Assembly (NCBI GenBank): GCA_016841185.1 | Contig: JAENZQ010000009.1 | Location: forward strand, 1-43,209 | From: Anaerovorax odorimutans | GTDB taxonomy: Bacteria > Bacillota > Clostridia > Peptostreptococcales > JAAYPU01 | Direction: 5' to 3' | DNA length: 43,209 nucleotides | Shown: positions 1-43,209 of the stretch, one piece after another | Numbering within the stretch: the stretch's first letter is position 1 | Layout: each line of letters begins with the position of its first letter | The notes under the pieces: generated by a model | The model's input: the letters and a program-made list of their open reading frames with translations, nothing else | Databases searched by the model: none | Told to the model about the DNA's origin: nothing | Translations under genes and position numbers: made by a program

Positions 1-83
1 ACGGAGAAAAAATTCATCCTCTCGGCAATACAACAAGGGCGGAAGCAGCAGTATTCTTGTACAGGATATACAATAAGGATTAA
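1..83 (+). CDS. C-terminal end of an SLH-domain surface protein (5' truncated)
   Basis: The frame beginning at base 3 reads through the end of a third SLH domain (…PLGNTTRAEAAVF…YRIYNKD) and stops at TAA 81-83. It carries the TRAE motif that SLH domains use to bind pyruvylated secondary cell-wall polymer. Bases 1-55 match 31280-31334 in the 27052-31359 gene base for base. This gene is therefore a paralogue of that SLH protein, and its body lies upstream of the window. It differs from its relatives in one extra residue, Asp, after the usual terminal NK. Nothing can be said about its head domains. Confidence 0.85.
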   Translation, partial: GEKIHPLGNTTRAEAAVFLYRIYNKD

Positions 84-150
84 ATAATTACCGACTAAAG
101 GGGCATGAGTGAAAATAGAATTGAATTTTGTATATAGAAATTATGTGTAA

Positions 151-190
151 TAAGATAACAAGTTGGCTTAATTGCCAACTTGTTATCTTA
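151..190. terminator. Perfect 17-bp hairpin, probable bidirectional terminator
   Basis: A perfect inverted repeat has arms 151-167 and 174-190 with a TTAATT loop. It lies between the SLH stop at 83 (plus) and the dhaL stop at 219 (minus), where both transcripts should end. It lacks a long T-run on either side, so termination strength is uncertain. Bases 84-150 show nothing else. Confidence 0.6.
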
Positions 191-218
191 AAAGAGAGGG
201 AATAGAAAAAATAACTGT

Positions 219-848
219 TTATAGGATATTTACAAAACATTGATAGATTAATTTTCCAACGATAGCCCCTTGGTCCGGATGGCCTAATACTTGGTCTCTA
301 AAGAATACTCCACGTCCAAAGGCTGACTTCATATTCTTAGTTTCTTCAACACCCTTTTCTGCAGCTGACAGAGAAGCTTTTGCTACAGTTTTTAAATCAC
401 TACTTTTTTCGGACTCGGTTTTTGCTGCCAAGTAAGCAGGATATATGGAATCAACAAGGGTTCGGTCACCTAATTTTGCCTTTCCAAGCTCCATAACCCC
501 ATTGGCAAACTCAAATGTAAAAGTTACAAATCCTTGGATATCAAGCTCGGTAGTACCTTTTAGTGATTTCGCGGCTCTAATAAAACCTGATGCGATTAAT
601 GTGCCCATGGTAGAGGGTGCTGCTTTTGACAGTGACATACCAACTTGCATGCAAAGCTTACCTATGTCCGATTCTTCAGAGTCATTTACCGTATCTTTTG
701 CAGCTTTAAAGCCGGTAGACATTGTAAGTCCTAAATCACCATCTCCGAAAGCAGCATCTAATTCCATTAAGTATTCTTTATTTTTAATCATTATGTCAGA
801 TGCCTCGTTTATAAAATCAATAAAAATTTTCCTATTTATCGTACTCAC
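219..848 (-). CDS. dhaL: Dihydroxyacetone kinase, ADP-binding subunit DhaL
   Basis: This 209-residue all-alpha kinase subunit holds the nucleotide that phosphorylates the substrate bound by DhaK; it acts in the cytoplasm. The LDAAFGDGDLGLTM segment puts Asp31, Asp36 and Asp38 where the family has its three Mg-ADP ligands (D30, D35, D37 in E. coli DhaL). GDRTLVD and the late GHPDQGA motif are also typical. Length fits the family. The start is GTG at 848, chosen because AGGAGG lies about 8 nt upstream. The gene follows dhaK with a 25-bp gap, so the two form one operon. In PEP-dependent systems ADP on DhaL is recharged by the PTS protein DhaM; no dhaM is in the window, so the phosphoryl donor (PEP via a distant DhaM, or ATP) is open. 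The substrate need not be dihydroxyacetone. Confidence 0.9.
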   Translation of the reverse strand: MSTINRKIFIDFINEASDIMIKNKEYLMELDAAFGDGDLGLTMSTGFKAAKDTVNDSEESDIGKLCMQVGMSLSKAAPSTMGTLIASGFIRAAKSLKGTTELDIQGFVTFTFEFANGVMELGKAKLGDRTLVDSIYPAYLAAKTESEKSSDLKTVAKASLSAAEKGVEETKNMKSAFGRGVFFRDQVLGHPDQGAIVGKLIYQCFVNIL

Positions 849-873
849 AAAAATAGCCTCCTATACATATCAT

Positions 874-1872
874 TTATTTTTGAACTACGAAGGGTGTATT
901 ACAAGGCATTAGCAGATATTTTTTCAGTTCTTCATCAAGTTTTAATAAGCTGATGGACATTCCTGCCATATCCATTGAAGTAGCATATTCACCTAAGTTA
1001 GCTTTGATGATGGACATATTCTTTTTACTTAATACTTCATCTACTTTTCTATATGCAATATAGAGTTCTTCCAGAGGGGTTGCACCAAGACCGTTTATAA
1101 GAACAGAAACTTCATCTCCGTTTTCAAAAGGCAAGTCTTCCAGTATTTTTAGAAGCATTTCCTCTACAATTTGATCTGCTGGTTTGATTGGACCTTTTTC
1201 TATCCCCGGTTCTCCATGTATACCCATTCCGATTTCCATGTTTCCATTTTTAATAGAGAAATTGGCTCTACCGGCTTCAGGTATAATACAAGGTGTTAAG
1301 GCGACGCCCATTGTTCGAACATTATCTGCAGCTTTTTGAGCAATTCTTGCAACTTCTTCCAAAGGTAGCATTGCATCAGCTGCTGCTCCTGCAATTTTAA
1401 ATACATAATATATACCGGCAACTCCACGTCTTTTATTTTCCATGCCTTTTGGAGCAGAAGCAACGTCTTCACCTGCAATTACTTGAAGAACTTCAATATC
1501 TTCAAAATCAGCCATTTCTTGAGCCATGTTAAAATTCATGATGTCACCACCGTAGTTTCCATATATATAAAGAACTCCGGCGCCGCTATTGATTTCTTTC
1601 GTGACTTCTAGCATTTGTGCGGCGCTTGGTGATTGAAATACGCCTCCGATACAACATCCGTCTAATAGCCCTTCTCCGACATAGCCTAAAAATAAAGGAA
1701 GATGACCGGAACCACCGCCAGTTGCCAATCCGACCTTACCTTTTTTTTTGCTTGCTGATACTAAACACCTCAAGTCATCATTAATATAAGTTATCTGATC
1801 TTTATGAGCTGCATAAAGGCCTTTTAACATTTCATCAACATAGTTTTCCGGTTTGTTTAGCAGTCTTTGCAT
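874..1872 (-). CDS. dhaK: Dihydroxyacetone kinase-type substrate-binding subunit DhaK
   Basis: This 332-residue subunit binds a small hydroxyketone or aldehyde covalently through a histidine. GIHGEPG supplies His219, matching the hemiaminal His218 of E. coli DhaK. GGGSGH gives His57 and NYGGD gives Asp110, matching the catalytic His56 and Asp109. The segment after GGGSGH reads LPLFLGYVG instead of the usual EPAHAGYVG, and NYGGDIMNF replaces NYTGD…NF, so this is a divergent branch whose substrate may be another triose or tetrose. The ATG at 1872 has a GGAGG site 8-9 nt upstream on the minus strand. It is the first gene of a dhaK-dhaL operon, transcribed away from an aldolase-transporter operon from a promoter at 1941-1970. 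Confidence 0.9.
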   Translation of the reverse strand: MQRLLNKPENYVDEMLKGLYAAHKDQITYINDDLRCLVSASKKKGKVGLATGGGSGHLPLFLGYVGEGLLDGCCIGGVFQSPSAAQMLEVTKEINSGAGVLYIYGNYGGDIMNFNMAQEMADFEDIEVLQVIAGEDVASAPKGMENKRRGVAGIYYVFKIAGAAADAMLPLEEVARIAQKAADNVRTMGVALTPCIIPEAGRANFSIKNGNMEIGMGIHGEPGIEKGPIKPADQIVEEMLLKILEDLPFENGDEVSVLINGLGATPLEELYIAYRKVDEVLSKKNMSIIKANLGEYATSMDMAGMSISLLKLDEELKKYLLMPCNTPFVVQK

Positions 1873-1913
1873 CTTATACCTCCAAAAAATAAGTTATATT
1901 AAACAAATTAATA

Positions 1914-1932
1914 AAATAATTAGTAATTATTT
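1914..1932. promoter_or_regulatory. 19-bp perfect palindrome, candidate operator for dhaK
   Basis: AAATAATTA-G-TAATTATTT is a perfect odd-centred palindrome. It starts directly downstream of the predicted dhaK transcription start, where a repressor would block initiation. Its TTAGTAA core recurs twice near the aldolase start (centres 2161 and 2183). The LacI-family protein encoded at 6297 is the obvious candidate binder, although classical LacI operators have an even CG centre. The AT-rich context makes chance possible. Confidence 0.4.
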
Positions 1933-1940
1933 ATATTTTT

Positions 1941-1970
1941 ATTATAGTTCTATTTATATATAAAAGTCAA
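1941..1970 (-). promoter_or_regulatory. Predicted sigma-A promoter of dhaK-dhaL
   Basis: On the minus strand a TTGACT -35 box (1965-1970) and a perfect TATAAT -10 box (1941-1946) are 18 bp apart. This predicts transcription starting near 1934, giving a leader of about 60 nt before dhaK. Confidence 0.7.
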
Positions 1971-2008
1971 TATTTGATAACAAATTTTATTTGAGGAGTA
2001 TATTTTTG

Positions 2009-2037
2009 TTGACTAATACCCAAAAAGAATATATGAT
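2009..2037 (+). promoter_or_regulatory. Predicted sigma-A promoter for the aldolase-transporter operon
   Basis: TTGACT (2009-2014) is followed after exactly 17 bp by TATGAT (2032-2037). It would give a leader of about 155 nt before the aldolase gene. A second possible -10, a perfect TATAAT at 2145-2150, lies closer but has no good -35 box. Confidence 0.5.
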
Positions 2038-2144
2038 AAAAACAAAAGTTGATTAAAAATATTAAAATTAGCATTAAACATACTTCAATATTTTAATTAA
2101 ATTAAAGAATAAATTATGAAAATTTTTTCAAAGTTCATTAAAAT

Positions 2145-2188
2145 TATAATAAATAATTTAGTAAATATTTAATAAAAATTTACTAATT
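2145..2188 (+). promoter_or_regulatory. TATAAT box followed by two TTAGTAA palindromes
   Basis: TATAAT occupies 2145-2150. ATTTAGTAAAT (2156-2166, perfect palindrome) and ATTTACTAATT (2178-2188, one mismatch) follow, with centres 22 bp apart, about two helical turns. Together they also form a 9-bp-arm inverted repeat (2158-2166 with 2178-2186) directly before the ribosome site. They may be paired operators, or an mRNA hairpin near the start codon. Confidence 0.4.
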
Positions 2189-2199
2189 GGGAGGTTTCT

Positions 2200-3084
2200 A
2201 TGAAAAAATTGTATGGTGTTATAACTGCTATGACAACGCCTTTTAATGAAAAAGATCAAGTAGATGTGGAAGCAATCAAAGAGCTGACAGATTTTCTGAT
2301 TGAAAAAGGAGTACATTGTCTTTACCCGACCGGTACTACTGGAGAAATGTATTTAATGTCAATGGAAGAAAGAAAATTAGTAGCTGAAACTGTTGTAAAT
2401 AAAGCTGCAGGAAAAGTAAATGTATTCATTCACGTAGGAGCTATGACAACAGCAGATACTATTACGTTGGCAAAACATGCTCAATCAATTGGTGCTGACG
2501 GCATAGGAATTGTAACACCCAGTTATTTTAGTGTAAGCGACAGAGCTTTAGAAGAATATTTTGTTCAGGTTGCATCCAGTGTGCCAGAAAATTTCCCTGT
2601 TTATTTATATGGAATTCCTCAGTGTTCGGCAAATGATATTACACCTGAAGTAGCTCAAAGAGTAGCTCAAAAATGTAAAAATATCATTGGAATAAAATAT
2701 AGCTATCCGGACATGCTCAGGATAAAAGATTACTTAGAAATAAATAATGGAAACTTTTCAGTGGTAGTCGGAACGGATCGGTTATTCTATCCTGCTTTGT
2801 GTATGGGGTGTGATGGAACAGTTTCTGGCGTGTCATGTTCGATGCCTGAACATTTTGTGGCAGTTTATAATGCTTATCAGGCTAAAGATGAAGCCATAGC
2901 AAGAAGAGAACAAAAAGTAGCAAATGAAATATGTGAAATATTAAAGAATGGCTCCGATATGGCCTTTTTTAAAGCAAATCTTGGCTTCAGAGGAATTAAA
3001 GGCGGATATATGCGAAAACCTCTTTTAGATTTAACAAAAGCAGAGAAACATGATTTATATGAACAAATCAAGAATTATTTATAA
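2200..3084 (+). CDS. DapA/NanA-family class I aldolase (dihydrodipicolinate synthase-like lyase)
   Basis: A 294-residue TIM-barrel lyase of the family that uses a lysine-pyruvate Schiff base. GTTGE at 45-49 is the carboxylate-binding loop. Tyr137 in the YGIP motif matches the catalytic Tyr133, and Lys166 in GIKYS matches the Schiff-base Lys161, of E. coli DapA. A biosynthetic DapA role is unlikely because the gene heads a transporter operon and faces dhaKL. A catabolic 2-keto-3-deoxy acid or sialic-acid-like aldolase giving pyruvate plus an aldehyde fits better; this is inference from context. The ATG has GGGAGG 7 nt upstream. The gap of about 150 bp to tctC contains a small hairpin. Confidence 0.85.
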   Translation: MKKLYGVITAMTTPFNEKDQVDVEAIKELTDFLIEKGVHCLYPTGTTGEMYLMSMEERKLVAETVVNKAAGKVNVFIHVGAMTTADTITLAKHAQSIGADGIGIVTPSYFSVSDRALEEYFVQVASSVPENFPVYLYGIPQCSANDITPEVAQRVAQKCKNIIGIKYSYPDMLRIKDYLEINNGNFSVVVGTDRLFYPALCMGCDGTVSGVSCSMPEHFVAVYNAYQAKDEAIARREQKVANEICEILKNGSDMAFFKANLGFRGIKGGYMRKPLLDLTKAEKHDLYEQIKNYL

Positions 3085-3179
3085 CGATAACAGTTCAAAA
3101 TTAATCATCAATGGCATATGAAAGAATGACCTGCTTATAGTGTTTTTGTTGAAAAATTAATACCTTATAACAATTGAAT

Positions 3180-3204
3180 AAAACTCTTAATTAAGCAGAG
3201 TTTT
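3180..3204 (+). other. Intercistronic hairpin upstream of tctC
   Basis: AAAACTCT (3180-3187) pairs with AGAGTTTT (3197-3204) around a 9-nt loop. It is about 35 nt before the tctC start. It may protect the tctC message or partly attenuate transcription. It is short and AT-rich, so the call is tentative. Confidence 0.35.
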
Positions 3205-3238
3205 AAAATATTTTTATGAATATTTGGAGGGCGAAAAC

Positions 3239-4198
3239 ATGAGAAAAAGAATGCTTGTAATTGCAATACTTATTTTAGTAGTTGCAATGTTTGTTGGGTG
3301 CCAAGAAGAATCGCAATATCCTGACAAACAGGTCACAGTAGTTGTTCCTTATTCACCAGGCGGAGCTTCTGATACGGTTGCAAGAATATTCGCTTCTGAG
3401 ATGGAAGCAATACTGGATGTTCCGTTTGTAGCAACTAATAAAACAGGTGCATCCGGATCTGTGGGTCTTGAGTATGCAAAAAACAGTGATCCGGATGGGT
3501 ATACCATTGCGTATATGCCTGTTGAATCCACTATGCTAAATGCGCTTGGCTTCACGGATTTGACAACAGATGATTTTAAATTCATCGCCAGAGCGATGAC
3601 GATTCCGGCAAGTGTAACAGTTCGTTCCGATTCACCATGGAATACTTTGGAAGAGCTGTTGGCCGATATCAAAGAAAATCCTGAGACAATCAAATGCGGT
3701 AACTCCGGTACCGGATCCATTTGGCATATTGCTGCAGCCCAAGTTGAATTAGCGGCAGAAGGAAAATTTGTACACGTACCGTTTGATGGTGCTGCTCCGG
3801 CTATTGCTGCCTTAATGGGTGAAAACATTGATGTTGTAACAGTAAGCCCATCGGAAGTAAAATCCGGCGTCGATTCCGGAGATTTGAAGGTACTCGCAGT
3901 ATTGGGAGATAAGCCTTCAAGTGTCGTTCCTGATGTTCCGACAGCAACAGATTTAGGAATAGATATTGTCGTACAAGCTTGGGGTGGATTTGCTGTTCCT
4001 GCGGATACGCCGGATGAGATCGTAAAAGTATTAGAAGATGCTGCAGAACAAGCTATAGACTCACAAAATCTAAAAGATTTGTTAGCGGATAGAGGATTTG
4101 AGCATAATTATCTTAATGGGTCAGATATGGATGCTACAGCTAAAAAAGAATTGGCTTTTTATTCAGAATTGATACCTCAACTCGGAATAAAAGAATAG
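3239..4198 (+). CDS. tctC: Tripartite tricarboxylate transporter solute-binding lipoprotein TctC
   Basis: The gene encodes a 319-residue extracytoplasmic binding protein of the Bug/TctC family, which captures a carboxylate and delivers it to the TctAB membrane complex. A basic N-terminus and hydrophobic stretch end in a lipobox (MFVGC, Cys21), so it is a membrane-anchored lipoprotein, as expected in a Gram-positive cell. VVVPYSPGGASDTVAR and NKTGASGSVG are the two ligand-loop signatures of the family. I place the start at ATG 3239, which has GGAGGG 7 nt upstream; an in-frame TTG at 3224 overlaps that ribosome site and is not preferred. tctC-tctB-tctA follow in order. The ligand is unknown; an organic or sugar acid fits the aldolase next door. 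Confidence 0.9.
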   Translation: MRKRMLVIAILILVVAMFVGCQEESQYPDKQVTVVVPYSPGGASDTVARIFASEMEAILDVPFVATNKTGASGSVGLEYAKNSDPDGYTIAYMPVESTMLNALGFTDLTTDDFKFIARAMTIPASVTVRSDSPWNTLEELLADIKENPETIKCGNSGTGSIWHIAAAQVELAAEGKFVHVPFDGAAPAIAALMGENIDVVTVSPSEVKSGVDSGDLKVLAVLGDKPSSVVPDVPTATDLGIDIVVQAWGGFAVPADTPDEIVKVLEDAAEQAIDSQNLKDLLADRGFEHNYLNGSDMDATAKKELAFYSELIPQLGIKE

Positions 4199-4223
4199 TT
4201 TTGATTAAATGATTAGTTTTTTT

Positions 4224-4255
4224 CTCTACATGCGATAATTTTATCGCATGTAGAG
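4224..4255 (+). other. Perfect 15-bp intercistronic hairpin between tctC and tctB
   Basis: Arms 4224-4238 and 4241-4255 are perfectly complementary around a 2-nt loop (in RNA effectively a tetraloop). There is no T-run after it, so it is not a strong terminator. Such hairpins behind binding-protein genes commonly stabilise the upstream message, raising binding protein over the membrane subunits. Confidence 0.65.
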
Positions 4256-4278
4256 ATCCTTTAAAAGGAGGTGCTCAT

Positions 4279-4731
4279 ATGCTAAAAGGTGATACTATTC
4301 CCGGCGTATTATTTGTTGCATTTGGGGTACTATTTTTAATTCCATCGGCTAATATGGGTATAGTATCTGAAACTTCAGATGGCGTACCTGGTCCGGGTTT
4401 TTTCCCCGCAATAATTAGTTCTATTATTATAATTTTAGGTTTGATATTACTAATTAAAGGTTTAAAAAACAACGGCAAGTATAGATATTTTATTATTTCT
4501 GAAGATATAAGAAATAACATGAAACCGTTTTTCATGACATTAGCAGGTATGGTGCTGTTTCTTGCAGCCTTAAAACTGTTCTTTTTCTTTGCTGTTTCCT
4601 ATGCATTTCTTATCTACTTGAACTGGGTGTTTAAGAGAAGTTTGAAATTTAATATAATTTTCTCAACTGTGTTTATAGTGGCAATATACGTAGTATTTAA
4701 AGAGCTGCTTAGGGTCCAATTTGTTATGTAA
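4279..4731 (+). CDS. tctB: Tripartite tricarboxylate transporter small membrane subunit TctB
   Basis: A 150-residue membrane protein with four hydrophobic segments (roughly 7-23, 42-61, 82-103 and 117-138) and the GPGFFP motif (residues 38-43) characteristic of TctB. It partners TctA to form the cation-driven permease. AGGAGG precedes the ATG by 7-8 nt. Its stop is only 13 nt before the tctA start, with the tctA ribosome site overlapping the stop, so the two are probably translationally coupled. Confidence 0.87.
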   Translation: MLKGDTIPGVLFVAFGVLFLIPSANMGIVSETSDGVPGPGFFPAIISSIIIILGLILLIKGLKNNGKYRYFIISEDIRNNMKPFFMTLAGMVLFLAALKLFFFFAVSYAFLIYLNWVFKRSLKFNIIFSTVFIVAIYVVFKELLRVQFVM

Positions 4732-4744
4732 GGAGAGTGGGAAA

Positions 4745-6250
4745 ATGGAATGGATTAATGGACTGATGAGTGTATTGGATGCATCAGTGTTAGTTTTTTT
4801 AATTGGCGGTGTTATAATAGGCATGTTTATCGGAGCTCTTCCTGGTCTATCAGCTACAATGGCAATAGCAATTCTTACTCCTCTTACATTTTGGTTCCAA
4901 CCGTCCCAAGGATTTGCCATGTTAATTGGGGTGTGGAATTCAGCAGTATTCGCAGGAGGAATTTCCGCAATCCTGATCAATACACCAGGAACGCCGGCAT
5001 CAATTGCTCAGACATTTGACGGTTATCAATTATATCAAAAAGGTCAAGGAGGATTGGCATTAGGAATAAATGTCATTTTTTCTTCATTTGGCGGTCTTGT
5101 AAGTTGTCTTGCATTAATCTTTTTAGCATTTCCGCTTGCCAGATTTACAATTCAATTTGGACCAACTGAATATTTTGCTCTTGCACTGTTTGGAATATCC
5201 ATGATGATAACCGTATCCGGCAACTCCATCTTAAAAGGTATTATTGTTGGCATGGCCGGTATTCTTTTATCTACGATAGGTATTGATCCGATACTTGCAA
5301 TCAAAAGATTTACAATGGGGTCGACGGATTTGATGGCAGGCATTTCATTTCTTCCTATTATGATAGGGATGTTTGGTATAGGAGAAGTTTTGTCACAGAT
5401 ATATGAAGACAAAAAAAGCCATGATGAAGAAATAGAAAAAGAGAAGTCTAAAAATCTCAAATTGGGTAGAGTTATACCTACAAGAAAACAATTTAAAGAG
5501 TTAGCATTGCCTGCTGTATTATCATCAATAGTAGCGACAGTAGTGGGTGCAATCCCGGCAACGGGTGGAGATATTGCATCGATTATTTGTTGGGGACAGG
5601 GTAAAAAAATATCCAAAAATGGTCAGGAGTACGGAAAAGGGTCGATTGAAGGATTAGCTGTGGCTTCTGCTTCTAATAACGGCGTTACCGGGGGTGCTTT
5701 AACTACCATGTTGACATTAGGTTTACCCGGTGATGCAGTCAGTGCTATATTGATAGGGTCACTTATGATGTATGGAATGCAGCCCGGGGCAAGGCTTTTT
5801 ATTGAGAATAAACCTTTTGTTATCAACATAATATTATTGATGATATTAGCAAATATTACACTTGTTGTAATTGGTTTATTGACAGCGAAGGTTTCGGCAA
5901 AAGCTTTAAATATTAGCAAACAGACTGTATGGGTTGCGGTTTCCTTATTATGTGTAGTTGGTGCATTTGCACTTAATAATAGTTATTTTGATGTAATAAT
6001 AATGTTTGCGGCAGGACTATTGGGGTTCCTATTCAGAAAAGGCGACTATGCACCAGGTCCGTTTATTTTAGGATTGCTATTGGGAGGATTGCTTGAGTCA
6101 AATCTTAGAAGGGCTCTTGTCATGTCGCAAGGCAGTATGTCAATATTTATAACCAGACCTATTACATTAGCATTGATTATACTAATTGGAATGACATTCG
6201 TTTTGCCATTTATTAAGAAATATAAGAAAAAATGGTTACAAAGGACATAG
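4745..6250 (+). CDS. tctA: Tripartite tricarboxylate transporter large permease subunit TctA
   Basis: A 501-residue polytopic permease. Conserved TctA signatures are visible: GALPGLSATMAIAILTPLTF near the N-terminus, AILINTPGTPAS, GPTEYFALALFGIS, and in the second half the repeat-like PATGGDIASIICWGQGKKIS and LTLGLPGDAVSA. The two glycine/proline-rich halves reflect the internal duplication typical of this family. I set the start at ATG 4745, which has AGGAG about 9 nt upstream, instead of the in-frame ATG at 4721 inside tctB. With TctB and TctC it forms an ion-coupled secondary importer. Confidence 0.9.
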   Translation: MEWINGLMSVLDASVLVFLIGGVIIGMFIGALPGLSATMAIAILTPLTFWFQPSQGFAMLIGVWNSAVFAGGISAILINTPGTPASIAQTFDGYQLYQKGQGGLALGINVIFSSFGGLVSCLALIFLAFPLARFTIQFGPTEYFALALFGISMMITVSGNSILKGIIVGMAGILLSTIGIDPILAIKRFTMGSTDLMAGISFLPIMIGMFGIGEVLSQIYEDKKSHDEEIEKEKSKNLKLGRVIPTRKQFKELALPAVLSSIVATVVGAIPATGGDIASIICWGQGKKISKNGQEYGKGSIEGLAVASASNNGVTGGALTTMLTLGLPGDAVSAILIGSLMMYGMQPGARLFIENKPFVINIILLMILANITLVVIGLLTAKVSAKALNISKQTVWVAVSLLCVVGAFALNNSYFDVIIMFAAGLLGFLFRKGDYAPGPFILGLLLGGLLESNLRRALVMSQGSMSIFITRPITLALIILIGMTFVLPFIKKYKKKWLQRT

Positions 6251-6296
6251 CAAATAGTATAATAATTTATATAATTAGGGTGAAGGAGTTGATATA

Positions 6297-7322
6297 TTGA
6301 GAATTAGAGACATTGCTAAAATGGCGGGTGTATCTCCTTCTACAGTTTCAATGGTGTTAAATAACAAACACGGAATTTCTGAAGAAACTCGCAAGAAAGT
6401 ATTAGATGTTGCTAAAGCTTCCGGCTATAATTCAAAAAAAAGAGGCCAGCTATCTGCTAATAACATAAATGGTCAAATCAGATTTATAAAATATAAAAGA
6501 GAAGGTTTTCTGGTTGAAAGAAATGGTGACTTTATATCAAACGTTATTGACGGTGTAGAGTTCACTGCCAGCGAAAGATCTTTTAACCTCAGCTTTTCTA
6601 ATGTGTTGTGTACAGAGCTTCAAGAAATGATAGACTCTATTAATAAGCAAGATACTGATGGTGTTATTTTTTTAGGTACAGAGTTTGACTCAGCAAGTGC
6701 ACATTTGCTGAAAGCTATTAAGGCTCCTGTGGTAATATTGGACAATCAGTTTAAGAATAAAGACTTTGATGCCGTTGTGATGGACAATGAAGCTGGGGTT
6801 TTTATGGCTATTGAGTATTTAAAAAGTTTGGGACATACAGAGATAGGACATATTAAAAGCACAATAAGAATAGATAATTTTATTGCACGTGAAGCGGGGT
6901 TCAAAGCGGCACTTGATCAGTTGGAATTGGAATATAACCAGAATTTTATTTGTGAAAGTGTCCCTAATATTGATAAGTCTTATGAGATGATGAAAGAATA
7001 TTTAAAAGCTGCAAAAACTTTACCTACAGCATTTTTTGCAGACAATGATATTATTGCAATTGGGGCGATTCGGGCATTAAAAGAAGAAAAAATAAAAGTT
7101 CCGGAGGATATTTCGGTTATTGGCTTTGATGACTTGCAAATCAGCGGTGTTGTGGAGCCCCCTTTATCTACAATTAAGATATACAAGATGACAATGGGAC
7201 AACAAGCTGTAACCAGATTGATCGACAAAATTTCATCAGGAGCTGATGAGAAAACTAAGATATTGGTTGGACCTAAGCTGATTGTTCGGAAATCTACATG
7301 TGAGCCACTAAAAAAGAAATAA
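6297..7322 (+). CDS. LacI-family transcriptional regulator
   Basis: The 341-residue protein begins with a textbook LacI helix-turn-helix (IRDIAKMAGVSPSTVSMVLN, residues 3-22) and hinge helix region, followed by a periplasmic-binding-protein-like effector domain (about 62-335, with GVIFLG and ISVIGFDDLQIS motifs). The start is TTG at 6297, chosen because GAAGGAG sits 8 nt upstream and the HTH begins immediately. It is the last gene of the aldolase-tct operon, 46 bp after tctA, and a terminator follows at 7406. It most likely senses the transported substrate or an intermediate and controls both this operon and dhaKL; candidate palindromes lie at 1923, 2161 and 2183. Confidence 0.88.
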   Translation: MRIRDIAKMAGVSPSTVSMVLNNKHGISEETRKKVLDVAKASGYNSKKRGQLSANNINGQIRFIKYKREGFLVERNGDFISNVIDGVEFTASERSFNLSFSNVLCTELQEMIDSINKQDTDGVIFLGTEFDSASAHLLKAIKAPVVILDNQFKNKDFDAVVMDNEAGVFMAIEYLKSLGHTEIGHIKSTIRIDNFIAREAGFKAALDQLELEYNQNFICESVPNIDKSYEMMKEYLKAAKTLPTAFFADNDIIAIGAIRALKEEKIKVPEDISVIGFDDLQISGVVEPPLSTIKIYKMTMGQQAVTRLIDKISSGADEKTKILVGPKLIVRKSTCEPLKKK

Positions 7323-7405
7323 GGTGAGGAGTGTTTCATCTGTTCTTACTTAACAAAATATTTGATCATAAAAATCGTCCATTCGGACGATAGGCAGATT
7401 AAAAG

Positions 7406-7441
7406 TCCTATACTACACTAATTGTAGTTAGGATTTTTTTT
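7406..7441 (+). terminator. Intrinsic terminator of the aldolase-tct-lacI operon
   Basis: TCCTA(T)ACTACA pairs with TGTAGTTAGGA, one base bulged, and is followed by eight Ts. A smaller 7-bp hairpin (7374-7380 with 7385-7391) lies just upstream. Together they separate the catabolic operon from the surface-protein genes. Confidence 0.85.
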
Positions 7442-7518
7442 ATCTAAAAAACATAAATTCTGCATAATGAAAGTAACACGACTTATCTTTATTTTGCGAG
7501 AAAGGAGACCAGCTTCAT

Positions 7519-7755
7519 ATGAACTATATAAAGTCTGTGCTGCCCATGAAGGGCTACCGGCTGTTTATGGAAATGGAGAGCGGCAGCAGTTTAATAATAG
7601 ACCTTTCGGTAAAGCTTCATGCGATGAAATACAAGGAATTGGCAGATGAAGCATTATTTAAGACTGCTTCTACCGACGGTAATTATGTCATTTGGGGCGG
7701 AGGCCGGGTACGCCTGACGGTGAACGAGCTGATGGAGGTTGCTTTGTTAGGGTAG
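7519..7755 (+). CDS. Small DUF2442-like protein
   Basis: A 78-residue protein with the layout of the DUF2442 family: an initial IKSV-P—YRLFMEMESGS strand pair, an IDLS segment, an ELADEALFKTAS region and a YVIWGGG strand. I recognise it by pattern only. Function is unknown; family members are often encoded beside DUF4160 proteins, but no such partner is seen here. GAAAGGAG lies about 11 nt before the ATG. It precedes the SLH-protein gene at 7797 by 41 bp on the same strand, so it probably leads that operon. It may be a chance neighbour without a role in surface-protein expression. Confidence 0.65.
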   Translation: MNYIKSVLPMKGYRLFMEMESGSSLIIDLSVKLHAMKYKELADEALFKTASTDGNYVIWGGGRVRLTVNELMEVALLG

Positions 7756-7796
7756 CTTCAATATTTAATTTAAAAAAAATGAAAGGAAGGAGTTTT

Positions 7797-10163
7797 ATGA
7801 AAATAAAAAAACCACTATTTATTTTTTTAACGGTAATTGTTGTTATATGCTCACCAGTGCCGGCGTATGCGGACAGCGAAATGCCTTTTTATGATATACA
7901 AGGTCATTGGGCAGAAGAGATTATCAAGGATAAGGCAGGAAGGGGATTTATTAAAGGCTATCACGACGGAACCTTCAGACCGGATGATGATTTAACCAAA
8001 GCTGAGCTTATTACTATGGTCAATAGAATGTTCGGTCTTACAAAAACAAGAAACAACGATTATACGGATTTAACAGGTGATGAATGGTTTTGCAATGAAG
8101 CGGGTAAAGCGGCATATTATCAATATTGGGAAAAGAAAGATTTCAATGGCAATAATCTTGCCGCGAGGCTGGATATATTAAAAATATTGGATAGCCTTCT
8201 TCAGGTACCTGCAACAGATGAAACCGCACCATTTACAGATTTAGAAGGCTTGAATGCTGAGAAGCTTGATCTGATCAATCGCTTCTATGCAGCAGGCTAT
8301 ATTCGGGGTGACGGGCAAGGAAATTCTATGATTTTTGACATATTAACAAGAGCAGAGATGCTTACTTTTTTCGAAAACTGTTTAGGTTATATCGTAAGAA
8401 CCCAGGAGGATGTCAAAGATATCCCAAAAGGCGGCAGAGTAACCATTATCGGACAAAACATTATACTGGATGGTGTTGAAATAGATGAGCTTATCATATC
8501 TCCCGGCGTGTACACAAGCGTCACCATAAAAAATAGTGAAATAAATAATTTAATCGTGCTGGCCGAAAGTACAGACGATATTCAATCAAATATTCTCTTA
8601 ACAAATACCAATGTTGGGGATACGCAAAACCCAAAAGGGATAAAGATTGAGAAGACGATAACGGAAAACAAATCAAGCAATAGACGTAAATCTACTAAAG
8701 ATGCTGAAGTTCCAAGCATTGCGACAGATTTGACGAATCATTCTGTAAGTTTAAATAGTACATTAACTTTAGATGCGACTGCAACGGTCAGCGATGGGGG
8801 GACCATCACCTATCAGTGGTACAGCGCCGACGACGCATCAAAAACAAATCCTCAGGCAAGAACAGCAGGTGCCATTTACACGGTGGACACAACAAGTATA
8901 GGAACATACTACTATTACTGCACTGTTACCAATACCAATACATCTGTCAATGGAGACACCACGACAGAAATAGATACATCCGTATCAATTGTAACGGTGG
9001 TGCCAAATATGACAGGAGAAGGAACGCAGGGAAATCCATTCATTGTAACAAGTGTTGAGGACTTATGCCTGATAGGGACTGGACCCAATGCAGATGGTAA
9101 TGACTATGGATTTGATAAAAGCTATAGGCTCGGTAGAAGTTTAGATTTTGCAGATCCTGAAAGCTATAAGGATGCAAGTGGCAATATGGACAGTCTAAGC
9201 GGCTGGGATTATGTGAATGAAAGCACTATAGCAACCACCACTGCAGGTGGTATTAATACGGAAGGCTTCTTGCCTATTGGAAGTTATGATAATAAATTTA
9301 CAGGCACATTTAATGGAGGTTCCTTTACAATAAGTAATCTGTATATCAATAGAACGTCGAATTATATCGGTTTATTTGGTTTTCTATTTGAAAATGCTGC
9401 ACTATCAGATATTGGTCTGGTTGATATGAATGTCAGCGGCGGACAATATGTTGGTGGACTGATAGGATATATTGCAGGATATTCAACAGTAAGCAACAGC
9501 TATACAACAGGAAATGTCAGCGGCGGACAATATGTCGGCGGACTGGTAGGATATAGTTATCATGGAATAGTAAGCAGCAGCTATACAACAGGAAATGTCA
9601 GCGACGGACAATATGTCGGCGGACTGGTGGGGATGAATAGATCTTCACAAATAAGTAACAGTTATGCAACAGGAGATGTTAATGGTAATGACTATGTCGG
9701 AGGACTGGTGGGAGAAAATGACTTTGGAACACTAAGTAACAGCTATGCAACAGGAGATGTCAGCGGTGATGTTGCAGTAGGAGGACTGGTTGGATTTAAT
9801 TCTAAATCAGAAATATGTAATAGTATTGCTTTTAATAGTGAAATATCTGGAGTAAGTTATACGAATAGAATAGTTGGTAGTGATTATGGATTGACAGCTG
9901 ATAATAACTATGCCAATCGTGCTATGACGGTGAATGGAGTAACAACATCCGGGGTTACTACAGATGTCAATGGAGCGGATATAAGCGATATCACCGATAA
10001 AAGCAGTGAACCGCTAGTTAGTTGGGAATTTGATATAGATACCAATGGAGATTATGCCTATTGGGTATTAATGCCAGGCACAAGCAGACCGGTATTATAT
10101 ATAGATGCCGATGAGGACGGCACATTCACCAAGCTGGGCAGTGATGACGGCATGTTTCATTAA
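7797..10163 (+). CDS. SLH-anchored GLUG-repeat surface protein
   Basis: A 788-residue exported protein. A signal peptide (residues 1-24, cleavage after PAYA) is followed by three N-terminal SLH domains (about 30-195). The first, FYDIQGHWAEEIIKDKAGR, and the TRAEM motif of the third are good; the second is degenerate. Next come a short beta-strand-rich stretch (200-285), an Ig-like domain (about 304-402, with TYQWYSAD and YYYYCTVTNT) and a GLUG-repeat region (about 405-690) with five near-identical units containing YVGGLVG. The SLH domains should tether it to cell-wall polysaccharide; GLUG repeats occur in adhesins and secreted peptidases. The start is ATG 7797 with GGAAGGAG upstream; an earlier in-frame ATG at 7692 falls inside the preceding gene and lacks a signal peptide. 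It lies 11 bp upstream of the next giant gene, in one operon. Confidence 0.88.
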   Translation: MKIKKPLFIFLTVIVVICSPVPAYADSEMPFYDIQGHWAEEIIKDKAGRGFIKGYHDGTFRPDDDLTKAELITMVNRMFGLTKTRNNDYTDLTGDEWFCNEAGKAAYYQYWEKKDFNGNNLAARLDILKILDSLLQVPATDETAPFTDLEGLNAEKLDLINRFYAAGYIRGDGQGNSMIFDILTRAEMLTFFENCLGYIVRTQEDVKDIPKGGRVTIIGQNIILDGVEIDELIISPGVYTSVTIKNSEINNLIVLAESTDDIQSNILLTNTNVGDTQNPKGIKIEKTITENKSSNRRKSTKDAEVPSIATDLTNHSVSLNSTLTLDATATVSDGGTITYQWYSADDASKTNPQARTAGAIYTVDTTSIGTYYYYCTVTNTNTSVNGDTTTEIDTSVSIVTVVPNMTGEGTQGNPFIVTSVEDLCLIGTGPNADGNDYGFDKSYRLGRSLDFADPESYKDASGNMDSLSGWDYVNESTIATTTAGGINTEGFLPIGSYDNKFTGTFNGGSFTISNLYINRTSNYIGLFGFLFENAALSDIGLVDMNVSGGQYVGGLIGYIAGYSTVSNSYTTGNVSGGQYVGGLVGYSYHGIVSSSYTTGNVSDGQYVGGLVGMNRSSQISNSYATGDVNGNDYVGGLVGENDFGTLSNSYATGDVSGDVAVGGLVGFNSKSEICNSIAFNSEISGVSYTNRIVGSDYGLTADNNYANRAMTVNGVTTSGVTTDVNGADISDITDKSSEPLVSWEFDIDTNGDYAYWVLMPGTSRPVLYIDADEDGTFTKLGSDDGMFH
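9429..9795 (+). repeat. Five tandem GLUG units of 81-84 bp
   Basis: Units beginning near 9429, 9513, 9594, 9676 and 9758 share the pattern AATGTCAGCGGCGGACAATA then a stretch encoding YVGGLVG. The second and third are nearly identical in DNA, so unit number may vary by slippage. They keep the reading frame. Confidence 0.75.
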
Positions 10164-10174
10164 AGGGGGATAAT

Positions 10175-13100
10175 ATGGATTTTAAAAGGAGATTTTTAAA
10201 CTTACTGCTATGTGCGGCGGCAGTAGTGGCCATGATTGCGTTTCAATCGGTTGTGGCGCAGGCAGCGGAAATATGGAACGGGGGCACAGAACAACCGGCA
10301 GGCGAAGGATTACCGACGGAACCCTATCAAATCAGTACGGCAGGGGAGCTGGCATGGTTTGCCGGTCAGGTGAACGGTGGAAACGGGGGGATTTATGCTG
10401 TTCTTACCTCAGATATTGTGCTGAATGATACATCAAACTGGCAGAACTGGGAAACGAACGCTCCGACAAACATATGGACACCTATCGGCAACAATACCAG
10501 CAAATACACAGGCAGTTTTGACGGTAACGGGTTTACGGTCAGCGGTCTTTATATCGGCGGCGGAGATAGATTAGGTTTGTTTGGGTATCTTGATGCTGAT
10601 GGGCGTATACAAAACGTAAAAGTGATTGAATCCTATGTTTGCGGTACTTTAAGGATCGGCGGCATATGTGGTCAAAATAATGGCGGGAGTATCACCGGCT
10701 GTTCCAATTACGGAACAGTTGTCGGTTCTGAAAATTTTACGGGAGGCATCTGCGGTGAGAATATTGGGACGGTTACCGGCTGTTATAATTACGGTTTGGT
10801 ACAAGGGACTCAAAGCACAGGCGGGGTATGCGGCATGACTGTAGGAGGGGGTACGGTTAGCGGCTGCGGCAATTTGGGAAGCATCACAGGTTCAAGTAAC
10901 GTGGGCGGTGTGTGCGGCAGCCTTTCAGCAAACACAGAGCCGCGGGCGAAGATACTTGACTGCTTTAACACCGGAACAGTGCAAGGGACAAAGTCAGGCG
11001 GGATCTGTGGTTGGGATATTAATGGCAATATAACCGGCTGCTATTTTCTTGATACTTCAAGCGAAAAAGGAGTAGGCGATAAATATGGTAATATGGAGGT
11101 CGATGTAAAAAGTAAAACCTCAGCTGAGTTTGCTTTAGGTGAGGTGGCGTATTTGCTTGGTCCTATGTTTGGTCAGCTTTTGTATACAGATGATGCTCCT
11201 GTAATACGTTCTTACGACGGCAGTAACACAGTTTTTAAGCTGACTTACTTGAACGGTTCAGAAGAACACGGGATACAGTATTACAACGGAGGTTGCAAGG
11301 TATCTGCCGACGGCATACCCATCCCTTCTGGTGACGGCGTCTATTTCTTGGGCTGGGAAAACCTTCCCGATACAATGCCCGACCAGGATGTAACAGTAAC
11401 AGCTGAGTTTGGACCTCCTACAATGCCCGATATTATGACAACTTCTCTGGGGAATGCACTGGTGGGCGATGAATATATTGAACGGATCCGGGTTGAGGGC
11501 TCATTACCTATTACCTATGAAGTGACTTCCGGGATTCTGCCTGCCGGTCTAAATCTGAATGAGGACAGGGGAGAAATTACCGGTACGCCTACTACAAGAG
11601 GGACCTACACATTTCATATTCAGGCAGGAAATGCTTTCGGTAATGATACACAGGAGCTAAGTATTACGGTAGATGAGGGACCTGCCGTTACAACTACATC
11701 TTTACCTTTCGGTATAGTGGGTGTGGCCTATAATGTCGGTATAGAGGCAGAGGGCACAGAGCCGTTTTCTTATACAAAGATCAGCGGAGACTTACCTGCC
11801 GGGTTGAACCTCTCAGATGAAGGCGTTATTTCGGGCACACCTGCTGCGGAGGGGATCAGCACATTTACTGTTAAGGTTGAAAACGGCTTTGGTGAAGACA
11901 CACAGGAACTGAGCATCACCATTAAAAAAGCAGAGCCTGTGATTATGACGGTATCTCTGCCTTCCGGGAGCTTGGGGACATTGTATGATGCCAAGATAGA
12001 AACAGAGGGTAAAACACCTTTTACCTTTACGGTAAGTGAAGGCAATATCCCAGCCGGACTGATTCTAAATGAGAACACCGGTGTCATCTCAGGCACACCT
12101 GCCACCGCAGGAACCGGTACGTTCACTGTCCGGGTGAGTAATGATGCCGGAGAGGATTCCAAAGAATTCAGCATTGATATCAGTGACCAGATGCTGGGCA
12201 GCGGTACCACAAATGACCCTTACAGGCTTTGTACGGCGGAACACCTGATATGGTTTGCAGAACAGGTTAACGGCGGCCTGAGCATTCACGCAATTCTTAC
12301 AGCAGACATTGCATTAAACGATACCGTCGGGTGGGAGAACTGGGCAACTATTCCTCCGCCCAATATGTGGACGCCTATGGGTACCGGACCCACTAATAGA
12401 TTTATCGGAAGTTTTGACGGAAACAATCATACCATCAGCGGTATATATATCAACAGTTCAAATGACCATCAGGGATTGTTCGGTTATATCGGTCCTAACA
12501 GCACGATTGAAAACGTTCATCTTGTGAATTCTTATATCAAAGGAAATGACTATGTGGGCGGCATATGCGGGTTTATAATGAACAGAAGTACGATTAGCAA
12601 CTGCCATAATGCGGCAACTGTCACCGGCAATGGTTATGTGGGCGGCGTGTGTGGGTATGTCATTGCAAGCAATACCATTCAGGAATGTGACAATGCCGGA
12701 ATGATTTCAGGCGCGAAGTTAACAGGAGGTATAGCCGGCTATAATTCCGGTACTGTTAATGAGTGTTATAATGAAGGGACAATCGGCAGTAATGGTAACG
12801 GCTATGGGTTTGGCGGTATAAGCGGCAGCAGTGACGGTACAATTTCAAATGTCTATAATACCGGAACCGTTTCTGCATCTGGAAACAATAATGTGGGCGG
12901 CATATGCGGGGTAAACAGTAATACAACCTCAAATGTATATAATACAGGAGAAATATCAGGCAACAACAATGTGGGGAAAGTTTGCGGATTTAACACGTCT
13001 ACAGGGACTTTAACAAATTGCTGTTTCCTCGGCTCTTCTGAAGATAAAGGAATCGGAAATAATTTAGGATCGGGAACTGCAACATATAACGCCTCAGCCC

Positions 13101-15952
13101 AATTTGCTTCAGGAGAGGCGGCGCACCTGCTGGGTGCTTCTTTCGGTCAAATGATAGGTACGGACGATACGCCGGTTTTCCGAACAACAGATGGCAGTAA
13201 TGCTGTGTATAAGCTGAGCTACATGGACGGTGAAAGAGAGCATGCGGCACAATACTATAACGGCGGTGATACCGTATCTACAGCAGGAGTCGTTCCTCCC
13301 ACCGCCGGCATATTCTTGAGATGGGAAGGGGTCCCCGACGTAATGCCGGCTAATGATGCGGTGGTAACGGCAGTCTTTGCTGTTTCGGTAGAGTTAATAT
13401 CTGCCGGTACGGACGGTATGGCAGGCACTGACACTTCAACGAAAATTGACCTTGTTTTTGATACGGCAATCACCGGACTGACCGCAGATGATATTACGAT
13501 CATAGATGGTACCGGTTCTGCAGTCAAGGGTGCGTTGACCGGCTTGGGAACAACATGGTCCATTGTACTATCATCCGTCATAAGGGAAGGAGAAGTATCT
13601 GTAGATGTATCTGCACCTGAAGGTTATACAATTACAGGTTCACCGAAGACAGTAATGGTATATAAGCAGATACCTGTGATCGATGCAGTTATTTCACCTG
13701 ATGCCGCCGACTTTGATCTTTATAACCCGGATGATGTGGAAACCACCATTACTTGGAACAGTGCCCAGTCGGTAACGGATGTGGTATACAATTCAAACAG
13801 CCTTACGGAAGATACGGATTACGCCGTAAACGACAATGTATTGTCCATTAAAAAGGAGTATCTGACAACACGCCCCACAGGCAGTCATATATTGACCATT
13901 GATTTTGACACAGGCAGTCCGGCAATGCTGACTATAAATATTACGGACAGCACACCGACAAATAATGAACCTACGCCAAAAGACCCGGTACCGGAGCAAA
14001 CGGTGAGATCCGGCAGTGCCATCAGTTTTACTGCCTCTGATATTGCGGAGGATGAAGACGGCGACAGCCTGACCATAACTGAGATACGAACGGTACCTGC
14101 CATTTCAATAGCAGGTGCAGATTTAGATAACGGAACCGTTACCGTAACAGGAAAATCAGAGGGCAGTACATCTGTAACGGTTACGGTAAGCGACGGAGAA
14201 AATATGGTGGGTGTGACGGTACCTATTACCGTAACGGCAAATGATATAGCCGTGACAGGTGTAACCCTTGACAAGGATACCCTGAGTCTGACGGAAGGAA
14301 CAAGGGGACAGCTGACGGCGACCGTAGTGCCTGCTGATGCGACAAACAAGAATGTAACATGGAACAGTGATGATACAAAAATTGCAACAGTCGATGGTGC
14401 AGGTAAGGTAACGGCGGTTTCGGAAGGAACAGTTACTATTACGGTTACCACAGCAGATGGAGGATATTTTGATACCTGTACGGTAACGGTAACCAAAGAA
14501 TCGGTATTGACCTATGCTTTAATAATAAATGCAGATACAGGCGGCAGCATTACTGCAGGCAGCAGCGGAGACTATGCAGCAGGAACGGTTATTAATATTT
14601 CTGCAGAAGCTTCCTCCGATTACAGCTTCAATAAATGGACCTCGAGCGGAAGCGGATTCTTCGGTAATGAGAGCAGTGCAACGACTACCTTCACCATGCC
14701 GGCAGAAACAGTGACCATTACAGCTACCTTCACCTATAACGGTTCTGATGGCAGTCATCACAGAAGGAGAAAGAACGTTTCCACGAAAGACTATAAAGCA
14801 ACTGTATCGGGAACCGGTAAAACAAATACCAGCTTGGCTGTTGAAGTCAGCGATGATGACAGCCGTGCGAAGGTAGATGCAAAAACGATATTTGATGAAA
14901 TGGTTAATGGAGCAACACCTGTGATTGACATACCGGATATTCCGGGAGTAAGTGCCTATACCGTGGAAATGCCTTCAACTTCCCTGACCGGCAAACAAAA
15001 GAACATGTTAACGGTATCTACAAAGTTGGGCAGTATGAGCTTGCCGGCCAATATGCTTGCAGGGATGCCGGAGGCAGAGGGAACAGCGGATATTACCATC
15101 GGAGAAGGAGACAAATCTAATCTGCCCGATGAAGTAATGGAAGCCATCGGCGACAGGCCATTGGTTCAGCTTACTCTGACCATAGACGGAGAACAGACAG
15201 ATTGGAACAACCCTGATGCACCTGTTACCGTCTCTATACCTTACACGCCGACAGCAGAAGAACTTGAAGACCCTGAACATATCACCGTATGGTATATTGA
15301 CGGAGCAGGCAATGTGGCGGAAGTACCTTCCGGAAGATACGACCCTGAAACAGGCATGGTGACATTCACGACTACACACTTCAGCCATTATGCTGTGGCC
15401 TATGTGAAAAAGACCTTTGATGATCTTGACAGCGTACCATGGGCAAAAGACCAGATTGAAGTACTCGCATCCAAAGGCATATTGAAGGGAATAACGGAGA
15501 ATCAGTATTCCCCTCAAACAGATATTACCCGGGCAGATTTCCTGTATTTCCTTGTGAGGACTTTAGATGTCAAAGCAACAATAGATGAAAACTTTCAAGA
15601 TATAGACAGCAGAGGCTATTACTATGAAGAAATCGCCATTGCAAAAGAACTGGGCATTACCAAGGGTGTCGGAAATAACAGATTTAATCCCGATGCAAAC
15701 ATCACAAGACAAGACATGATGGTTCTGACGGAAAGAGCATTAAGAATGTTGAAAATGATAGAAGTGCAAGGGGCAGCTTCAGACCTTAAAGCATTCTCGG
15801 ATAAATCCCTGATTGCTTCCTATGCAGTAGAAAGCACGGCAGCCCTTGTGGAAGACGGTTTGATAATCGGCAGCGGAGACAGGATTGATCCGTTGGGCAA
15901 CACCACCAGAGCAGAAGCGGCAGTGTTTTTGTACAGGATCTACAATAAGTAA
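10175..15952 (+). CDS. Giant mosaic SLH surface protein (GLUG, He_PIG, X2, BIG2, InlB-like, 3 x SLH)
   Basis: A 1925-residue exported protein. The order is: signal peptide (1-31, ends VAQAA); GLUG block 1 (35-355); InlB-B-like module (355-412, YLNGSEEHGIQYYNGG); three putative-Ig He_PIG repeats (417-500, 501-588, 589-670, each with LP(A)GL-L and ISGTP); GLUG block 2 (672-982); second InlB-like module (1008-1072); Ig-like (1072-1165); X2-type Ig module (1166-1258); Ig-like (1262-1356); BIG2 (1359-1444, ATNKNVTWNSDD); divergent InlB-like repeat (1446-1523); a basic HHRRRK linker; a 200-residue pre-SLH module (1536-1744); and three SLH domains (1745-1925, with TRADF, TRQDM, TRAEA). It should be a long cell-wall-bound stalk, probably adhesive or part of the S-layer; no enzyme domain is visible. 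AAGGGGG precedes the ATG, 11 bp after the previous stop. GC content appears higher than in the 0-7 kb region. Confidence 0.9.
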   Translation: MDFKRRFLNLLLCAAAVVAMIAFQSVVAQAAEIWNGGTEQPAGEGLPTEPYQISTAGELAWFAGQVNGGNGGIYAVLTSDIVLNDTSNWQNWETNAPTNIWTPIGNNTSKYTGSFDGNGFTVSGLYIGGGDRLGLFGYLDADGRIQNVKVIESYVCGTLRIGGICGQNNGGSITGCSNYGTVVGSENFTGGICGENIGTVTGCYNYGLVQGTQSTGGVCGMTVGGGTVSGCGNLGSITGSSNVGGVCGSLSANTEPRAKILDCFNTGTVQGTKSGGICGWDINGNITGCYFLDTSSEKGVGDKYGNMEVDVKSKTSAEFALGEVAYLLGPMFGQLLYTDDAPVIRSYDGSNTVFKLTYLNGSEEHGIQYYNGGCKVSADGIPIPSGDGVYFLGWENLPDTMPDQDVTVTAEFGPPTMPDIMTTSLGNALVGDEYIERIRVEGSLPITYEVTSGILPAGLNLNEDRGEITGTPTTRGTYTFHIQAGNAFGNDTQELSITVDEGPAVTTTSLPFGIVGVAYNVGIEAEGTEPFSYTKISGDLPAGLNLSDEGVISGTPAAEGISTFTVKVENGFGEDTQELSITIKKAEPVIMTVSLPSGSLGTLYDAKIETEGKTPFTFTVSEGNIPAGLILNENTGVISGTPATAGTGTFTVRVSNDAGEDSKEFSIDISDQMLGSGTTNDPYRLCTAEHLIWFAEQVNGGLSIHAILTADIALNDTVGWENWATIPPPNMWTPMGTGPTNRFIGSFDGNNHTISGIYINSSNDHQGLFGYIGPNSTIENVHLVNSYIKGNDYVGGICGFIMNRSTISNCHNAATVTGNGYVGGVCGYVIASNTIQECDNAGMISGAKLTGGIAGYNSGTVNECYNEGTIGSNGNGYGFGGISGSSDGTISNVYNTGTVSASGNNNVGGICGVNSNTTSNVYNTGEISGNNNVGKVCGFNTSTGTLTNCCFLGSSEDKGIGNNLGSGTATYNASAQFASGEAAHLLGASFGQMIGTDDTPVFRTTDGSNAVYKLSYMDGEREHAAQYYNGGDTVSTAGVVPPTAGIFLRWEGVPDVMPANDAVVTAVFAVSVELISAGTDGMAGTDTSTKIDLVFDTAITGLTADDITIIDGTGSAVKGALTGLGTTWSIVLSSVIREGEVSVDVSAPEGYTITGSPKTVMVYKQIPVIDAVISPDAADFDLYNPDDVETTITWNSAQSVTDVVYNSNSLTEDTDYAVNDNVLSIKKEYLTTRPTGSHILTIDFDTGSPAMLTINITDSTPTNNEPTPKDPVPEQTVRSGSAISFTASDIAEDEDGDSLTITEIRTVPAISIAGADLDNGTVTVTGKSEGSTSVTVTVSDGENMVGVTVPITVTANDIAVTGVTLDKDTLSLTEGTRGQLTATVVPADATNKNVTWNSDDTKIATVDGAGKVTAVSEGTVTITVTTADGGYFDTCTVTVTKESVLTYALIINADTGGSITAGSSGDYAAGTVINISAEASSDYSFNKWTSSGSGFFGNESSATTTFTMPAETVTITATFTYNGSDGSHHRRRKNVSTKDYKATVSGTGKTNTSLAVEVSDDDSRAKVDAKTIFDEMVNGATPVIDIPDIPGVSAYTVEMPSTSLTGKQKNMLTVSTKLGSMSLPANMLAGMPEAEGTADITIGEGDKSNLPDEVMEAIGDRPLVQLTLTIDGEQTDWNNPDAPVTVSIPYTPTAEELEDPEHITVWYIDGAGNVAEVPSGRYDPETGMVTFTTTHFSHYAVAYVKKTFDDLDSVPWAKDQIEVLASKGILKGITENQYSPQTDITRADFLYFLVRTLDVKATIDENFQDIDSRGYYYEEIAIAKELGITKGVGNNRFNPDANITRQDMMVLTERALRMLKMIEVQGAASDLKAFSDKSLIASYAVESTAALVEDGLIIGSGDRIDPLGNTTRAEAAVFLYRIYNK

Positions 15953-15960
15953 AGGGAATG

Positions 15961-16038
15961 GGGACGGTGACTTTTTGCACACATTGCAAAGCGGGTTATG
16001 TGCGAAAAGTCACCGTCCCTAATTACCGTCCCTAATTA
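15961..16038. repeat. REP-like GGGACGGT palindrome with short direct repeat
   Basis: A GGGACGGTGACTTTT…-type arm (15961-15982) pairs with 15998-16019; 20 of 22 positions match, and one of the two differences is a G-U wobble. The sequence CCGTCCCTAATTA is then repeated in tandem (16013-16025, 16026-16038). It begins 9 nt after the stop of the giant SLH gene and can also fold as its transcript end. From memory, intergenic palindromes with this GGGACGGT terminus are scattered in many Clostridia; mobility through a REP-associated transposase is inference, and none is encoded here. Confidence 0.7.
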
Positions 16039-16111
16039 TACCCGTTCCCGCCAACGAATAGAAAGTCAGATAAGAAATTAAAATCCGTTAGGCCTGGAAT
16101 CAGAAAAATAT

Positions 16112-16162
16112 AACAGATAGCCATGGTGTGTAGAAATACATCAAAGCGCTATCTGTTTTTTG
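16112..16162 (+). terminator. Intrinsic terminator in the long gap before the PHP protein gene
   Basis: AACAGATAGC (16112-16121) pairs with GCTATCTGTT (16148-16157), followed by T residues. An inner TGTA-GAAA-TACA hairpin caps the structure. It probably ends the 7519-15952 operon. Another terminator at 39236 begins with the same AACAGATAGCC string. Confidence 0.7.
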
Positions 16163-16465
16163 TGATGGGAAAGGATATTTCTTACATATTAACATACAAA
16201 AAGAGTAATAATAATGCAGTTTCTTTTTATAATTTACAAAAATTGACTGACACTTATGGCTGCATCTGTAAAATGGTGGATAATTTAAGAAAAAAGGACA
16301 AGAATTTAGATTTAAATTATTAATAGTGACAACATGCTTCAGCAAATTATTTCTATTCAGTTTGTAATAATAAGATGTAAATAGTTGAATCCGTCAATCA
16401 AAAAGTGGAGGCGATGAGTATCTGGTACAATTGGACGCTTATTCCGGATAATGAGCCAATAGCGT
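16163..16465. other. Gap without a supportable gene
   Basis: This stretch between two terminators is AT-rich. A 66-codon open frame (16123-16323) overlaps the preceding terminator and has no ribosome site. A 17-codon frame at 16414-16467 (two Trp codons) has GGAGG only 2 nt before its ATG. I call neither a gene. No riboswitch pattern that I know is visible. Confidence 0.5.
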
Positions 16466-16492
16466 AACCGACCATATTGCAGGTCGGTTTTT
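16466..16492 (+). terminator. Small hairpin plus T-run upstream of the PHP protein gene
   Basis: AACCGACC (16466-16473) pairs with GGTCGGTT (16482-16489), and Ts run on to 16491. It lies 66 bp before the next start codon. It may end a short upstream transcript or act as a leader attenuator for the PHP protein gene. Confidence 0.6.
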
Positions 16493-16557
16493 GTATGCAG
16501 AAATAGTATCGGTTTTGATGTGGGATTCATTATTAAAAAAGATGAAGGAGGTTAAAA

Positions 16558-19500
16558 ATGATTCTAAAACGAAAGAATAAGTTTATAGCATTTATTATAA
16601 TAGCTTTGATGGCCCTTTCGATATGGCCAAGTAATGTATTTGCAACAGACAGTTTAAGCGGTTCTAATATAAAAGGAAAAGAGGAAATTGTTACTTTTTA
16701 TATTGGACAGGAATACTACAAGAAAGGAAGCATTATTGTAGAAACAGATGTAGCACCATATATTAAAGATGATAGGACAATGCTGCCGATTGCGTTTATA
16801 GCTTCAGCCTTAGGAACAGATGAAGTTATTTGGGTTCCTGAAAGTCAAACTGTAAAAATCATAAAAGGTGATGACTTAATTGAGACTAAAATTGGCAGCA
16901 AAAAATTAATAGTTAACGAAAAGATACTAATGATGGATACAGCTGCTGAGATTAAAGACATTGAGGGCGGTGGCGGACGTACTATGTTGCCAATCGCTTT
17001 TATCGCCAGAGCACTGAATGTAGGCTATCGATGGGACGGGGAAACGAGAAGTGTGGATTTTTACGGTTACACAGAAATTTTTGGAGAAAAGGGGACCTAT
17101 GGACCGAAAACAGACTCTGAAACCATAGTAGGAAATGTAGTAATAACTGCAGGCAAAGTAAACTTAAGAAATTTAGTCATTAAAGGAAACTTGATTATAG
17201 CTGAAGCTGTAGGAGATGAAGATGTCTATCTGAAGAATATTGTTGTTGAAGGAAATACATATATTCGGGGTGGCGGCAATGACAGCATTCATATCGACGG
17301 CGGATCTTTCAATGGAGATATAATTATCGAAAACACGTCTCAAGGGGGTATTCGGGTAGTAGCAAATGATGTGGATGGAGTAAGCATTATTATTGCTACG
17401 GATGTTGATGACGAAGTGATTTTGAAAGGGACTTTTGGCAATGTAGAAATATTAGCTGCAAATGCTGTGGTATCTATTCATAGTCAAACAACAATTGAAA
17501 ATATGATTGTTAATGATACAGCTGAGATTACTCTTGCTGCGACAACCATTGTTAAGAAAACGACATTTAACGCTCAGACAACAGTAAAAGCATATGGAAG
17601 GATGAAAGCGATATATGTTAATTCTAACAATGTAAAAATTTACACGAATACACCGCCTGAAATACATGAGGTTTCACCCGGTAAAAAACCTGCAAATATA
17701 ATAGAATTCTCGAGAAAAACAAGAAGAAGATCGAAAGAAATAGAAGCCACCGGTATCACTGTTTCACCCACAAGTATGATCTTAGTAGCCGGCGGAGATA
17801 CAGGAACTATTACTGCATCGGTAAGCCCCAAAAACGCATCTAACAAGAATGTGACATGGAGTTCTAGCGATCCAATGATTGCGACAGTTGATAATGGAAC
17901 TGTAACGCCTGTTAGAACAGGATCGGCCATTATTACGGCAGCTTTAACTTCAAATAGAACATATTCGGCAATTTGTGCCGTTACGGTGATTCCACCGAGT
18001 ACGATTCCGGATCGAATGAATTTAACTTTGATAGGAGAAGGAATAACCGCAGACCCTGGAGCCGGAGTGCTTCAAAAGAACACGGAAGTAACAATAACGG
18101 TAACTGCACCGATAGGCATGCGGGTTGCGACTTTTATAGTAAATGGAGTGAACAAGAAGGCAGACTTGGAGGCAAATCCGTCAGGCAAATATATTTTCAA
18201 TATAACTGAGGACACAACTGTGGAGGTAACATATGAAGCAACGCCGTCGGTACCCACAAACTTAGTACTGTGGCTTGATGCAACCGATTACAGTGAAAGT
18301 ACCGGTATATGGCCGGATAAAAGCGGCAAAGGCAATAGCGTAACTCAGGATAGTTCTTCCAGCCGGCCCGATTATATTGCAAACGGACTGAACGGAAACC
18401 CGGTGGTGCAGTTTGACGGAAGTGACGACTACCTGAATCTGGATTGGGCAGATGGTTCTTTGGATACGGATTCACTTACCATGTTCCTTGTTTTGAAAAA
18501 CAACGACATGAGCGGAGGCTCTCAGACGATTATGGGCAACTATGATCAGGAGGACGAAGTGGCTATTCACAAGAGCGGGTCATCTCCATATCCTATTACA
18601 GCCGGCATTTCAACACCTTTCAGAGATAACAGGATTGCATTTACCAGTGATCCGGGGCCTTATGTACTGACATATGAATATGACAACGATTCAACCGCAC
18701 ACACAACCTTTGTTGACGGTATTCAGGCCAATACGCTAAACAAGAGTGCCGACATCAGCTGGAATGATACTGCCATAGGACGAAATGGAGGACCGACAGG
18801 TTCCCACATATCCGAATGGAACTGGAATGGCGACATTGCAGAGATACGAATTTACAACGATGCGCTTACTGCAACAGAGCGTCAGGCGGTTGAACAAGAG
18901 CTGAATGATAAATGGTTAGTGGGAGAAAAGTATACTGTTACCTTTACGAATCCGGCAAATGGCAGTTTGAGCGCTGTGGTAGACGGTGTTGCCATAAGTA
19001 ACGGTGCTAAAGTAGCAGAAGGCAATGACGTTGCATTTACTGTAATACCCGATACGGGGTATCAAGTGAAGCAGTGGACAGTTAACGGATCAGTTGTACC
19101 GGGGAAAACAGGTTTGACTTATATATATGAGGACCTAAGCGGGGATGTTACGGTAGAGGTAACCCTGGAAGCAACGCCGTCGGTACCCACAAACTTAGTA
19201 CTGTGGCTTGATGCAACCGATTACAGTGAAAGTACCGGTATATGGCCGGATAAAAGCGGCAAAGGCAATAGCGTAACTCAGGATAGTTCTTCCAGCCGGC
19301 CCGATTATATTGCAAACGGACTGAACGGAAACCCGGTGGTGCAGTTTGACGGAAGTGACGACTACCTGAATCTGGATTGGGCAGATGGTTCTTTGGATAC
19401 GGATTCACTTACCATGTTCCTTGTTTTGAAAAACAACGACATGAGCGGAGGCTCTCAGACGATTATGGGCAACTATGATCAGGAGGACGAAGTGGCTATT

Positions 19501-20829
19501 CACAAGAGCGGGTCATCTCCATATCCTATTACAGCCGGCATTTCAACACCTTTCAGAGATAACAGGATTGCATTTACCAGTGATCCGGGGCCTTATGTAC
19601 TGACATATGAATATGACAACGATTCAACCGCACACACAACCTTTGTTGACGGTATTCAGGCCAATACGCTAAACAAGAGTGCCGACATCAGCTGGAATGA
19701 TACTGCCATAGGACGAAATGGAGGACCGACAGGTTCCCACATATCCGAATGGAACTGGAATGGCGACATTGCAGAGATACGAATTTACAACGATGCGCTT
19801 ACTGCAACAGAGCGTCAGGCGGTTGAACAAGAGCTGAATGATAAATGGTTAGTGGGAGAACCTGGTGATTATAGCATCCTATATAATCCTTATGCAGATG
19901 TAGAGTGGGATACAGTAAATCATTACAAAGCCAATCTCCATACCCACACTGACGAAAGCGATGGTTCTTTATCTCCGGATGAAGTAATCGATGCATATCA
20001 TGATGCAGGTTATAAAATCTTAGCGCTGACAGACCATGACACTATGGGAGGGGCGGATACCACATGGCCTTGGACAGATTGGAACAGAGACCCGGAGGAT
20101 TTGGGAATGTTAGCTGTTCAGGGTAATGAAATTTCCGGCACAGATCATATTAACAGCTTCTTCAACGATTACGGGGGTGCAAGCTATGGTCAGGAAGAAC
20201 AGGTATTACAGCAAATACAGAGCAGAAACGGTATGGCGATGATCAATCATCCGGGGAGATATTTCAGGTCTGATACATGGTATAAAGAACTGTATGAAAC
20301 CTATTATCAACAGCCGTTGATTGGAATGGAAGTGCATAACCAAGGCGACAGGTATCCAAGTGACAGGGATTTGTGGGACAGAATCAATGCCCTTGTTATG
20401 CCGGAGGTTATGATATTTGGCCTCAGCAATGACGATATGCACCAAAGCAGTCATTTATTTAGGAACTATCAATTTATGCTCATGGACGAATTAACGGAGG
20501 AAAAACTCAGGGATTCTTTAATTGAAGGATCGTATTACTTTTGTTATGAATCAGGAGGCAGCGGGGATGTTAATCCTCCGGTTCCACGGATTAATGGAAT
20601 TGAAATAACAGACAATGGGACAGTAATTACTATTGAAGCAAGCAATATAAATATCAATAATTCAGGGCATACAATAACATGGAAAACAAATAATGGTGTA
20701 GTAGGAACCGGATATTCATTTGATATTGACGATCTTAGCTCGGGAAGTATTTTCCTCAGGGCCGAACTTGTTAACGGATCCGGAAAAACCTACACACAAC
20801 CTTTTGTTCTTAAGGATGAAAGGCGGTAA
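16558..20829 (+). CDS. Secreted PHP-family metal-dependent phosphoesterase with beta-helix and twin LamG-like domains
   Basis: A 1423-residue exported protein. The order is: signal peptide (1-30); two copper-amine-oxidase-N-like stalk units (42-172, each with RTMLPIAFIA); a beta-helix-like region (173-375); BIG2 (395-480); InlB-like repeat (485-560); LamG-like domain 1 (562-790, VLWLDATDYSES); a second InlB-like repeat (791-871); an identical LamG-like domain 2 (873-1101); a PHP phosphoesterase domain (1115-1338); and a C-terminal Ig-like domain. The PHP metal ligands are present: His1128 and His1130 (NLHTHT), His1160 and Asp1161 (LTDHD), Glu1191, His1231 (NHPGR), and Asp1292 and His1295 (NDDMH). 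It should hydrolyse a phosphate ester outside the cell. No SLH domain is present, so anchoring must come from the stalk or carbohydrate-binding domains. GAAGGAGG precedes the ATG. Confidence 0.88.
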   Translation: MILKRKNKFIAFIIIALMALSIWPSNVFATDSLSGSNIKGKEEIVTFYIGQEYYKKGSIIVETDVAPYIKDDRTMLPIAFIASALGTDEVIWVPESQTVKIIKGDDLIETKIGSKKLIVNEKILMMDTAAEIKDIEGGGGRTMLPIAFIARALNVGYRWDGETRSVDFYGYTEIFGEKGTYGPKTDSETIVGNVVITAGKVNLRNLVIKGNLIIAEAVGDEDVYLKNIVVEGNTYIRGGGNDSIHIDGGSFNGDIIIENTSQGGIRVVANDVDGVSIIIATDVDDEVILKGTFGNVEILAANAVVSIHSQTTIENMIVNDTAEITLAATTIVKKTTFNAQTTVKAYGRMKAIYVNSNNVKIYTNTPPEIHEVSPGKKPANIIEFSRKTRRRSKEIEATGITVSPTSMILVAGGDTGTITASVSPKNASNKNVTWSSSDPMIATVDNGTVTPVRTGSAIITAALTSNRTYSAICAVTVIPPSTIPDRMNLTLIGEGITADPGAGVLQKNTEVTITVTAPIGMRVATFIVNGVNKKADLEANPSGKYIFNITEDTTVEVTYEATPSVPTNLVLWLDATDYSESTGIWPDKSGKGNSVTQDSSSSRPDYIANGLNGNPVVQFDGSDDYLNLDWADGSLDTDSLTMFLVLKNNDMSGGSQTIMGNYDQEDEVAIHKSGSSPYPITAGISTPFRDNRIAFTSDPGPYVLTYEYDNDSTAHTTFVDGIQANTLNKSADISWNDTAIGRNGGPTGSHISEWNWNGDIAEIRIYNDALTATERQAVEQELNDKWLVGEKYTVTFTNPANGSLSAVVDGVAISNGAKVAEGNDVAFTVIPDTGYQVKQWTVNGSVVPGKTGLTYIYEDLSGDVTVEVTLEATPSVPTNLVLWLDATDYSESTGIWPDKSGKGNSVTQDSSSSRPDYIANGLNGNPVVQFDGSDDYLNLDWADGSLDTDSLTMFLVLKNNDMSGGSQTIMGNYDQEDEVAIHKSGSSPYPITAGISTPFRDNRIAFTSDPGPYVLTYEYDNDSTAHTTFVDGIQANTLNKSADISWNDTAIGRNGGPTGSHISEWNWNGDIAEIRIYNDALTATERQAVEQELNDKWLVGEPGDYSILYNPYADVEWDTVNHYKANLHTHTDESDGSLSPDEVIDAYHDAGYKILALTDHDTMGGADTTWPWTDWNRDPEDLGMLAVQGNEISGTDHINSFFNDYGGASYGQEEQVLQQIQSRNGMAMINHPGRYFRSDTWYKELYETYYQQPLIGMEVHNQGDRYPSDRDLWDRINALVMPEVMIFGLSNDDMHQSSHLFRNYQFMLMDELTEEKLRDSLIEGSYYFCYESGGSGDVNPPVPRINGIEITDNGTVITIEASNININNSGHTITWKTNNGVVGTGYSFDIDDLSSGSIFLRAELVNGSGKTYTQPFVLKDERR
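18235..18927 (+). repeat. LamG-like domain repeat, copy 1 (693 bp)
   Basis: It encodes one LamG-like domain plus its lead-in. Copy 2 lies 933 bp downstream at 19168-19860 and appears identical at every base I compared. The 933-bp offset is a multiple of three, so recombination would delete one domain in frame. Confidence 0.9.
19168..19860 (+). repeat. LamG-like domain repeat, copy 2 (693 bp)
   Basis: This is the second copy of the unit at 18235-18927. The 240 bp between copies encode an InlB-like repeat that resembles, but does not equal, the one before copy 1. The duplication therefore involved a two-domain unit, with only the LamG part kept or converted to identity. Confidence 0.9.
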
Positions 20830-21056
20830 TGTTAACGTACCCTTACTTTATTTCACCAATTAGAAAAGAGGCAGCCGATGTTAATGCGCACAATGAAGAA
20901 GAACAAATAATGCTAAAACACCCAATTGAAGAGAAGTGGGCAGTGCGCATTTTGCCCGGTAATAAATATGCATATGCAAAACTTCGGGGCGCTGTGGCGG
21001 ATATTTTGCCTGATGATTGGTGTGATAGAGTACTTAATGAGAACCAAAACAAATAG
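20829..21056 (+). CDS. Small uncharacterised protein, start overlaps upstream stop
   Basis: A 75-codon frame whose ATG overlaps the last base of the PHP gene stop (TAATG), an arrangement typical of translational coupling. An AAAGGCGG stretch lies 2-3 nt before the ATG, closer than ideal. The product is soluble-looking, with no signal peptide or membrane segment; its C-terminal half (WAVRILPGNKYAYAKLRGAV) looks like a folded beta/alpha segment. I do not recognise the family. A clear terminator follows at 21091. It could instead be a remnant. Confidence 0.4.
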   Translation: MLTYPYFISPIRKEAADVNAHNEEEQIMLKHPIEEKWAVRILPGNKYAYAKLRGAVADILPDDWCDRVLNENQNK

Positions 21057-21090
21057 TATGGCTTGAAAATGGTATGAAAAACAAAAAAAG

Positions 21091-21123
21091 TTCGGTGATA
21101 TTAAATACATCACCGAATTTTTA
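21091..21123 (+). terminator. Intrinsic terminator after the PHP protein operon
   Basis: TTCGGTGAT (21091-21099) pairs with ATCACCGAA (21109-21117), followed by TTTTT. It separates the PHP unit from the LuxR regulator. Confidence 0.85.
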
Positions 21124-21278
21124 TTAAGATACTTTGTAAAAAAAGTTTTCTTAATTAGTCTTCTAAATTATTCTAAAATCCATTTTGTTGCATATTTTTA
21201 CAAATACTATTAAAATATAATTGACTATAATTTACCAATCGGTTAATACTATGATGAATAAAATCAGGAGAAAACAAT

Positions 21279-23756
21279 ATGAAGGGGCAAAAACCTGATA
21301 AAACGGAGTTGCGCTATTATTCAGAACGGCTTAAACGAAAGTTGCATGAACTTTGTTTTATATCCACAACGATTATTGAAGCACCTTCCGGTTATGGTAA
21401 GACTACGGCAGTAAAGGATTTTTTAGAAACGGAAATACCTAAAATCACACCTGTTCATTGGTTTACTGCTGTAGATGAAGCCCCTACCGCAAGCTTCGGG
21501 CGTCTCTGTCGTGAAATTGATAAGATAGACAGATCAGCAGGAGAACGGCTCTTAAAAATTGGGCTGCCGAATGCTGCCACCATGGGTGAGGCCTGTGACA
21601 CTTTAAGGACCATTCAATGCAAACAGGAAACCTACTTTGTGATAGATAACTTTCAGTTTTTACAAGTATTCCTGACATCTTCTTTTTTTACAGCTCTTAT
21701 TGACCATGGAGGAGAGGCGTTGCATATCGTTATTATTACGCAGATGTTGGAACGGAATATGCATGCTGCTGCTGCGAGTCGTTGTTTTTTGCATATTACA
21801 GCTTCGGATCTTCGGTTGGAAACAGAAGACATTAGCCGATATTATGCTCTTGAGGATGTGAATATTACGCATGAAGAAGCCCAATATGTTGAAAACAGTA
21901 CAGAGGGTTGGATTATTGCAGTATATTTACAGCTCACAGCTTTTAAGGAAACAGGTGCTTTTTCTGATAATACCATTTTATCGCTTATGGAACATTTAGT
22001 ATGGGATACGCTGACAAATGAACAGAAAATCTTTCTTATGCGTCTGTCGCTGTTTGAAACCATTACTTTACAGCAAGCATGTATCCTTATTAAAAGTGAA
22101 ACGCTTCCTGTTTATGCGCAGGAAGCTCTGGATATTCCGTTTATTCAATATGAAAGAGCTGGACAGCAATACGAGTTGCATAGTATTTTATCAGAGCTGC
22201 TTAAGCAGAAACGGGGTGATCAGGGAGCGGTTTTTGAACAAGAATGTATATTACAGGCTGGAGATTTATGTCGGGATGAAGGCAGGATAGCAGAGGCCTT
22301 GGGCTTTTATTGGCAGGTAAAAGACTATGAAAGTATGCTTTCTATTGATTTTTCCTGCTTAATTTTAGAAGAAATCAGAAATACGCCTTTCTCAATAATT
22401 GCATTGGATATTGCACAAAACTGTTCGGCTGACATAAAAAAGGTATATCCTCTTTCCATGTTGCGGATTGCATGGACATTGCTTACCTTTGGATTTTATG
22501 CGGCGTTTGATGAAATAATGGATGAACTGGGAATAATGCTTGATTCAGAAGAAAGAGAGGATGCTTCTCTTTTGCGTGGCGAGTGGCTGCTGCTGTCTTC
22601 ATTTAAAAGCTATCCTAAGACAGTAGAAATGACGGCTATTCTTGAAAAGGCTGCTGAGCTTTTTAAAGGTCAATGCTCAAAGGTGATTCTCCATGACTCA
22701 CCGTGGTGGTTTGGCAGTTGCGCTCCATTAACGGATTTTCATATGACTCCCGGAGAGGCTGAAAAAGAAGCGGATGATCTTGAAAAGTATGTGGCACTTT
22801 TTTCAAACCTGACCAATGGGCAAGGCAGCGGAGCAGATGCGTTGTATCGTGCGGTATTGGCTTATCACAAAGGAAATATCAACGAAGCGGAGGCCTTTGC
22901 ATATAAGGCTACATATCTTGCTGAAAGCAAGAAACAAAGCATTATACAGTTAGGTGCCACTTTGCAGCTTGCCCAAGTGGCACTTCACAAGGCGGACACA
23001 GAAGGGTGGCAGCACGCTATAAATTCCATGGAGCGTGCTGTTTCTTATCCAATGCAGAATTCCTTTGCGGTTCGTTCGGCATTGGATATCATGCGCGGCA
23101 TGCTTCTTGTAGAGCTGCAGCAATTGGATGAGATTGCTGAGTGGTTGAAAAATGGTGATTTTTCGAGTAAAAGGCTTCTGCAGCCGATGTTGCCTCTTGC
23201 CTTGTTTGTACATACACTTTTCTTATTGCACCGGGGAGAAGTTTCACGAATGATTGGTATTATAGAGGCAAACCTATCAAAACAATCGATGAATACACCT
23301 GTTAATAACATGCTTCTTACACTTAATTTGGCAGTCGGTTATTTAAATATAAAAAACCATGATAAAGCTGTTGCACTTGTAAAAAATACAGCTCAAAGTG
23401 TTATGCCTGACGGCATGGTCTTTACATTTGCTTCTTTTTCATGGTTGCTTCAGGGGCTGACGGATGAAATTATTGAGCAGGAATATCCTGAGCTTTTTAA
23501 TACTTTTAAAGGGATAAAAGAGCGTTTTAGTTCAGGATGGAGAAAACTGCATAAAGATATTTCTCCTGAGGAGCTGCCTTCAGATCTGACGGAGCGTGAG
23601 CGCGAAGTGGCAATGCTTGCTGCAGGCGGTTTACGCAACGTCGAAATAGCTGAAAAACTGTTTATAAGCGAAAGCACGGTCCGTACCCATATGCGCACCA
23701 TATTTAGAAAACTGGACATTGACCGCCGTGTGAAGCTTGCAGAAAAATTGAAATAA
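21279..23756 (+). CDS. MalT-type large ATP-binding LuxR (LAL) transcriptional activator
   Basis: An 825-residue STAND-class regulator. A P-loop at residues 35-43 (APSGYGKTT, Lys41) and a Walker B strand (YFVIDNF, Asp124) form the ATPase. A long helical TPR-like sensor region follows (about 330-740). A C-terminal LuxR helix-turn-helix (764-825, LTEREREVAMLAAGGLRNVE then ISESTVRTHM) binds DNA. Such proteins switch on target genes when a small inducer and ATP allow oligomerisation. Length fits the family (800-950). AGGAG is 8-9 nt before the ATG. The next gene, a small membrane protein, starts 14 bp after the stop, so they are co-transcribed. The flanking surface-protein genes are likely but unproven targets. 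Confidence 0.9.
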   Translation: MKGQKPDKTELRYYSERLKRKLHELCFISTTIIEAPSGYGKTTAVKDFLETEIPKITPVHWFTAVDEAPTASFGRLCREIDKIDRSAGERLLKIGLPNAATMGEACDTLRTIQCKQETYFVIDNFQFLQVFLTSSFFTALIDHGGEALHIVIITQMLERNMHAAAASRCFLHITASDLRLETEDISRYYALEDVNITHEEAQYVENSTEGWIIAVYLQLTAFKETGAFSDNTILSLMEHLVWDTLTNEQKIFLMRLSLFETITLQQACILIKSETLPVYAQEALDIPFIQYERAGQQYELHSILSELLKQKRGDQGAVFEQECILQAGDLCRDEGRIAEALGFYWQVKDYESMLSIDFSCLILEEIRNTPFSIIALDIAQNCSADIKKVYPLSMLRIAWTLLTFGFYAAFDEIMDELGIMLDSEEREDASLLRGEWLLLSSFKSYPKTVEMTAILEKAAELFKGQCSKVILHDSPWWFGSCAPLTDFHMTPGEAEKEADDLEKYVALFSNLTNGQGSGADALYRAVLAYHKGNINEAEAFAYKATYLAESKKQSIIQLGATLQLAQVALHKADTEGWQHAINSMERAVSYPMQNSFAVRSALDIMRGMLLVELQQLDEIAEWLKNGDFSSKRLLQPMLPLALFVHTLFLLHRGEVSRMIGIIEANLSKQSMNTPVNNMLLTLNLAVGYLNIKNHDKAVALVKNTAQSVMPDGMVFTFASFSWLLQGLTDEIIEQEYPELFNTFKGIKERFSSGWRKLHKDISPEELPSDLTEREREVAMLAAGGLRNVEIAEKLFISESTVRTHMRTIFRKLDIDRRVKLAEKLK

Positions 23757-23770
23757 TAGAGGAAAATGCC

Positions 23771-24244
23771 ATGAATCAAGAGATCAGAGCCTATTTGCGT
23801 CTCGAAGCCACAGTGGCAGCAGCTTTTAATTTTTTTATAAACGGTATGGTTTCTGCCCTTATTTATCATAAAGCGGATAGTGTACCTTTTGATGCTGTCA
23901 GCATTGCCATTGACCTTTTACTGACTTGTTTTTTTATATTTACCGTTACAGTATTTTTTTGCAGAGCGAGCTTAAGAAGGACGAAAACCTATGGTATTCT
24001 TAAGAATGATACCATTGCTATGCATTATTTGAGCCGTTTGTTTAATTATCCGGTGTTATTTGGTGTTTTACTGGGAATTTTCACGGCAATGCTATTATTT
24101 GTTCTGATAGCCCCAGCTTTTGTTTTGCTACATATCGATAAGATTCCATTTGGATGGTATATTGTGTTTAAAACGACATTTTGTGCTTTTCTGGGGTATG
24201 GCGTGACGTTGTTGGAAATGTACTCAGGTATGTGCACTAAATAA
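23771..24244 (+). CDS. Small four-helix membrane protein linked to LAL regulator
   Basis: A 157-residue protein with about four hydrophobic segments (roughly 12-32, 42-64, 92-118, 128-150) and a basic loop (RASLRRTKTYG) between the second and third. I do not recognise the family. It follows the LuxR-type activator by 14 bp with a GAGGAAAA ribosome site, and a regulator gene starts 53 bp downstream. Membrane proteins of this size next to LAL regulators may be transporters or signal-sensing partners; that is inference only. Confidence 0.7.
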   Translation: MNQEIRAYLRLEATVAAAFNFFINGMVSALIYHKADSVPFDAVSIAIDLLLTCFFIFTVTVFFCRASLRRTKTYGILKNDTIAMHYLSRLFNYPVLFGVLLGIFTAMLLFVLIAPAFVLLHIDKIPFGWYIVFKTTFCAFLGYGVTLLEMYSGMCTK

Positions 24245-24297
24245 AATTATGATAAAATAAAAGGCAAGTTTAAAGAATTTATTCCGGAGAGATTATA

Positions 24298-25014
24298 ATG
24301 AACCTCTACAAAGTTGCGGTGTGTGATGATAATGCTCAAGAATTAAATAATTTGTCTCATATGATAAGTTCTATACTGGATGAAAAGGCTGCCGATTACG
24401 AGATAAGCAGGTTTATATCGGGAGAGGGTGCTGTAAATGCCATCGTCAATCAAAATAGAAATTATGACATCCTTTTCCTTGATATTTTAATGGATAAATT
24501 GGATGGGATCATGACGGCAAGGAAAATAAGAGAAGAAGATGATGATGTCAGTATCGTTTTTATCACCGGGTCCCCTAATTTTGTATTTGAAGGGTATGAT
24601 GTACAGGCTTTACACTATATTTTAAAGCCTATTGATAAAGAGAAACTTTCAGAGATTCTCATTTATGACTGGAGCAAAAGAAATCAAAAAAATTATATGG
24701 ATGTAAAGCTTAAACACTCTGTTGTCCGTATTTTGTTTGATGAAACAATATATTTGGAATCCAAAGGCAGAAGAGTAAGAATCATTACTACTGATAAAGA
24801 ATATGAAACATACGGGACACTGACACAGTTTAATGAAACCCTTCCTTCAGAGCAGTTTATTTCCTGTCACAAAAGTTTTGTAGTCAACTTGAATTATGTT
24901 TCGAAGATTTCAAGAACATATTTCACCACTGCCTGTAATAAAATAATCCCTATCAGCAAAGCCCGATATCCGGATTCAAAAAAAGCCTTTATCAATTTTA
25001 TCGGGAAAGGGTGA
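24298..25014 (+). CDS. LytTR-family response regulator (AgrA/LytR type)
   Basis: 238 residues. The receiver domain (4-120) has acidic pair Asp10-Asp11, phospho-acceptor Asp62 (LFLDILMD), the FITG threonine and the YILKPID lysine, all intact. The LytTR DNA-binding domain (about 133-236) shows YLESKGRRVRI and FISCHKSFVVNLNYV. Such regulators bind paired direct repeats upstream of virulence, bacteriocin or cell-surface genes. CGGAGAG precedes the ATG. A histidine kinase gene faces it tail-to-tail with only 13 bp between stops and is its probable partner, an unusual layout because partners are normally co-directional. Confidence 0.9.
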   Translation: MNLYKVAVCDDNAQELNNLSHMISSILDEKAADYEISRFISGEGAVNAIVNQNRNYDILFLDILMDKLDGIMTARKIREEDDDVSIVFITGSPNFVFEGYDVQALHYILKPIDKEKLSEILIYDWSKRNQKNYMDVKLKHSVVRILFDETIYLESKGRRVRIITTDKEYETYGTLTQFNETLPSEQFISCHKSFVVNLNYVSKISRTYFTTACNKIIPISKARYPDSKKAFINFIGKG

Positions 25015-25027
25015 TGTTCCGATTCTA

Positions 25028-26836
25028 CTATGCTTTAAGCGCCAGCTTTATCATAAACCAGTTTTTATCATATTCGATATCCAATACGCCGTTGTATTTT
25101 TCTACAATTCTTTGGACAATACCCAGACCCAGACCGCGTTTCATATCATCTGTTTTTGTTGAAATATATTTATCATTTTCTTTGACAACAGTATTTTCTT
25201 TGCTGTTCTTGCACATAACATGCATGAATCCATTTTTCATGTTGCAGGCAAACTCAATATTTCTATTATCCATGTCTACCATAGCTGTACAGGCTTCTAT
25301 TGCATTGCCTGTTATATTGATAAACAGACTGTAAAAGTCACTGTCACTCATTTTTATATTTTCAGGAAGATTGAGGGTATAAGTAAAATCGATATTATTC
25401 TTTTCTGATTCTCTTACTACATATCCCATTATATAGTTGAGAAGCTGATTATTCGTATAGATGATCTGCTTGGACACAGGATAATTTTTTGTGAGCTGAG
25501 ACAGATATTCTTTTGCTCTGGTTAGATTTCCTTGATCCATCAAATGATTAAGAGCATTAAAATGGTGATGGATATCATGATTCAGTGCATGGGCTTCTTC
25601 CGTATATTGTTTTATATCGTCAAAATGTTCAAGAGCCAGCCGGCTTTTTATTTGAGAAGACTGAAGGTCCGCAAGGATCTGAGCGTTTTTCTTGAAATAA
25701 GAATTGATCCTGCCTATTACTTCGATGGTAATGAATATTATCAACCCAATCTTTGAAAACATTTCAATATCACTTAAGTGCAGCGGATTGCCGAACATGC
25801 TGTTGAGCCTGCCTGCCAATGTCATAACTATCAATATGAACCCGGCCCATTTTAATCTTTCATATTTTTTCCTGCCATGGCGTATTTCTATGATAAAAGC
25901 TGCTATAGTCAAAATGTAATAGATTGCTATAAGGTATACGAAGACAGCTAAAACCTCTGTTGGAGGATCATTCATAAACAGTTGCATTAATGCTGTAGGT
26001 AAAAATCCGGCAATATGAATGCAAAGAGCAATTATAACAGGAATTTTGAATCTTTCACAGGAGGAATATGCAAATAACAAAACTGCGCATGGTATAAAGA
26101 AATTTACAAGCATGATGAGAAAAGCTGCTTGAGCAGGATTCAACAGCATTAAAAGCAAAAAGCTTTTTCCGGGAATAAACAGCCCGACTAAAATCACAAA
26201 AATGCCAAACCACAGATCGGCTGAAGAGGTTTCATCCTCTTCTTTACGATGCGTTAAAAAAACAAATAGCAAAGCAGTGCCCAGAAGAAATACAAATATT
26301 GCTGCAGCAAAAACGGGAATAGATTTTCCGACAGCATAAGCCATAAGGGATGCTGCATTACCTATATAAATGCGATAGGCACGCAGGTTCATGGTAGGGG
26401 TCAGCGTTAGGGTGAGTTTTTTTCCGGCATAGTCATCAGGTAAAGGTATTATAGCCAGTTTTTTTCCGGGGGAGGCAATAGATGATTGACTATAACCATA
26501 TCGATATATTTCTTTTCCGTTTAATTCGGCAATAATCTTCATATAATCTGATCGGAACATGATGGCAGCATCTTTTCCCCTGTCTTCAAGGGTGTGGGAG
26601 AGATACCAGTTTTCATTGAGATATATGCCTTTGGTACCGCTGGGCAGACATACCGGTTTTGGTTCTGGGTCGAGGCCGGTATGGTACTGCCACTTGTCCG
26701 ATATATCCGTGACGTTTTGGGACATATATGGGTAAGCGGATATATGTATGGAAAGGATTAAAAACAAAATAACGGAAAGCAGAAACAAAACCGCTGGTAT
26801 GAAAGCCGCCGGTTTTATTTTTTTGTTTTGAAACAT
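25028..26836 (-). CDS. 7TM sensor histidine kinase, GHKL/AgrC-like
   Basis: 602 residues. An N-terminal membrane anchor (11-31) leads into an extracellular jelly-roll-like sensor (about 45-165, IYLNENWYLSHTL and LNGKEIYRYG). Seven membrane helices span about 171-376. A coiled linker and a dimerisation/phosphotransfer helix (ALNHDIHHHFNALNHL, likely phospho-His420) follow, and then a GHKL ATPase domain (N-box FINITGNAIEAC near 510, G-box GLGLGIV). The layout is that of 7TMR-DISM receptors joined to an AgrC-like kinase, which pair with LytTR regulators; the regulator at 24298 is the natural partner. The ATG at 26836 has a weak GGCGGTGAG ribosome site. A strong promoter lies at 26875-26903. Confidence 0.88.
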   Translation of the reverse strand: MFQNKKIKPAAFIPAVLFLLSVILFLILSIHISAYPYMSQNVTDISDKWQYHTGLDPEPKPVCLPSGTKGIYLNENWYLSHTLEDRGKDAAIMFRSDYMKIIAELNGKEIYRYGYSQSSIASPGKKLAIIPLPDDYAGKKLTLTLTPTMNLRAYRIYIGNAASLMAYAVGKSIPVFAAAIFVFLLGTALLFVFLTHRKEEDETSSADLWFGIFVILVGLFIPGKSFLLLMLLNPAQAAFLIMLVNFFIPCAVLLFAYSSCERFKIPVIIALCIHIAGFLPTALMQLFMNDPPTEVLAVFVYLIAIYYILTIAAFIIEIRHGRKKYERLKWAGFILIVMTLAGRLNSMFGNPLHLSDIEMFSKIGLIIFITIEVIGRINSYFKKNAQILADLQSSQIKSRLALEHFDDIKQYTEEAHALNHDIHHHFNALNHLMDQGNLTRAKEYLSQLTKNYPVSKQIIYTNNQLLNYIMGYVVRESEKNNIDFTYTLNLPENIKMSDSDFYSLFINITGNAIEACTAMVDMDNRNIEFACNMKNGFMHVMCKNSKENTVVKENDKYISTKTDDMKRGLGLGIVQRIVEKYNGVLDIEYDKNWFMIKLALKA

Positions 26837-26864
26837 GATCTCACCGCCTTCCGCATAATATTGA

Positions 26865-26903
26865 TTACCATTTAATAGTAACAGGTAAAAAACGGTGTTT
26901 CAA
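26865..26903 (-). promoter_or_regulatory. Extended -10 promoter of the histidine kinase with overlapping palindrome
   Basis: On the minus strand TTGAAA (26898-26903) and TACTAT (26875-26880) are 17 bp apart, with a TG dinucleotide one base before the -10. A near-palindrome, TTACCATTTAATAGTAA (26865-26881, 14 of 17 symmetric), covers the -10 box and start site and may be an operator. The rest of the 26837-27051 gap holds no promoter I can call with confidence for the plus-strand gene. Confidence 0.65.
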
Positions 26904-27051
26904 TAGCTTAAACTAAGCCTATCACACTGTTTTGGTATTGAATTGTTCCATTTTTGTCAAAAAACGCCCCAGTTATGACATATCTATCGAAAAAAGGACT
27001 GAAATCGGTATGATGGTGATATAAGAAGGAATCGAGAAGGAGGAATTAAAA

Positions 27052-30000
27052 ATGATAAATAAAGTAAAGACAAAAAGGAGAATTTTTGTTTTTTTAATTG
27101 TTTTGGTTGCGGTTATAGCTGTCTGGATTATGCCTTTTGGTAAACCGTCGTGTTCAGCCCAAGTCCTTGAAAACCCGGAAGAATTTTTTGTATATACGAT
27201 AACGGATGATGAGGCCACTATAACCGGTATTTATTATCCCGCTTTGCCTTGGGACTTTGACGGTCATCTCTTTATCCCGGAGACCCTTGACGGTTATCCC
27301 GTCACGGCCATTGCTAATGAAACTTTTCTTAACTGGCAAACCGACCTGACGGAAGTGACCATTCCCCAAAGTATTGTCAGTATTGGAGGGGGTGCGTTTG
27401 CCAACTGCAGAAACCTAACCAAAGTAACATTTGATTATGATTATGATGAAGCAGGTCTTGAAAGCATTGGAAATTCTGCATTTTCCCAATGCGATTCCCT
27501 TGAAAGCATTGTTATGCTAATTGATGATGATTATAGTATTCCCAATAGTGTTACCAGTATTGGCCAAAACGCATTTTTTGGTTGCAGTGCCTTGGAGAAG
27601 ATAAGTATTCCCAGCGGCCTTACAACTATTGAAGATAATACATTTTTTGGATGTAGCAGCTTGACCAGAGTGATAGAATCATATGCAGGAAGCAGTCTTG
27701 CTACAATTGGCAGCGGTGCGTTTCATGGCTGTAACTTGCAGTTCTATTATATTCCGGAAAGCGTTACCAGTATCGGTGATGCCGCATTTTATAACTGCAG
27801 CAATTTATTTGCTACAAGTATTCCAAATGGCGTTACTGCTCTCGAAGACAATACATTTTATAACTGCAGCAGTTTGAGAAATTTAACATGGTCATATGAG
27901 AATTCTCAAGTAACCAGTATTGGGTATGGTGCATTTATACTGTGCACCAACCTTTCTAATGTATTTGGTGAATCCAGTTTCATTATTCCTAAAAGCGTTG
28001 TCAGTATTGGCGGAGAGGCTTTTTACTCCTGCAGCAACATAAGCGACATTATTATTTCCGATAACGTTACATCCATTGCCGACAATACATTTACTTTACA
28101 TAATGAAAACCTGAGGATTCACGGCTTTGAAGGCTCTTATCCACAGACCTATGCCGACGATCATAGTATCGACTTTGTTGCCCTTTCTCCGGTCAGTCCC
28201 AGCGCTGTTAGCTTTGATAAGAATCCTTCAATGCAGGCTGATGTGAGTACCGATAAAACCTTGGCTTCAGCAGCGCAGGTAACAGATGTCAAGAACGGTG
28301 AAACGTCAATTGGAGCAGGCAACTTCAGCTACAGCGGAAACACGCTGACGATAAAAAAAGAATATCTATTGTTACAGGAACTGGGAATCCTGGAATTGAC
28401 CGTAGTTTTCGATAACGGCGTTACCGGAATCCTGACAATAAATATATCAGACTCCGGACCGGCTGTTATATCTCCTAATATAGGCAGTTTTATTGAAGGT
28501 GCCGAAGCAGATGTGCCAACAGTAATTACCTGGCACAGTGCGGCAAGCGTGTCGGCCGTCAAAGCCGGTGCAGTTCCTCTGACATACGGGGACGATTATA
28601 CTGTAACAAATGACGACGGAACAACAGCTGTTTTGACAATCAAGAAGGAATACCTTCAAATGAAGCCGGAAGGCAGTCTTATATTGAATATTGAGTTTGA
28701 TACGGGTGACTTGGAGACATTAACCATCAGTATTAAAACCAATGATCCTGTACAGAATCCCAATGCGGGCATTTTCCCTGAAACAGAAATATTTTACCAG
28801 ACAAGCCCTGAGGATGTGACAACCACTATCATCTGGAACCAAGCAAGCTCAATTACCGATATAACGGAAGGAGGTACTTCCATCGGTGTGGATAATTATG
28901 CAGTTACAGATAATGACGGGTATACAGCGATTCTGACCATCAAGAAGGAATACCTGGAGACCCAGGCTGTGGGCAGTATTGAGTTGAATATTAATTTCAA
29001 TAAAGGCAACCCGGAGACGTTTATAATAGACATCAGTGAAATTACACCGGTAGTGGACGCAGTCATCAATCCGGTATCGGCCAATTACGACCTCAATGCG
29101 CCGGACGATGTGAGCACTAATATCATCTGGAACAGTGCCAGTACGATTACAGATGTTGTGTACAACTCAACCAGCCTGAATTCCGGTACGGACTACACGA
29201 GAACCGGCAGCGCTCTGACCATTCAGGACAGTTTTCTGTCCGACCTTATGCCTTCGGTAAACGACACCCTTGTATTCGAAATCTGTTTTGATACAGGCAG
29301 CCCCGCTACTTTGACTGTTAACGTGGTGGAAAGCTATATTCCTTCTGATGACGCCGACCTGAGCGGCCTGACGGTGGGAGGCAGCACGATAAGCGGCTTT
29401 GATCCTTCTGTTGAAGAATATTATGTTGAACTGCCCTTTGGCACCTTGCCCGGTAGTGCAGCCGCAACAGTCAGCGCGACAGCTAATGAGTCAAATGCAC
29501 ATGTAGATATTACACAAGCAGCTGTTTTACCCGGCAGTGCTGCAGTAGTAGTGACTGCCGAAGATATGGTTACTTCTAAGATGTATACGATTAACTTCAC
29601 TTTAGGGTCAGCACCTATTGCACCGAGCATTACTACAACATCTCTTTCTGACGGTGAGGTAAACGAAGCATACAATCAAACCCTTAGTGCAACAGGGGAT
29701 ACGCCCATCACGTGGAGCATCGAAAGCGGAAGTCTGCCGGATGGCCTTACACTGAACGAGAGTACCGGAATCATCGGCGGCACACCCACTGCCGACGGCA
29801 CATTCACCTTTACTGTTCAAGCACAAAACAGCACCGGGAGTGATACACAAGCCTTGAGCATAACCATCAATCCAGTATCTATTGCACCGAGCATTACTAC
29901 AACATCTCTTTCTGACGGTGAGGTAAACGAAGCATACAATCAAACCCTTAGTGCAACAGGGGATACGCCCATCACGTGGAGCATCGAAAGCGGAAGTCTG

Positions 30001-31359
30001 CCGGATGGCCTTACACTGAACGAGAGTACCGGAATCATCGGCGGCACACCCACTGCCGACGGCACATTCACCTTTACTGTTCAAGCACAAAACAGCACCG
30101 GGAGTGATACACAAGCCTTGAGCATAACCATCGAACCTTTATCAAACGGAGGTAACTCCGGAGGCAGTTCCGGAAGAAGCGGAAGCAGTGATCCTAAGTA
30201 CAGTGCAAAAGTAACGGAAAACGGTAAAAAAGGGTCAGATCTTTCGGTTACCGTTGATAAAAGAAATGATACGGCAACAGTTGAGATTGGTGGAAAAAAT
30301 AAATTTTCAGATGGAGGAGAAACAATCATTACTGTTCCTCGAATATCAGGAGTCCATCAATATGGCATAAGCATTTCAGCTGATCACCTTACCGGTTCGA
30401 ATGATGAAGGAACATTGACCTTAAATACGGAAATAGGAAACATAACGATTCCCGGCAATATGCTGACAGGCTCAGATGCAGACAAAGGCAAAACGGAAAT
30501 TATAATCGGGCAAGGCAATAAATCCGATTTGACGGATGAAGTAAAAGATGTCATAGGTGACAGACCGTTGGTGCAATTGACTATGACCATAGACGGAAAG
30601 CAGAAAGATTGGAACAACCCCCATTCACCTGTTACCGTCTCTATACCTTACACGCCTACAGCAGAAGAACTTAAAGACCCTGAACATATCACCGTATGGT
30701 ATATCGACGGCTCCGGCAATGCGATAGAAGTACCCAGCGGAAGGTACGACCCGGAAACAGGCACGGTGACCTTCAATACTACACACTTCAGCGATTATGC
30801 AGTGGTTTTTGTGGAAAAAACCTTTGAGGACTTAGAGAGTGTCGCTTGGGCAAAGGAACAGATTGAAATTCTTGCATCCAAAGGCATATTAAGAGGAATA
30901 TCTGAAAAGGAATATGCACCCCAGACAGACATTACCCGTGCAGACTTCCTGTATTTCCTTGTGAGGACTTTGGACGTAGATGCCAAATTTGACGAAAATT
31001 TTGAGGATATAAAAAGCGGTGCTTATTATTATGACGAAATTGCCATAGCAAAAGAACTGGGCATTACCCGGGGTACCGGAGATAACAAATTTAATCCGAA
31101 TTCCAATATAACAAGGCAGGATATGATGGTTCTGACCGAAAGGACATTAAGGATGTTGAACAAGATAGAAAATAGAGGATTAACATCGGACTTAGAGATA
31201 TTCGGTGATAAGTCTCTGATTGCCGATTATGCGATGGGCAGTATGGCTTCTTTGGTAAAGGAAGGGCTCATTGAAGGGGACGGAGAAAAAATTCATCCTC
31301 TCGGCAATACAACAAGGGCGGAAGCAGCAGTATTTCTTTACAGGATTTATAATAAGTAG
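27052..31359 (+). CDS. Giant SLH surface protein with BspA repeats, X2 modules and He_PIG repeats
   Basis: 1435 residues. The order is: signal peptide (1-37); BspA-type leucine-rich repeats (45-375, repeated IP-SVTSIG-AF-C-L units); four X2-like Ig modules (382-467, 468-562, 565-664, 665-761, each ending LTIKKEYL or similar plus an FDTG strand); a cadherin-like beta-sandwich (765-851); two identical He_PIG repeats (856-941, 944-1029); a Gly/Ser linker; a pre-SLH module (1047-1253); and three SLH domains (1254-1435). BspA repeats mediate binding to host or matrix proteins in other bacteria, so adhesion is the likely role. The C-terminal 390 residues closely resemble those of the 10175 protein, and its last 55 coding bases before the divergence point equal the start of the window. 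AAGGAGG lies 8 nt before the ATG. It is transcribed away from the histidine kinase. Confidence 0.9.
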   Translation: MINKVKTKRRIFVFLIVLVAVIAVWIMPFGKPSCSAQVLENPEEFFVYTITDDEATITGIYYPALPWDFDGHLFIPETLDGYPVTAIANETFLNWQTDLTEVTIPQSIVSIGGGAFANCRNLTKVTFDYDYDEAGLESIGNSAFSQCDSLESIVMLIDDDYSIPNSVTSIGQNAFFGCSALEKISIPSGLTTIEDNTFFGCSSLTRVIESYAGSSLATIGSGAFHGCNLQFYYIPESVTSIGDAAFYNCSNLFATSIPNGVTALEDNTFYNCSSLRNLTWSYENSQVTSIGYGAFILCTNLSNVFGESSFIIPKSVVSIGGEAFYSCSNISDIIISDNVTSIADNTFTLHNENLRIHGFEGSYPQTYADDHSIDFVALSPVSPSAVSFDKNPSMQADVSTDKTLASAAQVTDVKNGETSIGAGNFSYSGNTLTIKKEYLLLQELGILELTVVFDNGVTGILTINISDSGPAVISPNIGSFIEGAEADVPTVITWHSAASVSAVKAGAVPLTYGDDYTVTNDDGTTAVLTIKKEYLQMKPEGSLILNIEFDTGDLETLTISIKTNDPVQNPNAGIFPETEIFYQTSPEDVTTTIIWNQASSITDITEGGTSIGVDNYAVTDNDGYTAILTIKKEYLETQAVGSIELNINFNKGNPETFIIDISEITPVVDAVINPVSANYDLNAPDDVSTNIIWNSASTITDVVYNSTSLNSGTDYTRTGSALTIQDSFLSDLMPSVNDTLVFEICFDTGSPATLTVNVVESYIPSDDADLSGLTVGGSTISGFDPSVEEYYVELPFGTLPGSAAATVSATANESNAHVDITQAAVLPGSAAVVVTAEDMVTSKMYTINFTLGSAPIAPSITTTSLSDGEVNEAYNQTLSATGDTPITWSIESGSLPDGLTLNESTGIIGGTPTADGTFTFTVQAQNSTGSDTQALSITINPVSIAPSITTTSLSDGEVNEAYNQTLSATGDTPITWSIESGSLPDGLTLNESTGIIGGTPTADGTFTFTVQAQNSTGSDTQALSITIEPLSNGGNSGGSSGRSGSSDPKYSAKVTENGKKGSDLSVTVDKRNDTATVEIGGKNKFSDGGETIITVPRISGVHQYGISISADHLTGSNDEGTLTLNTEIGNITIPGNMLTGSDADKGKTEIIIGQGNKSDLTDEVKDVIGDRPLVQLTMTIDGKQKDWNNPHSPVTVSIPYTPTAEELKDPEHITVWYIDGSGNAIEVPSGRYDPETGTVTFNTTHFSDYAVVFVEKTFEDLESVAWAKEQIEILASKGILRGISEKEYAPQTDITRADFLYFLVRTLDVDAKFDENFEDIKSGAYYYDEIAIAKELGITRGTGDNKFNPNSNITRQDMMVLTERTLRMLNKIENRGLTSDLEIFGDKSLIADYAMGSMASLVKEGLIEGDGEKIHPLGNTTRAEAAVFLYRIYNK
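29615..29868 (+). repeat. He_PIG domain repeat, copy 1 (254 bp)
   Basis: It appears identical at every base compared to 29879-30132, with a period of 264 bp (88 codons). Each copy encodes one He_PIG domain of the 27052 protein. Confidence 0.92.
29879..30132 (+). repeat. He_PIG domain repeat, copy 2 (254 bp)
   Basis: Tandem partner of 29615-29868; only the 10-bp junction differs. Slippage or recombination between copies would change domain number without breaking the frame. Confidence 0.92.
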
Positions 31360-31371
31360 TCGGATTTGTAG

Positions 31372-31392
31372 GGACAGCCCTTGCGGCTGTCC
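31372..31392 (+). terminator. GC-rich hairpin after the SLH gene
   Basis: GGACAGCC (31372-31379) pairs with GGCTGTCC (31385-31392) around CTTGC, 13 nt after the stop. There is no T-run, so it may be a dispersed repeat or a message-stabilising element, not a classical terminator. It has the look of the GTAGGGGC…-type palindromes found between genes in Clostridia (recollection). Confidence 0.5.
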
Positions 31393-31481
31393 GAGAGAAG
31401 TGAAAGTGCAATGGCGAGTATAGGGTTGATTAGGAAAAAGATAAGAGGTAAGAGATAATAATAAGGAGGGATATATTTATT

Positions 31482-34400
31482 ATGAAACGGCACATAATCA
31501 TTTTTTGTCTTATTTTTATTCTTTTAAGTATGACAACGGATACTATGGCTCTGACATTAATTGAATCGAACTCCGTTATGAAGCCGGATGCCTTATCGGA
31601 AAAACCTGTTTCAATACTTTACGTCGACTGTAATGCACAGGGAGAGAATAACGGGAGTACATGGGAAGATGCATATAACGACCTTCAGGATGCCATTGAT
31701 GCCGCATCTCCAGGGGATAGTATATGGGCGGCAGCAGGAACATACAAACCTGCAAAAGATATGAACGGAGAAGTACCTGAAAACGAAAAAGATAAAACTT
31801 TTATGCTGAAAAATGGTGTGAGTATTCTTGGTGGTTTTGAAGGAAATGAAGATCCCGATGGCTTTGATTTAAACAGCAGAGATTTTGAAAAGAATAAGAC
31901 GATCTTAAGCGGAGATTTGAAAGACGATAACGATGAAGAAGTCGTTTCCCAACAGCCCCAATTAGGTGTAATGACTTTGCTGAACAGCCTTTTTGGTTCC
32001 ATTACGTGTTTTTTTGAGGATGACATAGATTTAGAGGATATTCAAAAAATCTATGAAAGTTCACAAGGGTTAACTCTTTTTAGTGAAAAGGAGTATCAAG
32101 CTGTTAAAAATGCACTTGTAAGCAATGATTCATTGAAGCAGCTGTTGGAATCCTTCGACGATGAATTTGTCATTGGGCTGAAAGCTGAAGATAAAAAGGA
32201 TGTTGTAACCGTTATAAGGGCATATATTCTATATAAATTAGGTTATGAGAGCCTGGAAGAGCTTCAAGATTCATTTAAAATCATTAAGCTGCTTTCTGGT
32301 GAACCGCCTTTGAAAAATTGGGATGATGACTGTTACACTGTAGTTACGGGTATCGATATTCAACAATCGACCATGCTCAATGGCCTTTGTATATACGGAG
32401 GAAACGGAAACCGGTTAAAACAGTTTAATTATTTTGGAGGTTTTTATGCCGGAGGAATGACATTGTTTAAAAGTGCACCTGTTATTTCCGAATGTACTTT
32501 TAAGGACAATTCAGGGGGGTGTGCTGCGTCCCTATGCAATGTTATGAGTTCACCTATGGTTTTAGATTGCACATTTTCCGATAGTTTTACGGAAGTTCTC
32601 GGAGGAGCCGTACTTAATTATATCAATTCTTCACCGGTGATAAAAAGCTGTCAATTCCATAATAACTTTACTTATGGTCATGGCGGCGGAATCACAAATT
32701 TCGGGGCCGGGGGGCTAATTGAAGATTGTACTTTTTACGGTAATTATGCATCAGGGGGCGGCGGAATTTATTATATCTACAACAGTAAAGGAGAAGGACA
32801 GCTTTTAGATGATTACGGCAATGGATTTGAGGGCATAAAGTATCAACCTGCATCGGCAAAGATATCCGACTGCTTATTTGAGAAAAATCTGACATTAGAG
32901 GGAGAAGGTTCAGGCATTTATGTTGAAGGGGATATACCTTTGAGCATAGAAAATTCTGTTTTTACGCAAAACAAATCTTTAAAAGGCACTATATTTATTA
33001 AAGATTCAGATAAAGTAGATATTACAAACTGTACGCTGAGCTGCAATATGATGGAAGATGACTGCGATGGTGAGACTATTATGATAGCAGGCGAGAATGC
33101 AAAGGCAGTGATAAATAATTGTATTATCTGGGGTAATTCGGGAAGAAACGGCCAAATAAGCGGAACCGCCGAGGTTAACTACAGCTGTATCGAGGGCGGC
33201 TATCAAGGTACAGGTGTGCATAATATCGACCGAAATCCGGATTTCATTAAAAACCCGGATGTATTAAATGACGGTACTTCGGCATTATATCAATTTACAG
33301 ACTTAAGGCTGGATGCTTCTTCACCATGTATTGACGCAGGAAGCAATAAACTTTCATCTGATGCGCTTTTAGATTTTGCCGGAAACAACCGCAGAGTGGA
33401 TACGGCGGTTATCGAAGATACCGGTGAGGGAGAATCTCCAATTATAGATATGGGTGCTTATGAAGCGGATTTCCCTCCGGCGCCTATCCGTTTAAAAGCC
33501 GAAAATATTGATTGTGATGAAATTACATTTTCCTGGGCAATACCTGAAAACGGAGCCGATATCGAAGAATATGGAATTTACAGAATAAAAGGTATTATTG
33601 ATAATACGGATAGGGAATTGGCAGATGACATGATATTGATCGGCAGTACCGATGAACAGATATTTACGGATGAGGATCTTGAACCAGGGATCAAGTATTA
33701 CTATGCCGTGAGGGCAAAAGACTCAGAAGGGTGCATATCTCCTTTCAGTGATATCTTATCGGTACAGACCCAGCTGCCCCGTGAACTTCAGATACATGCT
33801 CCGGATAGCCTGAGGATGTATCTGAACAGAACAAAAACAATGGACTGTTCTATAACAGGCGGCTTATGGGATTTCCTTTTTGTTGATATAGACTATGGGA
33901 ATGGAATTAAAGAAAGCTGTGTTTTAATGGATAAAGATCTATTCAGAGGCACTTCAGAGTTGGATGACCACTCAAGATATGAACTGTATACCGGAACGGA
34001 TACGGTTTATATGGAATATCATGAGGGCAGTTCCAGATACAGTTCCAAGTACGAAGACCGGCACCTGAGTTCAGAGCTCAGATATGATAAAGCAGGGAAA
34101 TACGAGATTCATATAAAAGCAGCAGATGAAAATGGTAATACGGCAGAAAAAGTTGTAGAAGTAACGGTATTTCCCCGCTCATCACGGAGACGGCCATCAC
34201 CGAAGACTTCAGAAGAGCCTGAGACACCACAGCTATCAAGTAACGCAGATCTCTCAATGATAACAGAAAGCAGCGGATTTCTGGAACCGTCCTTTAGCCC
34301 GGATGTTACAGATTATTCCTTGAATTTTGACCCGGACTTGCGTTTATCTTTGACCATTACTGCTGAAAATGAAAATGCATCCATCACAATTGAGATTACC

Positions 34401-34559
34401 GATACTTCTGACAACAGCCAGTTTTTATATGATGAATTTGACAGCAGCGGCACCACAGATCCCATGCGTTATAACGGATTATATGAAGCAGAAATCGTTG
34501 TAACGGCTCAAGATGGTACAACAAAAACTTATACATTAAGTATGATGCCGATACAATAG
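31482..34559 (+). CDS. Secreted right-handed beta-helix protein with Fn3 and cadherin-like domains
   Basis: 1025 residues. A signal peptide (1-23) is followed by the start of a polymorphic beta-helix fold (YVDCNAQGENNGSTWEDAYN, ILGGFEG, ILSGDLKDDND; 45-150). An unusual, probably alpha-helical insert occupies about 150-277, and the helix continues at CYTVVTG…LNGLCIYGGNG with coils (LIEDCTFYGN, SCQFHNN) to about 650. A fibronectin type III domain follows (about 668-765), then a PKD-like region (770-900) and a cadherin-like beta-sandwich (about 925-1025). No SLH domain or sortase motif is visible, so retention at the surface is unexplained; it may bind polysaccharide or a partner. GGAGGG is 11 nt before the ATG, a longer spacing than usual. 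It follows the SLH gene by 122 bp and ends at a bidirectional terminator. Confidence 0.85.
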   Translation: MKRHIIIFCLIFILLSMTTDTMALTLIESNSVMKPDALSEKPVSILYVDCNAQGENNGSTWEDAYNDLQDAIDAASPGDSIWAAAGTYKPAKDMNGEVPENEKDKTFMLKNGVSILGGFEGNEDPDGFDLNSRDFEKNKTILSGDLKDDNDEEVVSQQPQLGVMTLLNSLFGSITCFFEDDIDLEDIQKIYESSQGLTLFSEKEYQAVKNALVSNDSLKQLLESFDDEFVIGLKAEDKKDVVTVIRAYILYKLGYESLEELQDSFKIIKLLSGEPPLKNWDDDCYTVVTGIDIQQSTMLNGLCIYGGNGNRLKQFNYFGGFYAGGMTLFKSAPVISECTFKDNSGGCAASLCNVMSSPMVLDCTFSDSFTEVLGGAVLNYINSSPVIKSCQFHNNFTYGHGGGITNFGAGGLIEDCTFYGNYASGGGGIYYIYNSKGEGQLLDDYGNGFEGIKYQPASAKISDCLFEKNLTLEGEGSGIYVEGDIPLSIENSVFTQNKSLKGTIFIKDSDKVDITNCTLSCNMMEDDCDGETIMIAGENAKAVINNCIIWGNSGRNGQISGTAEVNYSCIEGGYQGTGVHNIDRNPDFIKNPDVLNDGTSALYQFTDLRLDASSPCIDAGSNKLSSDALLDFAGNNRRVDTAVIEDTGEGESPIIDMGAYEADFPPAPIRLKAENIDCDEITFSWAIPENGADIEEYGIYRIKGIIDNTDRELADDMILIGSTDEQIFTDEDLEPGIKYYYAVRAKDSEGCISPFSDILSVQTQLPRELQIHAPDSLRMYLNRTKTMDCSITGGLWDFLFVDIDYGNGIKESCVLMDKDLFRGTSELDDHSRYELYTGTDTVYMEYHEGSSRYSSKYEDRHLSSELRYDKAGKYEIHIKAADENGNTAEKVVEVTVFPRSSRRRPSPKTSEEPETPQLSSNADLSMITESSGFLEPSFSPDVTDYSLNFDPDLRLSLTITAENENASITIEITDTSDNSQFLYDEFDSSGTTDPMRYNGLYEAEIVVTAQDGTTKTYTLSMMPIQ

Positions 34560-34573
34560 GAATATCTTTATAC

Positions 34574-34612
34574 AAAACACCTTGATCTACCTTAATCATC
34601 AGGGTGTTTTTA
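34574..34612. terminator. Bidirectional intrinsic terminator between convergent genes
   Basis: AAAACACC (34574-34581) pairs with GGTGTTTT (34603-34610), extended inward by TTGAT/ATCA pairing. T-runs follow on both strands. It serves the beta-helix gene (plus) and the efflux gene (minus, stop at 34626). Confidence 0.8.
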
Positions 34613-34625
34613 CTTTTATATATTT

Positions 34626-36020
34626 TTATTTTTCTATATCCTTAACGAATAACGAAAGAACCAATGCCAGAATACAAAGACCGGTTGCTGCCCAGAAAGC
34701 AGTATTTACACCATGAATACCATTGGATATTGCACTGGATGATTCATCCATAGATGCCGTAGTTACCATTATGGTTACAAAACCGGCAGTACCGATAGAG
34801 GCACCGACTTGGCGTATTGTATTTACCAAAGCTGTTCCGTGGGGGATCAACTTCAGGCTTAACCGGTTTAGCCCGGCAGTAGTTATAGGCATCAGTACCA
34901 TTGCCATTCCAACCATCCGTATTCCGTACACTGTTGTCAGATATGCGAAGGTTGTATCGATGGACATTTGTGTGAAGAAAAAGGTGGTTATGATGATAAT
35001 GGACATCCCGCAGATTGTCAGCCACCTTGCTCCTATTTTATCGAATATTCTTCCGGTAATAGGACTTAGCAGACCCATAATAATAGCACCGGGCAAAAGA
35101 ACCAATCCGGATTTCATGGCTTTAAAACCAAGTATATTTTGCATATAGATGGGAAGGAGCATTTCCGAAGCAATCATAGTTGAAAAAGCAATGGTTGAAA
35201 TAATGACTGAGAGAGAAAAAATCGGATATTTAAATACTCTCAGCTCCAGAATAGGGCTTTCCAGTTTCAATTGTTTTAGAATAAACCAGATTAAAGCAAG
35301 AATGCCAAGAGGTATACTGATGAGAACCTGAAAGCTTATCCATCCGCTGGATCCTGCTATGCTGAATCCGTAAAGAATGCCTCCAAAACCCAATGTAGAT
35401 AGAACAATAGAAGGAATATCGACTTTCGGAAAAGTTTGCTGGGTTACATTTCTCAAGATAAACCAGGCAGCTAATATATCTGCTATACCAATATATAATA
35501 ATATGTGAAATACGGTTTTCCACTGATAATGATCGACAATATAGCCCGATAGTGTGGGGCCTATGGCAGGGGCAAAGGCAATGACCAAGCCCACAGTCCC
35601 CATTATTTGTCCTCGTTTTTCAACAGGATAAATGATCAGCAGGATGGTTTGCATAAGAGGCATCAAAATACCTGCTCCGCTTGCCTGAACGATACGCCCT
35701 ATTAATAATACTGAGAAGTTTGGCGAGACGATTGCTATAATCGTTCCAAGCAAAAATAAACCCATTGCACTCAAGAATAGGTTCCGTGTCGTAAATGTTT
35801 CTATCAAAAATGCGGTAATGGGGATCATTATGCCGTTAACCAGCATAAAGACACTGGACAGCCATTGGGCGGTGCTTTCGCCAATATTTAACTCTGCCAT
35901 AATATGCGGAATAGCTGTGGTCAGCAATGTCTGATTAAGTATTGCTATAATCGTACCGATAAGTAAAACAGTTACGAGGGGCATTTTATTAATTGATTGA
36001 ATATTGTCCGGTTCTGACAT
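34626..36020 (-). CDS. DHA2-family MFS multidrug efflux transporter (EmrB/LmrB type)
   Basis: 464 residues with about 14 membrane helices, expelling drugs in exchange for protons. LNQTLLTTAIPHIMAELN after the first helix is motif D1 in the Asn-containing form I associate with LmrB-like pumps. TAQWLSSVFMLVNG and GRIVQASGAGILMPLMQT are typical. Motif C is APAIGPTLSGYIVDHYQWKTVF. Length and topology fit the family. AGGAGA lies 7-8 nt before the ATG at 36020. It is the only transporter within the surface island and is transcribed against its neighbours. Substrate is unknown; no adjacent TetR or MarR gene is present, but an 18-bp tandem repeat lies upstream of its start. Confidence 0.88.
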   Translation of the reverse strand: MSEPDNIQSINKMPLVTVLLIGTIIAILNQTLLTTAIPHIMAELNIGESTAQWLSSVFMLVNGIMIPITAFLIETFTTRNLFLSAMGLFLLGTIIAIVSPNFSVLLIGRIVQASGAGILMPLMQTILLIIYPVEKRGQIMGTVGLVIAFAPAIGPTLSGYIVDHYQWKTVFHILLYIGIADILAAWFILRNVTQQTFPKVDIPSIVLSTLGFGGILYGFSIAGSSGWISFQVLISIPLGILALIWFILKQLKLESPILELRVFKYPIFSLSVIISTIAFSTMIASEMLLPIYMQNILGFKAMKSGLVLLPGAIIMGLLSPITGRIFDKIGARWLTICGMSIIIITTFFFTQMSIDTTFAYLTTVYGIRMVGMAMVLMPITTAGLNRLSLKLIPHGTALVNTIRQVGASIGTAGFVTIMVTTASMDESSSAISNGIHGVNTAFWAATGLCILALVLSLFVKDIEK

Positions 36021-36032
36021 AGTCTTATCTCC

Positions 36033-36068
36033 TATTAATGATGCATTTTGTATTAATGATGAATTTTG
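36033..36068. repeat. Two tandem 18-bp units upstream of the efflux gene
   Basis: TATTAATGATGCATTTTG and TATTAATGATGAATTTTG differ at one base. They begin 13 bp upstream of the efflux start codon and probably lie in its leader or promoter. Paired direct repeats suggest a regulator site. The rest of 36069-36181 shows nothing clear. Confidence 0.55.
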
Positions 36069-36181
36069 TTATTGTATGAATCTCTGATATTCTGTGTCCG
36101 TCAAAATAGTCTAACACAGTTTAATCTTGAAAGTAAAGCGAGACTTGGAATAATTTTAACACTTTCAAAAATCGACCTGAT

Positions 36182-36210
36182 TTGACACTTTGACATTCTT
36201 AATGTAAAAT
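36182..36210 (+). promoter_or_regulatory. Strong sigma-A promoter of the kinase-regulator operon
   Basis: A perfect TTGACA (36182-36187) and TAAAAT (36205-36210) are 17 bp apart. Transcription would start near 36217, about 50 nt before the kinase gene. A second TTGACA starts at 36190, giving the direct repeat TTTGACAC/TTTGACAT. Confidence 0.75.
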
Positions 36211-36267
36211 TTTTTGAATGAAAAGAATAATGTAAAGAAATCATTTCTTTGCCATTTTTGAGGATAA

Positions 36268-38127
36268 ATGATGCGTTATTTAAAGAGTGAATTATTAGTT
36301 GTGATTATCATGATACTTTTGCTTCAAGGCTGTTCTATGGAGCATTCAAAGAAAGTGCATGGCCAAGACGGGATTCTGGATCTTACAGATTGGGATTTTG
36401 ATGCGGATGGAAATATAAGGCTGGACGGCGAATGGGAGTTTTACTGGAACCGTTTTTTAGGATATGAAGATTTAGACAAAGAGGAGCCTGATTTAATGGT
36501 CGATGTTCCTAATGTATGGAATAAATATTCTATGCAAGGAGAGAAGCTTAAAGGAGAAGGTTATGCCACATACAGGCTGCATGTTAAAACAGATCTTCCG
36601 GTAGGCACAATGCTGGGAATTAGGAGTTATACTTTTAGCAGCGCGTATGACTTATATGTGAATGAAACCAAAGTGGCATCCAATGGGAAAACGGCAAAAA
36701 CAAAAGAAAAGGAAAAGGGAGAATACAGGCCGCAGGTTATTGTTTTCAGTATTCCTGCGGAGGAGTTTGATATCATCATTCATGTATCAAATTTTCATTA
36801 TGCAAGAGGCGGATTTTGGTACAGCTTGTATATGGGGGTACCGGAAGGAATTTTTGACCTGGATGACAATGCCGTAGGTAAGGAAATCTTTCTGATAGGT
36901 ATGCTTATTATTGTTTCACTATTCTTTTTTGTCATTTACATTTTATTGAGAGAGTTTAAATATTGTCTTTACTTTTCCTGTCTTTGTTTATTTCTGGCGA
37001 TAGGGATCGATATGGTCGGCCAGTTCATCCTTGTAAGGCTCATTTCCGGAATATCTTTTAGAGCGGTTATTTTCATCTGGTATTCAAGTACCACATGGGT
37101 CATATTCTTTGTTGTTCTATTTGTTCATGAGCTCTTTCAATCTGCTTTTTCCAAACTTGCCGTAAAATTGTTTCTTGTGGGTTCAATACTGTTCCAATTG
37201 CTTTATATATTTACTGATTCCTTGTTTTACAGCAGGCTGGCAGGCTTCAATACGGTTTTTGAGGCAATGGGTCTTTTGTCGGCAGTCATATCAGTTGGTA
37301 TTGGCATAAATAAGGGTTATAAAGACGGTTGGCTTAATATTTTATGTATGATAGTGGTATTGACGGCATACATTCATGATACTCTTTTTTGGACCAATCG
37401 AATCATGGTCAGCTATGGCGAAATTATTTATGGAGGATTGTTTATAGCTGTATTTCTGCAGATGATCATCCAGGCCAAACGCATAAAACTCTTTCATGAT
37501 CATAAAGCAGCAGCAGAACTTTCATTTCTTCAAGCTCAAATTAAGCCGCATTTTTTGTATAACGCTTTAAATACATTTATTTCTATTTCTCACTATGATA
37601 TCAATAAAGCGAGAGATCTTCTAATGAGCTTTAGCAGTTATCTTAGAAGAAGCTTTGATTTTAAGGACCTGAGCCATCTATCTACTTTAAAAAATGAAAT
37701 AGAATTTGCTAAAGCCTATGTTGAGATAGAAAAAGCACGTTTTGAGGAACGCATCGAAGTTCATTTTGAAGTGCCTGAAGAATTGGAAATTAAAGTTCCG
37801 AGGCTCATATTACAGCCGTTGATAGAGAATGCAATTATTCATGGTATATTGCCGAAAGAAGAGGGTGGGAGGATCGATGTTTCTGTTTTTAAAAAAGAAA
37901 AAAAACTTGTTTTTAAAATTAAGGATAACGGAGTCGGCATTGAAAAGAAAAAACTGGACCGGATACTTGATGCTACCGGTAAAGGGATAGGAATTGCCAA
38001 TATCCATATACGGCTTGAAAGGCTTTACGGTAAAGGTCTTCAAATAGAGAGCATTCCGGGCAGCGGAACTGAAGTGACATGGCACATACCGATACATAGA
38101 AAAGGAGTTTATAGCAAAAATGATTGA
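36268..38127 (+). CDS. 7TM sensor histidine kinase, LytS/YesM-like, with lipobox
   Basis: 619 residues. The N-terminus ends in LLLQGC (Cys22), a lipoprotein signal, followed by an extracellular jelly-roll sensor (about 35-195, DGEWEFYWNRFL, YATYRLHV, YDLYVNETKVASNG) of the 7TMR-DISMED2 kind. Seven membrane helices span 205-403. The His-kinase domain has QAQIKPHFLYNALN (phospho-His428), and the ATPase has LQPLIENAIIHG and IKDNGVGI. Sensors of this plan probably detect carbohydrates or other small ligands. The GAGG ribosome site is 4 nt from ATG 36268 and 7 nt from the adjacent ATG 36271, so either may be used. The stop overlaps the regulator gene by 8 nt, so the pair is translationally coupled. 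Confidence 0.9.
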   Translation: MMRYLKSELLVVIIMILLLQGCSMEHSKKVHGQDGILDLTDWDFDADGNIRLDGEWEFYWNRFLGYEDLDKEEPDLMVDVPNVWNKYSMQGEKLKGEGYATYRLHVKTDLPVGTMLGIRSYTFSSAYDLYVNETKVASNGKTAKTKEKEKGEYRPQVIVFSIPAEEFDIIIHVSNFHYARGGFWYSLYMGVPEGIFDLDDNAVGKEIFLIGMLIIVSLFFFVIYILLREFKYCLYFSCLCLFLAIGIDMVGQFILVRLISGISFRAVIFIWYSSTTWVIFFVVLFVHELFQSAFSKLAVKLFLVGSILFQLLYIFTDSLFYSRLAGFNTVFEAMGLLSAVISVGIGINKGYKDGWLNILCMIVVLTAYIHDTLFWTNRIMVSYGEIIYGGLFIAVFLQMIIQAKRIKLFHDHKAAAELSFLQAQIKPHFLYNALNTFISISHYDINKARDLLMSFSSYLRRSFDFKDLSHLSTLKNEIEFAKAYVEIEKARFEERIEVHFEVPEELEIKVPRLILQPLIENAIIHGILPKEEGGRIDVSVFKKEKKLVFKIKDNGVGIEKKKLDRILDATGKGIGIANIHIRLERLYGKGLQIESIPGSGTEVTWHIPIHRKGVYSKND

Positions 38128-39220
38128 AGTTGTACTTGTTGATGATGAAAGACCTGCACTCAGAGGACTTGAGCATCTATTGAAAAAATATTCGGAGATT
38201 TCAATATTAGGCATGTATACGAATCCCTTAAAAGCTATAGATGAGATCGGAAAGAGAAAACCACAGGCTGTATTTTTGGATATTAACATGCCTCAATTAC
38301 AAGGGGTGGATGCGGCTTCGAGGATACTGGATATAAGTCCGGATACAGATATTGTTTTTATAACGGCTTTTGATCAGTACGCAATAGAAGCTTTTGAATT
38401 ACATGCTATTGATTACATTTTAAAGCCTGTTACCCCGGACCGTTTGAGAAAAACAGTGAACCGATTACTGGAAAAGAAGAGTTTAACGATGCCCGGCAGT
38501 GTTCAAAAACTTCAGATCAATTGTCTTGGAAAGTTTCAAATATGCTGGGAAGGTCAGGAGTCTATAAAATGGAGAACAGAAAAAACCAGGCAGCTTTTTG
38601 CCTTTTTACTGCATCATCAAGGGAGGGAGGTTTCAAAGGACGAGATCATTGATGCGCTATGGCCTGAGGGAAAGATCGAAAAAGCTGTTCATCAACTGCA
38701 TAACGGAATATATTATATCCGTAAGACCCTTGAAAGACATGGTATAGACAGGTCGATTGTCAATATTTCAGGGAGCTATTGCATGAAGCTTGGAAATGTG
38801 GATATGGACATATCAAAGTTTAATGAATGTTGTGCAAGAATTAAAAAATATAATGATATTCATGACCTTAAAGAAGCGGAGTCGTTATATAAAGGGGACT
38901 ATTTTGAAGGAACTGATTGGGTATGGTCAGAAATTTATCGCCAGACAATATCCAGGAAATATGATGAAATTATTATAAAACTGGCTGATAGCTGCATGGA
39001 TGCAAAAGAATACGATCAATCAGAGGAACTCTTATTAAAGGGATTTAATAAAAACCCATATGAAGAAAGAATTACCGAGCTTTTACTGATGCTTTACAAA
39101 ATAACCAATAATAAAGCAAAGGGGATAAAACACTTTTCGAAGTATAAAAAGATTTTACAGAAGGATATTGGAATTAAACCCGGAAAGAAAATACAGAAAA
39201 TATTAGATTCAATGAAATAA
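38120..39220 (+). CDS. Response regulator with SARP-like winged helix and BTAD
   Basis: 366 residues. The receiver domain (1-120) is intact: Asp8-Asp9, phospho-acceptor Asp54 (VFLDINMP), FITA and YILKPV. A winged-helix DNA-binding domain (about 128-225, LGKFQIC…WRTEKTRQLFAFLLHH…LWPEGKIEKAVHQLHN) and a bacterial transcriptional activation domain with TPR-like helices (about 232-366) follow. This receiver-wHTH-BTAD order is known in Bacillota. Its partner kinase overlaps upstream. The pseudo-receiver and surface-protein genes lie directly downstream after a terminator, making them candidate targets. AAGGAG is about 12 nt before the ATG; coupling to the kinase may compensate. Confidence 0.9.
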   Translation: MIEVVLVDDERPALRGLEHLLKKYSEISILGMYTNPLKAIDEIGKRKPQAVFLDINMPQLQGVDAASRILDISPDTDIVFITAFDQYAIEAFELHAIDYILKPVTPDRLRKTVNRLLEKKSLTMPGSVQKLQINCLGKFQICWEGQESIKWRTEKTRQLFAFLLHHQGREVSKDEIIDALWPEGKIEKAVHQLHNGIYYIRKTLERHGIDRSIVNISGSYCMKLGNVDMDISKFNECCARIKKYNDIHDLKEAESLYKGDYFEGTDWVWSEIYRQTISRKYDEIIIKLADSCMDAKEYDQSEELLLKGFNKNPYEERITELLLMLYKITNNKAKGIKHFSKYKKILQKDIGIKPGKKIQKILDSMK

Positions 39221-39235
39221 GAAAAAGTTTAACAG

Positions 39236-39276
39236 ATAGCCGTTAATGGTGGATTAACGGTTATTTTGTTTTTTTT
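39236..39276 (+). terminator. Intrinsic terminator of the kinase-regulator operon
   Basis: ATAGCCGTTAAT (39236-39247) pairs with ATTAACGGTTAT (39253-39264), with one wobble, around GGTGG. A long T-rich tract follows, broken by one G. Just after it GGGAGAATT occurs twice. Confidence 0.85.
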
Positions 39277-39338
39277 GGGAGAATTTTGGGAGAATTGATT
39301 GGCAAAATGATATAAACACATGAATCGGAGGTGAATGG

Positions 39339-39737
39339 GTGAAGGTTTATATACTTGATAGCGGAGGTTCCGGTCTTGATAAAATCGTTACCTGGTTGTC
39401 TGAGGACATCGATATAAAAGAAATATCTGTTATAAACAGAGCAGATGAATTTCTAAAAAAGGTGAAAAACGAGCATCCTGAACTGGTTTTCATACGACTG
39501 GGAAATGACGATATACCGGGGCTTAAGACAGGCCGGATGGTGAAGGATGTAAAATCGGGTATCCGAATCGTTTTTGTTTCCGAAGAGAACGACCATGCAT
39601 TAGATGCATACGAAGTAGGGGCTAACGGATACCTCCTGTGTCCTATTGAAAAAAAGAAATTTGATAGTATCCTCTCGAAAGCAAAACAGGAGACTTATTG
39701 TAACAATGGAAGTATGAAAGGAGATGCGAAATGGTAA
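39339..39737 (+). CDS. Degenerate (pseudo-) receiver-domain protein
   Basis: 132 residues, a stand-alone receiver fold. Aligned by eye with the regulator at 38120, the phospho-acceptor Asp54 position is Arg53 (VFIRLGNDD), the conserved YILKP lysine is Cys101 (YLLCP), and the N-terminal acidic pair is reduced to Asp7-Ser8. The hydrophobic pattern and the DHALDAYEVGA helix are kept, so it should fold but not be phosphorylated in the usual way. The start is GTG 39339, with GGAGG 7 nt upstream. No output domain is present. Its stop overlaps the start of the next giant surface gene by 7 nt, an unusual coupling of a signalling-type protein to an exported adhesin. A role as a protein-protein adaptor or anti-regulator is a guess. 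Confidence 0.8.
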   Translation: MKVYILDSGGSGLDKIVTWLSEDIDIKEISVINRADEFLKKVKNEHPELVFIRLGNDDIPGLKTGRMVKDVKSGIRIVFVSEENDHALDAYEVGANGYLLCPIEKKKFDSILSKAKQETYCNNGSMKGDAKW

Positions 39738-42700
39738 AAAACAAAAGAAAGACTTTAAGAATCTGGTCAATATTACTCGTATTAATAATGCTGATGTCGA
39801 TGATGCCTGCAAATGTATATGCAGGCGAGGGAGACGACGGTGATGTATTTCAAAAAGCATATATTACCAGTTTCACAACCGGTAAAGTAGATGTAGTGAA
39901 TCTGGTTAACAACACAGTAGAATCAGGTAAAATAACGGTTGGAACAAATCCCAACAGTGCCGCAGTTAATCCAAATAAAACTCAGGTTTTTGTTACCAAT
40001 AGAGGAGATGGTACTGTTTCTGTGATTGATCCGACTACAGACACCATGGTAAGCACTATAACGGTTGGAGCAAGTCCTCGAGGAGTTGCTTTTAGTACGG
40101 ATGGAAGTAAAGCTTATATTGCAAATTATGCGGACAACACCATTTCCGTTATCAATACAGAAAACCTTAGTGTTGCCACAACAATTACGGGTGTAGCAGG
40201 TCCGATAGCCATGGTAGTTGTTGGGGAGAAACTTTACATTACTTGTTATTCAGAGAATAAAGTTACTGTTATCGACATTACAAGTGACACCTTGACAGGA
40301 GATGAATTTACTGTTGGTAATGGGCCATGGGGGCTATCGGCTAGTCCTGATGGAACCAAGCTTTATGTTGCGAATGACGGTTCTAATACAGTTTCGGTAA
40401 TAGATATAGTAGAAAACACTGTCGGAGACCCTATCAACGTAGGTAGCAATCCTAAGGCTACGGAGGTTACACCCGACGGTCAATGGGTATATGTTGCAAA
40501 TTCAGGTAGCAGCTCAGTATCAGTCATTGACACTACCGATAATACCGTTGAAACAACAATTTCTATTGGCAGTTCCAGTTCTCCTAATGTAATTGGTATA
40601 TCAGGAGATGGCAGTTATGCTTATACAGTCAATTACACGGCTAATAATATGAGTATTATCGATACATCGAATAACACAGTCGTAGATGCGATAGCTTTAA
40701 GTACCGGGCCGTTTATGGTAGGTACATTCATGATTCCGACTGCGGTTGTGGTATCAGTAGATGATAGTGGTGGAGGCTCAGGGCCCAGCGGCAGTTGGAC
40801 GGATGGGATTACCAGTGTTGATTCCACCTTTGGAGGCGGCAGCGGTACGGAAGAAGAGCCTTATTTGATTTCAACAGCCGACCATTTGGCTCAGCTTGCT
40901 TATAATGTAAACCAGGGAAATAAATATTTATCTAAATACTTTAAACTGACAAATAGTCTGGATATGTCGGCTAAGTATTGGGTGCCCATTGGAAAAGGTG
41001 ATCCGCCCATTATATTTCAAGGGATTTTTGACGGGAATAATAAAGAAATTATTGGACTTTATATAGGTAGTCCGGGGACTCCCGATACGAATCTGGAATG
41101 CTTAGGGTTATTTGGAATTATAGCATCAAATGGTGTTGTGAAAAATTTGAATATAGAAATAGAGATATATAGCAATGTTACAGGGGCATATATCGGCGGT
41201 CTGGCAGGGAATATTGAGATGGCAAGTATTGAAAATGTTCATTCCAATAGCGTACTCTCTTCAGCCGGAAATAGTAATAGTGTTGGGGGGCTTGGCGGAA
41301 GAATATCCTATACCACCGTAGAGAACTCTGATACAACCGGATCTGTAACAGTTACCGGAATGACTGCCAATGCAGGGGGGATAGCAGGTCAAAGTACTGG
41401 TACCAATATAATTCGAAATTCCTATTCAGCGGCAAGCATTTCATCTACCGGATGGGGGACCAAGGCAGGAGGCTTTGCCGGCTATCACAGCGGAGGCGCC
41501 TCGATTTCCAACTGTTTTTCTACAGGTAATGTGACAACGACAGACGGCAGCACAAATACATATACCGGCGGTTTTGTCGGAAGGAATTATTCCGGCATCA
41601 TACAAAACTGCTACACATCAGGGTCAGTTTCAGCAGATGAGGGTGCTTATGTTGGTGGGTTTTCAGGAAACAATGAAGGGACAGGAAATATCAGCAATGC
41701 CTATTGGAATATAACTGCTAACCCGGCTTTAAGCGGAGTAGAAAGTATTGCATCCAGCGGGGAAACAATTACAACATCCCTTGCCGGGGCAGAGATGTCA
41801 GCATCAACCGGAACTTCCAATGCCCTTGTGGATACACTTAATGCCAATAAGGGTGGCAGCAACCCCAGTTGGTTTGATTGGATGCAAGATGTCGGTACAA
41901 ATAACGGATATCCGACACTGGTTGTTCCGCCTGAAGCAGCGCCATTACTTACTGTTGCGATAGAGCCGGGTACAGCAGTAGGATCAACAAAAGCAACCAT
42001 CACAGAGGCCCCAACCTCCAAATTTGTCGTCAATATTACCGATAGTACAGTAGCAACCCCCAATGTAGGAGATGCTGCACCATCTGCAGGAGACAATCTC
42101 ATAGACGGCTATATATCCGGTGATGATATTACAACTGGTGTAGCAATTGATAAATACTTGCAGGTATATGATGTAGATGCAGGAGGAAATATCGTCGGAT
42201 TTTATGAAGAACAACTGGCATCGGATGATATCAAAGTGGATACAGAAAATGACGGAGTTGATACGGATGCAGATGGTAATACTTATACATATACGGATAA
42301 TGGAGATGGAACGGTAACTATTACAGATTTCAACCTTAACGGTTCTACAGTTTTGGAAATACCCCAAACTTTAGATAATAAAACGGTTGCCATAATAGGC
42401 AGTCAGGCCTTTAAGAGCAAGAGCCTAACCGGTGTAATAATTCCGGACAGCGTTACCAGTATTGGTGAAGAGGCATTTAGCTGGAATCAGCTTGCAAGCG
42501 TAACAATACCGGATAGTGTGACGAGTATTGGGAACCAAGCATTTGAATACAATCACAATACCCTTACCGGCGTTACTCTTGGAAACAGGGTTGTCAGCAT
42601 TGGTGATAATGCATTTTATAATTGTAAACTCCAAAGTATCCTAATACCAGATAGTGTAGAAAGCATTGGTGATAATGCATTTTCAGGTGCTACCAATAAA

Positions 42701-43209
42701 ATAGAAAATGCTGCTTTAGGAAGCGGGCTTGAAACCATTGGAGATTTTGCTTTCTCGGATCAGTTGCTTGAAACATTAACGATCCCGGAAAATGTGCAGA
42801 GCATTGGCTCCTATGCTTTTGGATTTAATAAGCTTTATAATGTGGTTGTAGAAAACAGTAATTTGGCCATTGGAGGCGCTGCTTTTTCAAATAATCAGAG
42901 TATACCGGCCGATTTGACCATTCATGGCTACAAAGATTCTACTGCACAGAACTATGCTTCCCTGAATGGACATAGTTTTGCAAATTTAGACTATACTGTG
43001 ACATATGACGGGAACGGCAGCACCGGAGGGACAGTGCCGACAGACAGCAACAGTTATGAACCGGGAGATATGGTAACTGTGTTGGGAAACACCGGAGGCC
43101 TTACAAAATCAGGATGTTCCTTCGAGGGATGGAACACGAAAACGGACGGAACAGGGATAAACCGAACTGCCGGTGCGATTTTCATCATGGAGGATGAAGA
43201 TGTAACGCT
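39731..43209 (+). CDS. Giant surface protein: YVTN beta-propeller, GLUG, BspA and InlB-like repeats (3' truncated)
   Basis: The frame is open from ATG 39731 to the window end, 1159 codons so far. AAGGAG lies 7 nt upstream and the start overlaps the pseudo-receiver stop. A signal peptide ends near residue 31 (PANVYA). YVTN-type propeller repeats follow (about 40-335; units such as LYVANDGSNTVSVIDI and VYVANSGSSSVSVIDTTDNT). Then come GLUG repeats (about 355-655, AYIGGLAGN, AYVGGFSGN), a linker domain (about 740-850), BspA leucine-rich repeats (about 850-1075, IPDSVTSIGEEAF) and the start of an InlB B-repeat (1085 on, VTYDGNGSTGGTVP). Cell-wall anchoring domains, perhaps SLH, would lie beyond the window. 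YVTN propellers also occur in archaeal surface-layer proteins. It most likely acts in adhesion or cell-surface structure. Confidence 0.88.
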   Translation, partial: MVKNKRKTLRIWSILLVLIMLMSMMPANVYAGEGDDGDVFQKAYITSFTTGKVDVVNLVNNTVESGKITVGTNPNSAAVNPNKTQVFVTNRGDGTVSVIDPTTDTMVSTITVGASPRGVAFSTDGSKAYIANYADNTISVINTENLSVATTITGVAGPIAMVVVGEKLYITCYSENKVTVIDITSDTLTGDEFTVGNGPWGLSASPDGTKLYVANDGSNTVSVIDIVENTVGDPINVGSNPKATEVTPDGQWVYVANSGSSSVSVIDTTDNTVETTISIGSSSSPNVIGISGDGSYAYTVNYTANNMSIIDTSNNTVVDAIALSTGPFMVGTFMIPTAVVVSVDDSGGGSGPSGSWTDGITSVDSTFGGGSGTEEEPYLISTADHLAQLAYNVNQGNKYLSKYFKLTNSLDMSAKYWVPIGKGDPPIIFQGIFDGNNKEIIGLYIGSPGTPDTNLECLGLFGIIASNGVVKNLNIEIEIYSNVTGAYIGGLAGNIEMASIENVHSNSVLSSAGNSNSVGGLGGRISYTTVENSDTTGSVTVTGMTANAGGIAGQSTGTNIIRNSYSAASISSTGWGTKAGGFAGYHSGGASISNCFSTGNVTTTDGSTNTYTGGFVGRNYSGIIQNCYTSGSVSADEGAYVGGFSGNNEGTGNISNAYWNITANPALSGVESIASSGETITTSLAGAEMSASTGTSNALVDTLNANKGGSNPSWFDWMQDVGTNNGYPTLVVPPEAAPLLTVAIEPGTAVGSTKATITEAPTSKFVVNITDSTVATPNVGDAAPSAGDNLIDGYISGDDITTGVAIDKYLQVYDVDAGGNIVGFYEEQLASDDIKVDTENDGVDTDADGNTYTYTDNGDGTVTITDFNLNGSTVLEIPQTLDNKTVAIIGSQAFKSKSLTGVIIPDSVTSIGEEAFSWNQLASVTIPDSVTSIGNQAFEYNHNTLTGVTLGNRVVSIGDNAFYNCKLQSILIPDSVESIGDNAFSGATNKIENAALGSGLETIGDFAFSDQLLETLTIPENVQSIGSYAFGFNKLYNVVVENSNLAIGGAAFSNNQSIPADLTIHGYKDSTAQNYASLNGHSFANLDYTVTYDGNGSTGGTVPTDSNSYEPGDMVTVLGNTGGLTKSGCSFEGWNTKTDGTGINRTAGAIFIMEDEDVT

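Follow-up and report, generated by a model that had tools for sequence, protein, structure and literature searches.

The 43,209-nt window, the whole stretch of DNA analyzed here, encodes a 1,423-residue protein (16558–20829, + strand) that we regard, with moderate confidence, as a metallo-hydrolase of the PHP superfamily, exported by the Sec route and displayed at the cell surface or wall, where it most likely cleaves phosphoesters in polymers or nucleotides outside the cell. The reading frame starts with the ATG at 16558, preceded by AAGGAGG at 16545–16551, and its stop codon ends at 20829; coordinates and length were exact. The N-terminus, MILKRKNKFIAFIIIALMALSIWPSNVFA, was read by eye as a signal peptide (top 11-residue hydropathy 3.25). 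From N- to C-terminus it was followed by Cu_amine_oxidN1, a beta-helix, an Ig-like domain, LamG, an InlB-type repeat, LamG, PHP, and a C-terminal beta domain (Table 1). The preliminary description of a multi-modular exported protein that has PHP as its enzymatic domain near the C-terminus, with a metal site that seems complete, was borne out by the reading frame, the signal peptide, Pfam and AlphaFold. The protein genuinely varies an established theme and does not found a new type of system, exported PHP enzymes being widespread. Between 15900 and 21300, promoters (17 vs. 16.2) and terminators (5 vs. 3.7) were at chance level, and Rfam had no match within the window.

Table 1. Features of the reading frame at 16558–20829 in window coordinates.
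Feature	Residues	Position	Strand	Basis
Signal peptide	1–29	16558..16644	+	By-eye reading, probable cut after VFA; hydropathy 3.25
Cu_amine_oxidN1 domain	61–166	16738..17055	+	Pfam 6.3e-26; own-genome comparison
CBM54-like right-handed beta-helix stalk	about 174–395	17077..17742	+	phmmer, Foldseek, model, L020 collinearity
CBM54 processing motif GGGNDSIH	238–245	17269..17292	+	As published in PMC5132251; predicted cut D242|S243
Big_2 Ig-like domain	397–462	17746..17943	+	Pfam 6.5e-11
First LamG unit		18235..18927	+	Pfam Laminin_G_3 620–774; 693 nt identical to second unit
InlB-type repeat (Flg_new_2)	792–849	18931..19104	+	Pfam 3.6e-05
Second LamG unit		19168..19860	+	DNA-level identity with first unit
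PHP metallo-hydrolase domain	1103–1340	19864..20577	+	Pfam, AlphaFold, fold matches, conservation
C-terminal beta domain	1341–1423	20578..20826	+	AlphaFold model, alignment

Fold and predicted metal site of the PHP domain

Pfam recognized PHP (PF02811) from residue 1127 with 29.3 bits, above the cut-off of 26.4. Comparison of a predicted structure with solved PHP structures had been proposed as a check, and the AlphaFold model of residues 1103–1423 (mean pLDDT 95.1, pTM 0.93) agreed well with the distorted-barrel PHP fold. Its top matches were 3e38_A (Z 21.8, rmsd 2.8, 213 aligned) and 2anu_B (Z 21.7, rmsd 2.4, 195 aligned), ahead of 3o0f (Z 16.9, rmsd 3.0, 179 aligned), EndoQ 7k30_A (Z 16.8, rmsd 2.9, 202 aligned), and RNase AM (Z 15.3); the VIA and Foldseek lists leave room for other families. 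The closest solved fold, 3e38, is BVU_3505 of Bacteroides vulgatus, a two-domain PHP-like phosphoesterase in which PHP is likewise followed by a second domain. However, the identity was 20%, and the aligned range ended at residue 271 of the 321 in the model. No paper on BVU_3505 by name was found in the open-licence literature.

With the register of the ligand positions, which we take partly from 2yb1, all nine canonical positions of the trinuclear site were present in the sequence (H1128, H1130, D1135, H1160, E1191, H1197, H1231, D1293, and H1295). Conservation was scored in 77 rows from the best 80 of at least 559 relatives; row set A4 omitted four of the 80 loci (L034, L049, L060, and L068), which were short or had an internal stop. 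E1191, H1231, D1293, and H1295 occurred in every row, H1160 in 76, H1130 in 75 and H1128 in 74 (each with two gaps), H1197 in 70 with D in the other seven, and D1135 in 69. The ligand list given earlier therefore stood for H1128, H1130, H1160, E1191, H1231, and H1295. D1161 was D in 41 rows and N in 28, and so is unlikely to be a ligand. D1292 was also invariant (77/77), yet it lies one residue off the aspartate of the last DxH motif, D1293, which aligned to the SD.H aspartate of 2anu and takes its place. D1135 and H1197 were ligand positions absent from that list.

With these ligands, the PHP domain would activate water for attack on an ester bond of extracellular polymers or nucleotides, a phosphoester being the likeliest target. 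The C-terminal beta domain, which carried W1375 and R1401 in all 77 of these rows and matched solved folds only in Ig-like rows at Z 6–7, probably helps shape the pocket. Some DNA polymerases have inactive PHP domains, and an adhesin-like, multi-modular architecture in a genome with 66 SLH matches would also suit a PHP domain that is catalytically weak or dead and acts as a structural or adhesive module. We consider this very improbable, given the four fully invariant ligands and the nearly invariant others, a conservation that extended to minimal enzymes of ~300 residues with a signal peptide only.

The exported PHP clade and its probable reaction

At least 559 relatives were confirmed among the genome contigs. 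The window protein carried the clade motifs NPY...QYKANLHTHT, DDxH, and the C-terminal TQPF and grouped with an exported PHP clade, whose rows among the matches listed were labeled with 18 phyla, including archaea. Relatives were found in 0 of 97 other genomes of the same order at 1e-10 and in 8 of 397 other genomes of the phylum at 1e-12. A crude test detected a hydrophobic N-terminal stretch in 67 of the 77 proteins tested from the best 80 relatives, vs. 147 of 376 neighbor ORFs; three of the 80 were skipped for an open N-terminus, and a control on seven PHP loci of the same genome returned only two (L004, 1.24; L007, 1.56). The ten misses were L020, L039, L048, L060, L066, L074, L076, L078, L094, and L098, among which L020 was interrupted by a gap in its scaffold, and an ATG was lacking in L094 and L098. 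Minimal enzymes of ~300 residues with a signal peptide only belonged to this clade. A phage origin found no support in the single phage record, whose match covered 43 residues, nor did a plasmid origin in the four plasmid records at E 1e-8, mostly haloarchaeal, or the 28 at 1e-3.

The rarity of extracellular PHP domains implied by the preliminary description was rejected, because the clade is large and mostly exported and because published examples exist of PHP proteins that are secreted or SLH-anchored. According to PMC5460133, Sb-PDE of Sphingobium sp. TCM1 is a secreted PHP phosphodiesterase with measured phosphodiesterase and phosphomonoesterase activity. By that description, with which alone it was compared, it shares a signal peptide and a PHP domain with the window protein; however, it has 441 residues and neither stalk nor lectin modules. 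Pjdr2_1611 of Paenibacillus sp. JDR-2 is tabulated in PMC4765114 as an SLH-anchored protein with the arrangement CCT/PHP/BIG3/3SLH, with no activity given in that passage. Compared likewise by description only, it is a surface protein with PHP and Ig-like domains and three SLH domains, but its other modules and their order differ. Php1 of Porphyromonas gingivalis was discarded as a secreted precedent, since PMC8172045 has Ltp1 secreted and Php1 not. Cthe_2654, a 'PHP domain protein', was tabulated beside polysaccharide-synthesis genes and was not relevant to the window protein. In the open-licence literature, no paper paired a PHP domain with LamG or with S-layer terms, and PHP with dockerin gave nothing relevant.

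In some relatives, the chain that carries PHP also includes a dockerin, SLH, T9SS-tail, or purple-acid-phosphatase-like domain. Purple-acid-phosphatase-like domains were in the same chain as PHP in L079, which also had three SLH domains, and in L095. A scan (A5) of 58 flanking pieces (19 N-terminal of ≥110 aa and 39 C-terminal of ≥40 aa, those containing X being omitted) found Metallophos in 3, Dockerin_1 in 7, and Por_Secre_tail in 10. A phytase gene adjoined L040, and GDPD occurred in 2 of 61 neighbors. These fusions and neighbors and the Sb-PDE precedent favored a phosphoesterase, together with the domain calls, AlphaFold model, fold matches, ligand conservation, HPGRY motif, and CBM54 stalk with its motif.

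The main rival is a carboxyl- or carbamate-ester hydrolase. On this reading, the protein would be a CehA/McbA-type metallo-hydrolase cutting such esters, e.g., acyl groups on extracellular polysaccharides, instead of phosphoesters. Judged by name, the NCBIfam domain model that came nearest was CehA/McbA (NF038032), called after carbamate hydrolases. It scored 62.4 bits by domain, near the 62.5 of RNase AM, and matched 71 of 77 clade members from the best 80 with E values no higher than 0.001 (the lowest 2.7e-20). Ten Bacteroidota relatives had a PF00756 putative esterase in the PHP chain, and the dockerin and CBM contexts indicate polysaccharide degradation. The model score and the esterase fusions weaken the phosphoesterase reading. 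Nevertheless, the window protein remained below the NF038032 cut-off of 80 (58.4 bits for the whole protein), the nucleoside-bisphosphatase and RNase AM models matched 73 and 64 of the same 77 members, and two fusions were purple-acid-phosphatase-like. We judge this rival unlikely.

Another alternative is a scavenger of nucleotides or nucleic acids, either an extracellular 3′,5′-bisphosphatase or an RNase AM-like 5′–3′ exonuclease using outside DNA or RNA. RNase RNM was the top whole-domain NCBIfam row (3.6e-17), closely followed by 3′,5′-nucleoside bisphosphate phosphatase, and RNase AM and EndoQ were among the fold matches. RNase AM and the bisphosphatase (7ug9, 9etk, and 2yb1) are cytoplasmic enzymes; they share the PHP fold and the TDH and HPGRY motifs with the window protein, HPGRY being common to RNase AM and 2yb1. 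However, they differ by an insertion between the motifs, and the PHP domain scored far below the equivalog cut-offs (NF047791, RNase AM/RNase RNM, 62.5 of 375 bits; NF041577, nucleoside bisphosphatase, 55.2 of 400), with the NCBIfam match in two stretches only. Fold similarity proves no function, and the stalk and LamG suggest contact with glycan over nucleic acid. We consider such a scavenger quite unlikely.

The preferred phosphoesterase reading is also weakened by the replacement of D1135 and H1197 in some relatives and by the neighbor genes, which were mostly unrelated to phosphate. When 353 ORFs within three genes of the clade loci were clustered, no conserved neighborhood emerged, the largest family spanning five loci; among Pfam-less neighbors of 380–420 residues, only those of L027, L044, and L064 clustered together. 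From 132 adjacent ORFs picked, 127 were scanned (one long ORF each of L020, L030, L041, L060, and L092 was dropped); no PHP ORF was called for L024 or L054. Teichoic acid, DNA, and glycans had been named as candidate substrates, on which the neighborhoods gave no clear answer. As a tentative and doubtful proposal, the exported clade may comprise an unrecognized family of phosphoesterases that work outside the cell and remove groups linked through phosphate from polymers of surfaces or plants, mounted here on a self-nicking CBM54 stalk with Cu_amine_oxidN1 as an SLH-independent wall anchor. Members of the clade are associated with cell walls, dockerins, and T9SS tails, and knowing what they act on would fill in a step still lacking from phosphate scavenging or from the breakdown of phosphorylated or esterified polymers.

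Stalk, putative anchor, and lectin-like modules

The earlier claim of a polysaccharide-binding kind of stalk with lectin-like modules was supported by the Pfam LamG matches and by phmmer, in which residues 175–241 were homologous to the CBM54 of ChiW (5gzt_A, E 6.7e-14). New relative to that claim is the sequence-based assignment of the stalk as CBM54-like with the published processing motif, membership being judged by ChiW homology and the motif, without a CBM54 profile. The beta-helix received no Pfam call. Its model was all-beta but weak (mean pLDDT 55.4; below 50 over residues 1–148 of the modeled piece; 63–92 in blocks), and 5gzt_A was its top Foldseek row at E 0.065, with no row at E 0.001 or better.

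GGGNDSIH fits the motif GGG-X1-X2-S-X3-X4 as given in PMC5132251. The strict motif occurred once in the 470,922 ORF residues examined and in 20 of 20,000 shuffles. By analogy, the CBM54 beta-helix may bind insoluble polysaccharide, and, as in ChiW and Lic16A, the stalk probably undergoes self-cleavage at the D242–S243 bond, the pieces staying together. The conserved N355-S356 was ruled out as the cut site by the 5gzt_A alignment, which gives D242|S243.

The same architecture was found elsewhere in part. L020, from a Tepidanaerobacter sp. DTU063 MAG and the closest relative among the matches listed, was collinear with the window protein from the stalk through the C-terminus, with PHP 63–65% identical; however, its N-terminus had three SLH domains and its gene spans a scaffold gap. 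It had no strict processing motif, which weakens the best reading. ChiW, a chitinase of Paenibacillus FPU-7, has the CBM54 beta-helix with its motif, an Ig-like domain, and wall display (PMC5132251), but bears GH18 catalytic domains, with three SLH domains where the window protein has Cu_amine_oxidN1. The four other CBM54 proteins of the host genome also had three SLH domains directly ahead of the stalk. Cu_amine_oxidN1, in that slot, is probably what anchors the window protein to the wall. The comparison yields a testable claim on a domain whose name tells nothing of its role in surface proteins.

The host genome was rich in surface proteins. The identity of the first domain as Cu_amine_oxidN1 had been missed. 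The Ig-like, InlB-type, and two LamG modules would form a region for reach and glycan contact. Laminin_G_3 was found in two stretches (Pfam, 2.6e-09), and the two LamG units, at an offset of 933, had zero mismatches over 693 nt in the assembly, with two copies in the genome, a DNA identity that had also been overlooked.

Module order and proposed wall attachment

The gene of the window protein was intact (16558–20829, forward strand; 1423 residues) and had a good ribosome site. A signal peptide (recognized by eye) and surface modules were found ahead of the PHP domain, as claimed in the preliminary description. The two LamG units of this gene were without difference over 693 nt, which indicates a recent duplication, homogenization by gene conversion or an assembly artefact. 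Among the matches listed, the nearest relatives had LamG regions that matched these units at 39–47%.

Modules of the window protein and other CBM54 stalks of its genome (G000)
Feature	Position	Strand	Remark
Predicted signal peptide	residues 1–29	+	by eye
Cu_amine_oxidN1	residues 61–166	+	
CBM54-like beta-helix	residues ~174–395	+	
Big_2	residues 397–462	+	
First LamG unit	18235–18927	+	before InlB-type repeat
InlB-type repeat	residues 792–849	+	between both LamG units
Second LamG unit	19168–19860	+	after InlB-type repeat
PHP domain	from residue ~1103	+	
C-terminal beta domain	residues 1341–1423	+	after PHP
CBM54 stalks L103–L106	C64:741–1883, C65:21806–22861, C78:54017–54877, C78:97937–98839		

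Residues 175–241 matched the N-terminal chain of the chitinase ChiW (5gzt_A, E 6.7e-14). According to the ChiW paper, CBM54, a right-handed beta-helix, binds insoluble polysaccharides and undergoes a cut at Asn282/Ser283; the cut motif given there is GGG-X1-[NQDH]-S-[VI]-[HKLNYV], and an Asp-Ser cut is mentioned for Lic16A (PMC5132251). ChiW and the window protein have the CBM54-like helix in common, each with a processing motif; the candidate in the window protein was GGGNDSIH (residues 238–245). The motif occurred once in 470,922 ORF residues searched; when the window protein was shuffled 20,000 times, 20 of the shuffled sequences contained it. All four other CBM54 stalks of the genome contained GGGx[DHN]S[IV], and two of them closed the motif with a residue (R or I) that the published list does not include.

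Three SLH matches preceded each of these four stalks, and a gap of 28 to 46 nt separated their end from the stalk match. Among the five CBM54 proteins, only the window protein had Cu_amine_oxidN1 at the SLH position. None of the 16 Cu_amine_oxidN1 matches in the genome shared an ORF with SLH (ORFs paired by contig and ORF size), and at the 11 loci resolved the domain sat near the N- or C-terminus. We infer that Cu_amine_oxidN1 may be an alternative wall anchor.

Fold and predicted metal ligands of the PHP domain

The AlphaFold model was built from a 77-row alignment (the window protein and 76 of 80 loci, the best of at least 559 relatives). It was confident (mean pLDDT 95.1, pTM 0.93), and its best solved neighbours were PHP proteins, which agreed with the domain assignment made earlier: 3e38_A (Z 21.8, rmsd 2.8, 213 aligned), 2anu_B (Z 21.7, rmsd 2.4, 195 aligned), 3o0f (Z 16.9, rmsd 3.0, 179 aligned), EndoQ 7k30_A (Z 16.8, rmsd 2.9, 202 aligned) and RNase AM (Z 15.3).

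Aligning the domain with 2anu and RNase AM, together with the residue numbering of 2yb1, gave nine predicted ligand positions. E1191, H1231, D1293 and H1295 were invariant (77/77 rows); H1160 was kept in 76 rows, H1130 in 75 (2 gaps), H1128 in 74 (2 gaps), H1197 in 70 (D in seven) and D1135 in 69. Thus, six of the ligands first proposed (H1128, H1130, H1160, E1191, H1231 and H1295) were conserved, but D1161 was variable (41 D and 28 N among 77). D1292 was likewise invariant and takes the place of the serine in the usual SD.H motif, so DDxH is a mark of the exported PHP clade. Three further residues were invariant: E1258 and, within the C-terminal beta domain, W1375 and R1401. This suggests that the C-terminal domain is part of the enzyme core.

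Relatives, fusion partners and predicted activity

A genome_contigs pattern search matched at least 596 stretches, of which at least 559 were confirmed and the best 80 kept for later comparisons. No match at 1e-10 was found in 97 other genomes of the same order, and 8 of 397 other genomes of the phylum matched at 1e-12; the phylum-labelled rows among the matches listed covered 18 phyla, archaea included. The window protein grouped with L020 (Tepidanaerobacter MAG) and locus L011 (SH-aLRT 97; quick tree, 86 rows). When hydropathy was used as a crude test, an export-like N-terminus was seen in 67 of 77 relatives (from the best 80 of at least 559) vs 147 of 376 neighbour ORFs. Many relatives were minimal, with a signal or lipoprotein-like start and then only the PHP unit. 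BFVD A0A8S5S364, a predicted protein from Siphoviridae (393 residues), shared the PHP fold over the greater part of its sequence (Foldseek E 2.3e-12).

L020 was collinear with the window protein from the stalk onward and had three SLH domains in front. In locus L010, Cu_amine_oxidN1 immediately preceded PHP. L079 and L095 joined purple-acid-phosphatase-like N-terminal halves to the PHP unit in a single chain, ending in three SLH domains and in a dockerin match slightly below cut-off, respectively. The 58 flank pieces contained Esterase (10), Por_Secre_tail (10), Dockerin_1 (7), Metallophos (3), Pur_ac_phosph_N (2), Cohesin (2) and SLH (1). The ten esterase halves were one homologous set from Bacteroidota. 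The ten gut proteins (L028, L030, L031, L033, L045, L046, L047, L050, L051 and L059), of ~1,100 residues, comprised a putative esterase half, the PHP unit and a T9SS-type tail. A phytase gene directly followed L040; the gene neighbourhoods of the relatives otherwise yielded no consistent theme. Such company would be consistent with the use of extracellular polymers or phosphate.

The window protein is most likely a wall-displayed, metal-dependent phosphoester hydrolase. The CBM54 and LamG modules would bring the displayed enzyme to its polymer, where the PHP domain would hydrolyze phosphoesters with bound metal. The predicted chemistry is based on PHP superfamily membership, the two phosphatase fusions, RNase AM-like motifs and the precedent of Sb-PDE, a secreted PHP phosphodiesterase (PMC5460133). 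Two observations count against it. The esterase fusions would also fit acyl-ester hydrolysis, and the CehA/McbA model was matched by 71 of 77 clade members at E up to 0.001 (sample from the best 80 of at least 559), but the window protein scored below its cut-off (58.4 and 62.4 vs 80 bits). Since published work already includes PHP proteins that are secreted or anchored by SLH domains, the predicted phosphoester hydrolase is a variation on a known kind.

Surroundings of the PHP gene

Giant surface proteins flanked the PHP gene (7692–15952, 27052–34559 and 39731–43207), with GLUG, SLH, CBM_X2, LRR_5, beta-helix and beta-propeller modules. Regulators adjoined the surface genes (21279–23756, 24298–26836 and 36268–39220); their types were a MalT-like LuxR protein, a LytTR/GHKL pair and a histidine kinase with a BTAD-type response regulator. 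The inverted repeat GGGACGGTGACTTTT lay at 15961–16019, after the gene upstream of the PHP gene, and had eight exact matches in the genome (control 0), four per strand, with three pairs of like spacing.
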